DNA of 64,000 nt, from positions 248,001-312,000 of the forward strand of contig NZ_CP100757.1 of the NCBI RefSeq assembly GCF_024266705.1. The letters are read 5' to 3'. Position 1 is the stretch's first letter; each line of letters opens with the position of its first letter. The notes below the pieces were generated by a model. The model saw only the letters and a program-made list of their open reading frames with translations, did not search any database and was not told the origin of the DNA. Shown one piece after another: positions 1 to 64,000 of the stretch. The translations under genes were made by a program, and so were the position numbers. This DNA is from Natrinema gelatinilyticum. Lineage in GTDB: Archaea; Halobacteriota; Halobacteria; Halobacteriales; Natrialbaceae.

Positions 1-214
1 ACAATTCGGTAACCCGTACCTCGTCCTGGGTAACGAGAACACGATACCCTTCAATCGAAAATCGAATTTCGAGATCGCTACTCTCGGTCACCGAATCCAC
101 GAGCTGCTCGAGCGCCTCGACATCGATCACTCGCTGCAGTTGGTACTCGTCTTTATTGAGCCCTTCCGTTTCAAGTGCGTGGATAATCGCAAGGAGGAGC
201 CTCTCGTTACTCAT
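1..214 (-). CDS. HalOD1 output-domain protein (partial, C-terminus off the window)
   Basis: The frame opens with ATG at 214 and runs off the left edge; about 71 residues are visible. The pattern of an N-terminal helix (LLLAIIHALETEG), a middle segment resembling 'VIDVEALEQLVDS', then two beta-strand stretches ('LEIRFSIEGYRVLVTQDEVRVTEL') fits the small haloarchaeal HalOD1 output domain, which is usually a stand-alone protein of 80-100 residues found near signalling genes. Its start codon overlaps the stop of the upstream ArdC-like gene by 8 nt (ATGAGTAA), so the two are probably co-transcribed and translationally coupled. Function is not known beyond the domain name. Confidence 0.6.
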   Translation of the reverse strand, partial: MSNERLLLAIIHALETEGLNKDEYQLQRVIDVEALEQLVDSVTESSDLEIRFSIEGYRVLVTQDEVRVTEL

Positions 215-1151
215 GACTGACCACCTCGTCGACGGTGTCGATGAGTTCCTCAGCAGTTGCACTGATCCGCTCGAGTCGATCGAAAATCGTCTCTGGCTCG
301 TCACTCTCCCACGCAGCGAGGTAGAATGCCGACCCACTTGTGTCGAGCCCAAAGTACCGCCCCACGATGTACGCGACGGATTCGGCTTCGAGTTCGCGTT
401 TCGAGCGTTCAGTTTCGTCATCGATATCGCTGTGTAAGAGTGCATGTGCGTATTCGTGGACGAGCGTCACGGCGAGCGAAGCGCTATTTTCACGTTCACA
501 CACCTCGACCAACGGCCGTTCTCTAGAAGACTTGGGTCGGTACTGACAGACACCGTTAGTATCGCCGTGAGACCACTCCCGTTCAGGGACGACTTCCACG
601 TCTACCCCGAGTCGGTCAGCAGCCTCGAGAAGCGCTGGGAGAAGGTCCCCAGCTTCGCCAGTAGCCGCTGTCTCGAGTTCCGGGAGCGGCTCACCGTCGG
701 TCTGAGAGATGTCAAATACCGGTGCTGGCCGAAATCCGACGAGCCCCTTCGACCATTCCTTGGGCGGCGTCTCGTTGTAGTCACAGTCGCTGACCTCGTG
801 GTAATTCGGCGAGTTCTCACACTTTGGACACCGTTTCGTGATGATCGGCGCCCAGATCCAGATCGCCGACTCGCCCTCTTGGACATGCCGGTCGAACTCC
901 TCCTGCCACGTTCGATAGCCGGCGACTCGAGTCGCATGCGGACACTGCTTGGTGATCAGCAGCGTATTTCGATGCGAATAGTCGTGAAAGCGACTCTGGA
1001 TGTCGAGCCATCGCTGGAACTCGTCGCTCGAGATTGCTTCAGTGACTTCCGCGAGGAGGTCTCCGACCCACGCTTCGATCGTGCTCTGCATCTCGTCACG
1101 TCTGGTGTCCGAATCTTCGAAGGACACCTGCTGGTAGTCGCTTGTCGCCAT
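207..1151 (-). CDS. ArdC-like antirestriction protein / ImmA-IrrE family zinc metallopeptidase
   Basis: 314 residues. The N-terminal ~110 residues (helix with 'SRFHDYSHRNTLLITKQCP', then 'RVAGYRTWQEEFDRHVQEGESAIWIWAP') match the ssDNA-binding ArdC_N type domain. An insertion with Cys residues ('KRCPKCENSPNYHEVSDC') follows. The C-terminal zincin-like domain carries the HExxH motif 'LVHEYAHALLHSD' around residue 233 and a downstream 'ELEAESVAYIVGRYFG' supplying the likely third zinc ligand. Proteins of this layout are spread on conjugative plasmids, where ArdC protects incoming DNA from restriction. Its place at the edge of a T4SS-bearing element agrees with that role. Whether it cleaves a repressor, as ImmA does, or shields ssDNA cannot be told from sequence. 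Confidence 0.8.
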   Translation of the reverse strand: MATSDYQQVSFEDSDTRRDEMQSTIEAWVGDLLAEVTEAISSDEFQRWLDIQSRFHDYSHRNTLLITKQCPHATRVAGYRTWQEEFDRHVQEGESAIWIWAPIITKRCPKCENSPNYHEVSDCDYNETPPKEWSKGLVGFRPAPVFDISQTDGEPLPELETAATGEAGDLLPALLEAADRLGVDVEVVPEREWSHGDTNGVCQYRPKSSRERPLVEVCERENSASLAVTLVHEYAHALLHSDIDDETERSKRELEAESVAYIVGRYFGLDTSGSAFYLAAWESDEPETIFDRLERISATAEELIDTVDEVVSHE

Positions 1152-1335
1152 TGTTCTCGATGACGGACGCTCACGTGTGGAACGTCCCTCACCCCCTTCA
1201 GGGGAGAAAAAACAGTTACTGGTGGCTAGTTGTTAACCAACATCGTTGGCAGTTGTGCGTTTCTATTGGTTAATAGAGCTAACGTCTTCGATAGATGTCT
1301 GATACGACCGCGCCTCAGCACTGACGTTTGACTAG

Positions 1336-1818
1336 TTATGCTGATTCCTCGAGCAACCCAATTCCGCGTTCCACGACTGCCTCCGTGACGAACAGGCTTG
1401 TCTCCGTTTGGAGTGCCCGCATTAGCTCGATAGCTTTCGATTTGGTAAGTTCTTCGCGAGTGTAGCCGAGAACAATAACACCGATCGAGCCGTGTACCTC
1501 GACATCGAGATCTTCAGCTGCGTCTCTTGCTGCAAGATCGTCAGTTAACGGGACAGCTGAGTGCTCAGATGCGACTGCGAGAGCGGCTGTCTCTCCAGGA
1601 TCTAAGTCGACAGCGAATTCAGCCATCTCCGCCTCGACGTTTTCGTACTCAATACTCGTGAGTGCTGACGGAACCGTCCCTGCTTCGAGTTCCTCGTATA
1701 CAGTTTGTGGGATGAGTAGCCTATCGACAACTGAGAGCAAGCCAAGCGCACCAATTTCGTCGAGATGGATTAGTGGACCAGTATCTGCGACCGCAACAAT
1801 CACGCATTCAGACCCCAT
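1336..1818 (-). CDS. PIN-like nuclease toxin (DUF3368 family)
   Basis: 160 residues from the ATG at 1818; a GTG at 1803 forms a GTGA overlap with the antitoxin stop and would give 155 residues starting close to the usual family N-terminus, so it may be the real start. The PIN fold is shown by 'VADTGPLIHLDEIG' (first acidic residue), 'DLDPGETAALAVAS' (central acidic pair) and 'PLTDDLAARDAAEDLDVEVHGSIGVI' (C-terminal acidic residues). DUF3368 proteins are presumed RNA-cleaving toxins partnered by UPF0175-type antitoxins, and exactly such a gene lies immediately upstream. It probably serves as an addiction module for the element. Catalysis is inferred from family membership. Confidence 0.8.
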   Translation of the reverse strand: MGSECVIVAVADTGPLIHLDEIGALGLLSVVDRLLIPQTVYEELEAGTVPSALTSIEYENVEAEMAEFAVDLDPGETAALAVASEHSAVPLTDDLAARDAAEDLDVEVHGSIGVIVLGYTREELTKSKAIELMRALQTETSLFVTEAVVERGIGLLEESA

Positions 1819-2051
1819 CGGACGTCTTCTCCAACAGCCCGCAGTTCGCGGTCCGCACGCTTGACTCGGTCTCGGCCAACGAGTTCAATCGCACTCTCTC
1901 GATCGATTTCGTCGTTTACGTACCGCGAGAGGACGACATCTATCCAGAGGGCCTCGACACCGCGTTCCAGTGCCTGCTCGAGGATCTCCGATTCGGGGAT
2001 GTCTCGCGCTTCCGCGATTTCTTGCACCCGTTCGGTGAGATCCGTGGCCAT
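1800..2051 (-). CDS. UPF0175-like antitoxin partner of the DUF3368 PIN protein
   Basis: 83 residues from ATG 2051 ('MATDLTERVQEIAEARD'). A further upstream ATG at 2084 would add 11 atypical residues, so the inner start is preferred. The protein has an N-terminal helical part ('IPESEILEQALERGVEALW') and a C-terminal segment ('DEIDRESAIELVGRDRVKRADRELRAVGEDVRWGL') that resembles the helix-turn-helix/antitoxin tail of haloarchaeal UPF0175-like proteins. It overlaps the PIN gene by up to 19 nt, the usual antitoxin-first arrangement, and is expected to neutralise the nuclease and repress the operon. Confidence 0.75.
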   Translation of the reverse strand: MATDLTERVQEIAEARDIPESEILEQALERGVEALWIDVVLSRYVNDEIDRESAIELVGRDRVKRADRELRAVGEDVRWGLNA

Positions 2052-2167
2052 GTCTACACAATCGCTCTGCGGTGACTTAAACATCCCTGGATGGTTTATA
2101 CTGTATCTGGTTTGAGGACCCATCACTCCTCTCGGAGAATGGCAAACGGAACAGCACCGATTCACTT

Positions 2168-3427
2168 TCATCCGGGGCCATTCCCGAACAATCGTTTCGT
2201 CTTTCCCCACATGGATGTCACCTTGGACTCATTCTTGCCCTCCTTTGGGGTGACTGCTCGTTCTCCAAGACTCGCGTCTGTGTCTCGGTTACTATCTGCG
2301 AGTTCGACTTTGAACCGTTTAATCTCTTTCTCGAGTTCGGTAATTCGCTCGTTTTTTCGCTCGACCGTGGCCTCGAGGTCATCGATACGATCTGTTAGCA
2401 GCCGATTTTTCTCGACCAGATAGGCATGATTCTGATTCGTTTCGTCACGTCTGTCGGTGGTCGACGATTCGTTTTTGCCCTTCGAGACTTCAGTCGATGG
2501 CTCTCCCGCGTCCGGATCGTAGAACTCGGAGGTGTTTGCAATCGCTCGCTCGATCGTCTTCTCTCCGTACGTCGATCCATCAGCATAGTGGACTTCGTCC
2601 CACTTCTCTCGGAGAAGGCTCGACTGTCGAAATAGGCGATCGATCCATGTCTGATTTCCACCAGTCCAGAACGCCAGCAGGCAGCACAGTGCCATATCGG
2701 CTTCTGACTGACTGTCGTAGCCAGCAGTCGAGCCACGCCATAACCGTTCGAACTTCTCTCCGTTCGATGCGTTCCGCGCTTTCTCGAGGAGGTCCTCATC
2801 CTCGAGGTCGACCGTACCGGTCGGTTGTGACTGGTCGTTTGCCGGACCATGATAGCCGGATTCTGAGACGCCGTCGGTGTCTGTCTTCTGGACGTATTCA
2901 CGGTGAATTGCGACAAGTGCATCTTGCCGGCGAGCAACGCGGGTTGGCGTCTCCTCGAGGTGGTCGCCAGTCACTGTGAAAAACCGAGCGGTGTCGTACA
3001 GTTCGATACTTCCTCGACGGTTCCGCCCGTCTGGGAGGTCTCCCTTGATGAGCACATGATATCCAGTGCCTGACGGAGAGATCTCCGTATAGGAATCGAG
3101 GCGCTCGATGATATCCAGCGTTGTTTTGTCGACGTCGCCGCTTTCGGGATCTCGACAGTCATCCAGATCTACGCCGACAATGGGATCGTCGTCAGTAAAG
3201 ACGAATCCGATGCCATCGGCATTCACTGTTTCGGCGTAGTCAAGTGCCGTTTCGAAAGAGGCCCAGGTATCTGAGTCCGTCGACGATGCGAACTTACCAC
3301 TGTTTGGTGCCACCGGTATCTTCGTTGGCTTTCCATCTCGAGGTTCTTCTCGCCAGCAGACCCACTGGTCGCGCTCTTGCAAGCCACTTGGCAGTGCTGC
3401 TGTGTCGATTGACTTTTCGAAACTCAT
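2168..3427 (-). CDS. NrS-1 polymerase-like (PrimPol-type) replication protein with C-terminal coiled coil
   Basis: About 419 residues from ATG 3427, chosen because GGAG lies 9 nt upstream; an upstream ATG at 3469 lacks this. The N-terminal half has 'GLQERDQWVCWREEPRDGKPTKIPV', 'WASFETALDYAETVNADGIGFVFTDDDPIVGVDLDDCRD' and 'SGTGYHVLIKGDLP', the pattern of the primase-polymerase domain in phage NrS-1 polymerase-like proteins: acidic metal-binding residues in 'GVDLDDC' and a nearby His. A helical region ('DMALCCLLAFWTGGNQTWIDRLFRQSSLLREKWDE') resembles the helix-bundle domain that follows. The last 110 residues form a coiled coil (LLTDRIDDLEATVERKNERITELEKEIKRFK) and a basic tail. A fragment of a second copy of this tail lies at 58.8-59.1 kb. 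Likely role: replication initiation or priming for the element. Confidence 0.7.
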   Translation of the reverse strand: MSFEKSIDTAALPSGLQERDQWVCWREEPRDGKPTKIPVAPNSGKFASSTDSDTWASFETALDYAETVNADGIGFVFTDDDPIVGVDLDDCRDPESGDVDKTTLDIIERLDSYTEISPSGTGYHVLIKGDLPDGRNRRGSIELYDTARFFTVTGDHLEETPTRVARRQDALVAIHREYVQKTDTDGVSESGYHGPANDQSQPTGTVDLEDEDLLEKARNASNGEKFERLWRGSTAGYDSQSEADMALCCLLAFWTGGNQTWIDRLFRQSSLLREKWDEVHYADGSTYGEKTIERAIANTSEFYDPDAGEPSTEVSKGKNESSTTDRRDETNQNHAYLVEKNRLLTDRIDDLEATVERKNERITELEKEIKRFKVELADSNRDTDASLGERAVTPKEGKNESKVTSMWGKTKRLFGNGPG

Positions 3428-3562
3428 TGGTACTTCTCCTGAGGGGCATCGGCTAACCCCCTCGGACAAACTATGTCATCTTCTCGAGGAGACAACCGGT
3501 GATCTATCTGCTGTCCGGCCTGCCTGTCCCCGCATCGTTCTGCGGGATGAACCCAGTGTATA

Positions 3563-4621
3563 CTATAGCAGGAGTTAGAAATAGTTGCTCACTTTGGGAA
3601 TAGAGAGTTGATCAAGAGCGGTATCGATCGCTGTTGTTAGCTCAGAAAGTGAGTCGAAGAATCGGTTGCTAAGAGCTGATTGAAGCTGTCTCCAGCACTC
3701 TTCGACTGGATTGAGTTCCGGTGAATACGCTGGTAACGTGACGAAGGTGAGGTCGTCACGGGCCGCCAGGTCCGTGACGGCCGACGCCTGGAAATACGGC
3801 GCTCCATCCAACACGACGATCAAGTTATCTTCGAACTCTTTCATAACGCAAGAATGAAATGTTCCGCATGTTCAGCGGTCACGTACTCTTCGAATCGAGA
3901 GAAAAAGCGATCACCGTCCTCGGTGATCGCGCCCAAGAGAAACGTCCAGTCGCGTTGCCCGGACAATTCGACGGCCGGCCGCGTGCCGCGCGGAAACCAC
4001 GCGGCACGCGGCTCAACTTGCACGGATTTCTTGGTTTGATCGATACAGACTATTGTGGCGTCTATCTCCCGCCGCTTTTTTTTGAGTTCTTCGTGGAACG
4101 TTTCTTGTTCGTCAGCCTCAGCTTCAGCGGCTGTACGGCGTGGTTTTTGATGGCTCAATCCCGCCTCTTTGAGCAACCGCCGGCAACTCGGGATTGAGTA
4201 CTCGACATCGTCGGTTTCGGCAAGATACTGCCGGACGAGCGCCGGCGTGGACGCCGGCGCGTCAAGCCAACTTCCTCAGGAGATCCGTGGACAGTTTCTT
4301 CGAATTCTTCTTGCTGTTTGTCTGAGAGCTTTCGCTTTCTCCCAAATTGATGAGCATCAGTAACGGCCTGCTCAAGCGACTCATCCGTATCGAGTCGCTT
4401 GAGCCAGCTATAGATCGTCCGTCGCTGAACGTCGTACCACTCGGCGAGTTCAGTCCGCGTGACGCCGTTTTGTACGCTATTGCCGCTAAGAGCCGTTGTG
4501 TCGGCTTCTTCCCCTCCACGTTGTCGAGAGCATCTTGCAATTCCTCGACAGAGATTTCGTCGAGATGATCCACTACCCCCAGAAACCATCTTTGAGTAGA
4601 AAGTTCTAACGGTTACTATAG
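3563..4621. mobile_element. IS630-family insertion sequence, decayed
   Basis: Both ends carry the palindrome CTATAG, and the inner ends form an imperfect inverted repeat of about 25 nt (left: CTATAGCAGGAGTTAGAA; right, on the complement: CTATAGTAACCGTTAGAA). IS630 elements insert at TA, and TA dinucleotides border both ends. The length (~1.06 kb) and the DDE transposase pieces inside fit the family. The right flank (TTTTAGCTAAAA region at 4630) resembles the outer edge of the IS200/IS605-type palindromic ends seen elsewhere in the window. Confidence 0.75.
3575..4573 (-). pseudogene. IS630 transposase, broken by frameshifts
   Basis: Read on the minus strand, the parts appear in order but in different frames: an N-terminal segment 'MDHLDEISVEELQDALDNVEGKKPTQRLLAAIAYK', then 'NGVTRTELAEWYDVQRRT' (HTH), a segment readable as 'LDAPASTPALVRQYLAETDD', then 'CIDQTKKSVQ' with the first catalytic Asp, and finally 'VVLDGAPYF' (second Asp) and 'YSPELNPVEECW' (Glu). 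At least three frame changes are needed: near 4490, near 4270 and at 3841-3844, where TTATGA joins two frames. Some IS630 relatives use one programmed frameshift, but three make a dead copy more likely. Confidence 0.75.
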
Positions 4622-5235
4622 CACCCTCTCTTTTAGCTAAAACATCCGTAGATACTGTCACCAGAGATATGACCCCCGAAATCTCTTCCTGTCTGTCTAC
4701 ACATCCACCACCCTCATTGCCCTGCCTATCCCCACCCTCGAGACCACTGTATAGTATTCTCTCAGTCTGATAGCTTTGCAGTTGACGCTACACTCCAATT
4801 TCTCCTGAATCCCCTCCACGAATACACCGGATTCACACCTCGTACCCCACCCTTCCTTTGGACGATTTTCGAGGCACGAATACCGATATGACGGCTGCAG
4901 AATTCTGGATAATCGCTTAGGGCTGGTTTGTACCCGTTGAATCCAGCCTTAGGATTGGATTCGATAGTTTGAATCGCATATACAGCCTTACAACGTCTCA
5001 CACTATTGAAAACAGCACTTCATTGTACTACGATCGATATTATTACTTATCCAACCTTAGGCTGAATCACTCGTGTTGCTGTTCCAACCTTAGGATTGAG
5101 GATTGAAAAGCGCTAAGGCAGTCGATATACCCGCATAAAACGGTTCTATTCAGTCTTAAACTCGTTTCTCGATTTGCATCTGGAGGCTGTGCGATTAAAG
5201 TATCAACATTCGTATCGGAAGGCGAGTGTTCTCGT
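4622..5235. other. Intergenic region with short TTAGG-containing repeats, no convincing gene
   Basis: No protein-like frame is supported across this 614-nt stretch. A short minus-strand frame at 4762-5001 has no family features. The region is relatively AT-rich and holds several imperfect copies of a CCTTAGGATTG-like sequence (see the repeat entry). It lies 3' of the primase/T4SS operon and 5' of the IS630 copy. Confidence 0.5.
4914..5160. repeat. Imperfect iteron-like repeats with core CTTAGGNTTG
   Basis: Copies seen by eye: CTTAGGGCTGG (4916), CCTTAGGATTGG (4948), CCAACCTTAGGCTGAATC (5052), CCAACCTTAGGATTGAGG (5085) and a weaker CAGTCTTAAACTC (5150). Spacing is irregular. Direct repeats beside a primase gene cluster could be an origin or a regulator-binding region, but no Rep-binding site is proven. 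Confidence 0.35.
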
Positions 5236-6741
5236 TCAGTTCGTAGGGGAGTGAGATGGATTGTTGAGTCGCTCGTACATCTCATCTGGGAACGGGAGGC
5301 TCCCATAGATCGAGTATGGGCACTGGTCACGTCCGATGCAATACCGCTGCATATCATCATTCGCACAATTCATCGGCAGGGGGATCTCACCGCCGATGTC
5401 ATTGTCAAGTTCGTAGCGAATTTGGTACTCGGTGACCTCCTCATCGTACCAGGGCCACCGCGAGAACAGGTCTTTCAGGTTGCTTATGAATTCCCCCGTA
5501 CTCGCGTCCCGGTACTGGGGGAGCCACCTTACCATCCGCACCAGATTGAACAAATCCTTCCGAACAGGTTTTTTCTCTTGGAGGCGCTCGTCCATCGCCG
5601 CCATACAGGGTAGTTCGAGGAGGTCCTCGAGGACGTCGACGTGGAGTGGTCGAGCACCGTCACTGTACTCGGTGAGCGTGTACCGATTCAAGCGTGCGTT
5701 CTCGACGACGACACTTGCATGATCACGGTTCTGTGAGAGGATGGCTCCGAGGCTTCGCGGCGAGGAAATCGAATTACAGACGTGTTGCTCCCACGTTCGC
5801 TCCGGTTCGTACGCATCGAGCGCATTATAGAGCTCACGCGCCGTCTGGGTCTCCCCGAGTTGGGCAACGCCATCGTCTGCGGCGGTCACCGCATTGATGA
5901 TCGTCCGGAGATCGCGCTTCTGCCGACTCCAGTTTTCCCATACTCGGTGGGTCTGACCGGCCTGGAAAAACCGATCAATATGTTCCGTGATCGCTGACTC
6001 GTTCGCGGTGAGCCAACTGCGTTGTTCTGAGGTCAGCACTTCTTCTTGAACCGCAAGCAGCCGGCCAAAGGCGTCCTCTGTGTACTCGCGGTACTTCGCC
6101 ATGAAGTCAGAGACGGGTACATATAGATTGTTGTCAGCGACATGGGCCTGAATCTCGCCCTGCTGATTCTCATCACCGTCTGCACGGGCCAGGCACTTTC
6201 GTGAGGCGGCGACGAGCGGAATCTCGAGATAGTACCCCTCACCGAATTCGGGGTTGATCGTGACGTCCGTACAGACACGCCCTGGATGGACACCGTCCTC
6301 CACAGGGTCTTTCGCGTAGAGTGTTTCGGCGATCTCTTGATGGAGCGACCAGTCCTCGTACTGGCGGACGAGCGACCCGATATTGTTGACGTAGAGTTCA
6401 CGCAGATCGCCGAGAAGAGCAAGATGGCGGGGCGGTGTATCCTCGAGCTTGGGATGATCCATGATACAGACGGCGCCCAGAGTCGTGAGGACGGCCAACA
6501 CTCCTGGATCGTCGACATAGGGGCGCTCGGTTGCTACCTCTCGCGTGCTTGGCGCGAACGCGTCGGTGGTGAACCGCTCGACGTCTGCGAGTAGCTTCTC
6601 TGTCTGCTGTTCACCATCGACCGTCCAGCGGTTGTATCCGCGCTCGAACAGCTGTGTGATCTGGAACTCTCCCTTGTCTCGTGGGAGTGCTGCAACTCGA
6701 TACGCTGTGTATTTGTCGTCTGTGGGCGTATCTCGGCTCAT
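5236..6741 (-). CDS. PriL-like primase-associated protein with four-cysteine Fe-S-type C-terminal domain
   Basis: 501 residues. The C-terminal third resembles the iron-sulfur domain of the archaeal/eukaryotic primase large subunit: 'ELPCMAAMDERL' (Cys379), a basic helical segment, then 'MNCANDDMQRYCIGRDQCPYSIYG' with Cys459, Cys468 and Cys474. The spacing of one early Cys and three late Cys is that of the 4Fe-4S cluster in PriL. The N-terminal two thirds are not recognisable. The gene overlaps the PriS-like gene by 4 nt (6738-6741) and ends the T4SS operon, so the two probably form a heterodimeric primase carried by the element for replicating or re-synthesising the transferred strand. Cluster presence is inferred. 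Confidence 0.65.
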   Translation of the reverse strand: MSRDTPTDDKYTAYRVAALPRDKGEFQITQLFERGYNRWTVDGEQQTEKLLADVERFTTDAFAPSTREVATERPYVDDPGVLAVLTTLGAVCIMDHPKLEDTPPRHLALLGDLRELYVNNIGSLVRQYEDWSLHQEIAETLYAKDPVEDGVHPGRVCTDVTINPEFGEGYYLEIPLVAASRKCLARADGDENQQGEIQAHVADNNLYVPVSDFMAKYREYTEDAFGRLLAVQEEVLTSEQRSWLTANESAITEHIDRFFQAGQTHRVWENWSRQKRDLRTIINAVTAADDGVAQLGETQTARELYNALDAYEPERTWEQHVCNSISSPRSLGAILSQNRDHASVVVENARLNRYTLTEYSDGARPLHVDVLEDLLELPCMAAMDERLQEKKPVRKDLFNLVRMVRWLPQYRDASTGEFISNLKDLFSRWPWYDEEVTEYQIRYELDNDIGGEIPLPMNCANDDMQRYCIGRDQCPYSIYGSLPFPDEMYERLNNPSHSPTN

Positions 6742-7631
6742 GAGTCAAGGAAGTCAGGCGTCGCCTCGGTTCGGAAGTCGAATTCCGGATCATCGATGGG
6801 GTGGACGATACGCGAGACATCGGCGTGGAGCGAGTACGGCAGCCGCATCACTCGTCGGCGATCGGCTGTGACGACCGGATCAATTGGGATCTCGTACTCG
6901 TCAAGTAACAGGTCGTTGATCACCTCACGACTTTGCTCGTCGTAGTGGTGCTCGCGGTCCGTATCGAGCAGGTAGACGTGACACCCTTGCCCCGAGTAGA
7001 CCACCATCGTCTCGTCGGCTGTAAAGTCGTCCTCGAAGATCTCCTGCACTACAAAGCCGTACTCGAGGGCTTGCTCGATATCGTTGAAGGTGTAGGGATA
7101 CCCCTCGGGCGGGCTATCGAGAATTTCTGCGGCGCGAAGCTGTTCTGTCTCGACGTCGTCGGCCTCGCCGGTGATTGTTCCACTGGAAGCGCGCTGTGCG
7201 GCGATGTCTTTCGCGTCGATATCGACCGCTAAGATCCACGGCCGCTCCCAGTGATCGAGCGCGTAGTAGACCGCGTCGGGGCGTGGCTCCGGACGGTCAA
7301 GGAGGTCTGGATCGGCGAGTGCGTAGCCACTCCCCTGAGCAGGGTCGGAGCGTGCGGGATACTGGATAAATTCGACAAAGTCCTTCACTGAGCCGAACTG
7401 CTGGACAGTACGGTCATCGGAGTTGTGGGTTTGCCACGTATCGCGGCGGATGAACGTCCGGTCGGGAGCGTTCTGATTCCGGATCGGGTACGCTTCGCGG
7501 AAGGCGATGGCGTACTGCTTCGGTCCGTCGACCGTGATGAACGACGGGAGTGAATCAAGTAGGTCTGGAAATGTCTCTGTGTAGTAGGTGTGGAGTTCCT
7601 CGCAAGTTGCTTCTCGCCATGCTCCAGTCAT
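6738..7631 (-). CDS. PriS-like archaeo-eukaryotic primase (AEP) catalytic subunit
   Basis: 297 residues. The three AEP signatures are visible: 'ILAVDIDAKD' (Asp137, Asp139; metal-binding DxD), 'VYSGQGCHVYLLD' (residues 212-223; the SGxGxH-type motif) and 'DRRRVMRLPYSLHADVSR' (residues 257-274; Arg and Ser-Leu-His nucleotide-binding motif). It is shorter than the cellular PriS (about 380 residues), and the Zn-knuckle region is not evident. It is embedded between the VirD4-like gene (4-nt overlap) and the PriL-like gene (4-nt overlap). Priming on single-stranded conjugative DNA or at the element's own origin is the likely job. Confidence 0.75.
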   Translation of the reverse strand: MTGAWREATCEELHTYYTETFPDLLDSLPSFITVDGPKQYAIAFREAYPIRNQNAPDRTFIRRDTWQTHNSDDRTVQQFGSVKDFVEFIQYPARSDPAQGSGYALADPDLLDRPEPRPDAVYYALDHWERPWILAVDIDAKDIAAQRASSGTITGEADDVETEQLRAAEILDSPPEGYPYTFNDIEQALEYGFVVQEIFEDDFTADETMVVYSGQGCHVYLLDTDREHHYDEQSREVINDLLLDEYEIPIDPVVTADRRRVMRLPYSLHADVSRIVHPIDDPEFDFRTEATPDFLDS

Positions 7632-10600
7632 GACTCGTATTCGACCTCCGTTTTGAGAGTCCGGAACGTGTTCAGAGCCGTTAACCCAGGGATCTCGTAG
7701 CTACTGATGGCCACCCGAAGTGCGCTGACGGTCTGTTTCTGAGTCGCGTTCAGCGAGATATCGATCCGGCCAGCATCCATGAGCGCGTCGATCACGTCGA
7801 GGCTCAGCTCTCGATTCTCGAACGCCCAGACCGCCTTCGCGTCGACGCTCGCAAGCTTCTCGTAGTCTGAAATTGCGGCATCGAGATTATGGCTTTTCGT
7901 CTCCACCTCGCCGACCCAACAGAGGTCGTCCGCCGTGTCGAATCCTGCGATGTCGAAGACGGTCTCTGCGTCGTACTCGAAGTACCGCTCTGTCCGCTCG
8001 ACGTCCTCTTGGTGCTGAATAAGCCACGTATCGAGGAAGACGACGCCCACTTTGTGAGGCGTTTTCTCGCCAAGATCTCCGACTCCGAGACTGCAATCGA
8101 GCGTGCGATCGAGGAATGTTCGTCCAGCCGGTAACACAGTGTAGTACTTCTGGCGGAACGAGCGGTGCTGTTCGAGGAAGTCCTTTTCTTTGAGCGTCTC
8201 GATATCCAGATTGGAGAAGGACTTCTCGAAATCGGTCATGCTCTCTAAGAGTGAATACTCATCGAGTTGGTGGTTCATCGCATCCAGTACGAGACCGAGG
8301 AACGCCGCTTCGTCCCGTGTCACACCTTCAGCACGGAGTGTATCATCAGGGATGTCCGTCGTGGCCTCTCTGAAAAGCGTCGAATCCGACGTGGCCTGAT
8401 TCTGATCCTGTTCGTGTTTAGATGCCCCTTCTGTCCCTCCATTGGGAACTGCAGCAGCCTCGTCCGTGGATTCCTCGAGGAGCGCAAAGTCTTGGATCGT
8501 CACCTCGATGCCGTACTCCTCGGCGTATTCGGTAATGTTCCCGAGTCGGGTAAAGAGTTCACTGGTGGTTTCGGCTGTGTCACGTGCTCGGCGGGCGGCA
8601 ACGTAGACATCATCTTTCGACGCAAACTGGCAACATGCGCTGGCCTCTCGCTCCTCAGACGTGGGATACTCGGACCCACAGAGGGCACAGACGTAGGACT
8701 CCACACACCTGTCGTATCTCACGTGCTCGGGAAGCGACTCCCCACCCGACGTTTCCGTCGTCTCTCCCGAGTTCGTTGTGGCTTGGTCTACATCCGTGGA
8801 CTGAGGAGACGCAGTATCGTTCTGATGCTCTTGTGTTGCCGCCGCTGCCTGCTCGACAGAGGATTGTTGATGCTCCTCGGATGCCTGCGGGTCGTCTCCA
8901 GCAGCGCCGAACATGGGCACGCTCCCGATATCCCGCTCCTCATTCGGTGCAGTATTGGACAGAGTGTCGGCCGTCGCGGTCGCTGTCCCGTCATCCGTAG
9001 AGGCGCTTGTGTCATCGCTCGCGCCTTCTGCGCCGAAGAAGGGAGCATCCAAGAAGGGGCCACCGTTGGCCGCTCCACTCCCCGCTATGCTCTCACTCGT
9101 CGTCGCAGGCTCACCGACGGCGTCATCACCGACCTCGTTGAGCGTCTCCTGGACTTCCTCGCGGGCAAGCCGACTCGTCCGACCCGGAAGGCTACACTCG
9201 TATTGCGTCCGCCGCATCACACTAGGAATCTGCTGTTCTTCGAAGAGATGCAGGTCGTCGCCCGACAGTGGCGCGTCGCTCTCCGGATGACCGTCGGGGA
9301 TCGGCAGCGATGCAAGTGAGAACGGCACCGGGCCCGTCTCTCCGAAATGGGGGGTCGGCAACTGGACGATCCACTCCCCGGCCGGCAGGCGATTCACGCG
9401 ATTGCTGAACTCGGACGTACTCAGGTTCTCGTGGGCCATCGACTCGGCGAGCTTCGCATCCGTCGCGATGTTCCCGATGAGCTTCGTCTTGACGTTGTTC
9501 AGGATCTCCGTATACGCCCGGTCCGACGTGCTGTACTGCGCGACCTGCTCGGGATATTGGAGAATCAATCCGAGACTTACGCCGAACGCTCGTCCCTGAG
9601 GGATGAACTGCTCGTAAACCAGCGAGGACGTCGCGATTGCCGCTGCCTCCTCGATGATCATATTCACGATCGTGTCGTCTGCGTCACCCCCATGCTGACG
9701 GGAACCCCCGCTCAACGACCGACCCCCTCCACGACGACCCTGGACGGCGTCCCAGAGGTTACTCAACAGGATCATCGTCAGAGCGTGCTGGGATTCGGTG
9801 CGAAACTCCCCCAGGTCGAACAGGATGACTGCGTCCGTGTTGACGAACTCACGGAAGTCGAAGGCATTCCCGACGAATTCCTCGGCCTCGTCATCCCACT
9901 CGGGCACGTGGGTGAACATTTGGTAGAGGTGCTCATGCTCAACGAGCTTGTCGAGACGATTCGCCGCCGCGCCCATCGTCTGCTGGAACTGGCGGTCGTC
10001 CACCTGGCACTTCTGAACTAGCGACTGTTCGATATGCGAGTTCGCCTCGCAGAGTTCAGGAAGCGTCCGGTCCCGGCTCATCCGGAACACAGCCTGAATC
10101 AGGTCCTCGAGGCTGAACGCGTCCCGGCCGTACTCCCGGTCGAATAGCGCCTTGATCAGGAAGGTCAGAATCTCGTTGGCGACGTATGCCTGCTCGTGAC
10201 GCTCCTCGCCGAGGATGAGCCGCATGATCTCGTGGAAGTGTTCGACCTTGTCCTGGACGGCGTCCTCACGAGAGCGCCCCATCGCAAGCGCTGGACGAAT
10301 ATCGAAAAACGAGACCGCTGGCAGCATCTTCGGCGCGTTAAAATAGTAGACGTCGTCCAGAGTCCCGTGTTTCGCGTAGTGGGCGTGGAGATAGTGCTCG
10401 GCCATCCCGTCGCCTTTCCCATCAAGGAGAACGGTGGGGCCGTCGACGTGTTCGTGGAGTGAGAGCATTTCGGCCTGCACGGCTGTCGACTTCCCACTCC
10501 CTGTCGACGCCGCCCGAATGTAGCTCGTGGTCAGGAGATTCGGCGGAATACGAATCGGTTGGTCCAAGGATTCGTTCCGGTTCCGGAGGGGCTTCCCCAC

Positions 10601-11848
10601 CGCCATGCCCGCTCCGGCGAACACATCGAGAAGATCTGGGTCGGGCAACGGCAGTGGCTGGCGGAGTCGCTCCTTCCCGCGAGCACCACGTGACCCCTCG
10701 ATTGTCAGTGTCTGTGCGCTCGGCACCGCCACGAAGTTCGCGAGTTCATCCGCGTTCAGAATGAGCTGGGGCCGACGCTTCCCCATTGAGGACTGGTTGA
10801 ACGAACGGTTGACCAATCGGTTTAGCTCCTTCTGTGCGGGGTCTCGAATGTTGGTTAAGCTCTTCGTGACGCGGCTGCCGTCGAGGTGATAGAAATAGCC
10901 ATCTAAGTGATTGAACGCATTTGCGAGCGTTTCGATGTTGTTCGCCGCCTGTGGTTTGACTGCCTCAACAGGCTCGTTCGAGAGGACCGCGACCGTCCGA
11001 ACGTTCACGAGAAACGTCTGTGAAGGCCCCTTCTGGTCGATGAGTGCCTGTCGGGAGGCGACCTCGCCGCTGGCTGCACTCGACGTCTGCCGGGTACTCT
11101 CACCGACGTGTGGCGGATCACGGCCACGTCTCCGATCTCGAATCCGCTCTTCGTCGGCACCGTAGACCATATCGGCGAGACTGGTTCGTGCGGATTGGAG
11201 GGCACCGTCGTGCTTGGTCTCAATCTGCTTTTTGCGACCTTCAGCGAACTTCTGCCAGCTGCGGTACCGCATGAACAACACCTGCAACGCGGTGGGGGCT
11301 GTAGCCTCTGTAAGTCGTTCAACAGCCGTCGCTAGCGGAGCCCGTGCTGGGTCCTCCGAACTAGTGCCTTCCTCTTGGATCTGCGAGTACTGCTTGATCG
11401 GTGTCATCCAGTCGCGGCTCCGCTCGCCGACGCCGCTCCAGCGGGCTGCGATTGGTGTGTGCTCTGAGAGCAAGATTTCTCGTTTCTTGGTGTCGGTTTC
11501 CCCTGTTGAGTGGAGGGCTACCTCGTCTTCGTCTGGACGACAGAGTTCTACACGGAGGTCGACTGTCTCCTCGTAAATGTCGTAGCTTGCTGGGTACGCA
11601 GTCTGAAGTTCGGATTCGATCGTCGGCAGCAGTCCCTCATCGTCAACGCCGAGATAGAACCGAACCGGCGCGTCATCTCCTCGAGTAAGTACAAGGAATT
11701 CGAATATGGGCGGGCTCTTCCGCGGGTCGTATTTGACTCTCCACCCCGTTCGAAGCTTCCGCAATCCAGCAATTCTGGACACGATGTCGGCCGAATCGAC
11801 GCGTTCCCGCGCTGGTTCAATGCGGATGTAGCGACGAGTGTCAGTCAT
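7628..11848 (-). CDS. VirD4/TraG-like coupling ATPase with zinc-finger and nuclease-like C-terminal extension
   Basis: 1406 residues. Walker A is 'RAASTGSGKSTAVQAE' (about 445-460) and Walker B 'IVNMIIEEAAAIA' (about 727-739). An 'ILQYPEQVAQYS' segment after it resembles the sensor region of TraG/VirD4-type DNA pumps. Residues 900-1030 are a low-complexity acidic linker. A Cys cluster 'CVESYVCALCGSEYP...ACC' (about 1040-1065) looks like a zinc finger. The last ~160 residues contain 'FDIAGFDTADDLCWVGEVETKSHN' followed by 'ISDYEKLASVDAKAVWAFEN', which has the D...ExK arrangement of PD-(D/E)XK nucleases (Asp1299 or Asp1304, Glu1316, Lys1318). It probably delivers DNA to the T4SS channel. The nuclease-like end is an inference from motif only. 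Confidence 0.8.
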   Translation of the reverse strand: MTDTRRYIRIEPARERVDSADIVSRIAGLRKLRTGWRVKYDPRKSPPIFEFLVLTRGDDAPVRFYLGVDDEGLLPTIESELQTAYPASYDIYEETVDLRVELCRPDEDEVALHSTGETDTKKREILLSEHTPIAARWSGVGERSRDWMTPIKQYSQIQEEGTSSEDPARAPLATAVERLTEATAPTALQVLFMRYRSWQKFAEGRKKQIETKHDGALQSARTSLADMVYGADEERIRDRRRGRDPPHVGESTRQTSSAASGEVASRQALIDQKGPSQTFLVNVRTVAVLSNEPVEAVKPQAANNIETLANAFNHLDGYFYHLDGSRVTKSLTNIRDPAQKELNRLVNRSFNQSSMGKRRPQLILNADELANFVAVPSAQTLTIEGSRGARGKERLRQPLPLPDPDLLDVFAGAGMAVGKPLRNRNESLDQPIRIPPNLLTTSYIRAASTGSGKSTAVQAEMLSLHEHVDGPTVLLDGKGDGMAEHYLHAHYAKHGTLDDVYYFNAPKMLPAVSFFDIRPALAMGRSREDAVQDKVEHFHEIMRLILGEERHEQAYVANEILTFLIKALFDREYGRDAFSLEDLIQAVFRMSRDRTLPELCEANSHIEQSLVQKCQVDDRQFQQTMGAAANRLDKLVEHEHLYQMFTHVPEWDDEAEEFVGNAFDFREFVNTDAVILFDLGEFRTESQHALTMILLSNLWDAVQGRRGGGRSLSGGSRQHGGDADDTIVNMIIEEAAAIATSSLVYEQFIPQGRAFGVSLGLILQYPEQVAQYSTSDRAYTEILNNVKTKLIGNIATDAKLAESMAHENLSTSEFSNRVNRLPAGEWIVQLPTPHFGETGPVPFSLASLPIPDGHPESDAPLSGDDLHLFEEQQIPSVMRRTQYECSLPGRTSRLAREEVQETLNEVGDDAVGEPATTSESIAGSGAANGGPFLDAPFFGAEGASDDTSASTDDGTATATADTLSNTAPNEERDIGSVPMFGAAGDDPQASEEHQQSSVEQAAAATQEHQNDTASPQSTDVDQATTNSGETTETSGGESLPEHVRYDRCVESYVCALCGSEYPTSEEREASACCQFASKDDVYVAARRARDTAETTSELFTRLGNITEYAEEYGIEVTIQDFALLEESTDEAAAVPNGGTEGASKHEQDQNQATSDSTLFREATTDIPDDTLRAEGVTRDEAAFLGLVLDAMNHQLDEYSLLESMTDFEKSFSNLDIETLKEKDFLEQHRSFRQKYYTVLPAGRTFLDRTLDCSLGVGDLGEKTPHKVGVVFLDTWLIQHQEDVERTERYFEYDAETVFDIAGFDTADDLCWVGEVETKSHNLDAAISDYEKLASVDAKAVWAFENRELSLDVIDALMDAGRIDISLNATQKQTVSALRVAISSYEIPGLTALNTFRTLKTEVEYES

Positions 11849-14078
11849 CGGCCTCTTGGGGCGCTATCGGGACACCGGCCTCATCGAGCAGCGAGTCCGA
11901 AATGTCGTAGTCGTCGACACGATCCTCCTGGGCAAGATACTCGACGTCGCCGGCGTCGATGTAGTGCTGGTCAACGAGATACTCCCACGGGTCGAGGTCA
12001 TCGTCGAGGACGTGGATCTCGTAGTCGTTCACGTGGAGAGCAAGGGATTTCGTCCAGTCGTTGACGGCGAGCAGACACTCCGAGTAGCCGCCGTCTTCAC
12101 CGGTCTGCGCGGTTGCAATGTAGGTCTGCTCGGAGAGCGTAAGGTCGTGGAAGTCAATCATGGCGTCGCTGACCGACTCGTGGTGGAAGATCTGCTTGAT
12201 GTCACAGAGGTTGTAGACGTTCCGCGCCTTCTCGACGGCCTCCTCGGACTTTTTATCCGATTTCGCGATGAACTCATCGACTGTCTGGGAGATGAGTGTG
12301 ATCGCCGTGTTGAAATGGCGACTGTGCCGGATGAACAGGTCGATCATATCCGTCGTCGCCGCTCTTCGGAGGAGGTAGTGCGCCTCGTCGATGGTAACCT
12401 GGGTACGGCGATCGCTGCTCTGGGCGCGCTGGTAGATCCAGTCGAACATGACGTGCATGAACAGCGGCGCCTGGCCAGTGTCGGCGAACATCGACATGTC
12501 GATGACGACGAGGCGATTGTCGAGTTCGACGTTCGTGCGGCCGTTCAGGTTGTCGTTCTCACCGCCGTGCTGGAACGCTTCCAGGCCGAGGAGGAGTTGG
12601 TAGGCGTATTTCTCATCAATCTCTTTGAACCGCGTCTCCAGTTGTTCGATTTCCGGCCGAACGTGCTCTTCGTTTACATTCTTGTGAAGTTCGATGAACT
12701 CCGACGGTTGGGCGCCGTCCGCGAGTGCGTGCAGGATATCGAGGACGTCCTGCATCGTCGGACTCGCATTCTCGTGTGTCGCCAGATCGGCCGTGATACC
12801 GTATTTGAGATAGGCGAGGCGGACAGCCCGCCGGAGGATGCCCTCCTGTTCTTTGCTCAAGGACTGGTCGGCGATGGCCGAAAAGTGGGTGCGGAACAGC
12901 TCCATCACAGAGCGGAATTTCTTCTTAAACGGATCGTCAGCAACATCGTCGATGCCACGCCGGATTTCGAGTGGGTTGACCGTGTTCTGCCCGCCGAAGC
13001 GGATGACCTGGCCACCGAGGTCGTTTGCGAAGTCGACGAAATCCCCGAGCGGATCGAGGACGAGCATCTCGATCTCGGGATCCATCATCATGCGATGGTA
13101 CATCTCGTGCTTCTCGGCGAACGTCTTCCCCGACCCCATCTTTCCAGCAATCGCCTTCGAATATGACGAGAGCCGGTAGCGGTCCAACAGAACGGGCGTG
13201 TTCGTCCCGTCGAACCCATAGAAAACGCCCTCCGGATCGGCCACGGCTGGCTCGATAAAGGGGAACATCGTCCCGACGGCTGTCTCCTGCATGAGCTGGG
13301 TGGCCTTGAGGGGGTCATCACCCAGCGGGGCGAGTGCGTCTTGGGATTCTATCTGGCGTTTGTCGAGCGTGACCGCTCTGGCATTCGCGGCGCCAAGGGT
13401 TTCGACGATGCGTTCGGTCGCTTCATCGAGATCTTGCTCGGTATCGGCGATGATCTCGATGTAGATCGCGAAGTCGAAGAGTTTCGTCTCACCGAGGATG
13501 ATGTCCCAGATGAGTTCCTTGACCATGTCACGGTCGGCCTCAGCCTCGTGGGTGTCGGTCTGGTTCTTCTCGTATTTCTTGTGCAGGCGGGCTCGAAGCT
13601 GTGTGAGGCGTTTCTGGAGTTTCCGGAGGACTGATCCTGTGTCGCGGGGTTCGATGTGTTGGGTAACTCGGACGTGGTCGTTCGTCGTGTAAAGGTTCTC
13701 GAGCCATCCCAGCGGGACACGCTCGGGATAGCCGTGGATAGTGAGGGTGCGAACGAACTGGTCATTGCGGACCATATATCCCGACTCGAAGAGGTTCGAT
13801 ACCTCCTGGAGCTGGCGCGGGGCTATAACATCCCGATCGGCAAGCGCCTGTTCGGTCTCGTCCTGCATGACGCCAAGCCGGAGTTCCCCGTCGTCGACGT
13901 CTTCGACTTCGAGCAGATACTCGGCTTGCTCGCGGATGTTCTCCTTCGTGAGGTCGTCCCCGTTCGCTTCGAGAATCTCGGCAGCGCGGTCGAACGTCTC
14001 ATCGTCGATGTCATCGATGCTCGGCTCGCTACTCCCCACAGGAAGCCACGAGCGAACGCGGGCGAATCGCCTCGTCAT
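11841..14078 (-). CDS. VirB4-family T4SS ATPase
   Basis: 745 residues. Walker A 'AIAGKMGSGKTFAEKHE' lies at about 309-325 and Walker B 'TQVTIDEAHYLL' at about 559-570. 'MLVLDPLGDFVDFANDLGGQVIRFGG' and 'PLFMHVMFDWIYQRAQ' are typical of VirB4/TraC-type ATPases. The N-terminal 250 residues match the VirB4 N-domain in style ('FVRTLTIHGYPERVPLGWLENL' and a coiled-coil stretch). VirB4 energises pilus and channel assembly at the cytoplasmic membrane. The gene overlaps its upstream neighbour by 4 nt and the VirD4-like gene by 8 nt, placing it firmly in the operon. Confidence 0.9.
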   Translation of the reverse strand: MTRRFARVRSWLPVGSSEPSIDDIDDETFDRAAEILEANGDDLTKENIREQAEYLLEVEDVDDGELRLGVMQDETEQALADRDVIAPRQLQEVSNLFESGYMVRNDQFVRTLTIHGYPERVPLGWLENLYTTNDHVRVTQHIEPRDTGSVLRKLQKRLTQLRARLHKKYEKNQTDTHEAEADRDMVKELIWDIILGETKLFDFAIYIEIIADTEQDLDEATERIVETLGAANARAVTLDKRQIESQDALAPLGDDPLKATQLMQETAVGTMFPFIEPAVADPEGVFYGFDGTNTPVLLDRYRLSSYSKAIAGKMGSGKTFAEKHEMYHRMMMDPEIEMLVLDPLGDFVDFANDLGGQVIRFGGQNTVNPLEIRRGIDDVADDPFKKKFRSVMELFRTHFSAIADQSLSKEQEGILRRAVRLAYLKYGITADLATHENASPTMQDVLDILHALADGAQPSEFIELHKNVNEEHVRPEIEQLETRFKEIDEKYAYQLLLGLEAFQHGGENDNLNGRTNVELDNRLVVIDMSMFADTGQAPLFMHVMFDWIYQRAQSSDRRTQVTIDEAHYLLRRAATTDMIDLFIRHSRHFNTAITLISQTVDEFIAKSDKKSEEAVEKARNVYNLCDIKQIFHHESVSDAMIDFHDLTLSEQTYIATAQTGEDGGYSECLLAVNDWTKSLALHVNDYEIHVLDDDLDPWEYLVDQHYIDAGDVEYLAQEDRVDDYDISDSLLDEAGVPIAPQEADD

Positions 14079-15139
14079 CGGTGCTCACCCTCTGTTTTCG
14101 TCGCGTGCGAAAATTTCTCGAACTGTGGATCGACGTGGTTGTAGTAGTGATAGAGAATCTCCATCGTCTCCTGGCGGTCGGTGACACGTTCGATGGAGAC
14201 GTCCGTCCGGCCGAGTTTGTTCGTGATCCGGCGCTGGCGCTGCCGGACCTCGCGAATACAAAGCTCGGTACGTGCGGCCTCGTCGGAGTCACCCAGTGAC
14301 GTTCGATCGACTATTCGCGAGTAGATAGTGCCGATGACCGGGAGGGTACCGAGCTGACTCAACACGCTTCCCGTATCGAGGTCCTTGTGGACGTGGTCGG
14401 CGTCGACGCGAGTGACGATGTAGAAATCGCGTTGTTTGAGGTCCTCGTCCTCGATATTCGTGTTGGCCCACTGGATGTAGAATTTGCGCCCGTACTGGAG
14501 GATGGGAGTCTGGCCGCGTGAGGTCATGCTCGCACCTGCTTTGTAGAAGCGCTCGAGATGCCCCGTTAGATCGAAGGGCTTCGGATAGCAGGGCACCGCA
14601 ACGCTAGACTCCAGCGACATCAGGAACGACATGTACGCGCTCATCGTGTCGCGTTTTGCCTGATCACTGAGTGAAAGCCAGTTCTGCGGATGGACTTTTA
14701 GCAGGCCAATGTAGCTGCTCTCGTCGACGGCGATGCCATCGTCACGGACGTAATCGAACCCGAGTGTCTCTTGAGCAGTCGTTGAGCCGCCAAGACGATT
14801 CTCGAGGTCGAAGTGATCCCGAGCCCGGGCTCGTTTGCGAGCAGTCGGGAGATTGGTGTCAATATCGTCGAGGAAGGTATTGAGTGCACGGAGGACGTCG
14901 AGATCTGACTCGGGTACTGTCGACGCCACTCCGTTTTGAGTCGCGGCTGTCGGATGGCTATCGTTCTGTGAATCGGAACCTGGTGCTTGGGTGGAATCGT
15001 CCGCTGGCGAAATCGTCGTCGATTGTGTAGTTGGAGTATCGGATGGGGAGCTCCCGTTCGTGGTCTCGTCCTCATCGGGGTCTCTCTCTTCGTCAGAAAC
15101 GGTTTCATCGGTGATTTCATCAGAGGTTGCAGGGCCCAT
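14075..15139 (-). CDS. T4SS-associated protein, possibly VirB4-N-domain-like
   Basis: 354 residues. The first 100 are a disordered, acidic Ser/Thr/Asp-rich tail. The rest contains 'LGFDYVRDDGIAVDESSYIGLLKVHPQNWLSLSDQAKRDTMSAYMSFLMSLESSVAVPCYPKPFDLTGHLERFY', a pattern seen in proteins encoded between PrgI-like and VirB4-like genes and reminiscent of the N-terminal substrate domain of TrsE/TraC-type ATPases. There is no Walker motif and no convincing membrane segment, although 'LPVIGTIYSRIVD' is mildly hydrophobic. Co-translation with VirB4 (4-nt overlap) suggests a partner in the same complex. The precise role is unknown. Confidence 0.6.
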   Translation of the reverse strand: MGPATSDEITDETVSDEERDPDEDETTNGSSPSDTPTTQSTTISPADDSTQAPGSDSQNDSHPTAATQNGVASTVPESDLDVLRALNTFLDDIDTNLPTARKRARARDHFDLENRLGGSTTAQETLGFDYVRDDGIAVDESSYIGLLKVHPQNWLSLSDQAKRDTMSAYMSFLMSLESSVAVPCYPKPFDLTGHLERFYKAGASMTSRGQTPILQYGRKFYIQWANTNIEDEDLKQRDFYIVTRVDADHVHKDLDTGSVLSQLGTLPVIGTIYSRIVDRTSLGDSDEAARTELCIREVRQRQRRITNKLGRTDVSIERVTDRQETMEILYHYYNHVDPQFEKFSHATKTEGEHR

Positions 15140-15145
15140 GTGAGA

Positions 15146-15532
15146 TCACCTCGATTTGGTCTCCGGTTCTGCGTCGATCGCCTCGATGTCGAGACCGTTC
15201 TGTCGGACACCGATGACGTCCTGGATCACCGGCGTCTCTGCGTCGGGCCTGGTGCGGCGATTGTAGTAGGCATTCGACGAGAGATAGTAGTCGACCGCAG
15301 CACGGGCGTAGCTGATTGGTCGCTGACCAGCGGGTGCAACGAGGAGGATGAGAATGCCGAGTGCGAGTCCGATTCCGCCAGCGATCATGAACACTGTACC
15401 GGTGAACCCGAGGCTCTGAACGATACCGAGGGCGAGAAATGGGATGATGAGAACCTCGCCAACTTCGCGAGCGGTGAGGCCATAGACTACCTTTGTATTG
15501 ATGATTCGGCCAGCGATCGGGAACGTCTCCAT
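15146..15532 (-). CDS. PrgI/VirB3-like small membrane protein of the T4SS
   Basis: 128 residues. Two closely spaced hydrophobic segments ('GEVLIIPFLALGIVQSLG' and 'GTVFMIAGGIGLALGILILLVA', about residues 25-70) sit near the N-terminus, followed by a soluble tail with 'RPISYARAAVDYYLSSNAYYNRR'. This layout, and the position directly ahead of the VirB4 module, match PrgI/VirB3-type inner-membrane components. It is the first gene of the operon that runs down to 5236; the AT-rich stretch upstream is the probable promoter. Confidence 0.7.
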   Translation of the reverse strand: METFPIAGRIINTKVVYGLTAREVGEVLIIPFLALGIVQSLGFTGTVFMIAGGIGLALGILILLVAPAGQRPISYARAAVDYYLSSNAYYNRRTRPDAETPVIQDVIGVRQNGLDIEAIDAEPETKSR

Positions 15533-15831
15533 GCCGTTATTTTACCAAAGCAAATTATTAATAGTTTTCATATTGGAGATATTTACAATATATTTGAATA
15601 CTACAAATTATCTTCCAGATCGTTGTTTTATTGATGAGACTACTTGGATCACTCTGTGTAGATGTAAGTGAATGATAAACTATGCACCCATTCTAGTCAA
15701 CTATCATACTATTTCGGAAGGTTCTAGAAGTTCGTGCACCCAATATGCGACATTAAAAAATATTTGGAGCGTGTATTTTCATTTCCGAATGATAATTTCT
15801 CTCACTCATCCAGCGTGTTTGACCCGGAACC
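15533..15831 (-). promoter_or_regulatory. AT-rich intergenic region, probable promoter of the T4SS/primase operon
   Basis: This 299-nt stretch is much more AT-rich than the genes around it. On the minus strand, ACTATTAATAATTTGC lies about 30 nt ahead of the ATG at 15532 and could supply a TATA box close to a short leader or leaderless start. No gene is seen here. The exact start site is not determined. Confidence 0.4.
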
Positions 15832-16302
15832 TCAGATGCTAACTTCTGCGCCACATTTTGGGCAATCTAGCGCTGGCTCACCGTTGTGTATCACGAATTC
15901 CATGTACTCGCTTTCACCGCACTCTTGACACGGAACAGCAGTTCGAATGTCAGTCGATTCCTGTGGAGTACCCAAAGCCAGCGCTCGAAGAGGGTCGTCG
16001 GACTCGTTGCGACCTTGTTGATATTCCCCTCGCTCGAACCGGATCATCTGTCCTTCGCTTACTGTGACGGTCTCGCTGTCCCCCGTTGGTTCCGTTTTCG
16101 TCTCAAATGTTGCCTCTCCCTCAAGAATGAAAAATGACTCTTCTTGGTCAAGGTGGGTGTGAAGACTCCCAGCGAATTCTTCTCCTGGATCAAGAGCATA
16201 ATAGTTCATTGAGAAGTCCTGTGCGTCAAGAGGGGCGGATACGCTTTGTCGACTTTGGGGCGACTCTGCCGGCTTCAACTCAGTGATGTCAACATTCTGC
16301 AT
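15832..16302 (-). CDS. Cupin-domain protein with C-terminal zinc ribbon
   Basis: 156 residues. The cupin motifs are present: 'GEEFAGSLHTHLDQEESFFILEGEATFE' (HxH...E motif 1, about residues 41-68) and 'EGQMIRFERGEYQQGRNESDDPLRALALG' (motif 2, with a Gln or Asn in place of the usual His). The C-terminal 40 residues carry 'VPCQECGESEYMEFVIHNGEPALDCPKCGAEV', a CxxC...CxxC zinc ribbon, which is unusual for a cupin and resembles haloarchaeal fusions of unknown role. It lies in a cargo segment between the T4SS blocks, on the same strand. Confidence 0.75.
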   Translation of the reverse strand: MQNVDITELKPAESPQSRQSVSAPLDAQDFSMNYYALDPGEEFAGSLHTHLDQEESFFILEGEATFETKTEPTGDSETVTVSEGQMIRFERGEYQQGRNESDDPLRALALGTPQESTDIRTAVPCQECGESEYMEFVIHNGEPALDCPKCGAEVSI

Positions 16303-16750
16303 AGCATATACCGGTGTCTCCTAAACAAATAAAAAACTATCGTCGATTAATGAAGGAACAGTTCGACAGTCTCTTACCAAGTCACGAGTCTTCAAGACAT
16401 CTATCTGTAGCATTTGAAACGCAATAGACTCTCATCATAGAACCTAATCTAAAGGTTTGACCGGACAGATTAGGGTCATCGAAAATAAGAGTCGTTGACA
16501 CTTTCCCAATTGGTGACTAACAACTCGACCTGGTCGTTGATCAAGTCCTCGACAGTGTCTATCCTTTTGGGTGCAGTGCCATCTTCGACCTCTTCTTGCA
16601 CAAGGGACCTCGTGGCAAGGAAGTATCACGGGGACGGGGGGAGATCCGAGGCATTCTCATTGTAATATTGTAAATGTGCTTGCTGGTCATTCAGAGATTG
16701 AAAACCAGCATTGCCTCTATATCTCATGGCTACCTTTCCATTCGTCAAGG
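16303..16750. other. Intergenic region, no firm gene
   Basis: No recognised gene. On the minus strand between about 16600 and 16479 a short open frame reads 'VQEEVEDGTAPKRIDTVEDLINDQVELL...', which looks protein-like (acidic, heptad-like) but has no start beyond a GTG and no family match; it may be the end of a decayed gene. The rest holds nothing notable. Confidence 0.35.
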
Positions 16751-16915
16751 ATGAGTGATCAGGGTGCTACAAGGGGTCTTTCCATTCGATGCTCCAAATG
16801 TGGGGCCATATATCCTGCTCGCCGACTTCCTAGTGGAAAGTTAATGCGAGACGGTAACCGGATAGCTTGCCAATGTGGGAAGCAGTCATTTATCGAATTG
16901 AATTATAACGGTTGA
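16751..16915 (+). CDS. Small zinc-finger protein (54 aa)
   Basis: The ATG at 16751 gives a 54-residue protein. It contains 'IRCSKCGAIYPARRLPSGK' (CxxCG) and 'IACQCGKQSF' (CxCG), a four-Cys zinc-binding set typical of haloarchaeal zinc-finger microproteins. The longer in-frame opening upstream lacks such composition, so the short start is preferred. Microproteins of this type often act as regulators or adaptors, but this one is not identified. Confidence 0.55.
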   Translation: MSDQGATRGLSIRCSKCGAIYPARRLPSGKLMRDGNRIACQCGKQSFIELNYNG

Positions 16916-16919
16916 GTGA

Positions 16920-17045
16920 ACCCCTCAGGGTTGAGTAGTTCGAAGCCCTTCGCGTTTCGTCATCAAGCGAAACCGAAGGTTCAATCATTCGTGCGGTGAT
17001 TCACGCCCGGCCTGAAGACCGGGATTCTCTCGCTTAAAGAAGAGA
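16920..17045. repeat. Orphan IS200/IS605-type palindromic end (LE-like)
   Basis: The stretch GATTCACGCCCGGCCTG (16998) begins a hairpin (CCCGG...CCGGG) and is followed by GATTCTCTCGCTTAAAG. The same pattern occurs at 45.26-45.36 kb and at the right edge of the MITE-like elements (33.7 and 55.9 kb). No transposase gene adjoins it, so it is a solo end or relic. Confidence 0.5.
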
Positions 17046-17060
17046 GAGCGCCGAGATCGC

Positions 17061-18389
17061 CTACGACGTATCGTACTCAAGAAACCGAACGTCGACCCTC
17101 ACGTCGTCTCCCGTTACGTCGGTGATTCGTTCGTCCAGTTCCGAGATAAGTTCCGAATACTCGTCATCAACTGGCTTCTCGACCGTGATTACGATACGTC
17201 TGGGTTCCCCGAGTAGGGACCCTTCTTCGATTCGTATTGCGGGCTCAAACGGGGTTCCTTCCTCGAGAAACAGTTCGACTTCGGCGAGGAAGACGTCCTG
17301 ATACGCCGGCGAGTCAAGGACGGCCTCCGCTTCCGTCGTGACGTCGTTCTCAAGCGATGCGTGTTCATACGTCGCCCATGTGACGCCGATCAGGAATGTC
17401 GACAGTACTAGGATGACAAGCGTCAACCCGACCACACGACGACGGACTAACTGACGTGCGATCCCTGTCTCACTCCGGGTTTGGGGACGGTACCCCATCG
17501 CCCAGAGGGTGAGGAGGCCCATGATATTGACGCCCAGCAGGTTGACGAAGACGAGGATGAGCGAGCCGACTGCGGCGTTTGGTATCCACCACGCGATAGC
17601 GATACCGGCGGCTGCGGCGGGCGGGATCAGTGCAGCGGTGATCATCACGCCAACCAGTGCGACGGAGGTTCCCGTCGAGAGACTCAATACGCCGGCAATT
17701 CCTGCGCCGAAGGCGACGACCAGCGAGAGGAGATTAGGAAGGACCCGTTCGCTGACTTCGTCGATTTCGAGGACCTCGATCCCGGGCGGTACAAAAAACA
17801 ACGACTTCGAGAGCCACGCGAACGCCGCGGAACCGCCGATCGCTACACCGACGCCGAGCACTTGATACACAATCCCGGTCCAGAGCAGGTCGCGTTCATT
17901 GAGAACGGTCCCGACGCTGGCTGCGAGCGTCGGTCCAATTAAGGGCGCGATCACCATCGAACCGACTACGACGGCGGCCGAATCGAGTAACAGCCCGGCC
18001 GTCGCGACGATTGCACTCACCAGCGTCAGCGTCACGTATATCGGAATCGTCAACATGAGCCCTTCCGATTCGGCGTATAGTTCGTTGCGAGCGAGGCGCT
18101 GATCGTCCAGTACCTCTCCTGTGTACCGATCTTTGAGAGCTCCGAACTTTCGGGAGATGACCATGTCTGCCGTAACGATCACCGTATGATCGTCCTCGCC
18201 GAGTCCGGCTCTCTCTAACTCATCCAGGACGACTTCGACGGCGCTTTTCGGGAGGGTGAACGAAACGAGGGATTCGTACTCGCTGCTGTCGTTGGTCGGA
18301 ACGACTGTGTAGTCAATTTGTTCCGAGTCAAGTACCTCCAGGACAGGGTCGCGCGTCTCCGGTCGAACCGAAATCTCGACGTGGCGCAT
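17061..18389 (-). CDS. TIGR00341/DUF389 family multispanning membrane protein
   Basis: 442 residues from ATG 18389 ('MRHVEISVRPETRD'). A start at 18515 would add residues unlike the family. The N-terminal soluble domain (1-110) is followed by a core with about six membrane segments, including 'AESEGLMLTIPIYVTLTLVSAIVATAGLLLDSAAVVVGSMVIAPLIGP' and 'LSTGTSVALVGVMITAALIPPAAAAGIA', signatures of DUF389. A soluble C-terminal tail has 'RIVITVEKPVDDEYSELISELDERI'. The function of the family is unclear; some members have been tied to stress or transport. It is flanked on both sides by orphan IS200/IS605-type ends (16.92-17.05 and 18.50-18.57 kb), suggesting transfer with mobile DNA. Confidence 0.85.
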   Translation of the reverse strand: MRHVEISVRPETRDPVLEVLDSEQIDYTVVPTNDSSEYESLVSFTLPKSAVEVVLDELERAGLGEDDHTVIVTADMVISRKFGALKDRYTGEVLDDQRLARNELYAESEGLMLTIPIYVTLTLVSAIVATAGLLLDSAAVVVGSMVIAPLIGPTLAASVGTVLNERDLLWTGIVYQVLGVGVAIGGSAAFAWLSKSLFFVPPGIEVLEIDEVSERVLPNLLSLVVAFGAGIAGVLSLSTGTSVALVGVMITAALIPPAAAAGIAIAWWIPNAAVGSLILVFVNLLGVNIMGLLTLWAMGYRPQTRSETGIARQLVRRRVVGLTLVILVLSTFLIGVTWATYEHASLENDVTTEAEAVLDSPAYQDVFLAEVELFLEEGTPFEPAIRIEEGSLLGEPRRIVITVEKPVDDEYSELISELDERITDVTGDDVRVDVRFLEYDTS

Positions 18390-18500
18390 GGAAAACTGGC
18401 CACTGGAGACAGACATCAAACATTGGGCGCGTCTCGGCAACTTGAAACCGAAAACGGTCATAGGCAACCGAGTCTTCCGCTTCAATTCCATCGATTTAGC

Positions 18501-18574
18501 TGTAATTGAGGGCACTAAGCCCCCTTCCTCAAGGAGCGACCGAAGCGAGCGAGTAGGGGGGATACAGCGCCGTC
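18501..18574 (+). repeat. Orphan IS1341-type palindrome (omegaRNA-scaffold-like hairpin)
   Basis: The sequence starts TGTAATTGAGGGCACTAAG and ends GGGGGGATACAGCGCC. GGCACT/AGCGCC and CCCCC/GGGGG can pair around an inner CTCAAGGAG...GCGAGCGAGTAGG part. That inner part closely resembles the 3' end of the intact tnpB gene at 31.95 kb. No tnpB lies next to this copy. Confidence 0.55.
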
Positions 18575-18897
18575 CGACTTATCTCCGCTCGCTACGCGAA
18601 CACGCCGGCTATAGGAATTAGCAAAACAATCCATAGTATTGCTTCAGTGCTCTTCAGAGACTGACAAATATGCGGTGATGAATACAGGGCGCGAATGCAG
18701 CACGAACTGATCTTTATGATCGCTCACTACAGGTACAGAGAGCTGATCAAGAATTCAGAAATAGTCAGCTATCTATTACGATCATCATGTCATGAAATCC
18801 TTCTCGAGTATCGTCACTGTATTATATGGAATGCTGGAATACGAGCGTGTGAGTCGGTAACAACTGCTGCTGTGGGCCACTCAGAGAGGCATGAGCC
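18575..18897. other. Intergenic region, no gene seen
   Basis: About 320 nt between the orphan palindrome and the DUF1254 gene. One short plus-strand frame (18695-18901) has no protein-like features. Nothing else is recognised. Confidence 0.4.
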
Positions 18898-20028
18898 ATG
18901 AGCAACGAGACAAATCACACGACGCCAGAATCGAGTTCCGAACCGCTGCGGGCAACGCGCCAAAGCGCACTTCGCGGGGCGGGCCTTGCCGGAATGCTCG
19001 CGCTGGGTGGTGGCAGTGCCACTGCCAGCCGAAACCCCTCGCAGGCGAACACCCAGGAGGCTGAAACCGAGACGTCAGCAGCTGACGAGTCAGTTCCGGT
19101 CACGTGGGAAAACTTCCCACGGTCACAGATACATCTCATGATGGAGAACATCGTCAAACAAGGCGGGTTCGGCGAATTTTATCATTTCCCGACGATAGTC
19201 GGCCCTGAGGTGCGGATCGCGGCCTTGCCCAATCGCGACACGATCTATTCGATCGGTGTCTTCGACCTGGCCGAGCCGGTCACCATTACCAAACCAGACA
19301 CCGGTGATCGTCACCAGTCGATGGTCGTCATGGATGAGGACGCGTATGTGAAAGAGGCGTACCAGGATTCCGGCGAGTACACGTTGACCCAGGACGGGGT
19401 CGGGACGCGGTACGTGTGGGTCATCGTCCGCACGTTCGTCGACCCGAACGATCCGGATGACGTAGCAACTGTCCATGAATTACAGGACGAACTCGCAGTG
19501 AGCCAGGACTCAGCCGGCGCGTTCGAGGTTCCCAATTGGGACCGTCAGGCACACCAAGAACTCTTCGACGCGCTCGTCACAGTCATGAAAACGATTGACG
19601 ACTACAGCGGTGCTTATGGCGACGTCGACGAGGTCAACCCTGTGAAGTACTATCTCGCCACTGTGACACCGGGCGGCGTTCCGGAACCAGAAACGATCTA
19701 TCTGCAAAGGGTCCCCGACCAGAACGACGGCGAGACGCCACACACGTTCACCGTCCAGGACGTCCCCGTCGACGGATTCTGGTCGGTCACCGTCTACAAC
19801 AACGACGGGTTTCTCGAGGAGAACGAGTACGACGCGTACTCGTTCAACAACGTGACTGCAGAGCCGAACGATGACGGTAGTGTCACGATCCATTTCGGCG
19901 GTGACCCCGATCAACCGAACTTCCTCTACACGCCAGAGGAGTGGTTCTACGTGGTCCGGCTCTACGGTCCGCGCGAGGAGATTCTCGACGGAAGCTATCA
20001 ATTCCCCGAAGCCGAGCCGATTGAGTGA
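18898..20028 (+). CDS. Exported DUF1254/DUF1214 domain protein
   Basis: 376 residues. An N-terminal region 'RATRQSALRGAGLAGMLALGGGSATA' (about 18-43) resembles a Tat-type or lipoprotein-like signal but has RQ instead of the twin Arg, so export is uncertain. The N-terminal half has the DUF1254 pattern ('FYHFPTIVGPEVRIAALPNRDTIYSIGVFDLAEPVTITKPDTGDRHQSMVVMDED') and the C-terminal half the DUF1214 pattern ('TVQDVPVDGFWSVTVYNNDGFLEENEYDAYSFNN' and 'NFLYTPEEWFYVVRLYGPREEILDGSYQFPE'). Such proteins are common but their biochemical role is unknown. It is one of few plus-strand genes in the element and so appears to be cargo. Confidence 0.85.
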   Translation: MSNETNHTTPESSSEPLRATRQSALRGAGLAGMLALGGGSATASRNPSQANTQEAETETSAADESVPVTWENFPRSQIHLMMENIVKQGGFGEFYHFPTIVGPEVRIAALPNRDTIYSIGVFDLAEPVTITKPDTGDRHQSMVVMDEDAYVKEAYQDSGEYTLTQDGVGTRYVWVIVRTFVDPNDPDDVATVHELQDELAVSQDSAGAFEVPNWDRQAHQELFDALVTVMKTIDDYSGAYGDVDEVNPVKYYLATVTPGGVPEPETIYLQRVPDQNDGETPHTFTVQDVPVDGFWSVTVYNNDGFLEENEYDAYSFNNVTAEPNDDGSVTIHFGGDPDQPNFLYTPEEWFYVVRLYGPREEILDGSYQFPEAEPIE

Positions 20029-20296
20029 CAAGGGCGCGAATATTGATGGTCTGATGACTGGATCGACGTGACTCGACCGTTGCTCGTCTTTCGTTTCGTG
20101 CTGACAGTCGTGCTGAACGTATGCTCTATATCGGTCACTGCGATTTCATTATGTGTGAAATCTGCCACGTTTGAGATTATGAAAACTTACGCTAATCATT
20201 ATAGATAGCGAAGCGTTGCCGCATTGACTGGTTGGCCTCCATCGGCCGTCTCGTCCACGGTCAGGCGGCCTCCGACGGTGATTCCCCTGTTCGCTG

Positions 20297-20794
20297 CTAG
20301 CGACTACTCTCGAGTCGCCGAATTCGACACCGCACCGTTTCCCATTCGCTCAGGTCCATCCAGACATCCTCTGCCTGGTTGTAGTCGGCATGCTCGAGTG
20401 CGTCGACGTCGTCCGGCCGTTCAGCGCTGTATTGCTCGCGGAACTCCTGCTCGTGGGTCGTGAGCTCGGTGAGCCGTTCCTGAAGCTGGCTGGACGAGAG
20501 TTGCTCAAGGCGGCTGCGTTTCCGCCATTCAAAGTATGATTCGTTCCGCCGATACGTTGCTGGGGAGTCACTGATCTGCTCGATGACGCCGATCTCGACG
20601 AGGCAAGTGAGATGCCGCCGGGCAGTATCGGGGACGCAGTCAGCTCGTTTCGCAACATCGGAGACCCGCGTCGGCTCGTAGAGTTGGAGTGCAACCCGGT
20701 AGACGCGCTCGTCGGTCGGAGCTGAGGCCAGGTCGGCCCCGAACTCGGCTGCGAGGTCGAACTCCGCCAGTGGGTCAGTATCCGGACCGGGCAT
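20297..20794 (-). CDS. Winged-helix transcriptional regulator (DUF7342-like)
   Basis: 165 residues from ATG 20794 ('MPGPDTDPLAEFDLAAEFGADL'); ATG 20842 is an alternative. The wHTH is 'DERVYRVALQLYEPTRVSDVAKRADCVPDTARRHLTCLVEIGVIEQ' (about 25-70), followed by 'ATYRRNESYFEWRKRSRLEQLSSSQLQERLTEL' and a helical C-terminus. The same layout is found in the protein at 43.2-43.7 kb ('ADCSPNAAKKHLERLTEMGIV', 'AQYERNDGYLEWQE'). It is the last gene of the T4SS block and may regulate it; it lies 76 nt from the AAA+ gene. Confidence 0.75.
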   Translation of the reverse strand: MPGPDTDPLAEFDLAAEFGADLASAPTDERVYRVALQLYEPTRVSDVAKRADCVPDTARRHLTCLVEIGVIEQISDSPATYRRNESYFEWRKRSRLEQLSSSQLQERLTELTTHEQEFREQYSAERPDDVDALEHADYNQAEDVWMDLSEWETVRCRIRRLESSR

Positions 20795-20870
20795 GAACCA
20801 TGGTACGAGCTTGTGTTTATTATATTGTGTCTCTGGCGACATATTTCGCGAGAGATTGAAAGGCCCTGAG

Positions 20871-22238
20871 TCATTCGGTGGTGGCGTCAGGGAACGAGTT
20901 GTGAAGGTCGGTGAGTGTGATCGCCGACGCGTCGCGTTCCGCTGCCCGCATCGCTGCATCGTCGACAATCCCAATGATATCGGCACTGTTCAGTCCGTCT
21001 GCTTGAGCCGCCGCCTGGCGATAGTCTCCATCATCCAAGCTGGTCGGCCGGTCGCGGAGGTGGACACGGAAGATGGCCTCCCGTGCGTCTTGATCGGGAC
21101 GGTCGATTTTGTATTGCTGATCAAAACGCCCCCGACGAGTCGCAGCTTCATCGAGGAGATCAGCACGGTTCGTCGCTGCAATTACGAGAAAATTCGGATC
21201 CTCCTCATCCAAATGCGCGAGGAATTCGTTGACGACCTGGGCGTGTTCACGGTGGAGGTCTTTTCCGCGCCCGGCGAGCAGCGCGTCGATTTCGTCGATG
21301 AAAATGACGCATCTATCGAACTGTTCGGCCTCGTCGAAGAGCCGGTTGACCTGTTCGGTCGATTCGTTGATCCATCGCGATTTGATATCCCCGGCGGACA
21401 ACTCGAGATACGGGTGACCGAGTTCACCGGCGATTGCTCGAGCGAACAGGGTCTTTCCGGTTCCCGGTGGGCCATAGAGGAGAATTCCGTTTGGTGGTGA
21501 AACGTTGAATCGCTCGTATGCGTCGTCGATTCGAGTCAGGGGTCTCATGATGGAACGCATGATTTCTTTTTTTAGGTCATCTTGGCCACCAACATCACTA
21601 AACTCGACATCTGGTGCAGGTTCCCAACCATACTCGAGAACAGTACGCTGCTTGGGTAAATCATCGCTGTACTGAGGTGCTCTATTCTTAGTTTGGCCTC
21701 CCGTTCCGTAAGTAGACGAACCCGGTCCAGTAGACTGTGTCTGCCCTGATTTCGAGGATTTTTCTTCGATGTTGTCGGTAGCAGTACCGAGACCCGTTGA
21801 TATCATCAATGGGATGCACGCAAGCCAGCTGAGCCCCATAAGCCAATAACTGTCGAACATGGACGCAACTCGAAGTGGTGCGAGGGTATTAGCAAGTGAC
21901 GTCCAGCTGGATTCCCAAATCGGGAGGAACCATACAGCCGTTAATACGGCTGATCCGATAGCAATTCCAAAAATCCAATCAATATCTGCACTTTTTGTAT
22001 TCTCGCCATGCATCGGATAAACTGCTCCAGTCAACAGGGCAGCAGTAAATGAAGGGAACATCCAGATAGCAGGAACACCCAGAAGTGCGGCTAATCCTCT
22101 AACCGAAGAGGGAGTATTAATTACGACCCAGACGATTCCAAGCGGGGCCAGTACATAGTTCGCAGTAAAGAGACTCGTTGAGAGAAGTTCAACGATGATT
22201 CCCCTCAGACCATCTCCAATTGTCCGTGTTTCAGGCAT
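20871..22238 (-). CDS. Membrane-anchored AAA+ ATPase (FtsH/Cdc48-type ATPase domain)
   Basis: About 455 residues from ATG 22238, which lies 1 nt after the stop of the VirB6-like gene; ATG 22271 is possible. The N-terminal 190 residues include about four hydrophobic segments. The AAA+ domain shows 'LLYGPPGTGKTLFARAIAGEL' (Walker A), 'CVIFIDEIDALLAGRG' (Walker B), 'VIAATNRADLLDEAATRRGRFDQQ' (sensor 1 and arginine fingers) and a C-terminal lid ('SADIIGIVDDAAMRAAERDA'). No protease HExxH follows, so it is not FtsH itself. Within a T4SS block it may remodel or extract membrane components. Such AAA genes beside archaeal conjugation genes have no assigned function that I know of. Confidence 0.8.
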   Translation of the reverse strand: MPETRTIGDGLRGIIVELLSTSLFTANYVLAPLGIVWVVINTPSSVRGLAALLGVPAIWMFPSFTAALLTGAVYPMHGENTKSADIDWIFGIAIGSAVLTAVWFLPIWESSWTSLANTLAPLRVASMFDSYWLMGLSWLACIPLMISTGLGTATDNIEEKSSKSGQTQSTGPGSSTYGTGGQTKNRAPQYSDDLPKQRTVLEYGWEPAPDVEFSDVGGQDDLKKEIMRSIMRPLTRIDDAYERFNVSPPNGILLYGPPGTGKTLFARAIAGELGHPYLELSAGDIKSRWINESTEQVNRLFDEAEQFDRCVIFIDEIDALLAGRGKDLHREHAQVVNEFLAHLDEEDPNFLVIAATNRADLLDEAATRRGRFDQQYKIDRPDQDAREAIFRVHLRDRPTSLDDGDYRQAAAQADGLNSADIIGIVDDAAMRAAERDASAITLTDLHNSFPDATTE

Positions 22239-22239
22239 A

Positions 22240-23721
22240 TCATTTGGACTGATTATTGTCGGCGGGTTCACTCGACCAGTCGCTTATCATCTGTTGGTTA
22301 GATCCAGTCTCTGTCGATGTATCGATAGCAGGATTTTCGCGGTATCTCTCAAGGCCAGCTTCCGCCCAGTCAACAGGTGATTGGTGTAGATTTCTAGTCG
22401 CGTAGTCAGCACCGGCTTTAACATCTTGAGCTGCACGCTTTCCGCTCTTTTTCCCTTGAGATCCTACCTTCATGCTCGTGTTGACAGTCTCTTCTGAGAA
22501 GACTGTCGTTGCTGTACTTCCAGCCGCATTCCTTGCACGACCCGCTGTAGATCCGGCTTTTCTGACGGTCCTACTCCCTACTCCGCCGGTTTTCCGATCA
22601 GCATATCCTAACCCCTTCGACGTTCCATACTTTGCCTGCTCGAGCAGGGCAGTACGCGTAGACTTCCCGCTCGAGTGGCTCGTCGAGGAACCCTGCGACT
22701 GCGATTTACTTTTGCCACCTTGCCGACCAGAGATCCGCCGCGGCGACATCCCAGCCATTGCCGCTGATTTGATGCCGACGAATGCAGGTGCGACGAGTCC
22801 AATCAACCAGAATAAGTACGCCTCGAGGACTTCCCCGAACCCAGGATCAGCAGTTTGCTGGGCCTGGGCCGCTGTTGCCCCTTGGCCGGCCAGATCTGCG
22901 TACGCACCAGCTGCTGCAGCACCAGTCTGTAGGAGTCCAGCCATTACGATTCCCGCCAACAACATGTAGGCCGTCGCCCGAAGGGCGGTTTTCGCGATCT
23001 CCGACGTGTAACGGAGCGGACCGAAGTCCAGGAACAACATCGTGCCGAGGACGGGGAGCAGGATGAACGTTGCGTTGAACAAGAACTCCCGTAAGACGAA
23101 GACACCAAGCGCGAGGAGGATGCCTGCCACGGACACCATGCTCAGGATGAGTGCACCGATGATCACGCCTGCCCCAGACGAAGCAGCTCCGTCGAGGCTG
23201 GATTTCAGGACTTCTGGCCCGAATGCGGCGCCGTAGTCGGCCGTGAAGACATGGCGAATGATCGCGTTCGTCAGCAGGAGGCCAAAGTGCATGATCTGAC
23301 GGGCGACAGCAACGAAGATGATCACCTTCAGCGTCTTCCAGACGAGCATGAAGTTCGTCACCTCATGCTGATCTGCAAACGGTTTTGTCGCAATACCCGC
23401 CATGAACATGATGACGAGCAGTTGCGGGAAGATATCCAGATTATGCTGGAATGCCGCCTGCATCGCGGGGTCAGTATAGGGACTATCGAAGATGATGAAC
23501 GTTCGCATTCCGTTGGCGATGAGTTCACCGATAAAACTGAGAACACCGGTCAGAATGTAGGTGAAGAAGTTGGCAATCCAGCCGGTAAAGGCGGCTGCGA
23601 TTAGCATCCTGGTGTCGCCAGTTGACGGGGTTGCGCTACTATGCTGGATCAACGCCGGTGTAACAGGATTGATGCTGTTCTGGACAACGTCGATTGGGGC
23701 GTGGAACAGTAAATCGGTCAT
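22240..23721 (-). CDS. VirB6/TrbL-like polytopic membrane protein of the T4SS
   Basis: 493 residues. At least six hydrophobic segments lie between residues 40 and 320 (for example 'FTGWIANFFTYILTGVLSFIGELIANGM', 'IIGALILSMVSVAGILLALGVFVLREFLFNATFILLPVLGTMLFL', 'ATAYMLLAGIVMAGLLQTG' and 'YLFWLIGLVAPAFVGIKSAAMAGM'). A basic, Ser/Gly-rich tail of about 160 residues follows, a layout typical of VirB6/TrbL-type channel proteins. It lies between the surface protein and the AAA+ ATPase and should form part of the membrane channel. Confidence 0.75.
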   Translation of the reverse strand: MTDLLFHAPIDVVQNSINPVTPALIQHSSATPSTGDTRMLIAAAFTGWIANFFTYILTGVLSFIGELIANGMRTFIIFDSPYTDPAMQAAFQHNLDIFPQLLVIMFMAGIATKPFADQHEVTNFMLVWKTLKVIIFVAVARQIMHFGLLLTNAIIRHVFTADYGAAFGPEVLKSSLDGAASSGAGVIIGALILSMVSVAGILLALGVFVLREFLFNATFILLPVLGTMLFLDFGPLRYTSEIAKTALRATAYMLLAGIVMAGLLQTGAAAAGAYADLAGQGATAAQAQQTADPGFGEVLEAYLFWLIGLVAPAFVGIKSAAMAGMSPRRISGRQGGKSKSQSQGSSTSHSSGKSTRTALLEQAKYGTSKGLGYADRKTGGVGSRTVRKAGSTAGRARNAAGSTATTVFSEETVNTSMKVGSQGKKSGKRAAQDVKAGADYATRNLHQSPVDWAEAGLERYRENPAIDTSTETGSNQQMISDWSSEPADNNQSK

Positions 23722-25073
23722 CGTGTTCTGAGTTCAGTATTGTGCGCGAGTCTGGTGCGTGAGCTTCAGTGCTGAAACCTCTACGAGTGGGGTCTGAGTT
23801 CTATCCTGTACCCCTCCGCATGTACGCGAACGGTACGAAGAAGATGAGAAACGCCGCTACCGAAACCAGCGCGCCTGCGAGGCTCGTCAGTAGCTGGTAG
23901 ATGTCGAATGGATCTGGCTGGAACGCGATCCTCGCCTGCGCTGGACCATAGTAGATGTTCTGGGAAATGTGAGCCGCTCCCGGGAACGAGACTGTGACGT
24001 AGAGATCACGCCGCTCAACAACGACTGTGCCGTCGGCGTTCGTCGTCACTCGTCCTTGTGCGGCTCCTCTCAGCCAGAGTGTTCTATCAGCCAGCGGTTG
24101 GCCGGTGGTGCTATCGGAGAACTGGATTCTGGCGTGGGTTTCGTTAATGGCCCTCACAGAGAGGTTCGAATTCCGCTCCTGAACGGTTTGTGTGGTCAAC
24201 TGAATCGAGTCGTTGTGGACATCGCGAATCTCCGCGATCGGCTGATCAACGTTCGTAATGACGATGGTCGTGTATCCACGAGGCGGTACCGAGGTGAGTT
24301 TCACATGCTGATCGAGTGTGGCCGCCTTGCCAGGCATATCGAAGCCGTTGAGTCTCACAATCTCCGGGGGAGATGTAGCGCTCGTTTGCTGTGTCCATCG
24401 GATCGTGGGCTGACGACTTCGGGCAGTGAGCCGCAGTTCGAGAACGTTCGGGAAGGAAACGGTCCGCTGGTGGCCGTTTGTGACTGTGCGTTTCTGGGGG
24501 ACCGCCTGATTGTTTCCACTCGTACTGTTGGATGACCGCGAGAAGGTGATGTTTGACTCCGTGGGCAGTCGACGACCACGTGTCGCGTTCGTGTACCGGC
24601 GCTGTGAATAGACACCCCAGACGTTCTGGACACGTCCGGCCGAGTCCTCAAGTTGCGCATAGCTCCAGAGTCGCCGGTCAGACAGCGTCTTCGGACCTTC
24701 GAACGAAAGGATAATTCGGTCAATACCCTCCTCGGAGCGGACGATCGATTGCGTGACGCTGAGATCTTGATTGGTGGTGACAACTACACGAGCGCTATCC
24801 TGCACCGTGTGCGAAAGGGTGCGCGTCTTATCGGCAGTCGTATTTGATAGTTGCCAGCCACCACCTACGCGAACGTAGGTTTTCGTCGAGACGGCAACGG
24901 TCGAGTTGATCGTCGCGCGGACCTGCATCGTCGTTGGCTCGGTTGCACTTGCGCCGGCGTACTCCAGTTGACCCGGCGATGAATCGCTACTCCACGTCTG
25001 GTTACCGATTCGAACACTTCGGTCGACCTGTTGATCGAGGAGCGTGTACGAGAGACATGTCTTGGTCTTGTTG

Positions 25074-25083
25074 GTGGTGGTAC
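25074..25083. repeat. 10-bp target site duplication, left copy (GTGGTGGTAC)
   Basis: Direct repeat immediately left of the IS4-type element, identical to the copy at 26476-26485. The perfect match indicates a fairly recent insertion. Confidence 0.85.
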
Positions 25084-26475
25084 CATTGGTGTTCGGTTAA
25101 ACACTGGATCACCTCGTGTAGGCTTCAGCCACTCGTTCACTAAGTAAGAGGCGTGATTTCTCTGGTTGACGAGCGTCACGAAACAGCAACTCCGGCAGGT
25201 TCGGCGGTGGATGCCCGAACGACTGGGCCAACTCTTCGAGGATGAGCTGGGCGAGAGACCTGAAGGTCCTCGCCCAGCGTTCCCGAGGGAACACCGTCTC
25301 AGGAAACAGCTCCTGAAATATACCGAGCAAGGCTCTGCTGACCACGAGCGTCAGCAGAGCCGCCACAACCAGCAGTTCCACGATTGCTGGATCGCTTGTC
25401 TGGAACTTCTCCAGCCCATACAGCGATTTTAACTCCCGGAATAGCAATTCCACTTCCCACCGCAACCCATACAGCGCCGCAACTTGCCTCGGAGTGAACT
25501 CATCGGGCAGGTTCGTAACGTACAGATGGTAGTCGTCGGTGTCCTCGTTGCGGACACCGACGACGCGAAACTCCATCGTGTCGGTTGACTGTTTCCCTGC
25601 GTACGGCCGTCGCTTGAATGTGATCTCCACAGTCACGTCTACGATCTCGCGTGTGAGGTCGCCCAGAACGTCCTGGAGGCGACGGCCTGGCAAGGAAATG
25701 GCGCGCCCGCGCCATTTCCGCCGCTCCCCGACGATCAACGGGTTCGCGTTTGACTTCAGCCGCGTCAAAAAGAACCCGCCATTTTCCTCGATCAACGCGA
25801 ACCGGCGGAAACTGTAGAACCCGAGATCGAACAGTAACAACCGGTCTCGCAGCCAGCTCCCTGTGCGGAGCTGGCTGCTCTCTTGGGTGCGTTCGTCGGT
25901 GAGCTGGAACTGTTCGAGGCTCTGAGTAGTAGCGTTATGGACGAGGTGAAGCTTCGCGCCGGACTGATCCGAGTGAGTCGCTGGAAACTCGCTAAGGAGC
26001 CGATGCAACCGGAAAACGGTTGCATCGGCGATCAGCACATCACGAAATAACTCGAACTGTGGTGCGATCGTGTGGGGAACCGCGACCTCGAGAGCGTGCT
26101 CGAGGAGGTCGCTCAACAGGGCACCAAGTGCTGGTGTGAACCGGTCATAGAAACTGGAGCGAGCAACAGTCTGGTTAGTCGCTGCGGAGTAGGCCCGCTG
26201 AAATCCGGCGATCGTGCGGGCTTCGCCGTCGACGGCGAAGCCCATGATGAGCGTCCAGACGAGCATCGTGATGTCGATTGTCCGGTGGCGTTGGACGACA
26301 TCGCGCTCTCGCGCGATGTCTTCGATACGTTCGGCTGGAAACAGGGAAGTCAGCCGCCGTCGTATGAGGTCCGGGGAGAGCGTATTGAACACATTCTCTC
26401 CCCACGCGGTCTACAACGATAGCTTCGTCAATCGAGCGCAGTCTCTCGGTTTCTTGTCTTAACCGAACACGGATG
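25084..26475. mobile_element. IS4-family element, ISH8-like, intact
   Basis: 1392 bp. The ends are CATTGGTGTTCGGTTAA (left) and, on the complement, CATCCGTGTTCGGTTAA (right): 17-bp terminal inverted repeats with two mismatches. Perfect 10-bp duplications of GTGGTGGTAC flank the element. It contains one full-length transposase gene. Size, ends and duplication length fit the ISH8 group of IS4. Confidence 0.85.
25109..26392 (-). CDS. IS4-family (ISH8-like) transposase
   Basis: 427 residues, intact. Catalytic features of the DDE domain are visible: 'VLIADATVFRLH' (first Asp), 'RLLLFDLGFYSF' (second Asp) and 'YGLRWEVELLFRELKSLYGLE' (the Y-(2)-R-(3)-E-(6)-K signature with the catalytic Glu). The gene fills the element between its inverted repeats, and no frameshift is seen, so this copy should be able to transpose. 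Confidence 0.9.
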   Translation of the reverse strand: MFNTLSPDLIRRRLTSLFPAERIEDIARERDVVQRHRTIDITMLVWTLIMGFAVDGEARTIAGFQRAYSAATNQTVARSSFYDRFTPALGALLSDLLEHALEVAVPHTIAPQFELFRDVLIADATVFRLHRLLSEFPATHSDQSGAKLHLVHNATTQSLEQFQLTDERTQESSQLRTGSWLRDRLLLFDLGFYSFRRFALIEENGGFFLTRLKSNANPLIVGERRKWRGRAISLPGRRLQDVLGDLTREIVDVTVEITFKRRPYAGKQSTDTMEFRVVGVRNEDTDDYHLYVTNLPDEFTPRQVAALYGLRWEVELLFRELKSLYGLEKFQTSDPAIVELLVVAALLTLVVSRALLGIFQELFPETVFPRERWARTFRSLAQLILEELAQSFGHPPPNLPELLFRDARQPEKSRLLLSERVAEAYTR

Positions 26476-26485
26476 GTGGTGGTAC
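26476..26485. repeat. 10-bp target site duplication, right copy (GTGGTGGTAC)
   Basis: Right-hand copy of the duplication made by the IS4-type insertion, identical to 25074-25083. Confidence 0.85.
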
Positions 26486-27100
26486 ACGTCCGGTTCGGAA
26501 GGTGCGTCGAGTAATCGAACTGAGTAAGGACTGTCCCATTCCGGGGAATTAGCAGCCGATCACCCGTGGTTTCAGATTGCGTGCCTTCTCGAGCGCCAGT
26601 TTGGGTGTGTACACCGTCCGTTGTGCCGAGAATCGTGATATGGGCGTCTTTAACGACTGTTCCGTTCGAGCGCTGTGAGTCAGGAAGCCAGAGACTCGTC
26701 GAGTCGTTTCGCTGAATCAAATTAAGCTGCGAGAAACGGTACTCGCTGAGTGTCTGCTGGTTCGATCCAACGCGATAGGGCGGTTTTGTCGTCGCGTAAG
26801 AGAAATCGCGTGCCCTGCTGATGTTAGACAGAGAGGCATTCTCTGTGCGGATAATGTCACTGATGGTTGGGAGCACAAACGGAGGGAGCTTCCCGGTAGC
26901 TGGATCACGGTCATCGGAGATGAAGGCGCGAGTTGCGCCGTTTGGTGCAGTACCGGTCGGTGTTGTAACTGTACCCACCACGGGGAGCGCGAGGAGGGCG
27001 AAAATCACAACCCCGATGAGTGGACGTCTATCCGTCATAGATTAGCGTGATGGAGCCGATTGAGCAACGGCTTGCTCTCGGGTTGTCTGAGCACACTGCT

Positions 27101-27436
27101 TTAGGGAAGGAGTGGGACGAGCATCCCTGGGGCGAGGTTTTCGAAGAGGGTAACGAACACAGTGTAGCTGACCGAGAGAACGATCATTCCAGCACCGCCC
27201 CACATGCCACGCCAGCCCCACTGAGCGCGGTCGGCGTTGCGCCGGGAGACGAACCAGGCTGCAGCCCCGAGGAGAAAGACGATCACGCCAATCTGACCGA
27301 GGGTTGTCGCGACGAACTCTTCGATCTGCGTAAGTGAGTTATTGATTTCACTCTGTTGGGCAGTAGCGATGCCTGCGCTTGCGGTGAACGCTGTCAAGCC
27401 GATCACGAACCGTGTGGCACCTTTCACAGTATCCAT
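27101..27436 (-). CDS. VirB2/TrbC-like pilin-type small membrane protein
   Basis: 111 residues. The N-terminus 'RFVIGLTAFTASAGIATAQQ' looks like a signal peptide with AxA-type cleavage. Two hydrophobic segments follow ('LGQIGVIVFLLGAAAWFVS' and 'GAGMIVLSVSYTVFVTLFENLAPG') around a short basic loop. Length and topology fit VirB2/TrbC conjugative pilins. It is the first gene of the T4SS block that continues with the split surface protein (62 nt downstream). Confidence 0.6.
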   Translation of the reverse strand: MDTVKGATRFVIGLTAFTASAGIATAQQSEINNSLTQIEEFVATTLGQIGVIVFLLGAAAWFVSRRNADRAQWGWRGMWGGAGMIVLSVSYTVFVTLFENLAPGMLVPLLP

Positions 27437-27497
27437 AATTAGTTAATCTTATTTCTAAGACTAAAAACTGTAGGTAATATTATTTAGGTATTTTATC

Positions 27498-27569
27498 TGT
27501 AATTGAAGGCGTTCAGACCCCTTCCTCAGTGAGCGCCACAAGCGCGAGCAGGGAGGGGATACAGTGCCT
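27498..27569 (+). repeat. Orphan IS1341-type palindrome
   Basis: Starts TGTAATTGAAGGCGTTCAG and ends GGGAGGGGATACAGTGCC; clearly related to the copies at 18.50, 33.30 (complement) and 56.13 kb. It marks the boundary between the T4SS region and the MarR operon. Confidence 0.5.
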
Positions 27570-27633
27570 CGACTCAGCAAAGTAGACACCTGAGGAGGGC
27601 TGACGGTGGACAGCGCCGAACGAGCCGGGCCTA

Positions 27634-27651
27634 TACGTGTATATACACGTA
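27634..27651. promoter_or_regulatory. Perfect 18-bp palindrome, probable MarR operator
   Basis: TACGTGTATATACACGTA is its own reverse complement. It lies 15 nt ahead of the GTG at 27667 taken as the marR start and overlaps an AT-rich core (TATATA) that could be the TATA box. MarR-type regulators bind palindromes of this size and often repress their own promoter, so autoregulation is likely. Confidence 0.65.
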
Positions 27652-27666
27652 CAGCGTACTAGCTCC

Positions 27667-28050
27667 GTGGATCTCTCCGCCACCAAGGATTGCCACTGTC
27701 TCGCCGCACGGCGTCGTGCACGGGAGATAACGCGACTCTACGAAGAGAAGCTCCGTCCACACGGACTCCGAGCGACGCAGTTCTCCGTCCTTGCTGCGCT
27801 GTCGCTCACGGGCCCTACGCCGCTCAGCGAGCTTGCCGACCTCCTGGGGTTAGAGCGCACGACGCTCACCCGGAATGCGAACCGCCTCGAGGATGAAGGT
27901 TGGGTGGCCGACGCCGAGTCGAAGGACGCCAGGGAGCGCAGGCTACGGCTCACCGCGGCCGGTCGGCAGACGGTCGAGGATGCCTATCCCGCCTGGAAAG
28001 AGGCCCAAGACGAAGTGGACCGACAGATAGAGCAACTGGAGACAGAGTGA
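27667..28050 (+). CDS. MarR-family transcriptional regulator
   Basis: 127 residues from GTG 27667; a GTG at 27637 would place the palindrome inside the gene and is less likely. The winged helix is 'QFSVLAALSLTGPTPLSELADLLGLERTTLTRNANRLEDEGWVADAESKDARERRLRLTAAGRQTVEDA', with the classic 'RTTLTRN' recognition helix and a wing with 'KDARERRLRLT'. It heads a likely operon with a tandem VOC-domain protein and an SRPBCC protein, a common set in which the regulator responds to small hydrophobic or phenolic compounds. Confidence 0.85.
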   Translation: MDLSATKDCHCLAARRRAREITRLYEEKLRPHGLRATQFSVLAALSLTGPTPLSELADLLGLERTTLTRNANRLEDEGWVADAESKDARERRLRLTAAGRQTVEDAYPAWKEAQDEVDRQIEQLETE

Positions 28051-28155
28051 AACCACGACAGGTGACAGGGAATGCTACCAACCGCTCAGCAAACTGAATC
28101 AGGAACGGAAACGTCACAGATCACGTCATCGACGACTGGCGAGGAGTGAACCCAT

Positions 28156-29058
28156 ATGCAAAAAATCACCCCGAACCTGTGGTTCGACGGCGATACGGAA
28201 GACGCGGTGAACCGATACACGACCATATTCGACGACTCGGAGATCGGAATCATCAGTCGGTACAACGAGGCATCTGCAGCGGCCTCGGGACAGCCGGAAG
28301 GAAGCGTCATGACCGTGGAGTTCGAACTGGAAGGCCAGTCGTTCGTCGCACTCAACGGTGGACCACAATTTTTGTTCCCCCCCGCTATCTCGTTCATCGT
28401 CAACTGTCCGACGACGGACGAGGTAGACGAACTCTGGGCACAGTTGTCGGGGAGCGGTGAGGAGCTGATGCCGCTCGATTCCTATCCGTTCAGTGACCGG
28501 TACGGCTGGATCGAGGACGAGTACGGCGTATCGTGGCAGCTGATTCACGCCGATTACATCCCGGAGCGGACGATTGTCCCGTCGTTGCTGTTCGTTGGTG
28601 AGCGGTGCGGTCAGGCCGAGGAGGCAATCGACTTCTACACGTCGGTGTTCGAAGATTCAGCGGTCGGTGACATCGCTCGCTACGGGCCAGATCAGGAGCC
28701 AAACGAGGGAGGCACGGTCATGTTCGCCGATTTCACGCTCTGCGGTCAGCACTTCGCAGCGATGGACAGCGCACAGGAACACGACTTCGACTTCACCGAG
28801 GCAATCTCGTTCATCGTCGACTGTGCGGACCAGACAGAGGTCGACTATTACTGGGAGGAACTCACGGCCGACGGCGGCGAGGAGGGCCAGTGTGCCTGGC
28901 TCAAAGACAAGTACGGCGTGTCGTGGCAGATTGTCCCCAACGTGTTACCCGAACTCCTACGGGACGAGGACGCCGAGAAAGCGGGGCGGGTCACGGAGGC
29001 AATGCTCCAGATGCAGAAGATGGACATCGACGCGTTGGAGGAGGCGTATGCCGGATAG
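28156..29058 (+). CDS. Tandem VOC-superfamily protein (PhnB / 3-demethylubiquinone methyltransferase-like fold)
   Basis: 300 residues made of two homologous halves: residues 1-140 ('QKITPNLWFDGDTEDAVNRYTTIFDDSEIGIISRY...YGWIEDEYGVSWQLI') and 143-280 ('SLLFVGERCGQAEEAIDFYTSVFEDSAVGDIARYG...CAWLKDKYGVSWQIVPNVLPELL'). The 'F....D.YGVSWQIVP' ending is typical of the 3-dmu-9_3-mt type of VOC domain. The reaction is unknown; relatives are often predicted resistance or detoxification proteins. The gene overlaps the following SRPBCC gene by 11 nt. Confidence 0.85.
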   Translation: MQKITPNLWFDGDTEDAVNRYTTIFDDSEIGIISRYNEASAAASGQPEGSVMTVEFELEGQSFVALNGGPQFLFPPAISFIVNCPTTDEVDELWAQLSGSGEELMPLDSYPFSDRYGWIEDEYGVSWQLIHADYIPERTIVPSLLFVGERCGQAEEAIDFYTSVFEDSAVGDIARYGPDQEPNEGGTVMFADFTLCGQHFAAMDSAQEHDFDFTEAISFIVDCADQTEVDYYWEELTADGGEEGQCAWLKDKYGVSWQIVPNVLPELLRDEDAEKAGRVTEAMLQMQKMDIDALEEAYAG

Positions 29059-29554
29059 GCCGGGGAATACACGCGTCCCGACGGAGGGCGCGAGTACGAC
29101 GGTGTCGCAGGTCATTGACGCCTCCCGGGAGAACGTCTACCGGGCGTTCCTCAACCCAACTGCGGTGGCCACGTGGCTCCCGCCGGATGGAATGACCGGC
29201 CACGTGCATCGCTTCGACTCGCGCGAGGGCGGCGAGTTCCGGATGTCACTTACGTACCAAGATACGAGTACTTCACCGGGTGGGTCAGGTGGGAAGTCCA
29301 CCGAGGACACTGACACGCATCAGGGGCGGTTCGTGGAATTAGTCCCCTGCGAAAAGATCGTGGAGACTGTCGAGTTCGAATCGGATGAGCCGGAGTTCGC
29401 GGGCGAGATGTGGATCATCGTGACGCTGGCGGACGTCGGATGCGGAACCGAAGTTACCTACCGCTGTGAGAACATACCAGAAGGAATTCGGCCCGAGGAC
29501 AACGAAGCCGGCTGTCGGTCGTCTCTTGGGAAGTTGGCGGAACTCCTCGAGTAG
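29048..29554 (+). CDS. SRPBCC-family protein (AHSA1/Aha1-like START fold)
   Basis: 168 residues from ATG 29048, inside the end of the VOC gene. 'STTVSQVIDASRENVYRAFLNPTAVATWLPPDGMTGHVHRFDSREGGEFRMSLTY' is the standard N-terminus of AHSA1-type SRPBCC proteins. 'GRFVELVPCEKIVETVEFES' and a C-terminal helix 'SSLGKLAELLE' complete the fold. These proteins bind hydrophobic ligands and are often co-encoded with VOC proteins and a MarR/ArsR regulator, as here. Substrate unknown. Confidence 0.85.
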   Translation: MPDRPGNTRVPTEGASTTVSQVIDASRENVYRAFLNPTAVATWLPPDGMTGHVHRFDSREGGEFRMSLTYQDTSTSPGGSGGKSTEDTDTHQGRFVELVPCEKIVETVEFESDEPEFAGEMWIIVTLADVGCGTEVTYRCENIPEGIRPEDNEAGCRSSLGKLAELLE

Positions 29555-29590
29555 GTAGATGCGGGACTGCGTGGAGTGCGACCGTGCCTC

Positions 29591-30706
29591 TCACGTCAGT
29601 TCGGTGATCCGGTACTCGATATCCCTGCCAAGGAAGCGTCCGATGTCCTTGACCTCGGCTTCGATCCCGGTTTCAACGGCTTCCGCGAGTGGCCCGAACG
29701 GTTCAACCACGACCTCTGCCACCGTTCCCGTCCGGTCCAGGGTCCAAGTGCCAGCGGCCATCCCGTCGACGGTCACGGTGGCGCGTATCACGCCACCCCC
29801 CGGATAGACGTGGTCGCTATACTCGCCCGGGACGACGAGTTCGCGGTCCTCGTGACCGAGAAAGTAACTGTCGTACATCGGAAGGAGCCGAACGATCGGG
29901 GTGTCGTCCGGTTCGACTGGCGGCGGTGCCGTGAGCGTCCATGCCCGCTCGCCTGCGATGTCTACCTCGATCAGTTCGTCCTCGATCGCCTCCCATCCAG
30001 ATCGGACGTCGCGCTTGTACAGCCCCGACCAGGCGTAGAAGTCGTCCAGAGTCGCAGGCTCGTAGGCGGCGACATACCACCGTGCGAGTTCGGCGAGCGC
30101 GTCCATCTGCTCCGGGGCGGGATCGAGCGACCGCCATTCGTCAAGGAGCGCGTACCGCTCCTGATCGTCAGCGGATCCGGCCTCGACGGCAATCCCCTCG
30201 AGGCAGGCCCGCCGAACGATATGAACCGGCGCCTGTCCGTCGAGATCGAACGCAAACCCCTTGGCGAGGAGTCGCTCAGCGATCTCCGTCCGAGTAAGTG
30301 GCCCGTGATCGGCGAGTGCGCTCCGAACCACCGCCATGGCACGCTGACAGTCGGCTTCGTCCAGGCCCAGTTGGGTGAGGCGTCGCTGGCCTCGCTCGAC
30401 GTACAACGGACCGAACAGGGGGAGAAGCCACGACGCATCCCTAGTCGCGAGGTAGTGAAGGGTTCCGCGCATGCACCACGTCCGAACGATCGAACACTTC
30501 TCGATTCGGGCCGCTTCCACGTCGGCGATTGTCACCCCGCGACTTCGTGCACGAATAGCGAGTGGTGCCTGTCTCGCGTCCTGTGCCTGCACCCCGCCAC
30601 AGTCGTGGACGACCGTGGGGACGGTCGCCGGGTTACTATCGTTTGCGAGGCCCTGCGCTCGCAGACGGGACAGTCGGGCCTGCTCGACCGACAAGCACGT
30701 CACCAT
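29591..30706 (-). CDS. AlkZ-like winged-helix DNA-binding protein (HTH_42 / YcaQ-type DNA glycosylase family)
   Basis: 371 residues from ATG 30706 ('MVTCLSVEQARLSRLRAQGL'); ATG 30724 is nearby and possible. Family features are 'GVQAQDARQAPLAIRARSRGVT', 'IVRTWCMRGTLHYLATRDASWLLPLFGP' and 'RLLPMYDSYFLGHEDRELVVP...VYPGGGVIRATVTVDGMAAGTWT'. The 'QAQD' and 'RTWCMRGTLH' blocks mark the AlkZ/YcaQ group, whose bacterial members excise alkylated bases or unhook crosslinks. It is convergent with the SRPBCC gene. Enzymatic activity is inferred from family only. Confidence 0.75.
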   Translation of the reverse strand: MVTCLSVEQARLSRLRAQGLANDSNPATVPTVVHDCGGVQAQDARQAPLAIRARSRGVTIADVEAARIEKCSIVRTWCMRGTLHYLATRDASWLLPLFGPLYVERGQRRLTQLGLDEADCQRAMAVVRSALADHGPLTRTEIAERLLAKGFAFDLDGQAPVHIVRRACLEGIAVEAGSADDQERYALLDEWRSLDPAPEQMDALAELARWYVAAYEPATLDDFYAWSGLYKRDVRSGWEAIEDELIEVDIAGERAWTLTAPPPVEPDDTPIVRLLPMYDSYFLGHEDRELVVPGEYSDHVYPGGGVIRATVTVDGMAAGTWTLDRTGTVAEVVVEPFGPLAEAVETGIEAEVKDIGRFLGRDIEYRITELT

Positions 30707-30724
30707 CGTTCGTTGAACAGGCAT

Positions 30725-31307
30725 CGAACGGTGATAGTCGTTTGTGGCTCCGACCGGTGACTCGACCCTCCTCCCGATGGGTTGGAGGAATCGGGAAGCG
30801 GCCACTGTCGATTGCTCAGCGTCGCCGCTTGTTGTTTTCGTCGTATGGTCGGTGGTCCATATCGACTGCGCCAAGCGCACTCCGGAAGGATGTCGACCAG
30901 ACGCAGGGAACGCTACTCTCTCGCGATGAGCTATATATGGTGAGGATCAGGAACCCGGAGCCGGTGCCGCCGGAGGAGACCAAGTTGCTGGTCGTCTGGT
31001 TCAACCTCAGCGAACTGCTCGAGACGGACCCGGTGATCGATCAGGGTCACGTCGACGGCAGGAGCAGACTCTCCGGCATGGATGTCTGACCGAGACCGAC
31101 CTCGAGGACGCCGACTGCCGCCCTGATCACATCGCCGCCGCGGACCATCGACCGCTTCCCGCCGACTCTCCTCCTGAACGCTCACCGCTGCGCTATCGTT
31201 CACTGTCCACTCTCATCGCGAGCAGCGGCGCCGGTGGTGACGGTCGCGACGGCGCCGATCATGCTGCGGGAAAGATACAGGAACGTCGACGAACAACGTC
31301 AACGTAC
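30725..31307. other. Intergenic region, no firm gene
   Basis: 580 nt between the AlkZ-like gene and vapB. A plus-strand frame around 30940-31089 reads 'MVRIRNPEPVPPEETKLLVVWFNLSELLET...', with acidic composition like a haloarchaeal protein, but it has no family match and no upstream coding support. It may be a relic. Just before vapB there are direct repeats AACGTCGACG and AACGTCAACG that could be an operator. Confidence 0.35.
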
Positions 31308-31562
31308 ATGGGAGCTGCAACCGAGCAGATTCGGGTCAGCGACTCGGTGAAGCGAGAAATCGAACGACGAAGGCGCGAGGGAGAGAGTTACAACGACGTT
31401 CTGGAGCGGGTATTCAGGACCGACCGAGACCGGGACCGAGATCTCCTAGCCGGGGCAGGCTTCTGGTCAACTGACGAGGCTGAGGAGTTCCGTGAGAACC
31501 GGCGTGCGGCCAAGGAGGAATCGAAGGAACGGATGCGACGCGGATCGAACGCCGACCGATGA
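31308..31562 (+). CDS. vapB: VapB-type antitoxin
   Basis: 84 residues: 'QIRVSDSVKREIERRRREGESYNDVLERVFRTDRD' is the short ribbon-helix or AbrB-like DNA-binding N-terminus common to haloarchaeal antitoxins paired with PIN toxins, and the C-terminus is highly charged ('EEFRENRRAAKEESKERMRRG') as expected for toxin binding. The stop overlaps the start of vapC by 4 nt (ATGA). Two decamer repeats just upstream could bind the complex for autorepression. Confidence 0.75.
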   Translation: MGAATEQIRVSDSVKREIERRRREGESYNDVLERVFRTDRDRDRDLLAGAGFWSTDEAEEFRENRRAAKEESKERMRRGSNADR

Positions 31563-31948
31563 AGGTTCTGGACGCGACGTTTTTAGTGGATTACCTCGAG
31601 GGCGTCGATGCCGCAACCGCGTATCTCCAGGAGCACTCAACCGAACGGTTCGTGATCCCAGCGCCGGCGTTCGCGGAGGTCCTGATCGGCGAGGGAAACG
31701 GCCCGAGCGAGAGTGACATCGGGGGTGCCCGCTGGGCGCTCGAATGGGGAGAGGTGTACGGCGTCGACGAGCGGACGGCTGTCACCGCAGCGGAGATCGC
31801 AGACGAGATTGGTCCGCAGGGTCCATACCTCGCGGGGATGGACGGTGTGATTGCGGCAGTCGGTCGCGAGCTCGACGCGACGGTGGTCTCTGCCGAAGGC
31901 GACCTCACGCACCCGGAAACGCAAGCGGTCGTCGACATCGAGGAATAG
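31559..31948 (+). CDS. vapC: VapC-type PIN-domain toxin
   Basis: 129 residues. 'KVLDATFLVDYLEG' provides the first Asp pair, 'PAFAEVLIGEG' the Glu, 'GPYLAGMDGVIAAVGRELDATVVSAEGDLTH' the C-terminal Asp residues: a complete PIN active site. VapC proteins cleave tRNA or rRNA and are held in check by VapB. The stop codon directly abuts the right end of the neighbouring TnpB element, so the element inserted at or just after the end of this gene and may have trimmed its last codon. Confidence 0.8.
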   Translation: MKVLDATFLVDYLEGVDAATAYLQEHSTERFVIPAPAFAEVLIGEGNGPSESDIGGARWALEWGEVYGVDERTAVTAAEIADEIGPQGPYLAGMDGVIAAVGRELDATVVSAEGDLTHPETQAVVDIEE

Positions 31949-32060
31949 TGAACTACCCCGCCCTACTCGTCGCCTTCGGCGACTCCTTGAGGGCGGCGCT
32001 TCCTGCTTCGACGACGCGACGTGCAGATACTTCAGAAGTATCCACAGCGGTCGCAGTCTC
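31949..32060 (-). ncRNA. Putative omegaRNA scaffold at the tnpB 3' end
   Basis: TnpB nucleases use an RNA made from the 3' end of their own gene plus downstream sequence as guide. Here the end of tnpB can fold: CCGCCCTCAAGGAG pairs with CGAGTAGGGCGG around GTCGCCGAAGGCGAC. The guide would be read into the vapC 3' end (31930-31948 region). Related hairpins occur alone at four other places in the window. Expression is not shown. Confidence 0.45.
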
Positions 32061-33230
32061 CACAGGCGTTGCTTCGGAGTGAACCACTCCTAGGTTCTCC
32101 AGACCACGCGACTGGATGTTCAACGCCGCGTTCCAATCCCTGTCCAATTCGAACCCACACGACGGACACGAGTGTTCGCGGACCCACAACGGCTTCTCAG
32201 TCTCCACGCCACACGATGCACACTCTTTCGTCGTGCCACTCGGTTCGACTTCGATGACGTGACACTCGTTCTTCCGACCGTGATGTTTCAGAATCGTAAT
32301 GAAGTTTCGCCAGCCGACTTCGGCCTTGTTCCGCGCGTTGCCACTGGCTTCAAGCAGTGACGTCACGTTCAGGTCTTCGACGAACACGGCATCGTGCTCG
32401 GTCGTGTAATAGTGCGCGAGTTTGTGTTTATAATCTCGCTTCTTGTTCGACATGCGAGCATGGACCGTCGCGACTCGCCGCCGTTGCGTCTCCCAGTTGT
32501 TCGACTCGTACTGTTTGCGAGAAAGCGAGCGTTGCTCGCGCTCGAGGCGTTTTCGCTCGTCGGATAAGTCAAGACGTCCGACGGAGCGTCCGTCCGAATC
32601 GTGGACAAAGTTAAGGACGCCAAGGTCGATTCCTACGGTATCCTCCGCGTCGATGTCCGCTGGGTCTGGTTGCTCTGGTTCCTCAGTGGCGATACAGAAC
32701 GAGGCGTACCACGCTCCTGTGGGTTCTTTCTTCACCGTGACTTCTTTGATAGCATCGTGGTCAGGAAGGTCGCGGTGAAGTCGAAGTGGGATTTCAAGGG
32801 TTTCGCCGCGTACTTTTGTGAGTCGGAGTATCGCTCGGTCTCTCGGGCCACTCTTCGTGTCGAGTTCGAAGCCCGATTGCCGGTACGTAAAACTCCGGTA
32901 CTCACGCGGTGACTTCCAGTTCAACGAGCCAACATCGTAGCCCTTGGCTTTGAGTGTGCCAAGGTTGGTGATGTTGGTGCGGATACGCTCGACAGCTTTC
33001 TGCAAGACGGTGGAGTAGACCTGTTTGAGGTCAGTCCACTGTTGTTTGAGTTGTGGCAGTTCGTCGCGGACGTGCCAGACACGCTGTCGAAGCGTCCCCT
33101 CGTCTTCTGGGATTTGATCGAATTCGTGGAGGGCGTGGTTGTAGAGTTGTCGCACAGTGTCACGAGTCCAGTCGAGACTCTCCCGTTGGGTGGTGGTGGG
33201 AAAGAGTCGGTATCGTGGACTGTACTTCAT
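31953..33230 (-). CDS. tnpB: TnpB, RNA-guided nuclease of IS200/IS605 elements
   Basis: 425 residues. The split RuvC site is complete: 'GIDLGVLNF' (Asp202), 'VFVEDLNV' (Glu285) and 'CGFELDRDWNAALNI' (Asp365, with Asp363). The zinc finger has 'CASCG' (337-340) and 'CPSCG' (355-358). The N-terminal helical region ('RLFPTTTQRESLDWTRDTVRQLYNHAL') is typical. The C-terminal 'AALKESPKATSRAG' is encoded by the palindrome that forms the element end and the presumed omegaRNA. No frameshift is visible, so this TnpB is probably active. Its role is RNA-guided cutting at excision sites to retain the element. Confidence 0.92.
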   Translation of the reverse strand: MKYSPRYRLFPTTTQRESLDWTRDTVRQLYNHALHEFDQIPEDEGTLRQRVWHVRDELPQLKQQWTDLKQVYSTVLQKAVERIRTNITNLGTLKAKGYDVGSLNWKSPREYRSFTYRQSGFELDTKSGPRDRAILRLTKVRGETLEIPLRLHRDLPDHDAIKEVTVKKEPTGAWYASFCIATEEPEQPDPADIDAEDTVGIDLGVLNFVHDSDGRSVGRLDLSDERKRLEREQRSLSRKQYESNNWETQRRRVATVHARMSNKKRDYKHKLAHYYTTEHDAVFVEDLNVTSLLEASGNARNKAEVGWRNFITILKHHGRKNECHVIEVEPSGTTKECASCGVETEKPLWVREHSCPSCGFELDRDWNAALNIQSRGLENLGVVHSEATPVETATAVDTSEVSARRVVEAGSAALKESPKATSRAG

Positions 33231-33297
33231 GCGACTTATTCTCTGCTAGTGGTTGTGTTTAGTTAACTGTTCTGGCTAGAGTAATTCGACACTCGTG

Positions 33298-33386
33298 CGG
33301 ACGCTGTATCCCCGCCCTACTCGCTCGCGGCTAACGCCGTTCGCTCCTTGAGGACGGGGGCTTAGCGCCCTCTCTTTCAGCTAACA
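33298..33386 (-). repeat. Orphan IS1341-type palindrome upstream of tnpB
   Basis: On the minus strand it reads GGGCGCTAAGCCCCCGTCC...GAGTAGGGCGGGGATACAGCG, the same family as the hairpins at 18.5, 27.5 and 56.1 kb. It lies between the tnpB start and the MITE-like element and may belong to either. Confidence 0.5.
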
Positions 33387-33743
33387 GTAACGTACCTCTG
33401 GGGCAAGCACCGGGGCTTTGTCGTGTTGGCGGCAGGCCCAGAAACTGGCCGTGGGGTCGCAGGTGAATGTACTTCCCCTCGGACTTCCCGTGCGGGTCAT
33501 CTAGAATTGACACCCGAACGCTCGGCGCGTCCGTGAGGGTCGGTCGCTCCACCATGACCCGACAGCACCCGTCTCACCACGCCAGTAGCATGGGTTTTGA
33601 GAGGCACTACATTTCCAACTGAACGACCGCTTCATATTGAGGTCTTCACTCTCCTTCGTAGTCAGTGGTTCCTGCTACGAATTATGGGACTGAAAAGGGC
33701 GTATCGGCTTCACCCTCGGGGTCATGCCTCGAGACACTCGCCT
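33386..33743. mobile_element. MITE-like tnpB-less IS200/IS605 derivative, copy 1
   Basis: About 358 bp. The left edge has a hairpin (ACCTCTGGGG CAAGC ACCGGGG) and the right edge another (CCTCGGGG TCATG CCTCGAG followed by ACACTCGCCTTG). The interior matches the element at 55.58-55.94 kb over most of its length, including GGACTTCCCGTGCGGGTC and CGTGAGGGTCGGTCGCTCC. No transposase gene remains. Confidence 0.55.
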
Positions 33744-33856
33744 TGTTCATCTGTAGATAAGAGCGCAATTTGTGCTTCTCTCTACCCAAGAGCGAACTAC
33801 TATTGTCATCTGGACCAATAGCCTTATTCCATTGGTACACGTACCAATGGTCGAGG

Positions 33857-34194
33857 ATGGCCTCACTGACTGACGACGACCTCGATGGCGTGAGCGAGGG
33901 GAGGAAGTATCCCGACGGGACTGTTGTCCGCGTGTTTTGCATGCGGACAACCGTGACGCGTACCCGTCTGGGTGGGCTTACAAGCTCCATTACGGTGCGA
34001 CGGAGCCGGACCCACCCCGCACGCTTGACGATGGGACGATTCGTCGGTACGACAATTCGCACGAGGACACCAAAGGGCACGAACTGCACGTTGCACCGGA
34101 TCCCGTTCCAGATATAATCACGTTCCCCGGGATGGTCGAACTCTGGGAACGATTCTGGAGCGAAATCCCGAAATCCGAACTCGATGTCAAGTGA
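33857..34194 (+). pseudogene. tumE: TumE-family toxin, frameshifted in a T run
   Basis: The first part, from ATG 33857, reads 'MASLTDDDLDGVSEGRKYPDGTVVRVF'. The second part, in the next frame, reads 'LHADNRDAYPSGWAYKLHYGATEPDPPRTLDDGTIRRYDNSHEDTKGHELHV' and 'DIITFPGMVELWERFWSE', matching TumE proteins (the DGTIRRYDNSH core). The frames switch at TTTT (33935-33938): one extra T would restore a single protein of about 112 residues. A start at TTG 33937 would give only the second part. The antitoxin gene follows 25 nt downstream and is intact, so toxin loss is plausible. Confidence 0.65.
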
Positions 34195-34218
34195 AGCCAT
34201 CACACCACGGTGATACCA

Positions 34219-34668
34219 ATGAACGATACCACGCCGCCGCTACACCCGATGGAGCGCGAACAGCTTCGGGCCGAATCAACCCTCGTCGTGACTGTAAAGT
34301 CGTCCAGTAAGTTCCACGATGATGTCACCGATGGCATCAAGGCGCTTGAACGGGACGACGCGGTGGATTCCCCTCCGACGCTTTCGTTCACTAGCTATGA
34401 CGACCTCATGGAGACGCTGACACCGCGCGTCCTCGATCTCATCGAAGCCATCCGCCGGGAAGAGCCATCCAGCATTAACGAGACCGCACGGGTTGTTGAC
34501 CGGGACGTGAAGAACGTCCATGAAGAACTCAGTCGACTTGCCCAGTTGGGCATCATCTTCTTCGAGGAAGATGGTCAGAGTAAGCGCCCAGTCGTCTGGT
34601 TTGACAAACTCGTCATCAACCTCCCGTTCGACCCAGAGACTGGCGACACGGCAGCCGCCGCACCGTGA
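34219..34668 (+). CDS. tumA: TumA-like antitoxin (HVO_A0114-type DNA-binding protein)
   Basis: 149 residues from ATG 34219. 'TLVVTVKSSSKFHDDVTDGIKALE' forms the N-terminal part and 'TPRVLDLIEAIRREEPSSINETARVVDRDVKNVHEELSRLAQLGIIFFEEDGQSKRPVVWFDKLVINLPF' a winged-helix with a beta wing, the pattern of HVO_A0114-type regulators that partner TumE toxins. It should bind DNA and autoregulate the pair. Confidence 0.75.
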   Translation: MNDTTPPLHPMEREQLRAESTLVVTVKSSSKFHDDVTDGIKALERDDAVDSPPTLSFTSYDDLMETLTPRVLDLIEAIRREEPSSINETARVVDRDVKNVHEELSRLAQLGIIFFEEDGQSKRPVVWFDKLVINLPFDPETGDTAAAAP

Positions 34669-34848
34669 ACTGCTTCGGGGCCAATCCCCGGGGCATTCGC
34701 CCTTGCCGCCTGTAAACTCGGTCAAATGCCACGTTTCCAAGCTTCTTAGCGAAGGCGATGCCGCAGGCTACGTACTTCCTCGGCGTTCCGGAGCGCACGT
34801 CCTGTTCACACCTGTTGTTTTTCTACCCGCATACATAGTTCTCGAGTA

Positions 34849-35301
34849 ATGGTTGAGTGTCGCTACTGTGAGCAAACCTTAGAGAAGGAGTCTGCACTCC
34901 GTGAGCATCTCTACGAGGACCACGCACGTGACGAACTCAGTCGGATTGACCGGAAGCGTGTCGAGCAATACGTCGACGAACACGGATTAGGTGAGAGTGG
35001 CAACGAAGAGGACCACGAAGCAAGTCAACCTGCTCACCGTGAGCAACGAGCCGACACATCAAACGGAACCTATCCTGCTGATGCGTGGGAACTCAGCGAT
35101 GTCGAAGCCCTCTCGACGGACGAAATTGTTGAAAAACTCGCTGATCACGGCATCGAAACGAGCGAGACGATGTTTCGGAATCGGATTGAAAATTTCAATT
35201 CGGCGATGACACTCTCTGAGCAGTGGGAAGCTGAATACGAGGTTGATGCCACGAGTTACGATCAGGACTTCATCTGGATGGCGGCAGAAGTGCTCTATTG
35301 A
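34849..35301 (+). CDS. Zinc-finger protein of unknown function
   Basis: 150 residues. The first 30 residues hold a C2H2-like finger: 'CRYCEQTLEKESALREHLYEDH' (Cys4, Cys7, His19, His24 roughly). A charged linker (40-75) follows, then a conserved-looking C-terminal domain 'WELSDVEALSTDEIVEKLADHGIETSETMFRNRIENFNSAMTLSEQWEAEY'. Its start is preceded by TCTCGAGTA and lies in an accessory segment after the TumE/TumA pair. No function can be assigned. Confidence 0.6.
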   Translation: MVECRYCEQTLEKESALREHLYEDHARDELSRIDRKRVEQYVDEHGLGESGNEEDHEASQPAHREQRADTSNGTYPADAWELSDVEALSTDEIVEKLADHGIETSETMFRNRIENFNSAMTLSEQWEAEYEVDATSYDQDFIWMAAEVLY

Positions 35302-35599
35302 AAATGCGGTACGGCGGCGGGGTCAGTAGATTTTGAGCCAAAGAATTATACATTTTGGCCGAGAAGTGACGCGACTTTCTCACCTAATCTGGCGGTGCTC
35401 GAGGTGATCATCTCGAACCAAATATATTCCAACCACAATCAAAGGTATTTTACTGAATAGCAACCATCATAATTGCGGTATCCTCACGCAGTCTCCCATT
35501 TTCAATAGAGCAGGAGTTCCTGCATTTGGGTGCGATATGGTTCTAAGAAGTCGACGCTGAACTCCGTATTACTCACCCATCTGTGGAATAAGGATACTG

Positions 35600-35901
35600 C
35601 CCGCCACTCGGATGAGGAGAGGATGTCACTAACGTACTGGTCTTCTCACTCACGATGGGCCTCGAGTCCGCGTCGGTCATGCGCTGTGAGGTATAGTAGG
35701 TAGTTCGTCCGATGATCGAGTTGGCCTTTCTTGACGAGTTCCTTGTCGACGATCTTGTCGAGATTCGAATAGAGTCGCCCGTGATGGATCTCGCTCTCGT
35801 AGTACTACTCAAGTTCGTCTTTGATCACGAGGCCATGTGGCTCGTCCTGACCGGCGATCACGTACAGCAGGTCGCGCTGAAATACAGTGAGATCGTACAT
35901 A
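35600..35901 (-). pseudogene. PadR-family regulator, broken by in-frame stops (copy 1)
   Basis: From ATG 35901 the frame reads 'MYDLTVFQRDLLYVIAGQDEPHGLVIKDELE', a TAG stop, 'YYESEIHHGRLYSNLDKIVDKELVKKGQLDHRTNYLLYLTAHDRRGLEAHRE', a TGA stop where PadR proteins have Trp, then 'EDQYVSDILSSSEW'. PadR regulators have exactly this winged-helix layout ('HGL.I...LE.YY..EI.HGRLY.NLD.LV'). Two nonsense mutations make this copy dead. It is related to the one at 55.15-55.45 kb, including about 50 nt upstream of the start. Confidence 0.8.
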
Positions 35902-36552
35902 TATGAATGGGATTATATCGACTGATGAAGATTCTGAGACCAAGTGATCCATCGAGCGGACTCACTCGTGTGGCTCTGACTTCGCTGAGGTACTATCTGC
36001 TCCGTCGAGAGGGGAAAGTCCCATTTGGTCGGCGACATCGGGAAATAGATATTCGAAGAACGGGTCATGTTCTCTCCCAACAACGAGCGCAGACCGTCAG
36101 CAACGGGCTGGAAAGCCGTTGCTGACTCAGGTCTCTGTCCTCTTGGCTGTCGAAACCAGCATCAGCGAGCGCTGCCGAACTCACGAACAACAGTCTTATG
36201 AGAAGTGGCTGTGTTATCACTCGTGTCGGATCTAGTGTTAGATATACCTTTGATCCAACCTCTAGTCTAGTGAAATTGACTATTTTAGACGTTAGCGACC
36301 ACACCGTGATAGATCGGGGCTAATTTCGAAACCATGCAACGGGCTATTTCAAGAAATCGTCCTGAAAATGAAGATAGAGCTCGGTATGCTCAGAGATGTT
36401 GGCCAATCAAACAACGAATACCTGAACCGCCGAGCGGCAGTTTCTTCCCTAGTACTGGTCTGTCATCTTGAGCACCGAATAGAACGCCGTTGTTCGGATT
36501 TTCCGGGAGTGGCCACAGCAGAGATAAGTATCGGTGTGCGAATTGGGGACAC
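35902..36552. other. Intergenic region, no gene seen
   Basis: 650 nt with no protein-like frame. It contains short inverted sequences such as CAACGGGCTGGAAAGCCGTTG (36100-36120), which could be a terminator-like hairpin, and is otherwise unremarkable. Confidence 0.4.
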
Positions 36553-37590
36553 ATGAAGTACGAACTGACCGACGACTACACCGTGTCGCCGATCATCAAA
36601 GGGGGGTGGCAACTCTCTGAGAGTCATAGCGACAACAAGAGTGCGACGCCGGTCGCTGACATGTTCGAGTTCGTCGACGCCGGTATAACCACGTTCGACT
36701 GTGCCGATATCTACACCGGCGTCGAGGACCTGATTGGTGCGTTCCGCGACGAGTATCGGAGCCAACGTGGGGAAGAACCGCCTGTTCAGGTCCACACGAA
36801 GTTCGTCCCGGATCGGGACCAGCTTGAGAGCGTAGACCGGCCATACGCCGAACAGATAATCGATCGATCGCGCGAGCGGCTTAGTGTCGAGGCGTTGGAT
36901 CTGGTCCAGTTTCACTGGTGGGACTACTCGATCGATAACTACGTCGAGACGGCCGGAATCCTCGCCGACCTGCACGAGGAAGGAAAGATCCGCCACATCG
37001 GCGTGACGAACTTCGATGCCGCGCACCTGCGAGAACTCCTCGACGCAGGCGTTCCCGTCGTCAGCAACCAGGTTCAGTACTCCCTGCTTGATGACCGCCC
37101 CGAGCGGGAGATGGTCAACCTCTGCGGGGAGGAAGGGATCCAATTGTTATGCTACGGGACGCTCGCCGGTGGGTTCCTCACGGAGAAGTTCCACGGCGAA
37201 CCCGATCCCGGTGAAGCCGAGACGCTGGAGAACCGGTCGCTGACGAAGTACAAACTCATCATCGAGGATGCCGGCGGCTGGGAGCCGTACCAAGACCTTC
37301 TTGGCGTCGTCGAGTCAATCGCCGACAAACACGGCGTTTCGATCGCGAACGTGGCCACCCGCTACGTACTTGAACGACCGCAGGTCTGTGGGGCCATCGT
37401 TGGGGCCCGCGACACCTCGCACCTGGACGATAATCTTCGAACACTCGAATTCTCCCTGGACAAAGGGGACCACCGCCGCATCGAGGATGCCCGGTCGAAC
37501 CTCGAGGAGCTACCTGGCGGGATTTACGGTCTCGAACGGGGGACCGGAAAACATGCGCGAATCATGAAGTACAACCTCAACGAGGAGTGA
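36553..37590 (+). CDS. Aldo/keto reductase family oxidoreductase
   Basis: 345 residues from ATG 36553. Features of the AKR barrel: 'IIKGGWQLSE', 'FVDAGITTFDCADIYTGVEDLIG' (catalytic Asp and Tyr), 'VHTKFVPD' (Lys), 'LDLVQFHWWDYS' (His region), 'KIRHIGVTNFDAAHLREL', 'NQVQYSLLDDRPE', and the C-terminal NADP(H) site 'GAIVGARDTSHLDDNL'. All four catalytic residues (Asp, Tyr, Lys, His) are present. It should reduce a carbonyl compound with NADPH; the substrate is unknown. The next gene remnant is convergent. Confidence 0.9.
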   Translation: MKYELTDDYTVSPIIKGGWQLSESHSDNKSATPVADMFEFVDAGITTFDCADIYTGVEDLIGAFRDEYRSQRGEEPPVQVHTKFVPDRDQLESVDRPYAEQIIDRSRERLSVEALDLVQFHWWDYSIDNYVETAGILADLHEEGKIRHIGVTNFDAAHLRELLDAGVPVVSNQVQYSLLDDRPEREMVNLCGEEGIQLLCYGTLAGGFLTEKFHGEPDPGEAETLENRSLTKYKLIIEDAGGWEPYQDLLGVVESIADKHGVSIANVATRYVLERPQVCGAIVGARDTSHLDDNLRTLEFSLDKGDHRRIEDARSNLEELPGGIYGLERGTGKHARIMKYNLNEE

Positions 37591-37629
37591 CCGACGACCG
37601 GACCGGTCATCTGCTGCGAAGGCATCGTC

Positions 37630-38130
37630 ACTGGTCGCCGCGGGGCAACGGCTGTGGTCTCAGCTCGCAACCGGACGTGCTCAATCGTCGCCAGCCCGCA
37701 TCGGTTATCGCGAACACGTCCTCGATTCGTATCTCGCCCCATCAGGCCCGTACACGGAGGGTTCCACGGCGAGTACGTGTCCTTGTTCGAGGACGTCGTT
37801 ACTGTCCAGGGTACACAGCGGCCGCTCGTGAACGTCGAGATCGAGGGCGGTTCGCCGACGACGAAGGTTCGGCATCCGTCGGCGTGGTGGCTGCTATCTC
37901 GGTGCTGGGCTACGATGTCGACGATGAGCGGAATGCACGCACCGAGGGGTCCGTCCGTGCTGCTGTGGGGGTTCGCGGTGTCCGGTCCGCTGGCCACTAC
38001 TGTGTTGGCGAGCGCACAGTTCTCGGCCCAGACGGCGTCACGAGCGCGGTGTTCGGCGTCTTCAACCTCGCGACGATCGCCCGGACGTACGTGCAGTTGT
38101 CGGACGACACCCCATCGCCGACGGCATAAC
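37630..38130 (-). pseudogene. M24-family (Xaa-Pro aminopeptidase-like) peptidase remnant
   Basis: On the minus strand, two adjoining frames give 'LDSNDVLEQGHVLAVEPSVYGPDGARY' and then 'RIEDVFAITDAGWRRLSTSG', which together match the C-terminal end of M24 aminopeptidase-like proteins (G-VLAVEPS-Y, then RIEDvfaIT-aG-rrLS). A one-base frame change between them and disrupted frames further upstream show decay. No intact N-terminal pita-bread domain is visible. Confidence 0.55.
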
Positions 38131-38629
38131 GGGTCCGCCTCCGGGAGACACGGGACTGCGCCTGCGCGTCGGTCGTGAACGCTTCCGACGGCACGTTCGC
38201 CGCTGAGACCCGGTTTCTAACCCTTTCCTGCACTCGTCGAACCCTGAGACCGAACCGTTCGGACGCGGCCGCACCGGCATCGACGACTATGTCGATTCCC
38301 CCGGAGTATCGCGGGACGAACCATCCTAGCCGTGGTTTGTGCGTGGACCGCAGACCGACTGCCCCGTCGCCGCCTTGATCCGGCTATCGCACCATCACCT
38401 GTTACGATCCGATATGCTACCGACGTCTCGACCGCTTCACCAGTCGCGGGTTCGGGTGCGAACAGACGGCGTTCGTCGACGAGGGAAACCGCTGCAGCGT
38501 GTACGAGGTGACGCTCGAACGGGTCGTGATTTCGCTTCGACCGAAAACCCGACGATACGCCTCGAATACATGTATGATTAATCATAATTTCCGAAGGTTT
38601 TTTATACACATATTGATCATTCAGGCGAT

Positions 38630-40072
38630 ATGGTCAGTAGTAGCTGGATTCAACCCCCCGAAGAGCAGATAACACTCGAGTCGACCCCAGTTGGATTAAT
38701 TGGAGGATCTTTGATACTTTTAGTATCACTACTGATCCTGGTTATCGGGTCATTCGTGTATCAGATAAGTACGACTATACTTCTGATGACCGTGTCGATT
38801 TTCACTACATCCGCATACGTATTCTATTACGATTTTTCGTGGGAGAATATGCTCCGGTACGGCACGACCCCGCTAATAGGTAGGATTACGAACGTACTTT
38901 TGATTTTGATGTTGATCGGCGCACTCATCGGTATTTGGATGATTTCGGGCACCATTCCGTATTTGATGTACGTCGGGATCCAGGTGCTTTCACCCGAGTT
39001 CTTTTTAGTTTCTACCGCTCTGATCGTGAGCGTCGGCGCGCTCGTTACGGGTACGTCCTTCGGTTCTGGGGCGACGTTCGGAGTCGCTCTTATTGGGGTC
39101 GCACAAGGGCTGGGCGTCCCACTCCCTCAAACCGCGGGAGCGGTCGTCATGGGCGCATTCTTCGGAGATAAGTTGAGTCCGCTTTCGGACACGACCGTTC
39201 TGGCCGCGGGAGTCTCAGAAACCGATCTCTTCGACCACATCAGATCGATGCTTTACACGACCATCCCCGGCTACGTGATCGGGCTGGTCGTCTTCCTCGC
39301 GATCGGAATGCAATACGGCGGTTCTGCGGAACCGGAAAATATCGCTGCGATGACTCAGGGGTTACAGGAGGCGTTCTCCCTGTCACCCATTTTACTCGTA
39401 CCCCCCGTCGTGTTACTCGTCTTATCCTATCGCCAGTATTCGACCGTGCCCGTACTCTGGATAGCGATCCTCACAGCGATTCCGCTGGCGGTTTATCAAG
39501 GCTACGGCATAACAGAAATTGCCGGTGCAATGGCAGCAGGGCCGGAGGTGTCCACGGGAGTCGACACGTTGAATGAGTTGTTGACTCGCGGCGGCATCGA
39601 ATCGATGACCAATATCATCACCGTCCTCCTGTTTGCGTTCCTCTTTGCGGGACAGTTAGAGTACACCCAGACCATCGGCGTGATCGCGAAGTCCATTCGA
39701 GAACGGTTCGTCCGTGACGATAGCGGGCGACTGATATTCGTTACGTCGCTGACCAGTATCTTGGGAACGCTGACGACAGGCGCCGTACAGCTCTCTCTCA
39801 TCATCCCCCCGATAATGTACTCGAAGATATACGACAGATTGGAAATAGACAGGACCGTCTTGTCGAGAACGATAGAGGATTCCGGTACCGTTACGGCCCC
39901 GATAATTCCGTGGAACCTGGCGGGGCTCTACTTCGCGGGGATACTCGGCGTTCCGACCCTCGCCTACGCTCCTTGGACGTTTATTTGCTACCTAGGACCG
40001 TTGTTCGCCTGGTTGTATGGATTCACGGACACGTTCGTCTTCGAAACGGACGCACATCCCGATACGCAGTAG
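38630..40072 (+). CDS. nhaC: NhaC-family Na+/H+ antiporter
   Basis: 480 residues with about 11-12 hydrophobic segments. The family signature 'GALVTGTSFGSGATFGVALIGVAQGLGVPLPQTAGAVVMGAFFGDKLSPLSDTTVLAAGV' (about 135-195) is clear. 'SGTVTAPIIPWNLAGLYFAGILGVPTLAYAPWTFICYLGP' near the C-terminus is typical of NhaC. It sits alone after an AT-rich promoter stretch (38580-38629). It exports Na+ in exchange for protons; some relatives carry organic substrates such as malate with lactate. Confidence 0.88.
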   Translation: MVSSSWIQPPEEQITLESTPVGLIGGSLILLVSLLILVIGSFVYQISTTILLMTVSIFTTSAYVFYYDFSWENMLRYGTTPLIGRITNVLLILMLIGALIGIWMISGTIPYLMYVGIQVLSPEFFLVSTALIVSVGALVTGTSFGSGATFGVALIGVAQGLGVPLPQTAGAVVMGAFFGDKLSPLSDTTVLAAGVSETDLFDHIRSMLYTTIPGYVIGLVVFLAIGMQYGGSAEPENIAAMTQGLQEAFSLSPILLVPPVVLLVLSYRQYSTVPVLWIAILTAIPLAVYQGYGITEIAGAMAAGPEVSTGVDTLNELLTRGGIESMTNIITVLLFAFLFAGQLEYTQTIGVIAKSIRERFVRDDSGRLIFVTSLTSILGTLTTGAVQLSLIIPPIMYSKIYDRLEIDRTVLSRTIEDSGTVTAPIIPWNLAGLYFAGILGVPTLAYAPWTFICYLGPLFAWLYGFTDTFVFETDAHPDTQ

Positions 40073-40560
40073 GGCAATCGCGTATTGGAGCGGTGGTCCG
40101 CCGAGGGAGCGATACTGAGTACGTCCATGAATTTTTCTCGGAGTTCTCGAGTAGCGCCCAGCGTAGGTGTCCGAATCGCCGCTTCGACGTTTCCCCGTTA
40201 GTGTTTATCCGTGTGACAGTTTCCCCTGCAATCACGTTGGTCACATTTCGACGGGCGGACCTTGTACGCACCCGCGCATCGAATTGGATGACTCCATTCG
40301 CATACCGACCATCCGTCGGAGACACAAATAGGGTGGGTAACGCTCACGAACGATACCGATTCTGTAATCGTTCACGGCGTATTCGAACATGTTTCTTGAT
40401 ACCGACTTCAAGAAACCTATCGCACTCTCGCACACCCAGTTGATACGCGGCAAATTGCGGGCCAACACCGCCGTTTCTCCAGTACTCGAAAACGAACCAA
40501 AATAAGGTTCCGTATCGATGGCTCGCCGCAGTCCGCCGGATTTGCCTCGTTCGGAAAACG
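40073..40560. other. Intergenic region, no gene seen
   Basis: About 490 nt after nhaC. Frames on both strands are short and have no family features. It ends at the tRNA-like fragment. Confidence 0.4.
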
Positions 40561-40605
40561 AATGGGCGCAGCAGGATTTGAACCCACGAAAGACGGTCTT
40601 GCTCG
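40561..40605 (-). other. 3' fragment of a tRNA gene (probable attachment-site relic)
   Basis: On the minus strand GTGGGTTCAAATCCTGC forms a T arm with the correct 7-nt loop (TTCAAAT) and a 5-bp stem with two G-U pairs, followed by an acceptor strand TGCGCCC and discriminator A. Just before it, AAGACCGTCTT could be a variable-arm hairpin as in Leu/Ser tRNAs. No anticodon arm or 5' half is present. Integrative elements that use tRNA genes leave such 3' copies at one end. Confidence 0.65.
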
Positions 40606-40789
40606 GGCCTGCGGCCTTGCGCGGTCACGGGCGAGTGTCCGCATGGACGAATCGATCGGTGCCATTGAGGTCGGCCGATACGCTGACCTCGTCGCTCTCG
40701 ACGAGAAGCCCCTTGATGATATTAGTGCCACCCGCAATGCGATCGCCGCCGTGTACAAGGATGGGGAACGCGTCGAAACGGTTGCGTAG
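40562..40789 (+). pseudogene. Amidohydrolase C-terminal remnant
   Basis: The last ~50 residues read 'MDESIGAIEVGRYADLVALDEKPLDDISATRNAIAAVYKDGERVETVA', the usual end of imidazolonepropionase/amidohydrolase-type proteins (GsIEvGk-ADLv-ld-dPL-dI). The frame begins inside the tRNA fragment and lacks the metal-binding barrel, so only the tail of the gene remains. Confidence 0.7.
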
Positions 40790-40956
40790 GGCGTCTACGG
40801 CATACCCCAATTCTGTGTGAAATATTCCGTAGCTTAGATATACAGGTGTCTTTTCGAGTCGGGCATCCCTTACTGATAGCGAGAATCTCGTAGCCACCCA
40901 TGACACTATCCCATGGATTGAAATACAACGCTCACACATCAGGATAGGGACCAATC

Positions 40957-41313
40957 ATGACTCCGTCATCCGATGATCGTACGTTCACGCTGTACGATCT
41001 GCGCGTTGAGTGCGTCGAGATCAACGGTGACCCGGTAGCTAGCTACGAGGTAGGTGATTACTTCGAGGTTCACGGCGAGGAGCTCGTCTTTCCCGAGGGG
41101 CAGACGTTCTCGATGTATGCACTGTCGTCATTGTTACCACTATTGCCGGCTAAACAACGCGAATCCACCGAGAATGACTGGATGACGACGGACACGCGAG
41201 TCGCGGGGCCCGATCCCAACGTCGGAGGCATCTTCGAGATCACTCGCATTGGAGAGCGGGAGTTTAGCCACGATGACGTCTCCGGCGAGGATATTGAGCA
41301 GGAATCGCAGTAA
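40957..41313 (+). CDS. TIGR04076-family protein
   Basis: 118 residues. 'LYDLRVECVEINGDPVASYEVGDYFEVHGEELVFPEGQTFSMYALSSLLPLLPAKQRESTENDWMTTDTRVAGPDPNVGGIFEITRI' follows the TIGR04076 pattern closely. Usual members carry Cys where this one has Ser or Ala (SMYALSSLLP instead of CPWAL-; VAGPDP instead of -CPDP), so putative metal- or redox-related Cys are lost. The function of the family is unknown. Confidence 0.8.
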   Translation: MTPSSDDRTFTLYDLRVECVEINGDPVASYEVGDYFEVHGEELVFPEGQTFSMYALSSLLPLLPAKQRESTENDWMTTDTRVAGPDPNVGGIFEITRIGEREFSHDDVSGEDIEQESQ

Positions 41314-41745
41314 TTCGCCCGAATAGTGATCATCGTTAGCTGCCTATGCTGTTGGCGTGACATAGGTAACTACCCAGCGGGTATTTCGCATGGGTCGTTA
41401 GTCTATTCGACGAGAACACACTCAACGAATGAGATGAGTGACTTTAGACTTCGGTCGTTCGAAACGTGCAACTCAAGGACGGACCAGGGTGGTTTGGAGG
41501 GCTGTCGGTGGGCTGGGACTCGATCGGTCCCACGGTCTCGTGGGTGCTGTTGCTCAGAAGTCATACGCTATCTCGGGGCAGTTCGACCGCCCCGCACCCA
41601 TCTCGGGGCGAGAAAATACTCCGATTAGAATACATGCCGTGAGTGGATTCTGACCGAGTTAGCCGAAAGCTTCGGAAATGCCGGTGTTAGTGCTAGTATG
41701 GACAGAAATCATGTGTGTCCAACAGTGCGAATTCAGCAATAAATT
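41314..41745. other. Intergenic region, no gene seen
   Basis: 430 nt between the TIGR04076 gene and the IS5 copy. Short frames lack features. Nothing else recognised. Confidence 0.4.
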
Positions 41746-42672
41746 GCCGTGTTGAATAGCTACTGAATCATAGTTAGAGTGGCTCACAGAGCGGTTCTAT
41801 ATTGGCGATGGCGAACATGAGGACGATCTCACGAAACTGTCGATACCAGCCCAGCGCTCGCACGGCGTCGCCGAGCGAGCGCTTCGTCGTTGAGTAGGAA
41901 GTTTCGGCCATCCAGCGCTGTGAGTAACCTTTTGCCCGGATGAGCGCGTTATGTCCTACCGTGAGTGGTCTCGATCCACGTTGTAAGATGAGCGGTTCGA
42001 CACCGAGCGCATAGAATTCGTACTTGGTGTGCCAGTTGTGGAAGGCTTTGTCAGCCGAGACGGACAGCAGGTCGTCCGCGTTCCGGCGGACGACCTGCGG
42101 CCCAGTCTTCGTATCGTGTTTCCACCGTGCTGAGATATGCACGTCGAGAACAGCGAGTGAGTCTACATCGGTTAATGTCGTCACTTTCAGCGTCTGCACG
42201 TCACTTCCAGACCGCTGGCGGTAGTACGAGGAGGCTGAGCGGCGGTCGAAGAACGTACTGTCGAGAGCTGCGTGACCAGACTGCGGGTGTTGCTGCGCGT
42301 TTCAGCGCAGCAACGCCCGCCACACCCACATTTTGAGACGGTCGAACGATTTGTAGATCGTGGTGAACTCAGGAAGATCGTCTCGGTCTAAGCCGAGCAC
42401 ATCACGAATCTCGGTCATGTACTTCAGCCGATTCGGCGTTTCACGGTAGCTGTGGCCGTCTTCGAGCCGGAAACAGTGCAGAACGACGTGCACCCAGCGG
42501 GCGAACCCGCCGCTGGCGGCTCGCCCGCGTGCTTCCCCAACGCTTGTTTGGCTAGGTGCCGACACTGCTCAACGAAGTCGAGGAGATCGACTTCCATAGG
42601 TCAGAATCGATTTCCTCGGCTTCGCCCTTCTAATCCGTGATATCAGCCGATTGGATCGCTATTCAACACGGC
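41746..42672. mobile_element. IS5-family element, decayed
   Basis: About 927 bp bounded by perfect 15-bp inverted repeats: GCCGTGTTGAATAGC at 41746-41760 and GCTATTCAACACGGC at 42658-42672 (outer bases may belong to the target). Contains a broken IS5-type transposase gene on the minus strand. Confidence 0.8.
41774..42595 (-). pseudogene. IS5-family transposase with frameshift and in-frame stop
   Basis: The gene starts 'MEVDLLDFVEQCRHLAKQALGKHA' (42595), shifts frame near 42500 and continues 'SGGFARWVHVVLHCFRLEDGHSYRETPNRLKYMTEIRDVLGLDRDDLPEFTTIYKSFDRLKMWVWRALLR'. It meets a TGA at about 42302, then continues in the same frame 'NAQQHPQSGHAALDSTFFDRRSASSYY' (first catalytic Asp), 'SVSADKAFHNW' (second Asp) and 'KGYSQRWMAETSYSTTKRSLG' (Glu). 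The stop lies in the 6-nt loop of a 7-bp inverted repeat (GCTGCGC/GCGCAGC). Non-functional as it stands. Confidence 0.8.
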
Positions 42673-42726
42673 AGAAAAACCCCGCTGTCATCCTCGCAAA
42701 TACTGTGTGCGAGAGGCCAGTGAGAG

Positions 42727-43182
42727 TCACATACCTTCACGAGACCAGAGAGACTCGAGACGCTGCTCGATCGCAGTAAGTACCGTCGAGTACACTTCAA
42801 GCGAGTGGAGCGACGGGAGTTCAAGATCAGTGATGTCGTTGGCAGTCGGTGGCTGGTGGAAGTGTAACCGGGCATTGTGCGTGTTTGGGTGCCGGTCCCA
42901 ACGGCATTCCCACTGGCTGCTATCGTCGTGATCTTCGACATAGTGGAATGTGAAATCCCCAGTCGTGAACCACCGAATGTCAAGCCGGGCTGTTGAGACT
43001 GATTCTGGATATCGCTCCATATCAAGGAACGCCTTGAGGAGTCGCGGCTCGTAGGAATCTGGATCGAATGCTGTCTCGGCGACGAGTGAATCCGATGTGA
43101 GATGTCGCTCGAGCAATCGCAACGTCTGGCGATCCGGTGGCACTGTCGAGTCAGGGGCCGAATCCGATGGTGGCCGACTCAT
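42727..43182 (-). CDS. Haloarchaeal conserved hypothetical protein paired with the wHTH regulator
   Basis: 151 residues. It begins with a disordered segment, then 'DRQTLRLLERHLTSDSLVAETAFDPDSYEPRLLKAFLDMERYPESVSTARLDIRWFTTGDFTFHYVEDHDDSSQWECRWDRHPNTHNARLHFHQPP' and ends with 'LHSLEVYSTVLTAIEQRLESLW'. The start codon follows directly on the stop of the regulator gene (TGAATG), so they are translated together. No enzyme motif is visible. The constant pairing hints at a two-protein regulatory or toxin-antitoxin-like unit, but this is unproven. Confidence 0.65.
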   Translation of the reverse strand: MSRPPSDSAPDSTVPPDRQTLRLLERHLTSDSLVAETAFDPDSYEPRLLKAFLDMERYPESVSTARLDIRWFTTGDFTFHYVEDHDDSSQWECRWDRHPNTHNARLHFHQPPTANDITDLELPSLHSLEVYSTVLTAIEQRLESLWSREGM

Positions 43183-43716
43183 TCAGGCAGGAATTAGATG
43201 CCCATCATTCTGGGAGAGCTGTCGAGCAAGCTCATACAGCCGAATCTCTCGAATAATGCCTTGCCACTCACTAACCGCAGTCATCTGTTCATGGACCATC
43301 TCGTGGTCGTCATTCTCGACAATCGAGACCGCTGTCGGGTCAGTGGTTCCGAACTGCTCCTCATACTCTGTGAGCTGTTTTTCGAGTGCTGCCACGCGGT
43401 CGATTATCTCGTCGATGGAGAGCTCATCTGCAATTTGGCTGGACTCCTGCCACTCGAGATACCCATCGTTTCGTTCGTACTGCGCGGGGCGGCTATCACG
43501 GTCTGCTCGAACGATACCCATCTCGGTCAGACGCTCGAGATGCTTTTTAGCGGCGTTCGGAGAGCAATCGGCAAGCTCCGCAATCTCGGTGTACGCGGTG
43601 GGCGATGTCACTCCAAGGGCAACATCGTAGACACGACCAAACGTGTCCGTACCCTCTTGCCACCGCCGCTGAGCAGCGTCAGATTCTGGGGCCGGATCGA
43701 ACTCAGTCATATCCAA
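43183..43716 (-). CDS. Winged-helix regulator (DUF7342-like), paralog of the T4SS-linked one
   Basis: 177 residues (ATG 43716, or ATG 43710 two codons later). 'TFGRVYDVALGVTSPTAYTEIAELADCSPNAAKKHLERLTEMGIVRADRDSRPAQYERNDGYLEWQESSQIADELSIDEIIDRVAALEKQLTEYEEQFGTTDP' is a winged helix followed by a coiled-coil segment. It shares its layout with the protein at 20.3-20.8 kb. It forms a two-gene unit with the following hypothetical gene. Confidence 0.75.
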   Translation of the reverse strand: MDMTEFDPAPESDAAQRRWQEGTDTFGRVYDVALGVTSPTAYTEIAELADCSPNAAKKHLERLTEMGIVRADRDSRPAQYERNDGYLEWQESSQIADELSIDEIIDRVAALEKQLTEYEEQFGTTDPTAVSIVENDDHEMVHEQMTAVSEWQGIIREIRLYELARQLSQNDGHLIPA

Positions 43717-43920
43717 CTGTACGTAGTCATGCTCAATATATGTTCGTATTTCTCAGATATGTGTGAGCAGAGATCCGATCTGCATAGGGCTCACACGGTA
43801 CCGAAACGCAGTCTCATATGGTCGCAGGCTGTCGAGTAGTCGAAGGCTTGCAAGTTTCCTTGGAATAGGACATACTACTGAGTCAAAACTTTTCTCACAC
43901 CAACCCGACACCCAAACCAA

Positions 43921-45102
43921 ATGCGGCATGACATCCGACAGTTGCAGGACACCTTGCTCGCTTCACAGTTTGCGTGCGTCCCATCTGGTCAGCGACGAAC
44001 CACGGACGACTTCGACCCAGCAGTGAAGGACGCCCATCCGGCCCGCTGTGACGACAACTATCGCTGCGACGAGGTTTGCTCAAACGGCAACGACCAAGCA
44101 GAGTGGAAACACGCAGTCCGCCGCGTCCAACAACAGCTCAAACGACAGGATGGAAGCCGAATCAGTGGTACCGAATCCAGTACATGGACCGTTGAACCAC
44201 CAGGCCTCTATCTGGTGCCCGTCTCGGACGAATGGCGACCGAAGTTCAAGAGAACGGTCAACTCACCAGTCACCACCGATGCGGACACCCCTGCGGTCAT
44301 CGAACCATTCCTCCCGGCTCGTATCTGGGGGACGACCGAGACCGAGAGTCCGGCAAAGCAGTCCTACATCCGTCGCCTGCGTCCGACCGACCACCTCCTG
44401 TTCTACGCTGACGGCGACTTTTTCGCCGCCGGCCAGGTCGGCCACATTTTCGAGAGTCCCGAAGTAGGCAACTGGCTGTGGAACCACACCGAAAGTCGCC
44501 ACGTCTTTACAGTCACGCGCTATCAGGACTGGGCACCGAGTATCGACGACGTCTGGGACCGACTGGATTACGGGAAACGAAAAGTCGTCAACGGATTCAT
44601 GCGCGTCGACGATGACCTCGTCGCCGATCTCCGACAGCACTTCGGGTCGCTTGACGCTGCACTCTTTGATGTGGAACCGGTCTCACTGGCGAGCCGTCTC
44701 GAGTCTCCGAAGCGAGTTACGACCGAGTACGACCGGATACAGCGTGACACAACGCAAGTGAACGAGTTGAAAGAGCGCTATCAGGACCGGTGTCAGGTGT
44801 GTAATGCTCGACTTGAGCAAGGAAATGGCGATGGATACTCAGAGGTACACCATATCAAGCCGCTTGGACGCCCACATGAGGGTCCGGACGCACCGTCAAA
44901 CATGCTTGTTCTCTGTCCGAACCACCACGCAGACTTCGACAACGGAATGCTTCGAGTAGACCCGGATAACCACTCGATTGAGCACCTGTACGACGACTCA
45001 GTTGACGGAAGGCGACTTGACAGACGACCTGACCACGAGATCCGTGCCGACCTTCTCGAGTACCACAATACCCATCTCTACCAAGGGAGCTCCGACCACT
45101 GA
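43921..45102 (+). CDS. EVE-like/HNH endonuclease, probable modification-dependent restriction enzyme
   Basis: 393 residues. Residues ~55-110 ('DQAEWKHAVRRVQQQLKRQDGSRISGTESSTWTV') resemble the winged-helix found at the N-terminus of Mrr-type restriction proteins. Residues ~150-255 ('RPTDHLLFYADGDFFAAGQVGHIFES', 'FTVTRYQDWAPSIDDVWDRLDYGKRKVVNGFMRVDDDLVADLRQHFGS') look like an EVE/PUA-type modified-base reader. The C-terminus is a clear HNH nuclease: 'YQDRCQVCNARL', 'YSEVHHIKPLGRPHEGPDAPSNMLVLCPNHHADFDNG' with CxxC, HH and CxxHH zinc and catalytic residues. Such architectures cut DNA carrying modified bases. No methyltransferase is adjacent, which fits a type IV-like, solitary enzyme. Confidence 0.8.
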   Translation: MRHDIRQLQDTLLASQFACVPSGQRRTTDDFDPAVKDAHPARCDDNYRCDEVCSNGNDQAEWKHAVRRVQQQLKRQDGSRISGTESSTWTVEPPGLYLVPVSDEWRPKFKRTVNSPVTTDADTPAVIEPFLPARIWGTTETESPAKQSYIRRLRPTDHLLFYADGDFFAAGQVGHIFESPEVGNWLWNHTESRHVFTVTRYQDWAPSIDDVWDRLDYGKRKVVNGFMRVDDDLVADLRQHFGSLDAALFDVEPVSLASRLESPKRVTTEYDRIQRDTTQVNELKERYQDRCQVCNARLEQGNGDGYSEVHHIKPLGRPHEGPDAPSNMLVLCPNHHADFDNGMLRVDPDNHSIEHLYDDSVDGRRLDRRPDHEIRADLLEYHNTHLYQGSSDH

Positions 45103-45452
45103 GCTGACGTGATCTTACATTGTACAATAACAACTAAACAAAATCAGTTATAGAAGCAACTGGCCTCTCACTCGATGAAGCGTAGATCGAGGTGCTGGAA
45201 ACCGCCTCAATGCGGTGGAGACTCAAGACCAGCAGTAACGTGGCGGTTTCTCGTCAGAGCAGACGCGATTCACGCCCGCCCTATTCGGCATTCGGTTCGG
45301 TTCCGACACGTATTGTCGGAACGCTCCCGCCTCACGGGAAGGGCGGGACTCTCTCGCTCTCAAAGGTAGATCGTTATCCGGAAACCACGGGCAATGTTCG
45401 ATTTGGATGATCGACTAGCCTGTTGACTGGCGTCGTTCCGCGAGCGAGATAC
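45103..45452. other. Intergenic region containing an orphan IS200/IS605-type end
   Basis: No gene. Besides the palindromic end at 45.26-45.36 kb, the stretch holds CGAGGTGCTGGAAACCGCC and similar GC-rich bits that may be a relic of the same mobile element. Confidence 0.4.
45257..45358. repeat. Orphan IS200/IS605-type palindromic end (LE-like), with nested hairpin
   Basis: GATTCACGCCCGCCC (about 45270) pairs with GGGCGGGACTCTCTCGC (about 45340-45358), enclosing a second hairpin (GGTTCCGACACG...TGTCGGAACG). The pattern matches the solo end at 16.99 kb. Confidence 0.5.
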
Positions 45453-45453
45453 A

Positions 45454-45463
45454 CTTTTTAAAG
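45454..45463 (+). promoter_or_regulatory. Possible TATA box of the acetone carboxylase operon
   Basis: CTTTTTAAAG lies about 95 nt before the acxA start in an otherwise GC-richer leader. It is the best archaeal TATA-like match in the interval. A transcript starting ~25 nt downstream would have a leader of about 70 nt. Not verified. Confidence 0.35.
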
Positions 45464-45557
45464 CGAAAACATATGTCATGCAGTGTCATTGGCCGTCGTC
45501 CATGTACAGCCACATTCGTGACAAGGAATAACTTACCACACGGTATCGCAGCTGTTG

Positions 45558-47729
45558 ATGGCAAGTTCAGAAGGCGATCCCATAGCACAACACGACGCAC
45601 AGATCCTGTCGATCGATGCTGGCGGGACGATGACTGATACGTTCCTCATGGACTCGAATGGCGAGTTTACTGTGGGGAAGGCAAAAACCACGCCGGACGA
45701 CGAATCGCGAGGGTTCATTAAGTCCTCCCAAGACGCCCTCAAGGACTGGGAGATGAGCGTTGAGGAGGGGTTCCCAGACCTTGTGTCGACGGTCTACTCC
45801 GGCACAGCGATGCTTAACCGGCTGGTCGAACGGGAAAGCGAGGTCGATGTCGGCATCCTCATCACAGGCGGGATGGAGGACACACTGCGGATGGGACGTG
45901 GCCGCCAGTCGTACACTGGCTACTCCTATTCTGACCGACTTCACGTCAACACGCACAAACATCCCGAGCCGCTGATCCCGCGCAATCGAATTCGCGGCGT
46001 TCGAGAGCGAATCGACGTTAAGGGGAACCCACTCGTTCCACTGTACGAAGACGACGTGCGCGAAGGGGTCAACGATCTGCTCGACCAGGGCGTCGACCAC
46101 ATCGTCGTCATGTTCCTCCACTCCTACAAAAACGGGAAGCACGAACACCGGACCGCCGAGATTGCGCGTGAGATCATCGACGAGCAGGGGGCAGAGACGT
46201 CGGTCATGCTCTCGAGCGAGTACTACCCGACGCTCAAGGAGTCGGAGCGGCTGAACACAGTGACGGCGGAGGCGTTCGCCGCCGAGCCATCGCGGGACCA
46301 GCTCTCGAACATTCAGGAGGCCGTCGACGAGCAGGGCGGCAACGTCGGTGTGCGGGTGATGGCGAGTCACGGCGGAACGATCGACATCAACGCAAACGAG
46401 CTGGCGCGAACGTTGATCTCTGGGCCGATTGGGGGCATGATCGGAGCGAACTACTTCGGTCAGAAACTCGACTACAACAATCTCGTCTGTACCGACATCG
46501 GCGGTACCAGCTTCGACATGGGCATCATCATCGACAACGACTGGCGGATTGATTACAGCCCGGAAATGGCTCGACTGCTCCTGTCGCTACCGATGGTGAA
46601 CATGGAAAGCGTTGGTGCAGGGACTGGGAGCTATGTGCGGGTGAATCCCACATTCGACAAGATCGAACTCGGTCCCGAAAGCGCCGGTGACAAGGTCGGC
46701 GTGAGCGCAGTCGAAACCAACGTTGAGACGGTGACAGTGACGGACTGTCACGTCGCGATGGGGTGGATCAACCCAGAGAACTTCCTGGGCGGCGACATGC
46801 CGATCGACCGGGACATTGCCAAACAAGAGATTAAAGAGCAGATTGCCGACCCGCTCGATATGGGTGTCTATGAGGCGGCCCAGGGCGTCATCGACATCCT
46901 CGAGAGCAAGTTGCGCAACGACCTTGAGGCCGTCGTGACCGGCGAAGGGTACGCACCATCGAACTTCAAGTGCCTCTCCTACGGCGGTGGCGGTCCAGTG
47001 CATACGGCAGGATACACGAAGGACCTCGGCTTCGATGAGGTGCTCATTCCCGAGTGGGCGGCTGGGTTCTCGGCCTTTGGCTGTGGCGCAGCGGACTACG
47101 AGTACCGCTATGACCAGACGACCAGTATCGATATCGATCCTGACCTCTCGATGGAGGAGGCTGCGGCGACCGCCGGCGAGGCGCTGACAGAAGTCTGGAA
47201 GAGCCTCGAGCAGAAGGTCGAAAACGAGTTCGAGAACAGCAACATCGGCCGTGACGAGATCGACTTCCAGTACAACATCCTCGGCCAGTACCAGGGCCAA
47301 CTCAACAGTATCGACATCGAGTCTCCGGTTGGGCGCGTCGATTCGCCGCAGAAACTCGAGCGGCTGCTGGATACCTTCGAAGAGGGATACCGCCGACAGT
47401 ACTCCGAGGAGGCCCGCTCGCCGGAACTTGGACACACTGTCACACAAGCATCCGTCCGCGGTGTCCGCGATGTCGTCAAGCCAGAAATCCCAACGGAGGT
47501 GTTACAGGGACCGGAGCCGCCTGCAGACGCTTACAAGGATACACGAGAGGCATATTGGGACGGCGAGTGGCTGGACACAAAGATTTACGACCTACACGCG
47601 CTCCAGCCTGGCAACGAACTCAGCGGCCCGGCGATCCTGGAGGGCGCTGCCACGACGTACGCGTTACCACCAGATTGTGAGACACGGTTAGACGAACACC
47701 GTGTCCACCATCTCACCACGAGTGAATAG
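45558..47729 (+). CDS. acxA: Acetone carboxylase beta-type subunit (AcxA; hydantoinase A/oxoprolinase family)
   Basis: 723 residues from ATG 45558 (a TTG one codon earlier is less likely). The N-terminal ATP-binding fold begins 'ILSIDAGGTMTDTFLM' (about 16-31) and the second phosphate motif is 'LVCTDIGGTSFDMGIII' (about 310-326). 'SYGGGGPVHTAGYTKDLGFDEVLIPEWAAGFSAFGCGAADYEY' is the end of the HyuA domain. Length and the following HyuB-like and gamma-like genes identify acetone carboxylase rather than hydantoinase. The subunit phosphorylates acetone and bicarbonate with ATP, feeding the metal-containing partner. It lies 144 nt ahead of acxB. Confidence 0.85.
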   Translation: MASSEGDPIAQHDAQILSIDAGGTMTDTFLMDSNGEFTVGKAKTTPDDESRGFIKSSQDALKDWEMSVEEGFPDLVSTVYSGTAMLNRLVERESEVDVGILITGGMEDTLRMGRGRQSYTGYSYSDRLHVNTHKHPEPLIPRNRIRGVRERIDVKGNPLVPLYEDDVREGVNDLLDQGVDHIVVMFLHSYKNGKHEHRTAEIAREIIDEQGAETSVMLSSEYYPTLKESERLNTVTAEAFAAEPSRDQLSNIQEAVDEQGGNVGVRVMASHGGTIDINANELARTLISGPIGGMIGANYFGQKLDYNNLVCTDIGGTSFDMGIIIDNDWRIDYSPEMARLLLSLPMVNMESVGAGTGSYVRVNPTFDKIELGPESAGDKVGVSAVETNVETVTVTDCHVAMGWINPENFLGGDMPIDRDIAKQEIKEQIADPLDMGVYEAAQGVIDILESKLRNDLEAVVTGEGYAPSNFKCLSYGGGGPVHTAGYTKDLGFDEVLIPEWAAGFSAFGCGAADYEYRYDQTTSIDIDPDLSMEEAAATAGEALTEVWKSLEQKVENEFENSNIGRDEIDFQYNILGQYQGQLNSIDIESPVGRVDSPQKLERLLDTFEEGYRRQYSEEARSPELGHTVTQASVRGVRDVVKPEIPTEVLQGPEPPADAYKDTREAYWDGEWLDTKIYDLHALQPGNELSGPAILEGAATTYALPPDCETRLDEHRVHHLTTSE

Positions 47730-47873
47730 CGCGAGAAATTGATTTCGTACGGAGATGCATCTGCCCATCTCCGTGACCGCTGCTCTCAAGCTCGGTCGAC
47801 CGGTGTGGCAGGTGCACTGTACGAGCTCGCATCTGGCTCTGAACAGATGTGACGAAATCAGCACAAATACACC

Positions 47874-50396
47874 ATGAGTACGGAACCAGATGAGGGGGTA
47901 AGCTTTCCCCGAATGCGACGCGAGAAGGAAACGGTCTACGAACAACAAGAAGAGGGTGTCGGCATCGGCTGGGACGGCCAGACGCTTCGTAAGCAGTTCG
48001 AAGACCTCGAGGAAAAAACCGAAGAGACGGGCCACTACGCCGGCTTCGAAAAACTCGAGCTGAAACAGAACAATCCAATCGAGTACGAACAGATGTTCGC
48101 CCAGCTCCGTGGCGACCTCGTGAACGCACGTGAAACCTCAAAGGAGGTCGCTGCGACGCCGATCGTCGAGCAAGAGGGTGAGCTGTGCTACGGTCTCTTT
48201 ACCCCGGAAGGCGACTCGATCGCCGTCTCGACGGGGATCATCGTGCACATCCACACGATGAGCGAAGCGATCAAGTACATGATCAACCACGATTACGAGG
48301 AGAGTCCCGGCATCGAGCCTGGCGATATCTTCGTGAACAACGATACCCACGTCGGTGACGTTCACGCATGCGACATCATGACGCTCATCCCCATCTTCCA
48401 TGATGGAGAGCTCATCGCCTGGGCTGGCGGCGTGAATCACGTCATCGATACCGGTGCGATCGGGCCTGGGAGTATGAACGTCTCGCAAGCCTCCCGTTTC
48501 GGCGATGGGGCCTACTACACGGCCCGTAAGGTCGGCGAGGATCTCAAACTGTACAACTCCTGGAAGAAAGATTACCCGGACAAGACGCGGACGCCGGACT
48601 TCCTCAAACTCGATGAACGGACACGGATGACCGGCTGTCTGATGATTCGCGATGCGGTCAAAGACATCATTGACGAGTACGGTGTCGAGCAGTTCAAACA
48701 GCTCTCGCGAGAAGCGATCGAGGACGGTCGCCGGGGCTTCCGAAACCGCATCAAGAAGACGATGCTGCCCGGTACCTATCGCGGTGCCTCGTTCGTCGAC
48801 GCCCTCTACGAGGGACAGGACAACCTGACTCGTGCGTACGCGAACGAAAACCACCTCATGCACGCCCCCTCGGAGCTTCACGTCCGGGAGGATGGCTCGT
48901 TCCAGGTTTCCTTCGAGGGCGCGAACAAGTGGGGCTGGCATCCGTACAACTGCACACCCGCGGCAATCCAGGGCGGCATCTGGGTGATGCTTACCCAGAC
49001 GGTGATCCCGAACTCGAACGTCAACGACGGCGCCTACTACAGCTGTGACTTCCACTTGCCGGTCGGCTCATGGGCCAACACCCAGAATACGGAGACGGCC
49101 CACGCCTACGCCTGGCACTTCCTCGTGTCAGCGTGGGCACCGCTCTGGCAACACCTCTCACGGGGCTACTACTCGCGCGGCTTCTGGGAAGAGATCAATG
49201 CCGGCAACGCAAATACCTCGAACTGGCTGCAGGGCGGCGGTATCGACCAGTTCGACAAACTCCACGCCGTCAACTCCTTCGAGTCGGCCTGTGAGGGTGT
49301 CGGTGCTCGGTATGTCGAAGACGGCGAGCCACACGCCGCGGCGATCTGGAACCCGGAAGGCGACATGGGTGACGCCGAGGTTTGGGAGATGACCGAGCCG
49401 CTGCCGTTCCTGGGACGAGCCGTCAAGCCGAACACGGGCGGCGCGGGCCGTCGTGCGGGTGGTGCCGGCTTCGAATCGATGCGAACTGTCAAAGACGTCA
49501 GCAGGTGGTTGCTCTACGAGATGGGCAACGGCTACATGACCAGCGACGGTGGCCTCTTCGGTGGCTACCCTGCCGCATCAGGCTACATCCTCAACGCCCA
49601 GAACACCGACCTCGAGGAGCGCTTCGAGAACCAGGACGACTACCCACAGCACGACCTCGACCCCGAGAGCGGTGACTTCGAATCCAAGATCAACGGCGAC
49701 ATCACCCGTCGTCCGGAGGGGATTAGTACGCCCAAGGAGTTCGACGACTACGACATGTACCTGAACTACCTCCGTGGTGGTTCAGGACTCGGCGACCCCC
49801 TAGAGCGTGACCCCGAGGATGTCGTTGCGGACATCCACGATGGGTACGTGCTCCCACGTCACGCCAAGGACGCCTACGCAGTCGTCGTCGAGAAGGTTGA
49901 CGACGAGGCCAGGCACAACTCCGCCGTCCAAGGCGAGTGGGAATTCGACGAGGACGCGACCGAGGAACTCCGCGAAGAGCGGATGCAAGAACGTGCTGAG
50001 ACGGCCCAGCCGGTCACGGAGTGGTATGACGAACAACGCGAACGCGTCCGTACCGAGAAGGACCTCATCGACGACGTCAAGAAGACCTACGAAAGCAGCA
50101 TACGGATGAGCAAGCAGTTCGCCGACTTCTACCACGACTTCTGGGACCTGCCCGAGGACTTTGAATTCACGCTGAGCGAGAAGGCGCAGAAATCGCTCGA
50201 GAACCGATTCAAGTCTGGGCTTAAACAGAAGTGGGACAACCCAACGAAGGGCCACGAGACATGGCTCGGCGTCGGCCGCGACGACGAGCCGGAAGTGCCC
50301 TACACTTGGACGGCCGATCGGACGATTCAGAACTTGCCGACGCCTGACGCATCGTTCAGCGACATGACCGCAGAACCAGCAACGGACGACGACTAA
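47874..50396 (+). CDS. acxB: Acetone carboxylase alpha-type subunit (AcxB; hydantoinase B family), copy 1
   Basis: 840 residues. Hallmarks of the HyuB-like subunit include 'RGDLVNARETSKEVAATPIVEQEGELCYGLFTPEGDSIAVSTGIIVHIHTMSEAIKYMI', 'GDIFVNNDTHVGDVHACDIMTLIPIFHDGELIAWAGGVNHVIDTGAIGPGSMN' (His/Asp-rich metal region) and 'NEIGNANTSNWLQGGG'-like glycine segments ('INAGNANTSNWLQGGGIDQF'). In known acetone carboxylases this subunit carries the Mn site where acetone and phosphorylated bicarbonate are joined to acetoacetate. It is followed after 16 nt by acxC. Two long patches are almost identical to the second acxB copy at 52.5-55.0 kb. Confidence 0.88.
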   Translation: MSTEPDEGVSFPRMRREKETVYEQQEEGVGIGWDGQTLRKQFEDLEEKTEETGHYAGFEKLELKQNNPIEYEQMFAQLRGDLVNARETSKEVAATPIVEQEGELCYGLFTPEGDSIAVSTGIIVHIHTMSEAIKYMINHDYEESPGIEPGDIFVNNDTHVGDVHACDIMTLIPIFHDGELIAWAGGVNHVIDTGAIGPGSMNVSQASRFGDGAYYTARKVGEDLKLYNSWKKDYPDKTRTPDFLKLDERTRMTGCLMIRDAVKDIIDEYGVEQFKQLSREAIEDGRRGFRNRIKKTMLPGTYRGASFVDALYEGQDNLTRAYANENHLMHAPSELHVREDGSFQVSFEGANKWGWHPYNCTPAAIQGGIWVMLTQTVIPNSNVNDGAYYSCDFHLPVGSWANTQNTETAHAYAWHFLVSAWAPLWQHLSRGYYSRGFWEEINAGNANTSNWLQGGGIDQFDKLHAVNSFESACEGVGARYVEDGEPHAAAIWNPEGDMGDAEVWEMTEPLPFLGRAVKPNTGGAGRRAGGAGFESMRTVKDVSRWLLYEMGNGYMTSDGGLFGGYPAASGYILNAQNTDLEERFENQDDYPQHDLDPESGDFESKINGDITRRPEGISTPKEFDDYDMYLNYLRGGSGLGDPLERDPEDVVADIHDGYVLPRHAKDAYAVVVEKVDDEARHNSAVQGEWEFDEDATEELREERMQERAETAQPVTEWYDEQRERVRTEKDLIDDVKKTYESSIRMSKQFADFYHDFWDLPEDFEFTLSEKAQKSLENRFKSGLKQKWDNPTKGHETWLGVGRDDEPEVPYTWTADRTIQNLPTPDASFSDMTAEPATDDD
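49081..49598 (+). repeat. acxB patches near-identical to the second acxB copy
   Basis: Positions 49081-49336 match 53746-54001 with two differences, and 49461-49598 match 54126-54263 with none, while the 124 nt between them differ at about 29 sites. Outside these patches the two genes differ throughout, so recent gene conversion is likely. Confidence 0.75.
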
Positions 50397-50412
50397 TACG
50401 AGGTGACTACCA

Positions 50413-50928
50413 ATGCCAGAATCATACCCACGCGAACACATCGAGGACCTGGTCGACGACAACCTCGAGTGGAATCAGCTGCACGACATGATGAGCGACT
50501 TCAAGGACGCGGACCGATTCCAGCAGGTCCGGGATGTCCTGCAAGAACGAGTCGATTGGGACGACCCGATCATCATCCCCTATGCAGACCATCTGTACGT
50601 GGTCGCGAAACCGGACAAGAGATGGGTGATCAAGTGCGACTGTGGCCATGAGTTCTGTGAACACGACAAGAACTGGAAGATGGACGCACTCATCAACGTC
50701 CGCGACTCCGAGGAGGCGTACCTCGAGATTTACCCGGAAGATATGCACCCTCATCCAGACTACATGGAGCTGCGTGAGTTCTTCTGTCCAGGCTGTAACA
50801 CGCTGCTCGAGGTGACGAACGTCATGCCGGGCTATCCGCTCATCCACGAGTTCGAGCCTGACATTGAGACGTTCTACAACGAGTGGATCGAGGAGCCAAT
50901 TCCGACGCCGGAGCGCGAATCAGCGTAA
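50413..50928 (+). CDS. acxC: Acetone carboxylase gamma-type subunit (AcxC)
   Basis: 171 residues. 'WVIKCDCGHEFCEHDKNWKMDALINVRDSEEAYLEIYPEDMHPHPDYMELREFFCPGCNTLLEVTNVMPGYPLIHEFEPDIETFYNEWI' is typical of the small subunit of acetone carboxylase, with Cys pairs (CDCG...C, CPGC) fit for zinc. It completes a minimal acxABC operon. The size agrees with the ~19-20 kDa gamma subunits. Confidence 0.88.
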   Translation: MPESYPREHIEDLVDDNLEWNQLHDMMSDFKDADRFQQVRDVLQERVDWDDPIIIPYADHLYVVAKPDKRWVIKCDCGHEFCEHDKNWKMDALINVRDSEEAYLEIYPEDMHPHPDYMELREFFCPGCNTLLEVTNVMPGYPLIHEFEPDIETFYNEWIEEPIPTPERESA

Positions 50929-50979
50929 TCTCCCGAGAGATCCCTTTCCGTTCTGCACGATCTGGTCACGTGATGGACT

Positions 50980-51183
50980 ATGATAGAAAAGAACACTCTG
51001 ACACTTAGGCAGCTCCACGACTCGGTACTCAGCTGGTACGAGACCGCCCCAGCCGTCACGTCACTGCGTCAGGGTGCCGGTGATGTGTCCGTCGCGTTTC
51101 TCGAGCAACGAGCTGTCAACGAGATTCGAGTGGAAATCATCGAGTACCAGACACGTCCGACAAAATTCTCGGGAACGGTATGA
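50980..51183 (+). CDS. Possible small protein, unknown
   Basis: 67 residues from the ATG at 50980: 'MIEKNTLTLRQLHDSVLSWYETAPAVTSLRQGAGDVSVAFLEQRAVNEIRVEIIEY'. The composition is protein-like, but there is no family match and it lies in a 460-nt gap between acxC and the regulator, so it may be a chance frame. The rest of the gap (51184-51387) shows no gene. Confidence 0.3.
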   Translation: MIEKNTLTLRQLHDSVLSWYETAPAVTSLRQGAGDVSVAFLEQRAVNEIRVEIIEYQTRPTKFSGTV

Positions 51184-51387
51184 GTTTTATGAGAGGCTTG
51201 CATATGTCACACACAGTCGTGACAATTGTCAACGATGACACTCCTGTTGAAGGACGTACTGATATACTAATCAAGGACTATCGGCCAATACTAATCGATG
51301 CTCGTATGGATTTATGACGGACCGTCGATAGAAGAATGCGAACAACCGAATTCGCGACGATAGACGGCAGGCGAACACGCTAAAGAG

Positions 51388-52068
51388 ATGCTTCGAATCG
51401 AATTCCAGATCGGATTAGCGGGGATCTCGTCAAACCTTTTTGATATCGACGAGCCAGTCAAGAGTATCGAAATAGACAATGCGCTGCCAGTCTCTGGTGA
51501 TATGGTTTTCCTCTTCTTATCAATTAAATTCAATTCTGAAATTACAGCAGACCGCCTGTCGGACGAAATATCAGCCATGAATGTAGTTGACGTCACGCAA
51601 GCGGAACTGAACCATCACATCTACTATCTCGGTGTGATGGCGAACCTTTCCGACGCTTCTGTTCTGTCACTGTTAACCGAAAATCAGGCGATCCCACACC
51701 GAATAGTCGGGAAGAACGCCCATCTCGAGGTGATGGCGTCCGTTCGCGATTGGAACCATCTCAAGGAAGTAGCCGACGCGATTGAAACGGAACACGGGTC
51801 GCTCGAACTGATCGGAACGACCCAGACCGAAAGCATCGGATTTCCACTTGGAGGGAACAAAATCAAGCAGAGCATGTCTGGGAAATTATCCGAAGAACAG
51901 TTGGAGGTACTTGAGACGGCCTATCAGATGGGGTATTTCAAGGTGCCACAGGAGGTGACAGCGGAGGAGATCGCGAGCGAATTGGACATCAGTCGTTCGA
52001 CGCTTTCCGCGCGCCTTCGCCGCGTCGAGCATAACTTTTGCGCACTTCTCTTTGGTCCGCAAGAATGA
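51388..52068 (+). CDS. Bat-type (HTH_10) transcriptional regulator
   Basis: 226 residues. The C-terminal HTH_10 domain reads 'GKLSEEQLEVLETAYQMGYFKVPQEVTAEEIASELDISRSTLSARLRRVEHNFCALLF' (about 165-222), the hallmark of bacterio-opsin activator-like haloarchaeal regulators. The N-terminal domain shows a mixed alpha/beta sensor-like pattern with no known cofactor motif. Its placement between the acx operon and the second acxB suggests that it controls ketone utilisation. Its stop overlaps the next start (ATGA). Confidence 0.85.
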   Translation: MLRIEFQIGLAGISSNLFDIDEPVKSIEIDNALPVSGDMVFLFLSIKFNSEITADRLSDEISAMNVVDVTQAELNHHIYYLGVMANLSDASVLSLLTENQAIPHRIVGKNAHLEVMASVRDWNHLKEVADAIETEHGSLELIGTTQTESIGFPLGGNKIKQSMSGKLSEEQLEVLETAYQMGYFKVPQEVTAEEIASELDISRSTLSARLRRVEHNFCALLFGPQE

Positions 52069-52463
52069 CGACGATCATCCTCATCAAATCAGTTGAACAC
52101 CACGCGTCCATTCGAGAGATCCTCGGATCGGTCGTAGATGACGGTGAACGAGTCCATTTTCTCAGACTGCCGACTGTCCGGTGTCTCGGTCCACTCATTC
52201 AAGAAGTGAACCCAATGCTCAACTACGGGGTAGACTACACGATCACCCCGCTTCCTAAGGGATACGACGTGTCGACACTTGTCGAGTTCGCGACCGAATT
52301 CGACGCAAATCGAATCTGTATCGGTATTACCGACCGAACGCTGACCGGCAAGGCTCGGATTGACGATCTAACGCAATCGATTTTACTCTACGACGATATC
52401 TCAGGCGACTTCGTCGTCGGCGAACACGCGATCATTCTGGAGGACCTCGAATATGGAGACTGA
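52065..52463 (+). CDS. UspA-like universal stress protein
   Basis: 132 residues from ATG 52065, in 4-nt overlap with the regulator gene. 'TTIILIKSVEHHASIREILGSVVDDGERVHFLRLP' is a USP-like first strand and helix. 'LVEFATEFDANRICIGITDRTLTGKARIDDLTQSILLYDDISGDFVVGE' recalls the C-terminal USP pattern, although the nucleotide-binding G-2x-G-9x-G motif is not fully kept. It probably has a stress-related or regulatory role linked to the neighbour. Confidence 0.6.
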   Translation: MTTIILIKSVEHHASIREILGSVVDDGERVHFLRLPTVRCLGPLIQEVNPMLNYGVDYTITPLPKGYDVSTLVEFATEFDANRICIGITDRTLTGKARIDDLTQSILLYDDISGDFVVGEHAIILEDLEYGD

Positions 52464-52538
52464 CTGTACGCGACTGTCACGAATCCGCGTTACCCCACGA
52501 ACACCAATCCGCTAAACCTATACATTACCCAGAGATTC

Positions 52539-55046
52539 ATGACCCCATCTAATCGAACTGACGACCAACGAATCGAAGCACAACGCGAAAAAGAAATAGT
52601 GCGGGAAAAGCGAAAGCGAGGTGAAGGAATTGGCTGGAACGGCAGGACGCTCCGCGAACAGTTAGCCGAACTCGAGGATAAGACGGAAGCGACAGGTCAC
52701 TACTATGGATTATCAGAACTGGAATTAAAAAACGGAGATCCGATCCGATACGAGCAACTCTATGCGCGGCTCCGTGGCGACCTCGTAAACGCACGTGAGA
52801 CGTCGAAAGAGGTGTCTGCGACGCCGATCGTCGAGCAAGAGGGTGAGCTGTGCTACGGCCTCTTTACCCCGGAGGGCGACTCGATCGCCGTCTCGACGGG
52901 GATTATCGTCCACGTCCACACGATGAGCGAGGCGATCAAGTTCATGATCAACCACGACTACGAGGAGAGCCCCGGAATCGAGCCCGGCGATATCTTCGTG
53001 AATAACGATCCCCACGTCGGCGACGTGCATCCGTGTGATCTCATGACAATCATTCCCATCTTCCATGATGGGGAGCTTATTGCGTGGGTCGGCGGCGTGA
53101 ATCACGTCATCGATACCGGTGCGATTGGGCCCGGGAGTATGAACGTCTCACAGGCCTCTCGTTTCGGCGACGGTGCCTACTACACGGCCCGTAAAATCGG
53201 CGAGGACTTCGAACTCTACAACTCCTGGAAGAAGGAATACCCGGCCAAGACGCGAACACCGAATTTCCTCAAGCTCGACGAGCGGACGCGGATAACTGGT
53301 TGCCTGATGATCCGACATTCGGTCAAGGAGATGATAGCCGAACACGGGGTCGAGACGTTCAAGCAACTCTCTCATGAAGCCGTCGAGGACGGCCGTCGGG
53401 GCTTCCGGAATCGTATCAAAAGGACGATGCTGCCCGGTACCTATCGCGGTGCTTCGTTCGTCGACGCACTCTACGAGGATCAGGAAAACATCAGTCGAGA
53501 GTACGCCCAGGAGAATCACATCATGCACGCTCCCTCGGAGCTTCACGTCCGAGAAGACGGGACATTTCAGGTTACCTTCGAGGGCGCGAACAAGTGGGGC
53601 TGGCACCCGTTTAACTGTACGCCGGCTGCAATCCAAGGTGGTATCTGGGTAATGCTTACCCAGACGGTGATCCCGAACGAGTTAGTCAACGACGGCGCCT
53701 ACTACGCCTGTGATTTTCACCTCCCAGTCGGCTCATGGGCGAATACCCAGAATACGGAGACGGCCCACGCCTACGCCTGGCACTTCCTCGTGTCAGCGTG
53801 GGCACCGCTCTGGCAACACCTCTCACGGGGCTACTACTCGCGCGGCTTCTGGGAAGAGATCAATGCCGGCAACGCGAACACCTCGAACTGGCTGCAGGGC
53901 GGCGGTATCGACCAGTTCGACAAACTCCACGCCGTCAACTCCTTCGAGTCGGCCTGTGAGGGTGTCGGTGCTCGGTATGTCGAAGACGGCGAGCCACACG
54001 CGTCGGCGGTCTGGAACCCAGAAGGAGATATGGGTGACGCCGAAGCGTGGGAAACAGTTGAACCGTTGCCGTTCCTCGGACGTGCGGCCAAACCCAATAC
54101 CGGCGGTGTGGGCCGCCGGGCAGGCGGTGCCGGCTTCGAATCGATGCGAACTGTCAAAGACGTCAGCAGGTGGTTGCTCTACGAGATGGGCAACGGCTAC
54201 ATGACCAGCGACGGTGGCCTCTTCGGTGGCTACCCTGCCGCATCAGGCTACATCCTCAACGCCAGAAATACCGACCTCGAGGAGCGCTTCGAGAACCAGG
54301 ACGACTATCCACAGCACGATCTCGACCCTGAAAGCGGTGCGTTCGAGTCCACCGTCGACGGTGAGATCACTCGTCGTCCCGAAGGCATTAGCACGCCCAA
54401 GGAGTTCGACGACTACGACATGTATCTGAACTACCTCCGCGGCGGCTCGGGGCTAGGAGATCCGCTAGAACGCGACCCCGAAGACGTCCTGTCGGACATC
54501 CACGATGGGTACGTCCTTCCCCGACACGCGGAAGACGCCTACGGCGTCGTCGTCGAGAAGGTCGATGACGAATCCCAACACAATTCAGCTGTCCGGGGCG
54601 AGTGGGAACTCGACGAGGACGCGACCGAAGGACTCCGCGAAGAGCGGATGCAAGAACGCGCCGAGACGGCACAGCCGGTCTCCGAATGGTTTGTGGGAGA
54701 ACGTGAGCGCATTCGCGACGGAGACAATCTCATTGACGACGTGAAAAAAACCTATGAGAGTAGTATGCGAATGAGCAAGCAGTTCGCCGCCTTCTTCCGT
54801 GAGTTTTGGGGTCTGTCAGATGAGTTTGAGTTCTCGTTGAGCGAAAAGGCGCGGAAATCGCTCGACAACCGGTTCGACTCCGGACTCCAACCGATGTGGG
54901 ATAGTCACACGCGAGGACACAAAACCTGGCTCGACGTAGGTGACGAACCGTATGTCCCGTATACGTGGACCGACCGCTCTATTCAGGACCTCTCCGGTTC
55001 GGAATCGACGTTTGGCGATCGGGAACGAGCGACCCACGACGACTGA
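52539..55046 (+). CDS. acxB: Acetone carboxylase alpha-type subunit (AcxB), copy 2
   Basis: 835 residues, alignable over nearly the full length with the copy at 47.9-50.4 kb without gaps at the nucleotide level in the middle (constant offset 4665). It keeps 'GDIFVNNDPHVGDVHPCDLMTIIPIFHDGELIAWVGGVNHVIDTGAIGPGSMN' and 'INAGNANTSNWLQGGGIDQF'. No extra acxA or acxC follows, so it must share those subunits or serve as an alternative alpha subunit, perhaps with another ketone. The upstream USP stop is 75 nt away. Confidence 0.85.
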   Translation: MTPSNRTDDQRIEAQREKEIVREKRKRGEGIGWNGRTLREQLAELEDKTEATGHYYGLSELELKNGDPIRYEQLYARLRGDLVNARETSKEVSATPIVEQEGELCYGLFTPEGDSIAVSTGIIVHVHTMSEAIKFMINHDYEESPGIEPGDIFVNNDPHVGDVHPCDLMTIIPIFHDGELIAWVGGVNHVIDTGAIGPGSMNVSQASRFGDGAYYTARKIGEDFELYNSWKKEYPAKTRTPNFLKLDERTRITGCLMIRHSVKEMIAEHGVETFKQLSHEAVEDGRRGFRNRIKRTMLPGTYRGASFVDALYEDQENISREYAQENHIMHAPSELHVREDGTFQVTFEGANKWGWHPFNCTPAAIQGGIWVMLTQTVIPNELVNDGAYYACDFHLPVGSWANTQNTETAHAYAWHFLVSAWAPLWQHLSRGYYSRGFWEEINAGNANTSNWLQGGGIDQFDKLHAVNSFESACEGVGARYVEDGEPHASAVWNPEGDMGDAEAWETVEPLPFLGRAAKPNTGGVGRRAGGAGFESMRTVKDVSRWLLYEMGNGYMTSDGGLFGGYPAASGYILNARNTDLEERFENQDDYPQHDLDPESGAFESTVDGEITRRPEGISTPKEFDDYDMYLNYLRGGSGLGDPLERDPEDVLSDIHDGYVLPRHAEDAYGVVVEKVDDESQHNSAVRGEWELDEDATEGLREERMQERAETAQPVSEWFVGERERIRDGDNLIDDVKKTYESSMRMSKQFAAFFREFWGLSDEFEFSLSEKARKSLDNRFDSGLQPMWDSHTRGHKTWLDVGDEPYVPYTWTDRSIQDLSGSESTFGDRERATHDD
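53746..54263 (+). repeat. acxB copy 2 patches near-identical to copy 1
   Basis: Counterpart of 49081-49598: 53746-54001 (two differences) and 54126-54263 (none), with a divergent stretch of 124 nt between. Confidence 0.75.
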
Positions 55047-55147
55047 CAGCTGCGGTGTGTCCCTGCGTCCGATAATCGGTGGACGCCGTATCCACCACGA
55101 AGATACTTCCAACCATCCAGCGCGCACGCTCAGCGGTCGTGACCCAC

Positions 55148-55447
55148 TCACTCCGAGTCTGAGAGAACCTCACCAACGTACTGATCTTCCCACTCCCGGC
55201 GGTCCTCGAGTTCGCGTTGACCACGCGCTGTGATCGTATAGTAGTTCGTCCGACGATCGGCCTACCCTTTCTCGGCGAGTCCTTTGTCGACGGCCTCGTC
55301 GAGGTTAGGATACAACCGCCCATGATGGATCTCTTTTTCGTAGTGTTCCTCGAGTTTGTCTTTGATCGCAAGGCCATGTGGCTCCTCCTCGTCCTGGCCG
55401 GCGATCACGTACAGGAGGTCACGCTGGAATGCAGTGAGATCGTACAT
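55148..55447 (-). pseudogene. PadR-family regulator, broken by an in-frame TAG (copy 2)
   Basis: From ATG 55447 the frame reads 'MYDLTAFQRDLLYVIAGQDEEEPHGLAIKDKLEEHYEKEIHHGRLYPNLDEAVDKGLAEKG', then TAG (55262-55264), then in the same frame 'ADRRTNYYTITARGQRELEDRREWEDQYVGEVLSDSE' and TGA at 55148. In copy 1 the matching codon is CAA (Gln), so a single change (CAG to TAG) explains the break. The remaining frame is intact, so this inactivation looks recent. It ends 100 nt after the acxB2 stop, convergent. Confidence 0.8.
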
Positions 55448-55579
55448 ATCTGAATATAAGTATATTGACTGATGAAGATTCCGGGACCAGGTGGTAGTAC
55501 GGAACGTACGAGACGACTGGATCAACTCAGATTAATCGCATTGAGTCACCTGGATCATCGCCAATGATGTCCGCTAATC

Positions 55580-55941
55580 CGTGAAGTACCTCGGGGACAA
55601 GCCCCGAGGCTTCACCGTTTTGTCCATACCGTCCAAAAACGGACGGATGGACGCAGGCGAATTTAATTCCCCTCGGATTTCCTGAGATGGGTCATCTGGA
55701 ATTCACACCCGAACACGTGGTGTGTCCGTGAGGGTCGGCCGCTCCACCACGGCCCGATGGCGTCCGTCGCACCACGCCGAAGACGTGGATTTTGAGAGAG
55801 CCACATTCCTCCGCAACTGTGTACAGTTGCGATGAAGTACGGTCTTTCATTCGTACAACTGTAGCTTTAAACACGTTAGCAAAATTAATAAAGCTTACGC
55901 GATTCATCCTCGGGGTTAAGCCCCGAGGCACTCTCGCTTTA
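55580..55941. mobile_element. MITE-like tnpB-less IS200/IS605 derivative, copy 2
   Basis: About 362 bp. Left hairpin ACCTCGGGG ACAAG CCCCGAGGC (55587), right hairpin CCTCGGGG TTAAG CCCCGAGG (55908-55929) followed by CACTCTCGCTTTAA. The interior aligns with copy 1 at 33.39-33.74 kb. It carries no gene. Confidence 0.6.
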
Positions 55942-55945
55942 AGAC

Positions 55946-56130
55946 TGTAGACAGAGATTGCATCGGTATATCCCTGAGCAGTGACGGCATTTTCGATACC
56001 CTGTCTGGCAGGCTTATCATCAGTGAGGACGATTACGCCGCGTGTTGAGCGGTCTCTGACGTATTGGATGACCAGCCCTGCAAGAATCGCATCTGTCTTT
56101 TCGACTTCATGCTCAGGCTTGGTCGGTTTT
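55946..56130 (-). pseudogene. Fragment of a PIN-like or similar protein, cut by mobile-element ends
   Basis: The minus strand has a clean frame of about 60 codons: 'KPTKPEHEVEKTDAILAGLVIQYVRDRSTRGVIVLTDDKPARQGIENAVTAQGYTDAISVYS'. The 'TDAILAGL...VIVLTDDKPARQGIENA' pattern is like the C-terminal half of a PIN-type nuclease domain (acidic residues at the strand end). It has neither start nor stop: the MITE-like element cuts it on one side and the orphan palindrome on the other. Confidence 0.5.
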
Positions 56131-56133
56131 AGC

Positions 56134-56258
56134 TGTAATTGAGGGCGCTAAGCCCCCTTCTGCTCACGGCGACGCCGTTCGCATGGTCAGTGGGACCGAC
56201 GGTCCCGCGCTATCCTCAGCGAGCGAAGCGAGCAGGGAGGGGATACAACGCCCGCACA
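56134..56258 (+). repeat. Orphan IS1341-type palindrome with an inserted hairpin
   Basis: Begins TGTAATTGAGGGCGCTAAG and ends GAGGGGATACAACGCCC. Compared with the copy at 18.50 kb it contains about 50 extra nt, including GGGACCGACGGTCCC, within the loop. Confidence 0.5.
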
Positions 56259-56369
56259 TCTTGGTTTCATGTGAATCGGTACCCTTATTATCCCTTCGGT
56301 CGAAGGTGAGAATAAGATGCTCACCACGCTTCCGGCGGTGTTCAAACGCGACAACAAGCGTGCATCGTC

Positions 56370-56612
56370 GGTTGTGGCCGAGTGTCGAACCGGGAGGAGT
56401 GGGACACTCCGAACCACCTGTCAAGGGAAGCCGCCTGTGGAGTCTGGAACCGTCCGCAGAACGCCAACAGCGTTCTGCCGGGCCGCACGAGACGCTCCGC
56501 GTCTTGTGGACGCTGTGGGATCTGTTCCTGCACGTTCCGACACAGAAACAGGAAGCTCCGTCCTTAACAAGCAAGGGCCGGGGAGGCCCGAGCGCGGTAG
56601 GGCGGAGTAGTT
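56370..56612 (+). pseudogene. tnpB: tnpB 3'-end remnant with IS1341-type right end
   Basis: The stretch ends with GTAGGGCGGAGTAGTTCAC, nearly the same terminus as the intact tnpB element (GTAGGGCGGGGTAGTTCAC). Just before it, AGGAAGCTCCGTCCTTAAC resembles the coding end of tnpB. No open tnpB frame remains, so only the extreme 3' part of an element is left. Confidence 0.5.
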
Positions 56613-56625
56613 CACAGGCAATAGC

Positions 56626-56665
56626 CTTGTTGAAACCTATCACCTATTGAGGGTTTCAACAAGGT
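56626..56665. repeat. 13-bp perfect hairpin, possibly fused IS ends
   Basis: CCTTGTTGAAACC (56626-56638) and GGTTTCAACAAGG (56653-56665) are perfect inverted repeats around a 14-nt loop. The right arm continues into a short protein-like frame ('NKVIQEKLDRLSERLSDREE', then a stop at about 56719). It may be two terminal repeats brought together by deletion. Confidence 0.45.
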
Positions 56666-56884
56666 CATTCAGGAGAAACTGGATCGGTTGTCCGAGCGGT
56701 TATCCGATCGCGAGGAGTGAGTTGACTATTCGTTGAGGAACAGAGAATCGAGCGTGCTCAACGCCCACCTGTACTTGCTGTACCGTTCATTTGACTACTG
56801 GCATCAACACGAATATACACCGTTGCGTTCAGTACGCATACCTACTTATCAAATCGAGTGCCGCATGCCATAATTCTCTCTGAA

Positions 56885-57260
56885 CTGAAGAGATGGTTCT
56901 ACCAATTACTGTTACTTGGAGCTATCGCCGAATAATCGACCCCACAGAGAAGCCGTTCCTGAGCCGTTATCGCATTCAGACGTCGTATCGGCCTGCTCAC
57001 CTCGAGTCTGCTCTATATCTCGGTCACGCTCTGAAGGTTCGGTTGAAGCAATCCATCTTAGACGAGACGTACAACCACCGGACAGGAGTCGAACGAACTA
57101 ACGATGCGGTCAAGGACTGCGGCCTCGGGCACGTCCGCACCCCAGGCCGCGTCCACGCACGAACAGAAGTGTTCGTTGCGCTGTGTCTCCGGATCGTCCT
57201 TGCGATTACCAACTCAACTACGAGCGAGGAGACGATTCAGGTCGTGAGAAACTCAAGCTA
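56885..57260 (+). pseudogene. Transposase C-terminal fragment
   Basis: The frame reads 'YRRIIDPTEKPFLSRYRIQTSYRPAHLESALYLGHALKVRLKQSILDETYNHRTGVERTNDAVKDCGLGHVRTPGRVHARTEVFVALCLRIVLAITN'. 'YNHRTGVERTNDAVKDCGLGHVRTPGRVHAR' is typical of the end of a haloarchaeal DDE transposase (catalytic Glu region). The N-terminal catalytic part is missing. The family is not assigned. Confidence 0.65.
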
Positions 57261-57470
57261 TGAGTTGGATTCTATGACACGCTCGGATAGGAGTGACGGC
57301 GGTGTGGCCCTGCCAGTAACTCTGTCATGCCGGCGGGGTTACAAACCAGCAAACATCCCAACTCAGCGGTGTGGTGCCGCGGGAAGTCGTTCGAAAGATC
57401 TTCGATCTTTCGTGATCACGAGAGAACGTTGCGCTCTCGAACGACCTCGACGAAAACGGCGAGGAGGAGG

Positions 57471-57971
57471 TCACTGGTTCGTCTCTGTACAGAGACATTC
57501 GTGTCCATATCGAGACCGACCGACAATGAAGGCATGAATTTCGGTTGCGAGCGCATGCATCGCTTCAGCTCGGCCCGCTGAGGCGAGACCATCCTGATAG
57601 TATGTCTTCGTTCGGTGATCACGCCAGAGATCGGCGAGATCATCCGCAATTGATTCTGCTACGATACCTGTCTTTGCTGCCTCTCGGTATACTCCAGGGT
57701 GAGTTCCAGGAAGATCATCCGGTTGCATCGTCCCCCGTTCAAGAAGGCGAAACTCGACCGACCGTTCAATAGCGACGAACGAGGCCTCAATCACCAGCGT
57801 ATAATATTTGGCGTCACGCAACGCTTCGGCGCCGGCGAGTAATCGACAGGCCTTCCGCAACTGAAGGAGTGCTGCGTCTTCGACATCAAGTCCAGGTTCA
57901 ATCTCGGTCGGCCGAAAGTCGAACGCGGCTTGGACGTCGTCGATGAGCTGCTCTATTTGTGAACTACTCAT
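57471..57971 (-). CDS. HEPN-domain toxin
   Basis: 166 residues from ATG 57971. Helical protein with 'LQLRKACRLLAGAEALRDAKYYTLVIEASFVAIERSVEFRLLERG' and 'ESIADDLADLWRDHRTKTYYQDGLASAGRAEAMHALATEIHAFIVGRS'. The RDHRTKTYY segment is the place of the Rx4-6H-type RNase motif of HEPN toxins. Its start overlaps the stop of the MNT gene by 8 nt (ATGAGTAG), the classical HEPN/MNT arrangement. It should be an RNase toxin or tRNA-acting protein kept inactive by AMPylation or binding of the partner. Confidence 0.8.
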   Translation of the reverse strand: MSSSQIEQLIDDVQAAFDFRPTEIEPGLDVEDAALLQLRKACRLLAGAEALRDAKYYTLVIEASFVAIERSVEFRLLERGTMQPDDLPGTHPGVYREAAKTGIVAESIADDLADLWRDHRTKTYYQDGLASAGRAEAMHALATEIHAFIVGRSRYGHECLCTETNQ

Positions 57972-58653
57972 CGGCGACCACTGTCTTCCAGAGGGCGTGA
58001 AGTTGTTCACTTCCGTTTACTGTGACACCTTCATCGAATATCTCCTGGAGTTTTGACCCGGCTCTGTGTGCACTTTCGATGGATTCTACGTACGGCTCGA
58101 ACTCAAATCGATCACCATCGAAGCGCTCGTTCTGTAGATCGGCGACGACATCCGTAACAAGGCGACGGGCGGACGTCCGGTCACCTTCTACGACAACGAA
58201 AAGATCGATATCACTCTGGCGGTCTGCCTCACCTCGGGCAACGCTTCCGAAGACGACGATTCCAAGAAGTTCCTCGATGTCCTCGACGTCTGGGGTCTCT
58301 TTTTGGATGGCTTCTACAAACGCTCGGATCGGTGCGTGGAATTTCGATTGAGCGATGGCGAGGATTGGATCGTCTTTGTGAAGTCGATCCGGGTTGATAG
58401 CGACATAGTTCCGTTGCGGGGTCTCCCGGATTCGTATGGCACCGATGTTATCGAGAAGTTCGATTGCTCGCCATACCGTTGATCTAGTAACTCCAGTCGC
58501 GTCGACGAGTTCCGGTATCGTATATTCCGTTTCGTGGGCGTCGGCCAGAAGACGGAGGATATCATCTGCAGCCCCGATTCGGAAGACCTCAGTATCCGTA
58601 TCTGGATACGCATCGATACATACTGTTATACCTCGTTGCGCAATTTCAGACAC
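57964..58653 (-). CDS. MNT-type nucleotidyltransferase antitoxin with N-terminal winged helix
   Basis: 229 residues. Residues ~30-90 form a winged helix ('ADDILRLLADAHETEYTIPELVDATGVTRSTVWRAIELLDNIGAIRI'). The minimal nucleotidyltransferase domain carries 'VVFGSVARGEADRQSDIDLFVVVEGD' (residues 133-158) with the GS...DxD motif. MNT antitoxins modify or block their HEPN toxin; the fused HTH suggests that this one also represses its own promoter. The two-gene unit looks intact amid surrounding pseudogenes. Confidence 0.85.
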   Translation of the reverse strand: MSEIAQRGITVCIDAYPDTDTEVFRIGAADDILRLLADAHETEYTIPELVDATGVTRSTVWRAIELLDNIGAIRIRETPQRNYVAINPDRLHKDDPILAIAQSKFHAPIRAFVEAIQKETPDVEDIEELLGIVVFGSVARGEADRQSDIDLFVVVEGDRTSARRLVTDVVADLQNERFDGDRFEFEPYVESIESAHRAGSKLQEIFDEGVTVNGSEQLHALWKTVVADE

Positions 58654-58786
58654 TATCTGATTTTGTGCAACGAGTTATAAATAGGTGGCGGTGCCAACTT
58701 ACGGTTCAACGCTCCAGAAAGGAACATCCCTCCCGTACCCCAGCTTTCATTCTCGATACAGGCTTTCTTCGAACGCTAATTTGTCG

Positions 58787-59095
58787 TCAGTCAGGATCGT
58801 TTCCGAACAATCGTTTCGTCTTTCCCCACACGGACGTTGCCCTGGACTCATTCTTGCCCTCCTTTGGGGTGACTGCCCGTTCACCAGGACTCGTGTCTGT
58901 GTCTCGGTTACTGTCTGCGAGGTCGACTTTGGGCTGTTCGATCTCTTCCTCAAGTTCGGTAATTCGGTCCTCTTTTTGTTCAACCGTGGCCTCGAGGTCA
59001 TTAATACGGTCTCTTAGCAACCGATTTTTCTCGACCAGATAGGCATGGTTTTGCTTCGTTTCGTCACGTCTGTCGGGGTCGACGATTCGTTTTTG
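58787..59095 (-). pseudogene. C-terminal fragment of an NrS-1-like primase (second copy)
   Basis: The stretch 'DRRDETKQNHAYLVEKNRLLRDRINDLEATVEQKEDRITELEEEIEQPKVDLADSNRDTDTSPGERAVTPKEGKNESRATSVWGKTKRLFGNDPD' matches the end of the protein at 2.2-3.4 kb almost residue for residue, with about 300 nt of clear DNA similarity (2184-2480 versus 58800-59096). Upstream the similarity stops abruptly, and the catalytic domain is absent. Confidence 0.85.
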
Positions 59096-59419
59096 CGATG
59101 ATCTCGAGCAATTCTCAAAAATGGGCACACTCGATTCTTTTCTCGTTACACCAGCCGTCATCGTGGCTCTCGCGTGAGAGTGACCACGTATGTGTACGAT
59201 GGCGCTGCAAGTGTCAAAGGCGTCTTCTCGAGAGCCAGTGACACCTGATGTCCTCGGGAAACATGCCAAACCCCGTCTCGAGTTCGAGCCAACGTCGACC
59301 GATCGAACGAGAGACCAACACGTAACGAAACCACACGTACAACCGCGATCGCGGTAGATTAGTCGTTTTGTCGATCTGAATGAGCCCGGTTGGGCGATGA
59401 TCTACTCCTGTGGCCACAC
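59096..59419. other. Intergenic region, no gene seen
   Basis: 324 nt upstream of the primase fragment. No frame with family features; the homology to the intact primase gene has already ended. Confidence 0.4.
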
Positions 59420-59755
59420 CTATCCGTGGACACCAGCCGTCTCTGTTGAGTCCATCGTTTCAGTGGTCTCCACCAGATCGTCGGTGAACGTAGCGAGGAG
59501 CGAATCGGAATCGCGATCAGGGTCATTCGGAGATCGCTTCCAGAGTTCGACGTCGAACGCCCGTGTTGCCGTTGCCTGCCCCTCTGTGGCGATGACCATG
59601 AGGATTGCTTCCTGATAGATCACTATCGTTCGGTGTTCGTCGACATCGAGATATTCGATTGCGGCCGCCTCAAGTGCAGTCCAGAGATTCACTGGCTCAA
59701 CCAAGGTACAGTGCTTCACCGGCTCGGCCTCGTCCGTCATAGCAGTCGACACCAT
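59420..59755 (-). CDS. Haloarchaeal hypothetical protein
   Basis: 111 residues from ATG 59755 (or 106 from ATG 59740). 'HCTLVEPVNLWTALEAAAIEYLDVDEHRTIVIYQEAILMVIATEGQATATRAFDVELWKRSPNDPDRDSDSLLATFTDDLVETTE' shows an acidic alpha/beta protein without known motifs. Composition is typical for a real haloarchaeal gene. Function unknown; the neighbours are pseudogenes. Confidence 0.5.
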   Translation of the reverse strand: MVSTAMTDEAEPVKHCTLVEPVNLWTALEAAAIEYLDVDEHRTIVIYQEAILMVIATEGQATATRAFDVELWKRSPNDPDRDSDSLLATFTDDLVETTETMDSTETAGVHG

Positions 59756-60159
59756 CCGTCAGTACAAGTATACCCGGACACCGTGGTGTTGGAGACCGAG
59801 ATCACGCTCTGCTGTTGGCAGAGATTTCCATTACAATCTCCATTGTCCGTCGTTCCAGTGCGGTCCCATATTCCGAGGAGTTACACGGATGGCTAGAGAA
59901 CAACGGCCATTGACCAGACATCCGAAGCATTCGCTGCTGCGCTGTAGTCGGGTGATACCGAACGCGTAGATGACTTTGACCTACTCCGGAAAGATCTGAA
60001 TCGCTCGTAGCTAGTCCATGTTAGCCAACAGAACTGGTAATTGTGTTCGTTGTTGGTTGATAAATCTGCCCGGAAGATTACCGGCACTGAGGGAGATGCC
60101 ACGTATCCAGCTATAGAAGAAAGAACCAAATTCCTTGCAGTCGAAGCCACAGATAGAAT
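59756..60159. other. Intergenic region, no gene seen
   Basis: About 400 nt, AT-richer than average, between two hypothetical genes. No supported frame or site. Confidence 0.4.
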
Positions 60160-60523
60160 GCCAGAGTACATCGATCCACAGGTCAAGGATCTGCGTGGGA
60201 GCAAGAGTCCAATAGAGGTAACGCTCCTCATCGGTGTCTCTGGTGAGTACGACAATGACACCGTCTGTGAGCTAATTGAGCAGGTTGGTGCAACTGTCGA
60301 CGCCGAAATCGGACGTGCGACGCTCAGAGTGACTGCATCAGAAACAGCAATCGAATCACTCTGTACACTTGATGGAGTCAAATCGATCGAACTCGAACGA
60401 GATGATGTGCAGAGAGTTCGTGCGCGAATACTTCGAGGACCACGAAAACGAGCAGGACCACGAAAACGAGCGCACTGCAGCTGCGGTCGCCCCTTACGAA
60501 CGCGAGCGGATCACGCTCGGTGA
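60160..60523 (+). CDS. Small alpha/beta domain protein, possibly truncated and fused out of frame
   Basis: From ATG 60160: 'MPEYIDPQVKDLRGSKSPIEVTLLIGVSGEYDNDTVCELIEQVGATVDAEIGRATLRVTASETAIESLCTLDGVKSIELERDDVQ' reads like an inhibitor I9/propeptide-type ferredoxin-like fold. After that, the frame turns into arginine-rich sequence ('RGPRKRAGPRKRAHCSCGRP'), a sign that it has run into another gene's wrong frame. The genuine protein probably ended earlier and the 3' part was replaced. Confidence 0.45.
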
Positions 60524-60701
60524 TGCTGCAAGACTTGCTGATGTCGACCGCTGGACGATGCGTGATATCCTCCGTGAGCACGACGTTGACCTCCGACTCG
60601 GTTTCGTTGATGAGGACGATGCAGTCTACGAGGGTGAGGCAGCGAACGAACTCGAATTCGATGTTGAATCTGCTGGCGACGAGGCATCGCGCTCGCAATG
60701 A
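60402..60701 (+). CDS. UPF0175-like antitoxin, N-terminus probably lost
   Basis: About 99 residues from ATG 60402. 'REFVREYFEDHENEQDHENERTAAAVAPYERERITLGDAARLADVDRWTMRDILREHDVDLRLGFVDEDDAVYEGEAANELEFD' has the UPF0175 helix-turn-helix (LGDAARLADVDRWTMRDILRE) and acidic tail. A typical N-terminal ribbon-helix part is missing, replaced by the overlapping upstream gene in another frame. No toxin gene follows, so this looks like an orphan or relic. Confidence 0.5.
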   Translation: MMCREFVREYFEDHENEQDHENERTAAAVAPYERERITLGDAARLADVDRWTMRDILREHDVDLRLGFVDEDDAVYEGEAANELEFDVESAGDEASRSQ

Positions 60702-60723
60702 CGACTGACGATATTCCATAGAA

Positions 60724-60936
60724 CTCAAGCGTTCTCAACACGAGTGTCCCCTCGAATTTTGAGTCCATAGCCCAGATCCGAGAGGCGGACCTCGAGGGCG
60801 TCGGCGATCCCCCGGGTCCGACGTCGACCAGAACGAGGCCACGCTCCGTTTCGACGGCTGTGGGCGTGATCGTCAGCTTGAGGTCGCCGTACTCGACGGC
60901 GACGGGCAGAGCGTGGACGTATTCGAATTCTTCCAT
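60724..60936 (-). pseudogene. MBL-fold hydrolase N-terminal remnant
   Basis: From ATG 60936: 'MEEFEYVHALPVAVEYGDLKLTITPTAVETERGLVLVDVGPGG', followed after a frame change by 'ADALEVRLSDLGYGLKIRG'. This is the start of a metallo-beta-lactamase-fold protein, before the HxHxDH motif, which is missing. The gene is cut near 60724. Confidence 0.65.
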
Positions 60937-61048
60937 ACCGGGTGGTTCGCTCGGCCGGCCCAAAGCGTTGGATATCAGCCCCGGAATGCATCGGCCTGCA
61001 CCTGCAACTATTAGCACTATTATCGATATTGTCCTTCATGACAGACGC

Positions 61049-61798
61049 ATGACTGGAGATCGCGTAAGTCGACGACGAATTCTACGGATCGGCGGCGGCC
61101 TCGTGGTGGTCAGCGGCGTCGGAAGTACCACGGCTGCCTCGAGTAACAATGAAACGGACGACCAACCGACCGATACCCAGGTCCGGAGTCGAAGTGCGCA
61201 CCTCTCACCCGACGCACCTAACATCGACGTCTACGTCGACGGAGAGCGGGTCCGCGAGGGCATCTCGTACCGGACGGTCACCGAATACCGCGACCTCGGG
61301 CCTGGCACGTACACGATCCAGGTCGTCCCCGCCGGTGAAGACCCGGCCGGAGCAGTGCTCGAGGAGACCGCCGAGATCGGCGATGGGGACTCCACCCTCG
61401 CGGTGATCGGCGAAGTGGCCGCCGAAAACCAGCCCCTCCAGGCGCTGGTACTTGAGGACGATAACAGCCCGGTCGATCCGGGTACCGCTCGCGTTCGTGT
61501 CCTCCACGCCTCACCCGACGCGCCTGCGGTAGACGTCGTTGCCGGTGAAAACGGGGACGCACTGTTCGAGAACGTCGCTTTCGGCGAATCCGGCTACATC
61601 GAAGTCCCGGAAGGCGAGTATACGCTCGTCATCTATCCTGCGGGTGACCGAGAGGCCAGCGTCTTCGAAATCGACGTTTCCCTCGCCGGAGGGGCCGTCT
61701 ACTCCGCATTCGCGGTTGGCTACCTCGAGACGGAGAGTGCACCCGCCGATGAGCCGTTCGATATACTCCTCACGGAGGATTCCCTTCCGGACGAATAG
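61049..61798 (+). CDS. Tat-exported DUF4397-domain protein
   Basis: 249 residues from ATG 61049. The N-terminus 'DRVSRRRILRIGGGLVVVSGVGSTTAA' is a twin-arginine signal. Two DUF4397 repeats follow: 'RSAHLSPDAPNIDVYVDGERVREGISYRTVTEYRDLGPGTYTIQVVPAGEDPAGAVLEET' and 'RVLHASPDAPAVDVVAGENGDALFENVAFGESGYIEVPEGEYTLVIYPAGDREASVFE'. These are extracellular beta domains of unknown role. Right after the TAG stop, 21 further codons stay in frame ('DIEPDEEEPKEDEPEKELKKE') before the next stop, so the gene may once have been longer. Confidence 0.88.
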   Translation: MTGDRVSRRRILRIGGGLVVVSGVGSTTAASSNNETDDQPTDTQVRSRSAHLSPDAPNIDVYVDGERVREGISYRTVTEYRDLGPGTYTIQVVPAGEDPAGAVLEETAEIGDGDSTLAVIGEVAAENQPLQALVLEDDNSPVDPGTARVRVLHASPDAPAVDVVAGENGDALFENVAFGESGYIEVPEGEYTLVIYPAGDREASVFEIDVSLAGGAVYSAFAVGYLETESAPADEPFDILLTEDSLPDE

Positions 61799-62053
61799 GA
61801 CATCGAGCCGGACGAAGAGGAGCCGAAAGAAGACGAACCCGAGAAAGAGCTTAAAAAGGAGTAGAAATGCGACGACGAGAAAGCTAAGTGATACTGTCGG
61901 CTGCCCGTCGTAGAAAATTCTCGCTGCCATGAGGTGGTGAGTGTTTTCACGTAGGTACAGCCGAACGTGTGAGGAAACGCGATACGCTTGCGATGTTCGA
62001 AGAGCCAACAACCACACGAGTGAGTTGATAGGAGAGCAGCCTCGTCGGGACGT

Positions 62054-62330
62054 CACTCGAGTTGCTCGTCGAGGATGAGCCGCGTCTTCGTGCTCACGAC
62101 ATCTTCCTACTCGCGCACCTGCGTGATGAGTTACGACAACGACACGGATGTCGGTGGCGCCGACGACGATGTCCTGTTCGCCCGAGACCTGCCAGACGAA
62201 GTCGACTTCTTCCCACTCGGTCATCCGTTTGGTAACCTCGTGGGTGTCGACGTCGATGACGACTTCGATCATCGCCTTGACGATCACTGTACGCGCCGAG
62301 ATGGCAAATCGGGCCAGATCTCGTGTGACA
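62054..62330 (-). pseudogene. Lrp/AsnC-family regulator remnant
   Basis: The minus strand reads 'RFAISARTVIVKAMIEVVIDVDTHEVTKRMTEWEEVDFVWQVSGEQDIVVGAT' and, in another frame with TAA and TAG interruptions, 'LITQVRE' and 'EDVVSTKTRLILDEQLE'. This is the ligand-binding (RAM-like) C-terminal half of a haloarchaeal Lrp protein. The HTH half is gone. One frameshift and two stops show decay. Confidence 0.7.
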
Positions 62331-62519
62331 TTCGCGCCTTCTATCTTGCATGCCCCGATCAACCTCTCTGAAGGCTGTTAGAACCGACGTGCGTGATACA
62401 GAGGATGGGTTCAGCAGGATGACTGTTTGGGTTTCAGGTCTTTCCGATCGCATTAGCTATTCAACCGGTTTGCATAACGGTCGCCCTGAACGGAGACGCA
62501 TTGACAAGGGAGTTCACTG

Positions 62520-62978
62520 CTATAGATACCGACGAACCTTGCGCCGGTAGGAACGGTACTCGTCGCCGAAGTCGTGTTCCAGGGTCCGTTCCTCCCGTCG
62601 GACGACCCGATGGCAGGATACCACTACCGCCGGAAACACGACGAATAACCATGCAATATTCAGAACCAATGCGAGTCCGAGATACAACGCAAACCACCCG
62701 ACATACATCGGGTTCCGAGTGAACGCGTACGGCCCGGTAGTCACGAGTCCCGTTAGCTGTCGACCATTGGGGTCCCCGATCGTCCGGACCGCCCACCCGA
62801 TGATCAGCAATCCGGTTCCGATCAACGGCCAGCCCACGGCCTTGGCGAGTCGCTGGTTCGCCGTTGCACGCACTGGTACCAGGTAGTGGATGCCCCCTCC
62901 AACGAGTAACCCAGCAACGTGGGGTTCAGGAACGGGTACATCCGCCCACTGCCATCCACCTCGCTGTCCTTCGCTCAT
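62520..62978 (-). CDS. Isoprenylcysteine carboxyl methyltransferase-like / phospholipid methyltransferase-like membrane protein
   Basis: 152 residues with about four hydrophobic segments ('VAGLLVGGGIHYLVPV', 'VGWPLIGTGLLIIGWAVRTIG', 'NPMYVGWFALYLGLALVLNIAWLFVVFPAVVVSC'). The signature 'GPYAFTRNPMYVGWFALYLGLAL' and the C-terminal 'REERTLEHDFGDEYRSYRRKVRRYL' are those of the ICMT/PEMT-type family. It should methylate a small or lipid substrate at the membrane; the substrate is unknown. Isolated gene, intact. Confidence 0.85.
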   Translation of the reverse strand: MSEGQRGGWQWADVPVPEPHVAGLLVGGGIHYLVPVRATANQRLAKAVGWPLIGTGLLIIGWAVRTIGDPNGRQLTGLVTTGPYAFTRNPMYVGWFALYLGLALVLNIAWLFVVFPAVVVSCHRVVRREERTLEHDFGDEYRSYRRKVRRYL

Positions 62979-63157
62979 ATCTCAAAGGACAGCGCCTGAC
63001 CGGTAAATGTTAACATCTTACGTGGCCTAAAGAGGGGATGATGCGTGCGTCGATAGAGAGCCTGACGAGGTCGCCTATCGAAATACGTGCGACGGAGACG
63101 TTACTAATGAGGGCTTCAACAAACACCGGTAACGACACACGACCGGAGGGAGCGGAG

Positions 63158-64000
63158 ATGGCGGATTTCGAGACGGCACAGCGTCGCTTGTTCGAGACGT
63201 GCGGACTCGAACCCCGGTCCCGGTTCGTCGAGGTCAAGCAGCCATGGGTACGAACGCACGTCCTCGAAACCGGGACATCCGAGGGGGACACTCCGTTAGT
63301 GTTCGTGCATGGCACGGCAGCGTTCGGGGCCTTCTTCGCGCCACTCATGGGACATCTCGATGACATGCAGATGATCACTTTCGACCGGCCGGGATATGGT
63401 CTCAGTGATCCGTTCGTGTACACCGAGGATAACCTCCAGCGGACGGTTGTCGACGTCCTCGAAGGCGTCCTTGACGAGTTAGGGATCGAACGAGTCGACC
63501 TCATTGGCCACTCGATGGGTGGACACACGGGGATTCTGTTCGGGCTTGCCTATCCCGAGCGCGTTCGGCGGTTGTTTCTGGTCGGGGCCGTCCCGGCGTT
63601 CCCAGGGACCCGTCCACCGGTGCCGCTCCGACTCCTCACGGTTCCCGGACTCAACCGGTTAATTCGACGACTGCAAAAACCGGGTGAGGAGGGCGTTCTC
63701 GACATCGCGGAAATCTTCGGGGAACGCGAGGCCATCACGGACTATCCTGCGTTCATCCATGCGATCGCCGCCCACGAAGGCGACCCGAAGGCAGCCGAAG
63801 CCGGATTCAGCGAGTTCAACGCGCTGTTTTCGGTCCGGGGGTGGCATCCGACTGTCTGCATCAGCAAGGACGAGCTGCGGAATCTCCAGCCCCCAACGTC
63901 GGTTATCTGGGGTGACCATGACACGTTAGGTGGGCCCGACGACGTGCGCGACGGCATCGAACTGATTCCTGATGTTCGGTTCCAGACCGTCGCCGCTGGA
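63158..64000 (+). CDS. Alpha/beta hydrolase (partial, C-terminus beyond the window)
   Basis: 281 codons visible from ATG 63158, which follows a GGAGGGAGCGGAG purine-rich stretch; in-frame ATGs also lie further upstream. 'PLVFVHGTAAFGAFFAPLMGHLDDMQMITFDRPGYGLSDP' is the oxyanion-hole region, 'VDLIGHSMGGHTGILFGLAYPERVRRLFLVGAVP' has the nucleophile Ser (GHSMGG), and 'TSVIWGDHDTLGG' the acid. The catalytic His lies past the window end. It is probably an esterase or C-C hydrolase; substrate unknown. Confidence 0.88.
   Translation, partial: MADFETAQRRLFETCGLEPRSRFVEVKQPWVRTHVLETGTSEGDTPLVFVHGTAAFGAFFAPLMGHLDDMQMITFDRPGYGLSDPFVYTEDNLQRTVVDVLEGVLDELGIERVDLIGHSMGGHTGILFGLAYPERVRRLFLVGAVPAFPGTRPPVPLRLLTVPGLNRLIRRLQKPGEEGVLDIAEIFGEREAITDYPAFIHAIAAHEGDPKAAEAGFSEFNALFSVRGWHPTVCISKDELRNLQPPTSVIWGDHDTLGGPDDVRDGIELIPDVRFQTVAAG

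Follow-up and report, generated by a model that had tools for sequence, protein, structure and literature searches.

A divergent PriS-type primase and its PriL-like partner encoded behind the VirD4 ATPase of haloarchaeal plasmids: a proposed conjugal primase

The window, which is the whole stretch of 64,000 nucleotides that was analysed, belongs to a 1.6-Mb replicon of a haloarchaeal genome. Its minus strand carries six consecutive genes running from position 15532 to position 5236, and all of their open reading frames proved intact, at the coordinates that had been given in an earlier, sequence-only reading. The stretch 5236-15532 is only a part of a T4SS locus, the upstream half of which was located at about 20874-27436. 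The genes of both parts, from the start of the locus onward, are as follows:

27104..27436, minus strand: 111-aa protein with two transmembrane segments, start of the T4SS locus (77% identity to the gene of locus L197)
23804..26948, minus strand: interrupted counterpart of a 602-aa protein with a membrane anchor (tblastn matches to 21-176 and 184-602)
22243..23721, minus strand: 493-aa protein with about five transmembrane segments, VirB6-like by position and topology only (86% identity to the gene of locus L198)
20871..22271, minus strand: upstream gene of the T4SS locus, "ATP-binding protein" in relatives (tblastn, 66% to the gene of locus L197)
15146..15532, minus strand: 128-aa membrane protein with about two transmembrane segments, first gene of the block (hydropathy; same place in close relatives)
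14075..15139, minus strand: 354-aa conserved operon protein (same place in close relatives)
11841..14078, minus strand: VirB4-type ATPase, 745 aa (NCBIfam VirB4-like families, DUF87, TraG P-loop)
7628..11848, minus strand: VirD4/HerA-type ATPase, 1406 aa, with a long conserved C-terminal extension of unknown fold (Walker motifs, profile)
6738..7631, minus strand: PriS-type catalytic primase subunit, 297 aa (profile, model fold, catalytic residues)
5236..6741, minus strand: PriL-like subunit, 501 aa, NF038197 (775.8 bits; hhalign against the host PriL, fold, Cys conservation)

The genes of the block had been described as all linked by 4-nt overlaps. Such overlaps were found at three of the five junctions, namely between the genes of the 354-aa protein and VirB4 (14078/14075), VirD4 and PriS (7631/7628), and PriS and the 501-aa protein (6741/6738), while the VirB4-VirD4 junction is an 8-nt overlap and 6 nt lie between the end of the 128-aa gene and the start of the 354-aa gene. 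Family searches gave no match for the 354-aa protein, and for the 128-aa protein a match to PrgI that was below significance.

In relatives, further membrane genes lie directly upstream of the block, and their homologues in the window are displaced to about 20874-27436. At locus L197, for example, the counterpart of the gene at 20871..22271 sits 77 bp before the 128-aa gene, and in the window a 5.3-kb insertion (15533-20870) parts the upstream T4SS genes from it. By eye, the insertion contains genes for a cupin-like protein, a 484-aa membrane protein, and a DUF1254-like protein. In addition, an insertion-sequence-like stretch (about 25058-26480, with the open reading frame 25109-26392) interrupts the homologue of the 602-aa gene. 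The primase genes themselves are undamaged despite the interruption of the locus; since that locus is interrupted, however, the window's own copy of the primase may no longer be active in transfer.

Several other features of the surroundings were recorded. The DUF1254-like secreted protein of the insertion (18898-20028) is very similar to a second one encoded about 60 kb away (L130:14212-15342), which suggests a segmental duplication. Near the operon, at 207-1151, lies a gene for an ArdC-like anti-restriction/metallopeptidase protein, of a kind known from conjugative plasmids. A second, unrelated archaeo-eukaryotic primase (AEP), which is NrS-1-like (PF22763; DNA primase in PHROG), is encoded downstream of the operon at 2168-3469, and a stretch resembling part of its C-terminus recurs at 58787-59161.

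Both ATPases of the block were assigned by profile searches and conserved motifs. The 745-aa protein matched NCBIfam VirB4-like families with E-values of 5.6e-65 and 4.3e-56 and exceeded the cut-offs of DUF87 and the TraG P-loop family; related plasmids are typed as MPF_T in PLSDB. In the 1406-aa protein, the Walker A (TGSGKS) and Walker B (IIEEA) motifs are conserved in the alignment, and its profile matched a DNA helicase (E 3e-7) and, weakly, HerA and DUF87. The assignment to VirD4 is thus a prediction from the conserved P-loop motifs, the similarity to the HerA group, and the position of the gene. The C-terminal domain of this protein (7631-8350) has a conserved GE-x-E motif and invariant D/K residues and belongs to no known family; searches of Pfam and the PDB with it gave no match. 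It is possibly a degenerate nuclease fold. A role of this domain as a relaxase substitute was considered because of the resemblance of GEVETKS to PD-(D/E)xK and was rejected, since the Lys is not conserved.

The 297-aa protein contains the complete set of AEP motifs: D137-I-D139, S213-G-Q-G-C-H218, and D251..R260..R263-LPYSLH269. The motif residues (DxD, SxGxxH, and R..LP.SLH) are conserved in at least 73 of 76 aligned relatives. A profile of its family matched archaeal PriS in the PDB with an E-value of 1.5e-12. An AlphaFold2 model (pLDDT 80) showed the best fold agreement with Pyrococcus PriS 1g71 (Z 20.9, rmsd 2.7, 219 residues), followed by human and yeast Pri1 (Z up to 17.6); the values were no higher than 11.7 for LigD-type domains and no higher than 8.9 for S-2L PrimPol and CAPP. 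The alignments used for structure prediction left out the rows from plasmid records. The protein scored under the curated cut-offs of both cellular models (25.0 bits against 26.8 for PF01896, and 37.7 against 143.5 for TIGR00335), which indicates a divergent branch of PriS and not the cellular equivalog. Profile and model thus firmly place the predicted protein in PriS proper, as a divergent branch of it.

The second primase gene encodes a full-length member of NCBIfam NF038197, "primase-associated protein" (775.8 bits; cut-off 100). According to the model and the alignments, the protein consists of a PriL-NTD-like fold (residues 10-250), a winged-helix domain (about 271-363, with winged-helix domains as the matches in the fold comparison), and a four-Cys domain (371-495). 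Cys 379, 459, 468, and 474 are conserved in 80, 79, 80, and 80 of 80 relatives, respectively. Their spacing is C-x79-C-x8-C-x5-C in 65 of these and C-x84-C-x8-C-x5-C in another 12 (77/80), compared with C-x65-71-C-x8-C-x6-C in 17 of 19 host PriL proteins. Neither the AEP motifs nor this four-Cys pattern is there by chance. The description of the last two genes of the operon as an AEP primase with intact motifs and a partner with the Cys spacing of the PriL Fe-S domain was therefore borne out by the reading frames and by the near-invariance of the residues. A 4Fe-4S cluster is predicted for the 501-aa protein.

A PriL profile search of the Cys-rich domain, which the sequence-only reading had named as one test that could refute its proposal, came out in favour of PriL. 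In hhalign, the C-terminal domain matched the host PriL with an E-value of 9.3e-7 and a score of 48.6. The best of 30 column-shuffled decoys scored 15.8-22, less than half the real PriL score, and with a reversed decoy included no control exceeded 22 over all tests. The deeper alignments A3, A5, and A9 gave PriL E-values of 2.5e-4 to 2.9e-4 at full length, weaker than A1, and for the C-terminal domain A5 gave 4.8e-5; these signals were still above the decoys. When the PDB was searched with the profile of the entire 501-aa family, no sequence match to PriL appeared, the single sequence had no match to Pfam PF04104 (PriL) at E-values up to 1, and hhalign detected no sequence signal to PriL in the N-terminal 250 or so residues. 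That N-terminal part is well modelled, and VIA-align placed PriL NTDs, archaeal and eukaryotic entries among them, at the top, although with modest Z values of about 8 (5of3_E, Z 8.2, 179 aligned residues, rmsd 4.7; 1zt2_D, 7.8; 4rr2_D, 7.3). Foldseek ranked the same entries first, with a best E-value of only 0.03. The last 50 residues of the model, into which the predicted Fe-S pocket falls, were of low confidence. Taken together, these data make homology of the 501-aa protein to PriL very likely, and formation of a heterodimer with the PriS protein likely.

The gene order was surveyed across haloarchaeal T4SS loci, as had been proposed earlier. The 501-aa family was found on 85 haloarchaeal plasmids and PriS on 77, while the VirD4 homologue was present on 144; the pair thus marks a subset of these systems. 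Within the phylum, 15 of 295 genomes passed the NF038197 family cut-off. The genome collection contained 69 haloarchaeal loci with 65 full-length copies of the 501-aa family. An intact PriS gene was located directly upstream in 61 of the 65, VirD4 preceded PriS in all 61, and VirB4 was the next gene further upstream in 53 of 56 assessable loci. The arrangement had been called unusual, a view that its spread over 77-85 haloarchaeal plasmids and the existing NCBI name of the family do not support. Across loci, VirB4 is often divergent (E about 1e-49), whereas VirD4 (about 1e-290), PriS (about 1e-124), and the PriL-like protein (about 1e-200) remain close. This suggests that VirD4-PriS-PriL forms one module, with VirB4 and the small genes being exchangeable. 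In the Halobacterium salinarum plasmids L005 (pNRC200) and L068, inserted DNA separates the PriS and PriL-like genes.

Outside the haloarchaeal plasmids, a genome of another family of the phylum (G177) encodes two PriS-PriL-like pairs (L195:5834-8034 and L126:8125-10456). Both lack the second Cys and have a new Cys, the relocated fourth one, in CPxCW, and no VirD4 of the operon's family lies beside them. The first pair is near genes for ParA and topoisomerase IA, with a HerA-like ATPase about 4 kb away; no T4SS gene was recognised near the second. Moreover, in one haloarchaeal genome a PriL-like gene stands alone (L127), with no PriS or VirD4 gene within 14 kb of it.

The host has its own PriS and PriL as separate chromosomal genes, so the operon pair is an additional primase. 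The mobile PriS is shorter than the host one (297 against 391 aa), and the 501-aa protein, compared with the 362-aa host PriL, has its two PriL-like parts on either side of a winged-helix domain. On the PriS tree, the mobile versions, including those of G177, formed one clade apart from all host PriS (98/91; long branches). The pair thus appears to be old, to be read with caution given the long branches, and recent capture from the host was rejected on the same grounds. A viral origin or carriage was also rejected, since the pair had no match in phage records or viral contigs and the viral fold library gave nothing significant. A family of PriS-like proteins of about 280 aa with extra Cys residues is encoded on chromosomes of other families of the phylum (L191-L194, L196); these form a separate chromosomal clade in the tree, and no PriL-like neighbour was seen in the five regions whose open reading frames were read.

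The statement that no relaxase is present held for three Pfam families and for plasmid typing, and extends that far. Profile searches for PF03432, PF08751, and PF03389, with controls that matched, found none in the genome, and MOB-suite typed 85 of 85 related plasmids as non-mobilizable; the rolling-circle Rep family PF01446 had no match, but its controls were equally silent. This absence agrees with reports on archaeal conjugative elements without a recognisable relaxase (PMC6563490, PMC9905601, PMC12857230). We consider it highly improbable that the primase itself replaces the relaxase step, with strand-displacing synthesis from primers made at the VirD4 motor freeing the transferred strand without nicking.

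Transfer of single strands calls for primers in the recipient and, in the donor, for synthesis that replaces the strand given away, and bacterial plasmids use dedicated primases for this purpose, some of which are fused to the relaxase. We propose, with somewhat better than even confidence, that the pair is the dedicated conjugal primase of a haloarchaeal T4SS. The direct basis is the identity of the subunits, the conserved gene order, and the intact catalytic and Cys residues. The last two genes encode the catalytic PriS and the large PriL-like subunit of an archaeal heterodimeric primase in a version carried by mobile elements, and both are produced along with the coupling ATPase. In this reading, VirD4 would drive single-stranded plasmid DNA, and the complex, with its putative Fe-S cluster, would be held near VirD4, through a presumed contact, or sent along with the DNA, laying primers for the complementary strand in the recipient and/or the donor. 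DNA binding or positioning is the probable task of the winged-helix domain that lies between the PriL-like ones. What speaks most strongly for a role alongside the coupling protein is the cohesion of VirD4-PriS-PriL, as judged from sequence comparison. Counting against the proposal are the G177 pairs and the L127 copy, all without VirD4 of the operon's family nearby, as well as the modest N-terminal Z values, the low-confidence last 50 residues, and the missing second Cys in distant members.

Those distant copies bear on the main rival, according to which the pair is a vegetative replication primase of the plasmid, active in origin-proximal or lagging-strand priming, that resides in the T4SS operon without a transfer role. 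In its favour, the two subunits belong to the replicative PriS/PriL type, ParA and topoisomerase IA are encoded close to one distant pair, and the pair persists even when the transfer genes have been damaged, the window being an example. However, its linkage to VirD4 is near-absolute in haloarchaea (61/61 loci with PriS), the three genes stay together when VirB4 is exchanged, and the hosts supply their own PriS and PriL, which leaves this explanation unlikely, with perhaps one chance in several. Less likely still is that the pair primes or fills gaps for the repair or recombination of T4SS-imported DNA, outside the transfer step. A role in double-strand-break repair has been reported for archaeal PriSL (PMC12019639) and the winged-helix domain would suit DNA binding, but no repair genes accompany the pair in the operon. 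The 501-aa protein might also be a DNA-binding accessory with an acquired PriL-like Cys domain, in which case there would be no heterodimer and PriS would act alone. The lack of sequence similarity to PriL in its N-terminal half, the lone copy without PriS, and the NCBI name, merely "primase-associated protein," are in line with such a protein; the PriL NTDs of archaea and eukaryotes as best matches of the N-terminal model, and the adjoining PriS gene in 61 of 65 loci and also in the distant genome, make it very improbable. The conjugal primase is the most economical reading.

Both single-stranded and double-stranded transfer have been proposed for archaeal conjugation (PMC6563490, PMC9905601, PMC12857230). 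DNA processing in this type of conjugation may differ from that in bacteria. A divergent plasmid-borne primase behind the transfer motors suggests a dedicated primase, hence single-stranded DNA, in archaeal plasmid transfer, and its constant place beside the coupling protein on dozens of haloarchaeal plasmids points the same way. The pair was already known to NCBI annotators as "DNA primase" and "primase-associated protein" (NF038197), without a function. We found no paper describing the pair or linking it to PriL or conjugation, although an earlier mention in Iyer 2005 is possible. The present analysis adds the PriL homology and the T4SS link to what is stated for the NF038197 family, and proposes a function for it.

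Among known systems, the pair resembles archaeal PriS/PriL (PF01896/PF04104) in the PriS fold and motifs with R-LP-SLH, the probable PriL-NTD-like fold, the two separate genes, and the four-Cys C-terminal domain of nearly equal spacing. It differs in its location on mobile elements beside VirD4 and in matching neither the PriL model of Pfam nor, at the curated cut-offs, the PriS models. The NF038197 family, with its "DNA primase" neighbour, includes the 501-aa protein, but its name gives neither a function nor a tie to PriL. MobA-RepB' of RSF1010/R1162, TraC of RP4, and Sog of ColIb are conjugal primases of bacterial plasmids. The pair would have in common with them the dedication to transferred DNA, the conjugal role being proposed here, and the encoding together with transfer genes; the bacterial primases occur with a relaxase and are no heterodimers of the PriS/PriL kind. 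Mobilization of R1162 needs the primase linked to the relaxase MobA (Henderson and Meyer, as cited in PMC12857230). Kazlauskas et al. 2018 (PMC5862659) described PriL as nearly exclusive to chromosomal primases, with mobile AEPs using PriCT domains and PolpTN2 as a fused exception; the pair is a further exception to this statement. PolpTN2 of the Thermococcus plasmid pTN2 (PMC3973330, PMC5862659) is likewise a mobile AEP and combines a winged helix with an Fe-S domain resembling that of PriL; however, it is one fused polypeptide of the PrimPol-PV1 group, whereas the primase described here has two subunits, belongs to the PriS proper group, and is tied to a T4SS.

Follow-up and report, generated by a model that had tools for sequence, protein, structure and literature searches.

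A single polypeptide of Natrinema gelatinilyticum, encoded within the window (the whole 64,000-nucleotide stretch of DNA that was analyzed), joins a putative coupling ATPase to a C-terminal winged helix and a domain confidently predicted to have the PD-(D/E)XK fold. We propose, with a probability of slightly under one-half, that in this haloarchaeal conjugation system the coupling protein has a relaxase-like module incorporated in its C terminus, and that a stem-loop with direct repeats downstream of its operon is likely the origin of transfer (oriT).

The fusion gene lies in a type IV secretion operon

The fusion gene is present in a single copy in the host genome. Its domains, the genes around it, and the noncoding elements downstream are as follows.

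4831 to 4881, minus strand: candidate oriT stem-loop in noncoding DNA, with the core TCGTCCAAAGGAAG at 4852 to 4865
4942 to 5098, minus strand: iteron-like direct repeats TCCTAAGGTTGGA, at 4942 to 4957, 5050 to 5065, and 5083 to 5098
5236 to 6741, minus strand: primase-associated protein (NF038197, E = 1.7e-233)
6738 to 7631, minus strand: PriS-like primase (TIGR00335, E = 1.5e-9)
7628 to 11848, minus strand: 1406-residue coupling ATPase bearing a winged helix and a nuclease domain at its C terminus; the ORF fills the span
7631 to 8065, minus strand: PD-(D/E)XK-fold domain, residues 1262 to 1406, with H1265, D1299, E1314, and E1316 (model, alignment)
7901 to 7909, minus strand: ExE motif, residues 1314 to 1316 (alignment)
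8105 to 8350, minus strand: MarR/PadR-type winged helix, residues about 1167 to 1248 (model)
8630 to 8707, minus strand: Cys cluster, residues 1048 to 1073, optional in the family
8711 to 9151, minus strand: acidic low-complexity linker, residues about 900 to 1046 (sequence)
9179 to 10675, minus strand: RecA-like motor, residues about 392 to 890, with Walker A at 448 to 455 and IIEEA at 731
10679 to 11848, minus strand: N-terminal domain, residues 1 to 390, without a transmembrane segment (AlphaFold model, hydropathy)
11841 to 14078, minus strand: VirB4-type ATPase (NCBIfam NF045971, conju_CD1110, E = 5.6e-65)
14075 to 15139, minus strand: conserved 354-residue protein, perhaps a split VirB4 N-domain (synteny)
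15146 to 15532, minus strand: small membrane protein, possibly PrgI/VirB3-like (synteny)
20871 to 22271, minus strand: AAA+ ATPase of the operon (Pfam AAA, E = 7.3e-39; synteny)
22240 to 23721, minus strand: multi-spanning membrane protein, possibly VirB6-like (synteny)

The genes for the 354-residue protein, VirB4, the fusion protein, the primase, and the primase-associated protein form a tight operon in which gene ends overlap or touch. Two related loci, L002 and L005, have the order membrane protein, AAA+ ATPase, PrgI/VirB3-like protein, 354-residue protein, VirB4, fusion protein, primase, and primase-associated protein, and the gene set around the fusion protein is a type IV secretion operon of haloarchaeal type; VirB6, PrgI, and VirB4 N-domain are names given by inspection, without profile support. 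The PrgI-like and AAA+ genes, which adjoin in L002 and L005, are separated in the window by ∼5.3 kb (15600 to 20870) containing cupin-like, membrane, and DUF1254-like ORFs; this stretch appears to have been inserted into the operon. Elsewhere in the window, a transposase-like ORF (25109 to 26392) overlaps a secreted-protein-like ORF (26175 to 27038), apparently interrupting it (both named by inspection), and the C-terminal coiled-coil part (2168 to 2423) of an NrS1-polymerase-like ORF recurs as a truncated copy at 58787 to 59269.

Sequence favors a coupling-protein motor

The original prediction of a VirD4-like ATPase in this reading frame held up, in that sequence comparisons favor assignment of the N-terminal and motor parts to the VirD4/TraD class of coupling ATPases. 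Coupling proteins of bacterial MOBC plasmids match with an E value of 1.4e-12, versus 5.6e-7 for VirB4 proteins, and the protein carries the motor motifs STGSGKST at 448 and IIEEA at 731. TrwB_AAD_bind (PF10412) and TraG-D_C (PF12696) are each found in 12/26 homologs; the window protein by itself gives only DUF87 (E = 0.019). Residues 1 to 900 were modeled from an alignment of 26 homologs (pLDDT 80, pTM 0.64), and the core (∼392 to 890) superposes on VirB4 (Z = 23.3), TrwB (Z = 22.7), and HerA (Z = 22.2), all within about 1 Z, such that the model places the motor in the superfamily without choosing among the three. HerA or VirB4 identity was considered and set aside, the structure being indecisive and the sequence scores siding with coupling proteins.

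The fusion protein resembles VirD4, TraD, and TrwB in its RecA-like motor, in its TrwB_AAD_bind/TraG-D_C similarity, and in having a separate VirB4 gene in the operon, but it is twice the length, carries the winged helix and nuclease, and lacks an N-terminal anchor. No N-terminal transmembrane segment was found, the highest 19-residue hydropathy (1.36) being located in the motor; some coupling proteins have no membrane anchor.

A predicted PD-(D/E)XK fold with a conserved ExE motif

The motor is followed by the long acidic linker that had been predicted and by cysteines at positions 1048, 1054, 1057, 1072, and 1073. These had been read as a fused zinc finger, and although the cluster is present, it is retained only in close relatives and one distant clade; because many homologs have the nuclease but no such cluster, we regard it as optional, not as an essential part of the protein. 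The model of residues 1147 to 1406 (pLDDT 90.3, pTM 0.86) contains a winged helix, then an alpha-beta-beta-beta-alpha-beta arrangement. Structural matches of the winged-helix part are MarR proteins (Z = 8.6), and those of the nuclease part are AF1548 (Z = 8.0), PaqCI, the BspD6I small subunit, Can2/Card1, EcoT38I, and BstEII; no individual score is high, but the matches include many members of a single superfamily, PD-(D/E)XK. The structure prediction and the restriction endonuclease matches thus bear out the nuclease-like fold first proposed for the C terminus.

The details of the active site are different from those proposed. Among 40 representatives with <75% identity, H1265 and D1299 never vary, E1314 is present in 38/40, and E1316 in 33/38, with D1328 (30/39) and K1331 (27/39) less conserved. 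GEVETK does lie at 1313 to 1318, with a helix-strand unit after it in the model, and the D and E residues are kept in close homologs, but Lys1318, named as catalytic, occurs in only 2 of the 40 (the window protein and L004) and is lost already in relatives with 80% overall identity. The condition originally set as refuting, loss of D...ExK in close homologs, tells against the lysine and leaves the D and E residues standing. The predicted active site therefore appears to read H..D..ExE rather than D..ExK, and Glu1316, the acid named originally, is usual, although E1314 is the better conserved of the two in the alignment; in some members ExL or ExV stands in place of ExE. PD-(D/E)XK variants without the catalytic lysine exist, such as BamHI. 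The presence of the module in 99 plasmid records, together with the conserved H/D/E/E residues, indicates that the motif is more than chance. Relatives were not found in viral contigs, and a search for defense-system homology in PADLOC gave nothing convincing.

The fusion is the rule among large haloarchaeal homologs

The fusion had been presented as unusual, which proved not to be the case. With a minimum length of 1100 residues (a cutoff that favors extended proteins, applied to collected loci of which a few were retrieved via the nuclease itself), there are 44 distinct ATPase homologs, of which 31 carry the nuclease type seen in the window, 13 carry a second type (alignment A5), and none has neither; fusion is thus the rule (44/44) among the large haloarchaeal homologs examined. 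ATPases of only 806 to 882 residues bear the nuclease module too. The two types are related in the nuclease part, as judged from a profile comparison (probability 80%, E = 1.4e-5) whose score of 37 compares with 12 ± 2 in column-shuffled controls. We also observed free-standing winged helix-nuclease modules of about 290 to 340 residues (L035 to L037, L110, L111, L114, L116, L118, and L191:29566-30534), and modules placed behind an unrelated N-terminal region of ∼500 residues in proteins of 750 to 770 residues (L038, L107, and L109).

A conserved stem-loop downstream of the operon

Downstream of the primase-associated gene is a noncoding block with 89% identity over 103 bp to L005, the operon itself having 84%; the block contains the stem-loop, with the iteron-like repeats alongside. 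In 116 genomes, the core pattern was found 26 times versus 5 for the reversed pattern among the matches listed, and most core matches are one element, TGCATATCGC-GGWTTTCGTCCAAAGAAAGAG-GCGATATGCA, with a conserved right flank. This element is present in 46 PLSDB records (with ≥90% identity in 44), with no feature annotated there, and no Rfam family matches it at the gathering score. In all 32 records for which both coordinates are available, it shares its strand with the fusion gene and lies 2.7 to 14.9 kb downstream of that gene.

Because the arms are identical at most sites, a statistic for arm complementarity did not separate the element from a swapped-flank control, and support for a stem comes from a few divergent sites in which the arms are different and the stem is kept: L005 (ATTCGCACCTCG/CGAGGTGCGAAT), L161 (TTGCATATCGC/GCGATATGCAA), L004 (CCTGTACC/GGTACAGG), and L175 (TTTGCACC/GGTGCAAA). 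Arm pairing is imperfect in the window's own copy. The stem-loop is missing at the expected place in 11/20 downstream regions examined, and it is recognizable in only about half as many plasmids (46) as the module (99). We nonetheless consider that the stem-loop with its direct repeats is likely an oriT.

Two plasmids help to tell an oriT from a replication origin. Haloplanus aerogenes plasmid pJCM16430-01 (41 kb) carries the element and an Orc1/Cdc6 replicon, without coupling, VirB4, or primase-pair genes, and has a stand-alone nuclease module (the L191 copy) about 600 bp from the element. Halolamina plasmid pCBA1230-03 (53 kb) has the element and Orc1/Cdc6 genes but lacks the transfer genes altogether, and another plasmid of the same strain (NZ_CP054589) carries the element together with the fusion gene. 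Mobilizable plasmids bearing an oriT show such a pattern, and it counts against a replication origin tied to the primases, although two cases are few and not proof.

Comparison with MOBC relaxases and other systems

The MOBC relaxases, including TraX of pAD1 and MobC of CloDF13, are PD-(D/E)XK-related, and TraX has a winged helix at its N terminus (PMC12857230; PMC5714925). We compared the module with a set of 15 such proteins, most of whose plasmids are typed MOBC by PLSDB; TraX of pAM373 exceeds the Pfam Replic_Relax (PF13814) cutoff. In both groups a winged helix precedes a PD-(D/E)XK-type domain, and the invariant MOBC residues H102, D152, E170, and E172 occur in the same order as H1265, D1299, E1314, and E1316 of the module. 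The MOBC invariant residues also include K176, R180, Y181, and Y203, but the K176, R180, and Y181 that follow ExE are not conserved in the haloarchaeal module, and MOBC is confined to bacteria in the sets compared here. A coupling-protein gene adjoins or closely precedes nearly all genes of the set, with a 1-base overlap with mobC in L055, whereas the haloarchaeal module is fused to the coupling protein. In the MOBC transfer origin the repeats lie well away from nic (PMC12857230), an arrangement to which the stem-loop with its repeats may be likened.

None of 30 module members has a Pfam hit, including to Replic_Relax. The nuclease part scores weakly against a Gram-negative MOBC profile (22 versus a null of 11 ± 2; E = 0.007) and at null against a Gram-positive one, as does a Mrr nuclease control; generic Mrr nucleases were accordingly dropped as nearest kin. 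With the K/R/Y residues missing and Pfam silent, we do not claim MOBC membership. By analogy, the module may work like MOBC without being MOBC, and the shared architecture, together with a stem-loop linked to the coupling gene, makes it more plausible that the module stands in for a relaxase, as the original prediction had suggested.

HerA-NurA and HerA-containing defense complexes likewise pair a nuclease with a motor of the same superfamily, but as separate subunits, whereas the nuclease here is fused and sits in a transfer operon; its structural matches are of the restriction endonuclease type, and the RNase H-like NurA is not among the matches listed, although a relationship to it may exist. 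Sulfolobus pNOB8-type and Thermococcus pT33-3 plasmids are similar in having VirB4/VirD4 homologs and no recognized relaxase (PMC12857230), and a 2025 review describes no known relaxase on the archaeal conjugative plasmids that it covers (PMC12857230). A PF03432 relaxase was not found in the N. gelatinilyticum genome nor in 39/41 genomes searched, and a PF13814 relaxase was not found in the N. gelatinilyticum genome. MobA-type relaxases (PF03432) exceed the cutoff in two haloarchaeal genomes (G027:C45:9603-9833 and G037:C13:12243-12467; L122 and L123), indicating that classical relaxases are present in this group but rare.

A proposed mechanism and its alternatives

In the mechanism that we favor, the winged helix would recognize the transfer origin by binding the repeats or the stem, and the H/D/ExE nuclease, presumably metal-dependent, would nick it site-specifically. 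The motor, joined to the module within one polypeptide through the flexible acidic linker, would pump the single strand into a VirB4-containing channel, and the operon's primase would prime the complementary strand. The module would thereby replace a separate relaxase. In its fuller form, to which we give somewhat less than even odds, this is a fused and previously unrecognized class of relaxase in which one polypeptide recognizes, nicks, and pumps, with the stem-loop as its oriT; small plasmids that have only the stem-loop, or the stem-loop and a free module, would be mobilized in trans. We count against the favored explanation the missing canonical lysine, the ExL/ExV members, the unconserved MOBC K/R/Y residues and weak MOBC profile similarity, and the patchy occurrence of the stem-loop (46 versus 99 plasmids; absent in 11/20 regions).

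Alternatively, the nuclease fold of the module could be degraded, leaving a domain for recognition or docking that brings the motor to the plasmid while another, unrecognized protein nicks. The canonical lysine is absent in 38/40 representatives, ExE is replaced in some members, and in bacteria the relaxosome is a separate complex to which the coupling protein docks. However, the invariance of H1265 and D1299 and near invariance of E1314 across very divergent and free-standing copies is typical of a retained active site, and the lack of a PF03432 or PF13814 relaxase in the organism's own genome also argues against docking alone, which we think unlikely. A nuclease that is active but cuts or trims the double-stranded substrate of a double-strand pump, in the style of phage terminases or HerA-NurA and without relaxase-type site-specific nicking, would be consistent with a motor structurally as near HerA as TrwB and with the motor-nuclease pairs common in the HerA/TrwB superfamily. 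We consider this rather improbable, because a winged helix and a conserved DNA element of strict orientation point to action at a specific site and the primase in the operon fits single-strand transfer.

The stem-loop and repeats could also be a replication origin or control site of the primase genes, linked to the coupling gene only by neighborhood. In several plasmids the element does follow the primase-associated gene at a distance of about 365 nt, and iteron-like repeats adjoin the stem-loop. Yet pJCM16430-01 and pCBA1230-03 carry it as Orc1/Cdc6 replicons without these primase genes, pJ7-1 has an Orc1/Cdc6 of its own in addition to the full set of element, fusion gene, and primase pair, and in some cases the element is as far as 10 to 15 kb from the coupling-primase genes; a replication role is the explanation that we hold most doubtful.

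Implications for archaeal conjugation

Coupling proteins and PD-(D/E)XK relaxases are already known; their fusion as a haloarchaeal rule and a candidate archaeal oriT were not found described in the open-licence papers searched. PLSDB types as non-mobilizable every one of the 144 records that have the coupling protein and of the 46 that have the stem-loop, so that if our reading of these two components is true, plasmid typing is blind to archaeal transfer. If the nuclease module and the stem-loop prove, as they may, to be the nicking enzyme and transfer origin so far missing from archaea, they would constitute the first relaxase-oriT pair for archaeal conjugation by type IV secretion. With a nuclease on every large coupling ATPase examined and a linked site, the archaeal relaxase question becomes directly testable in tractable haloarchaea.
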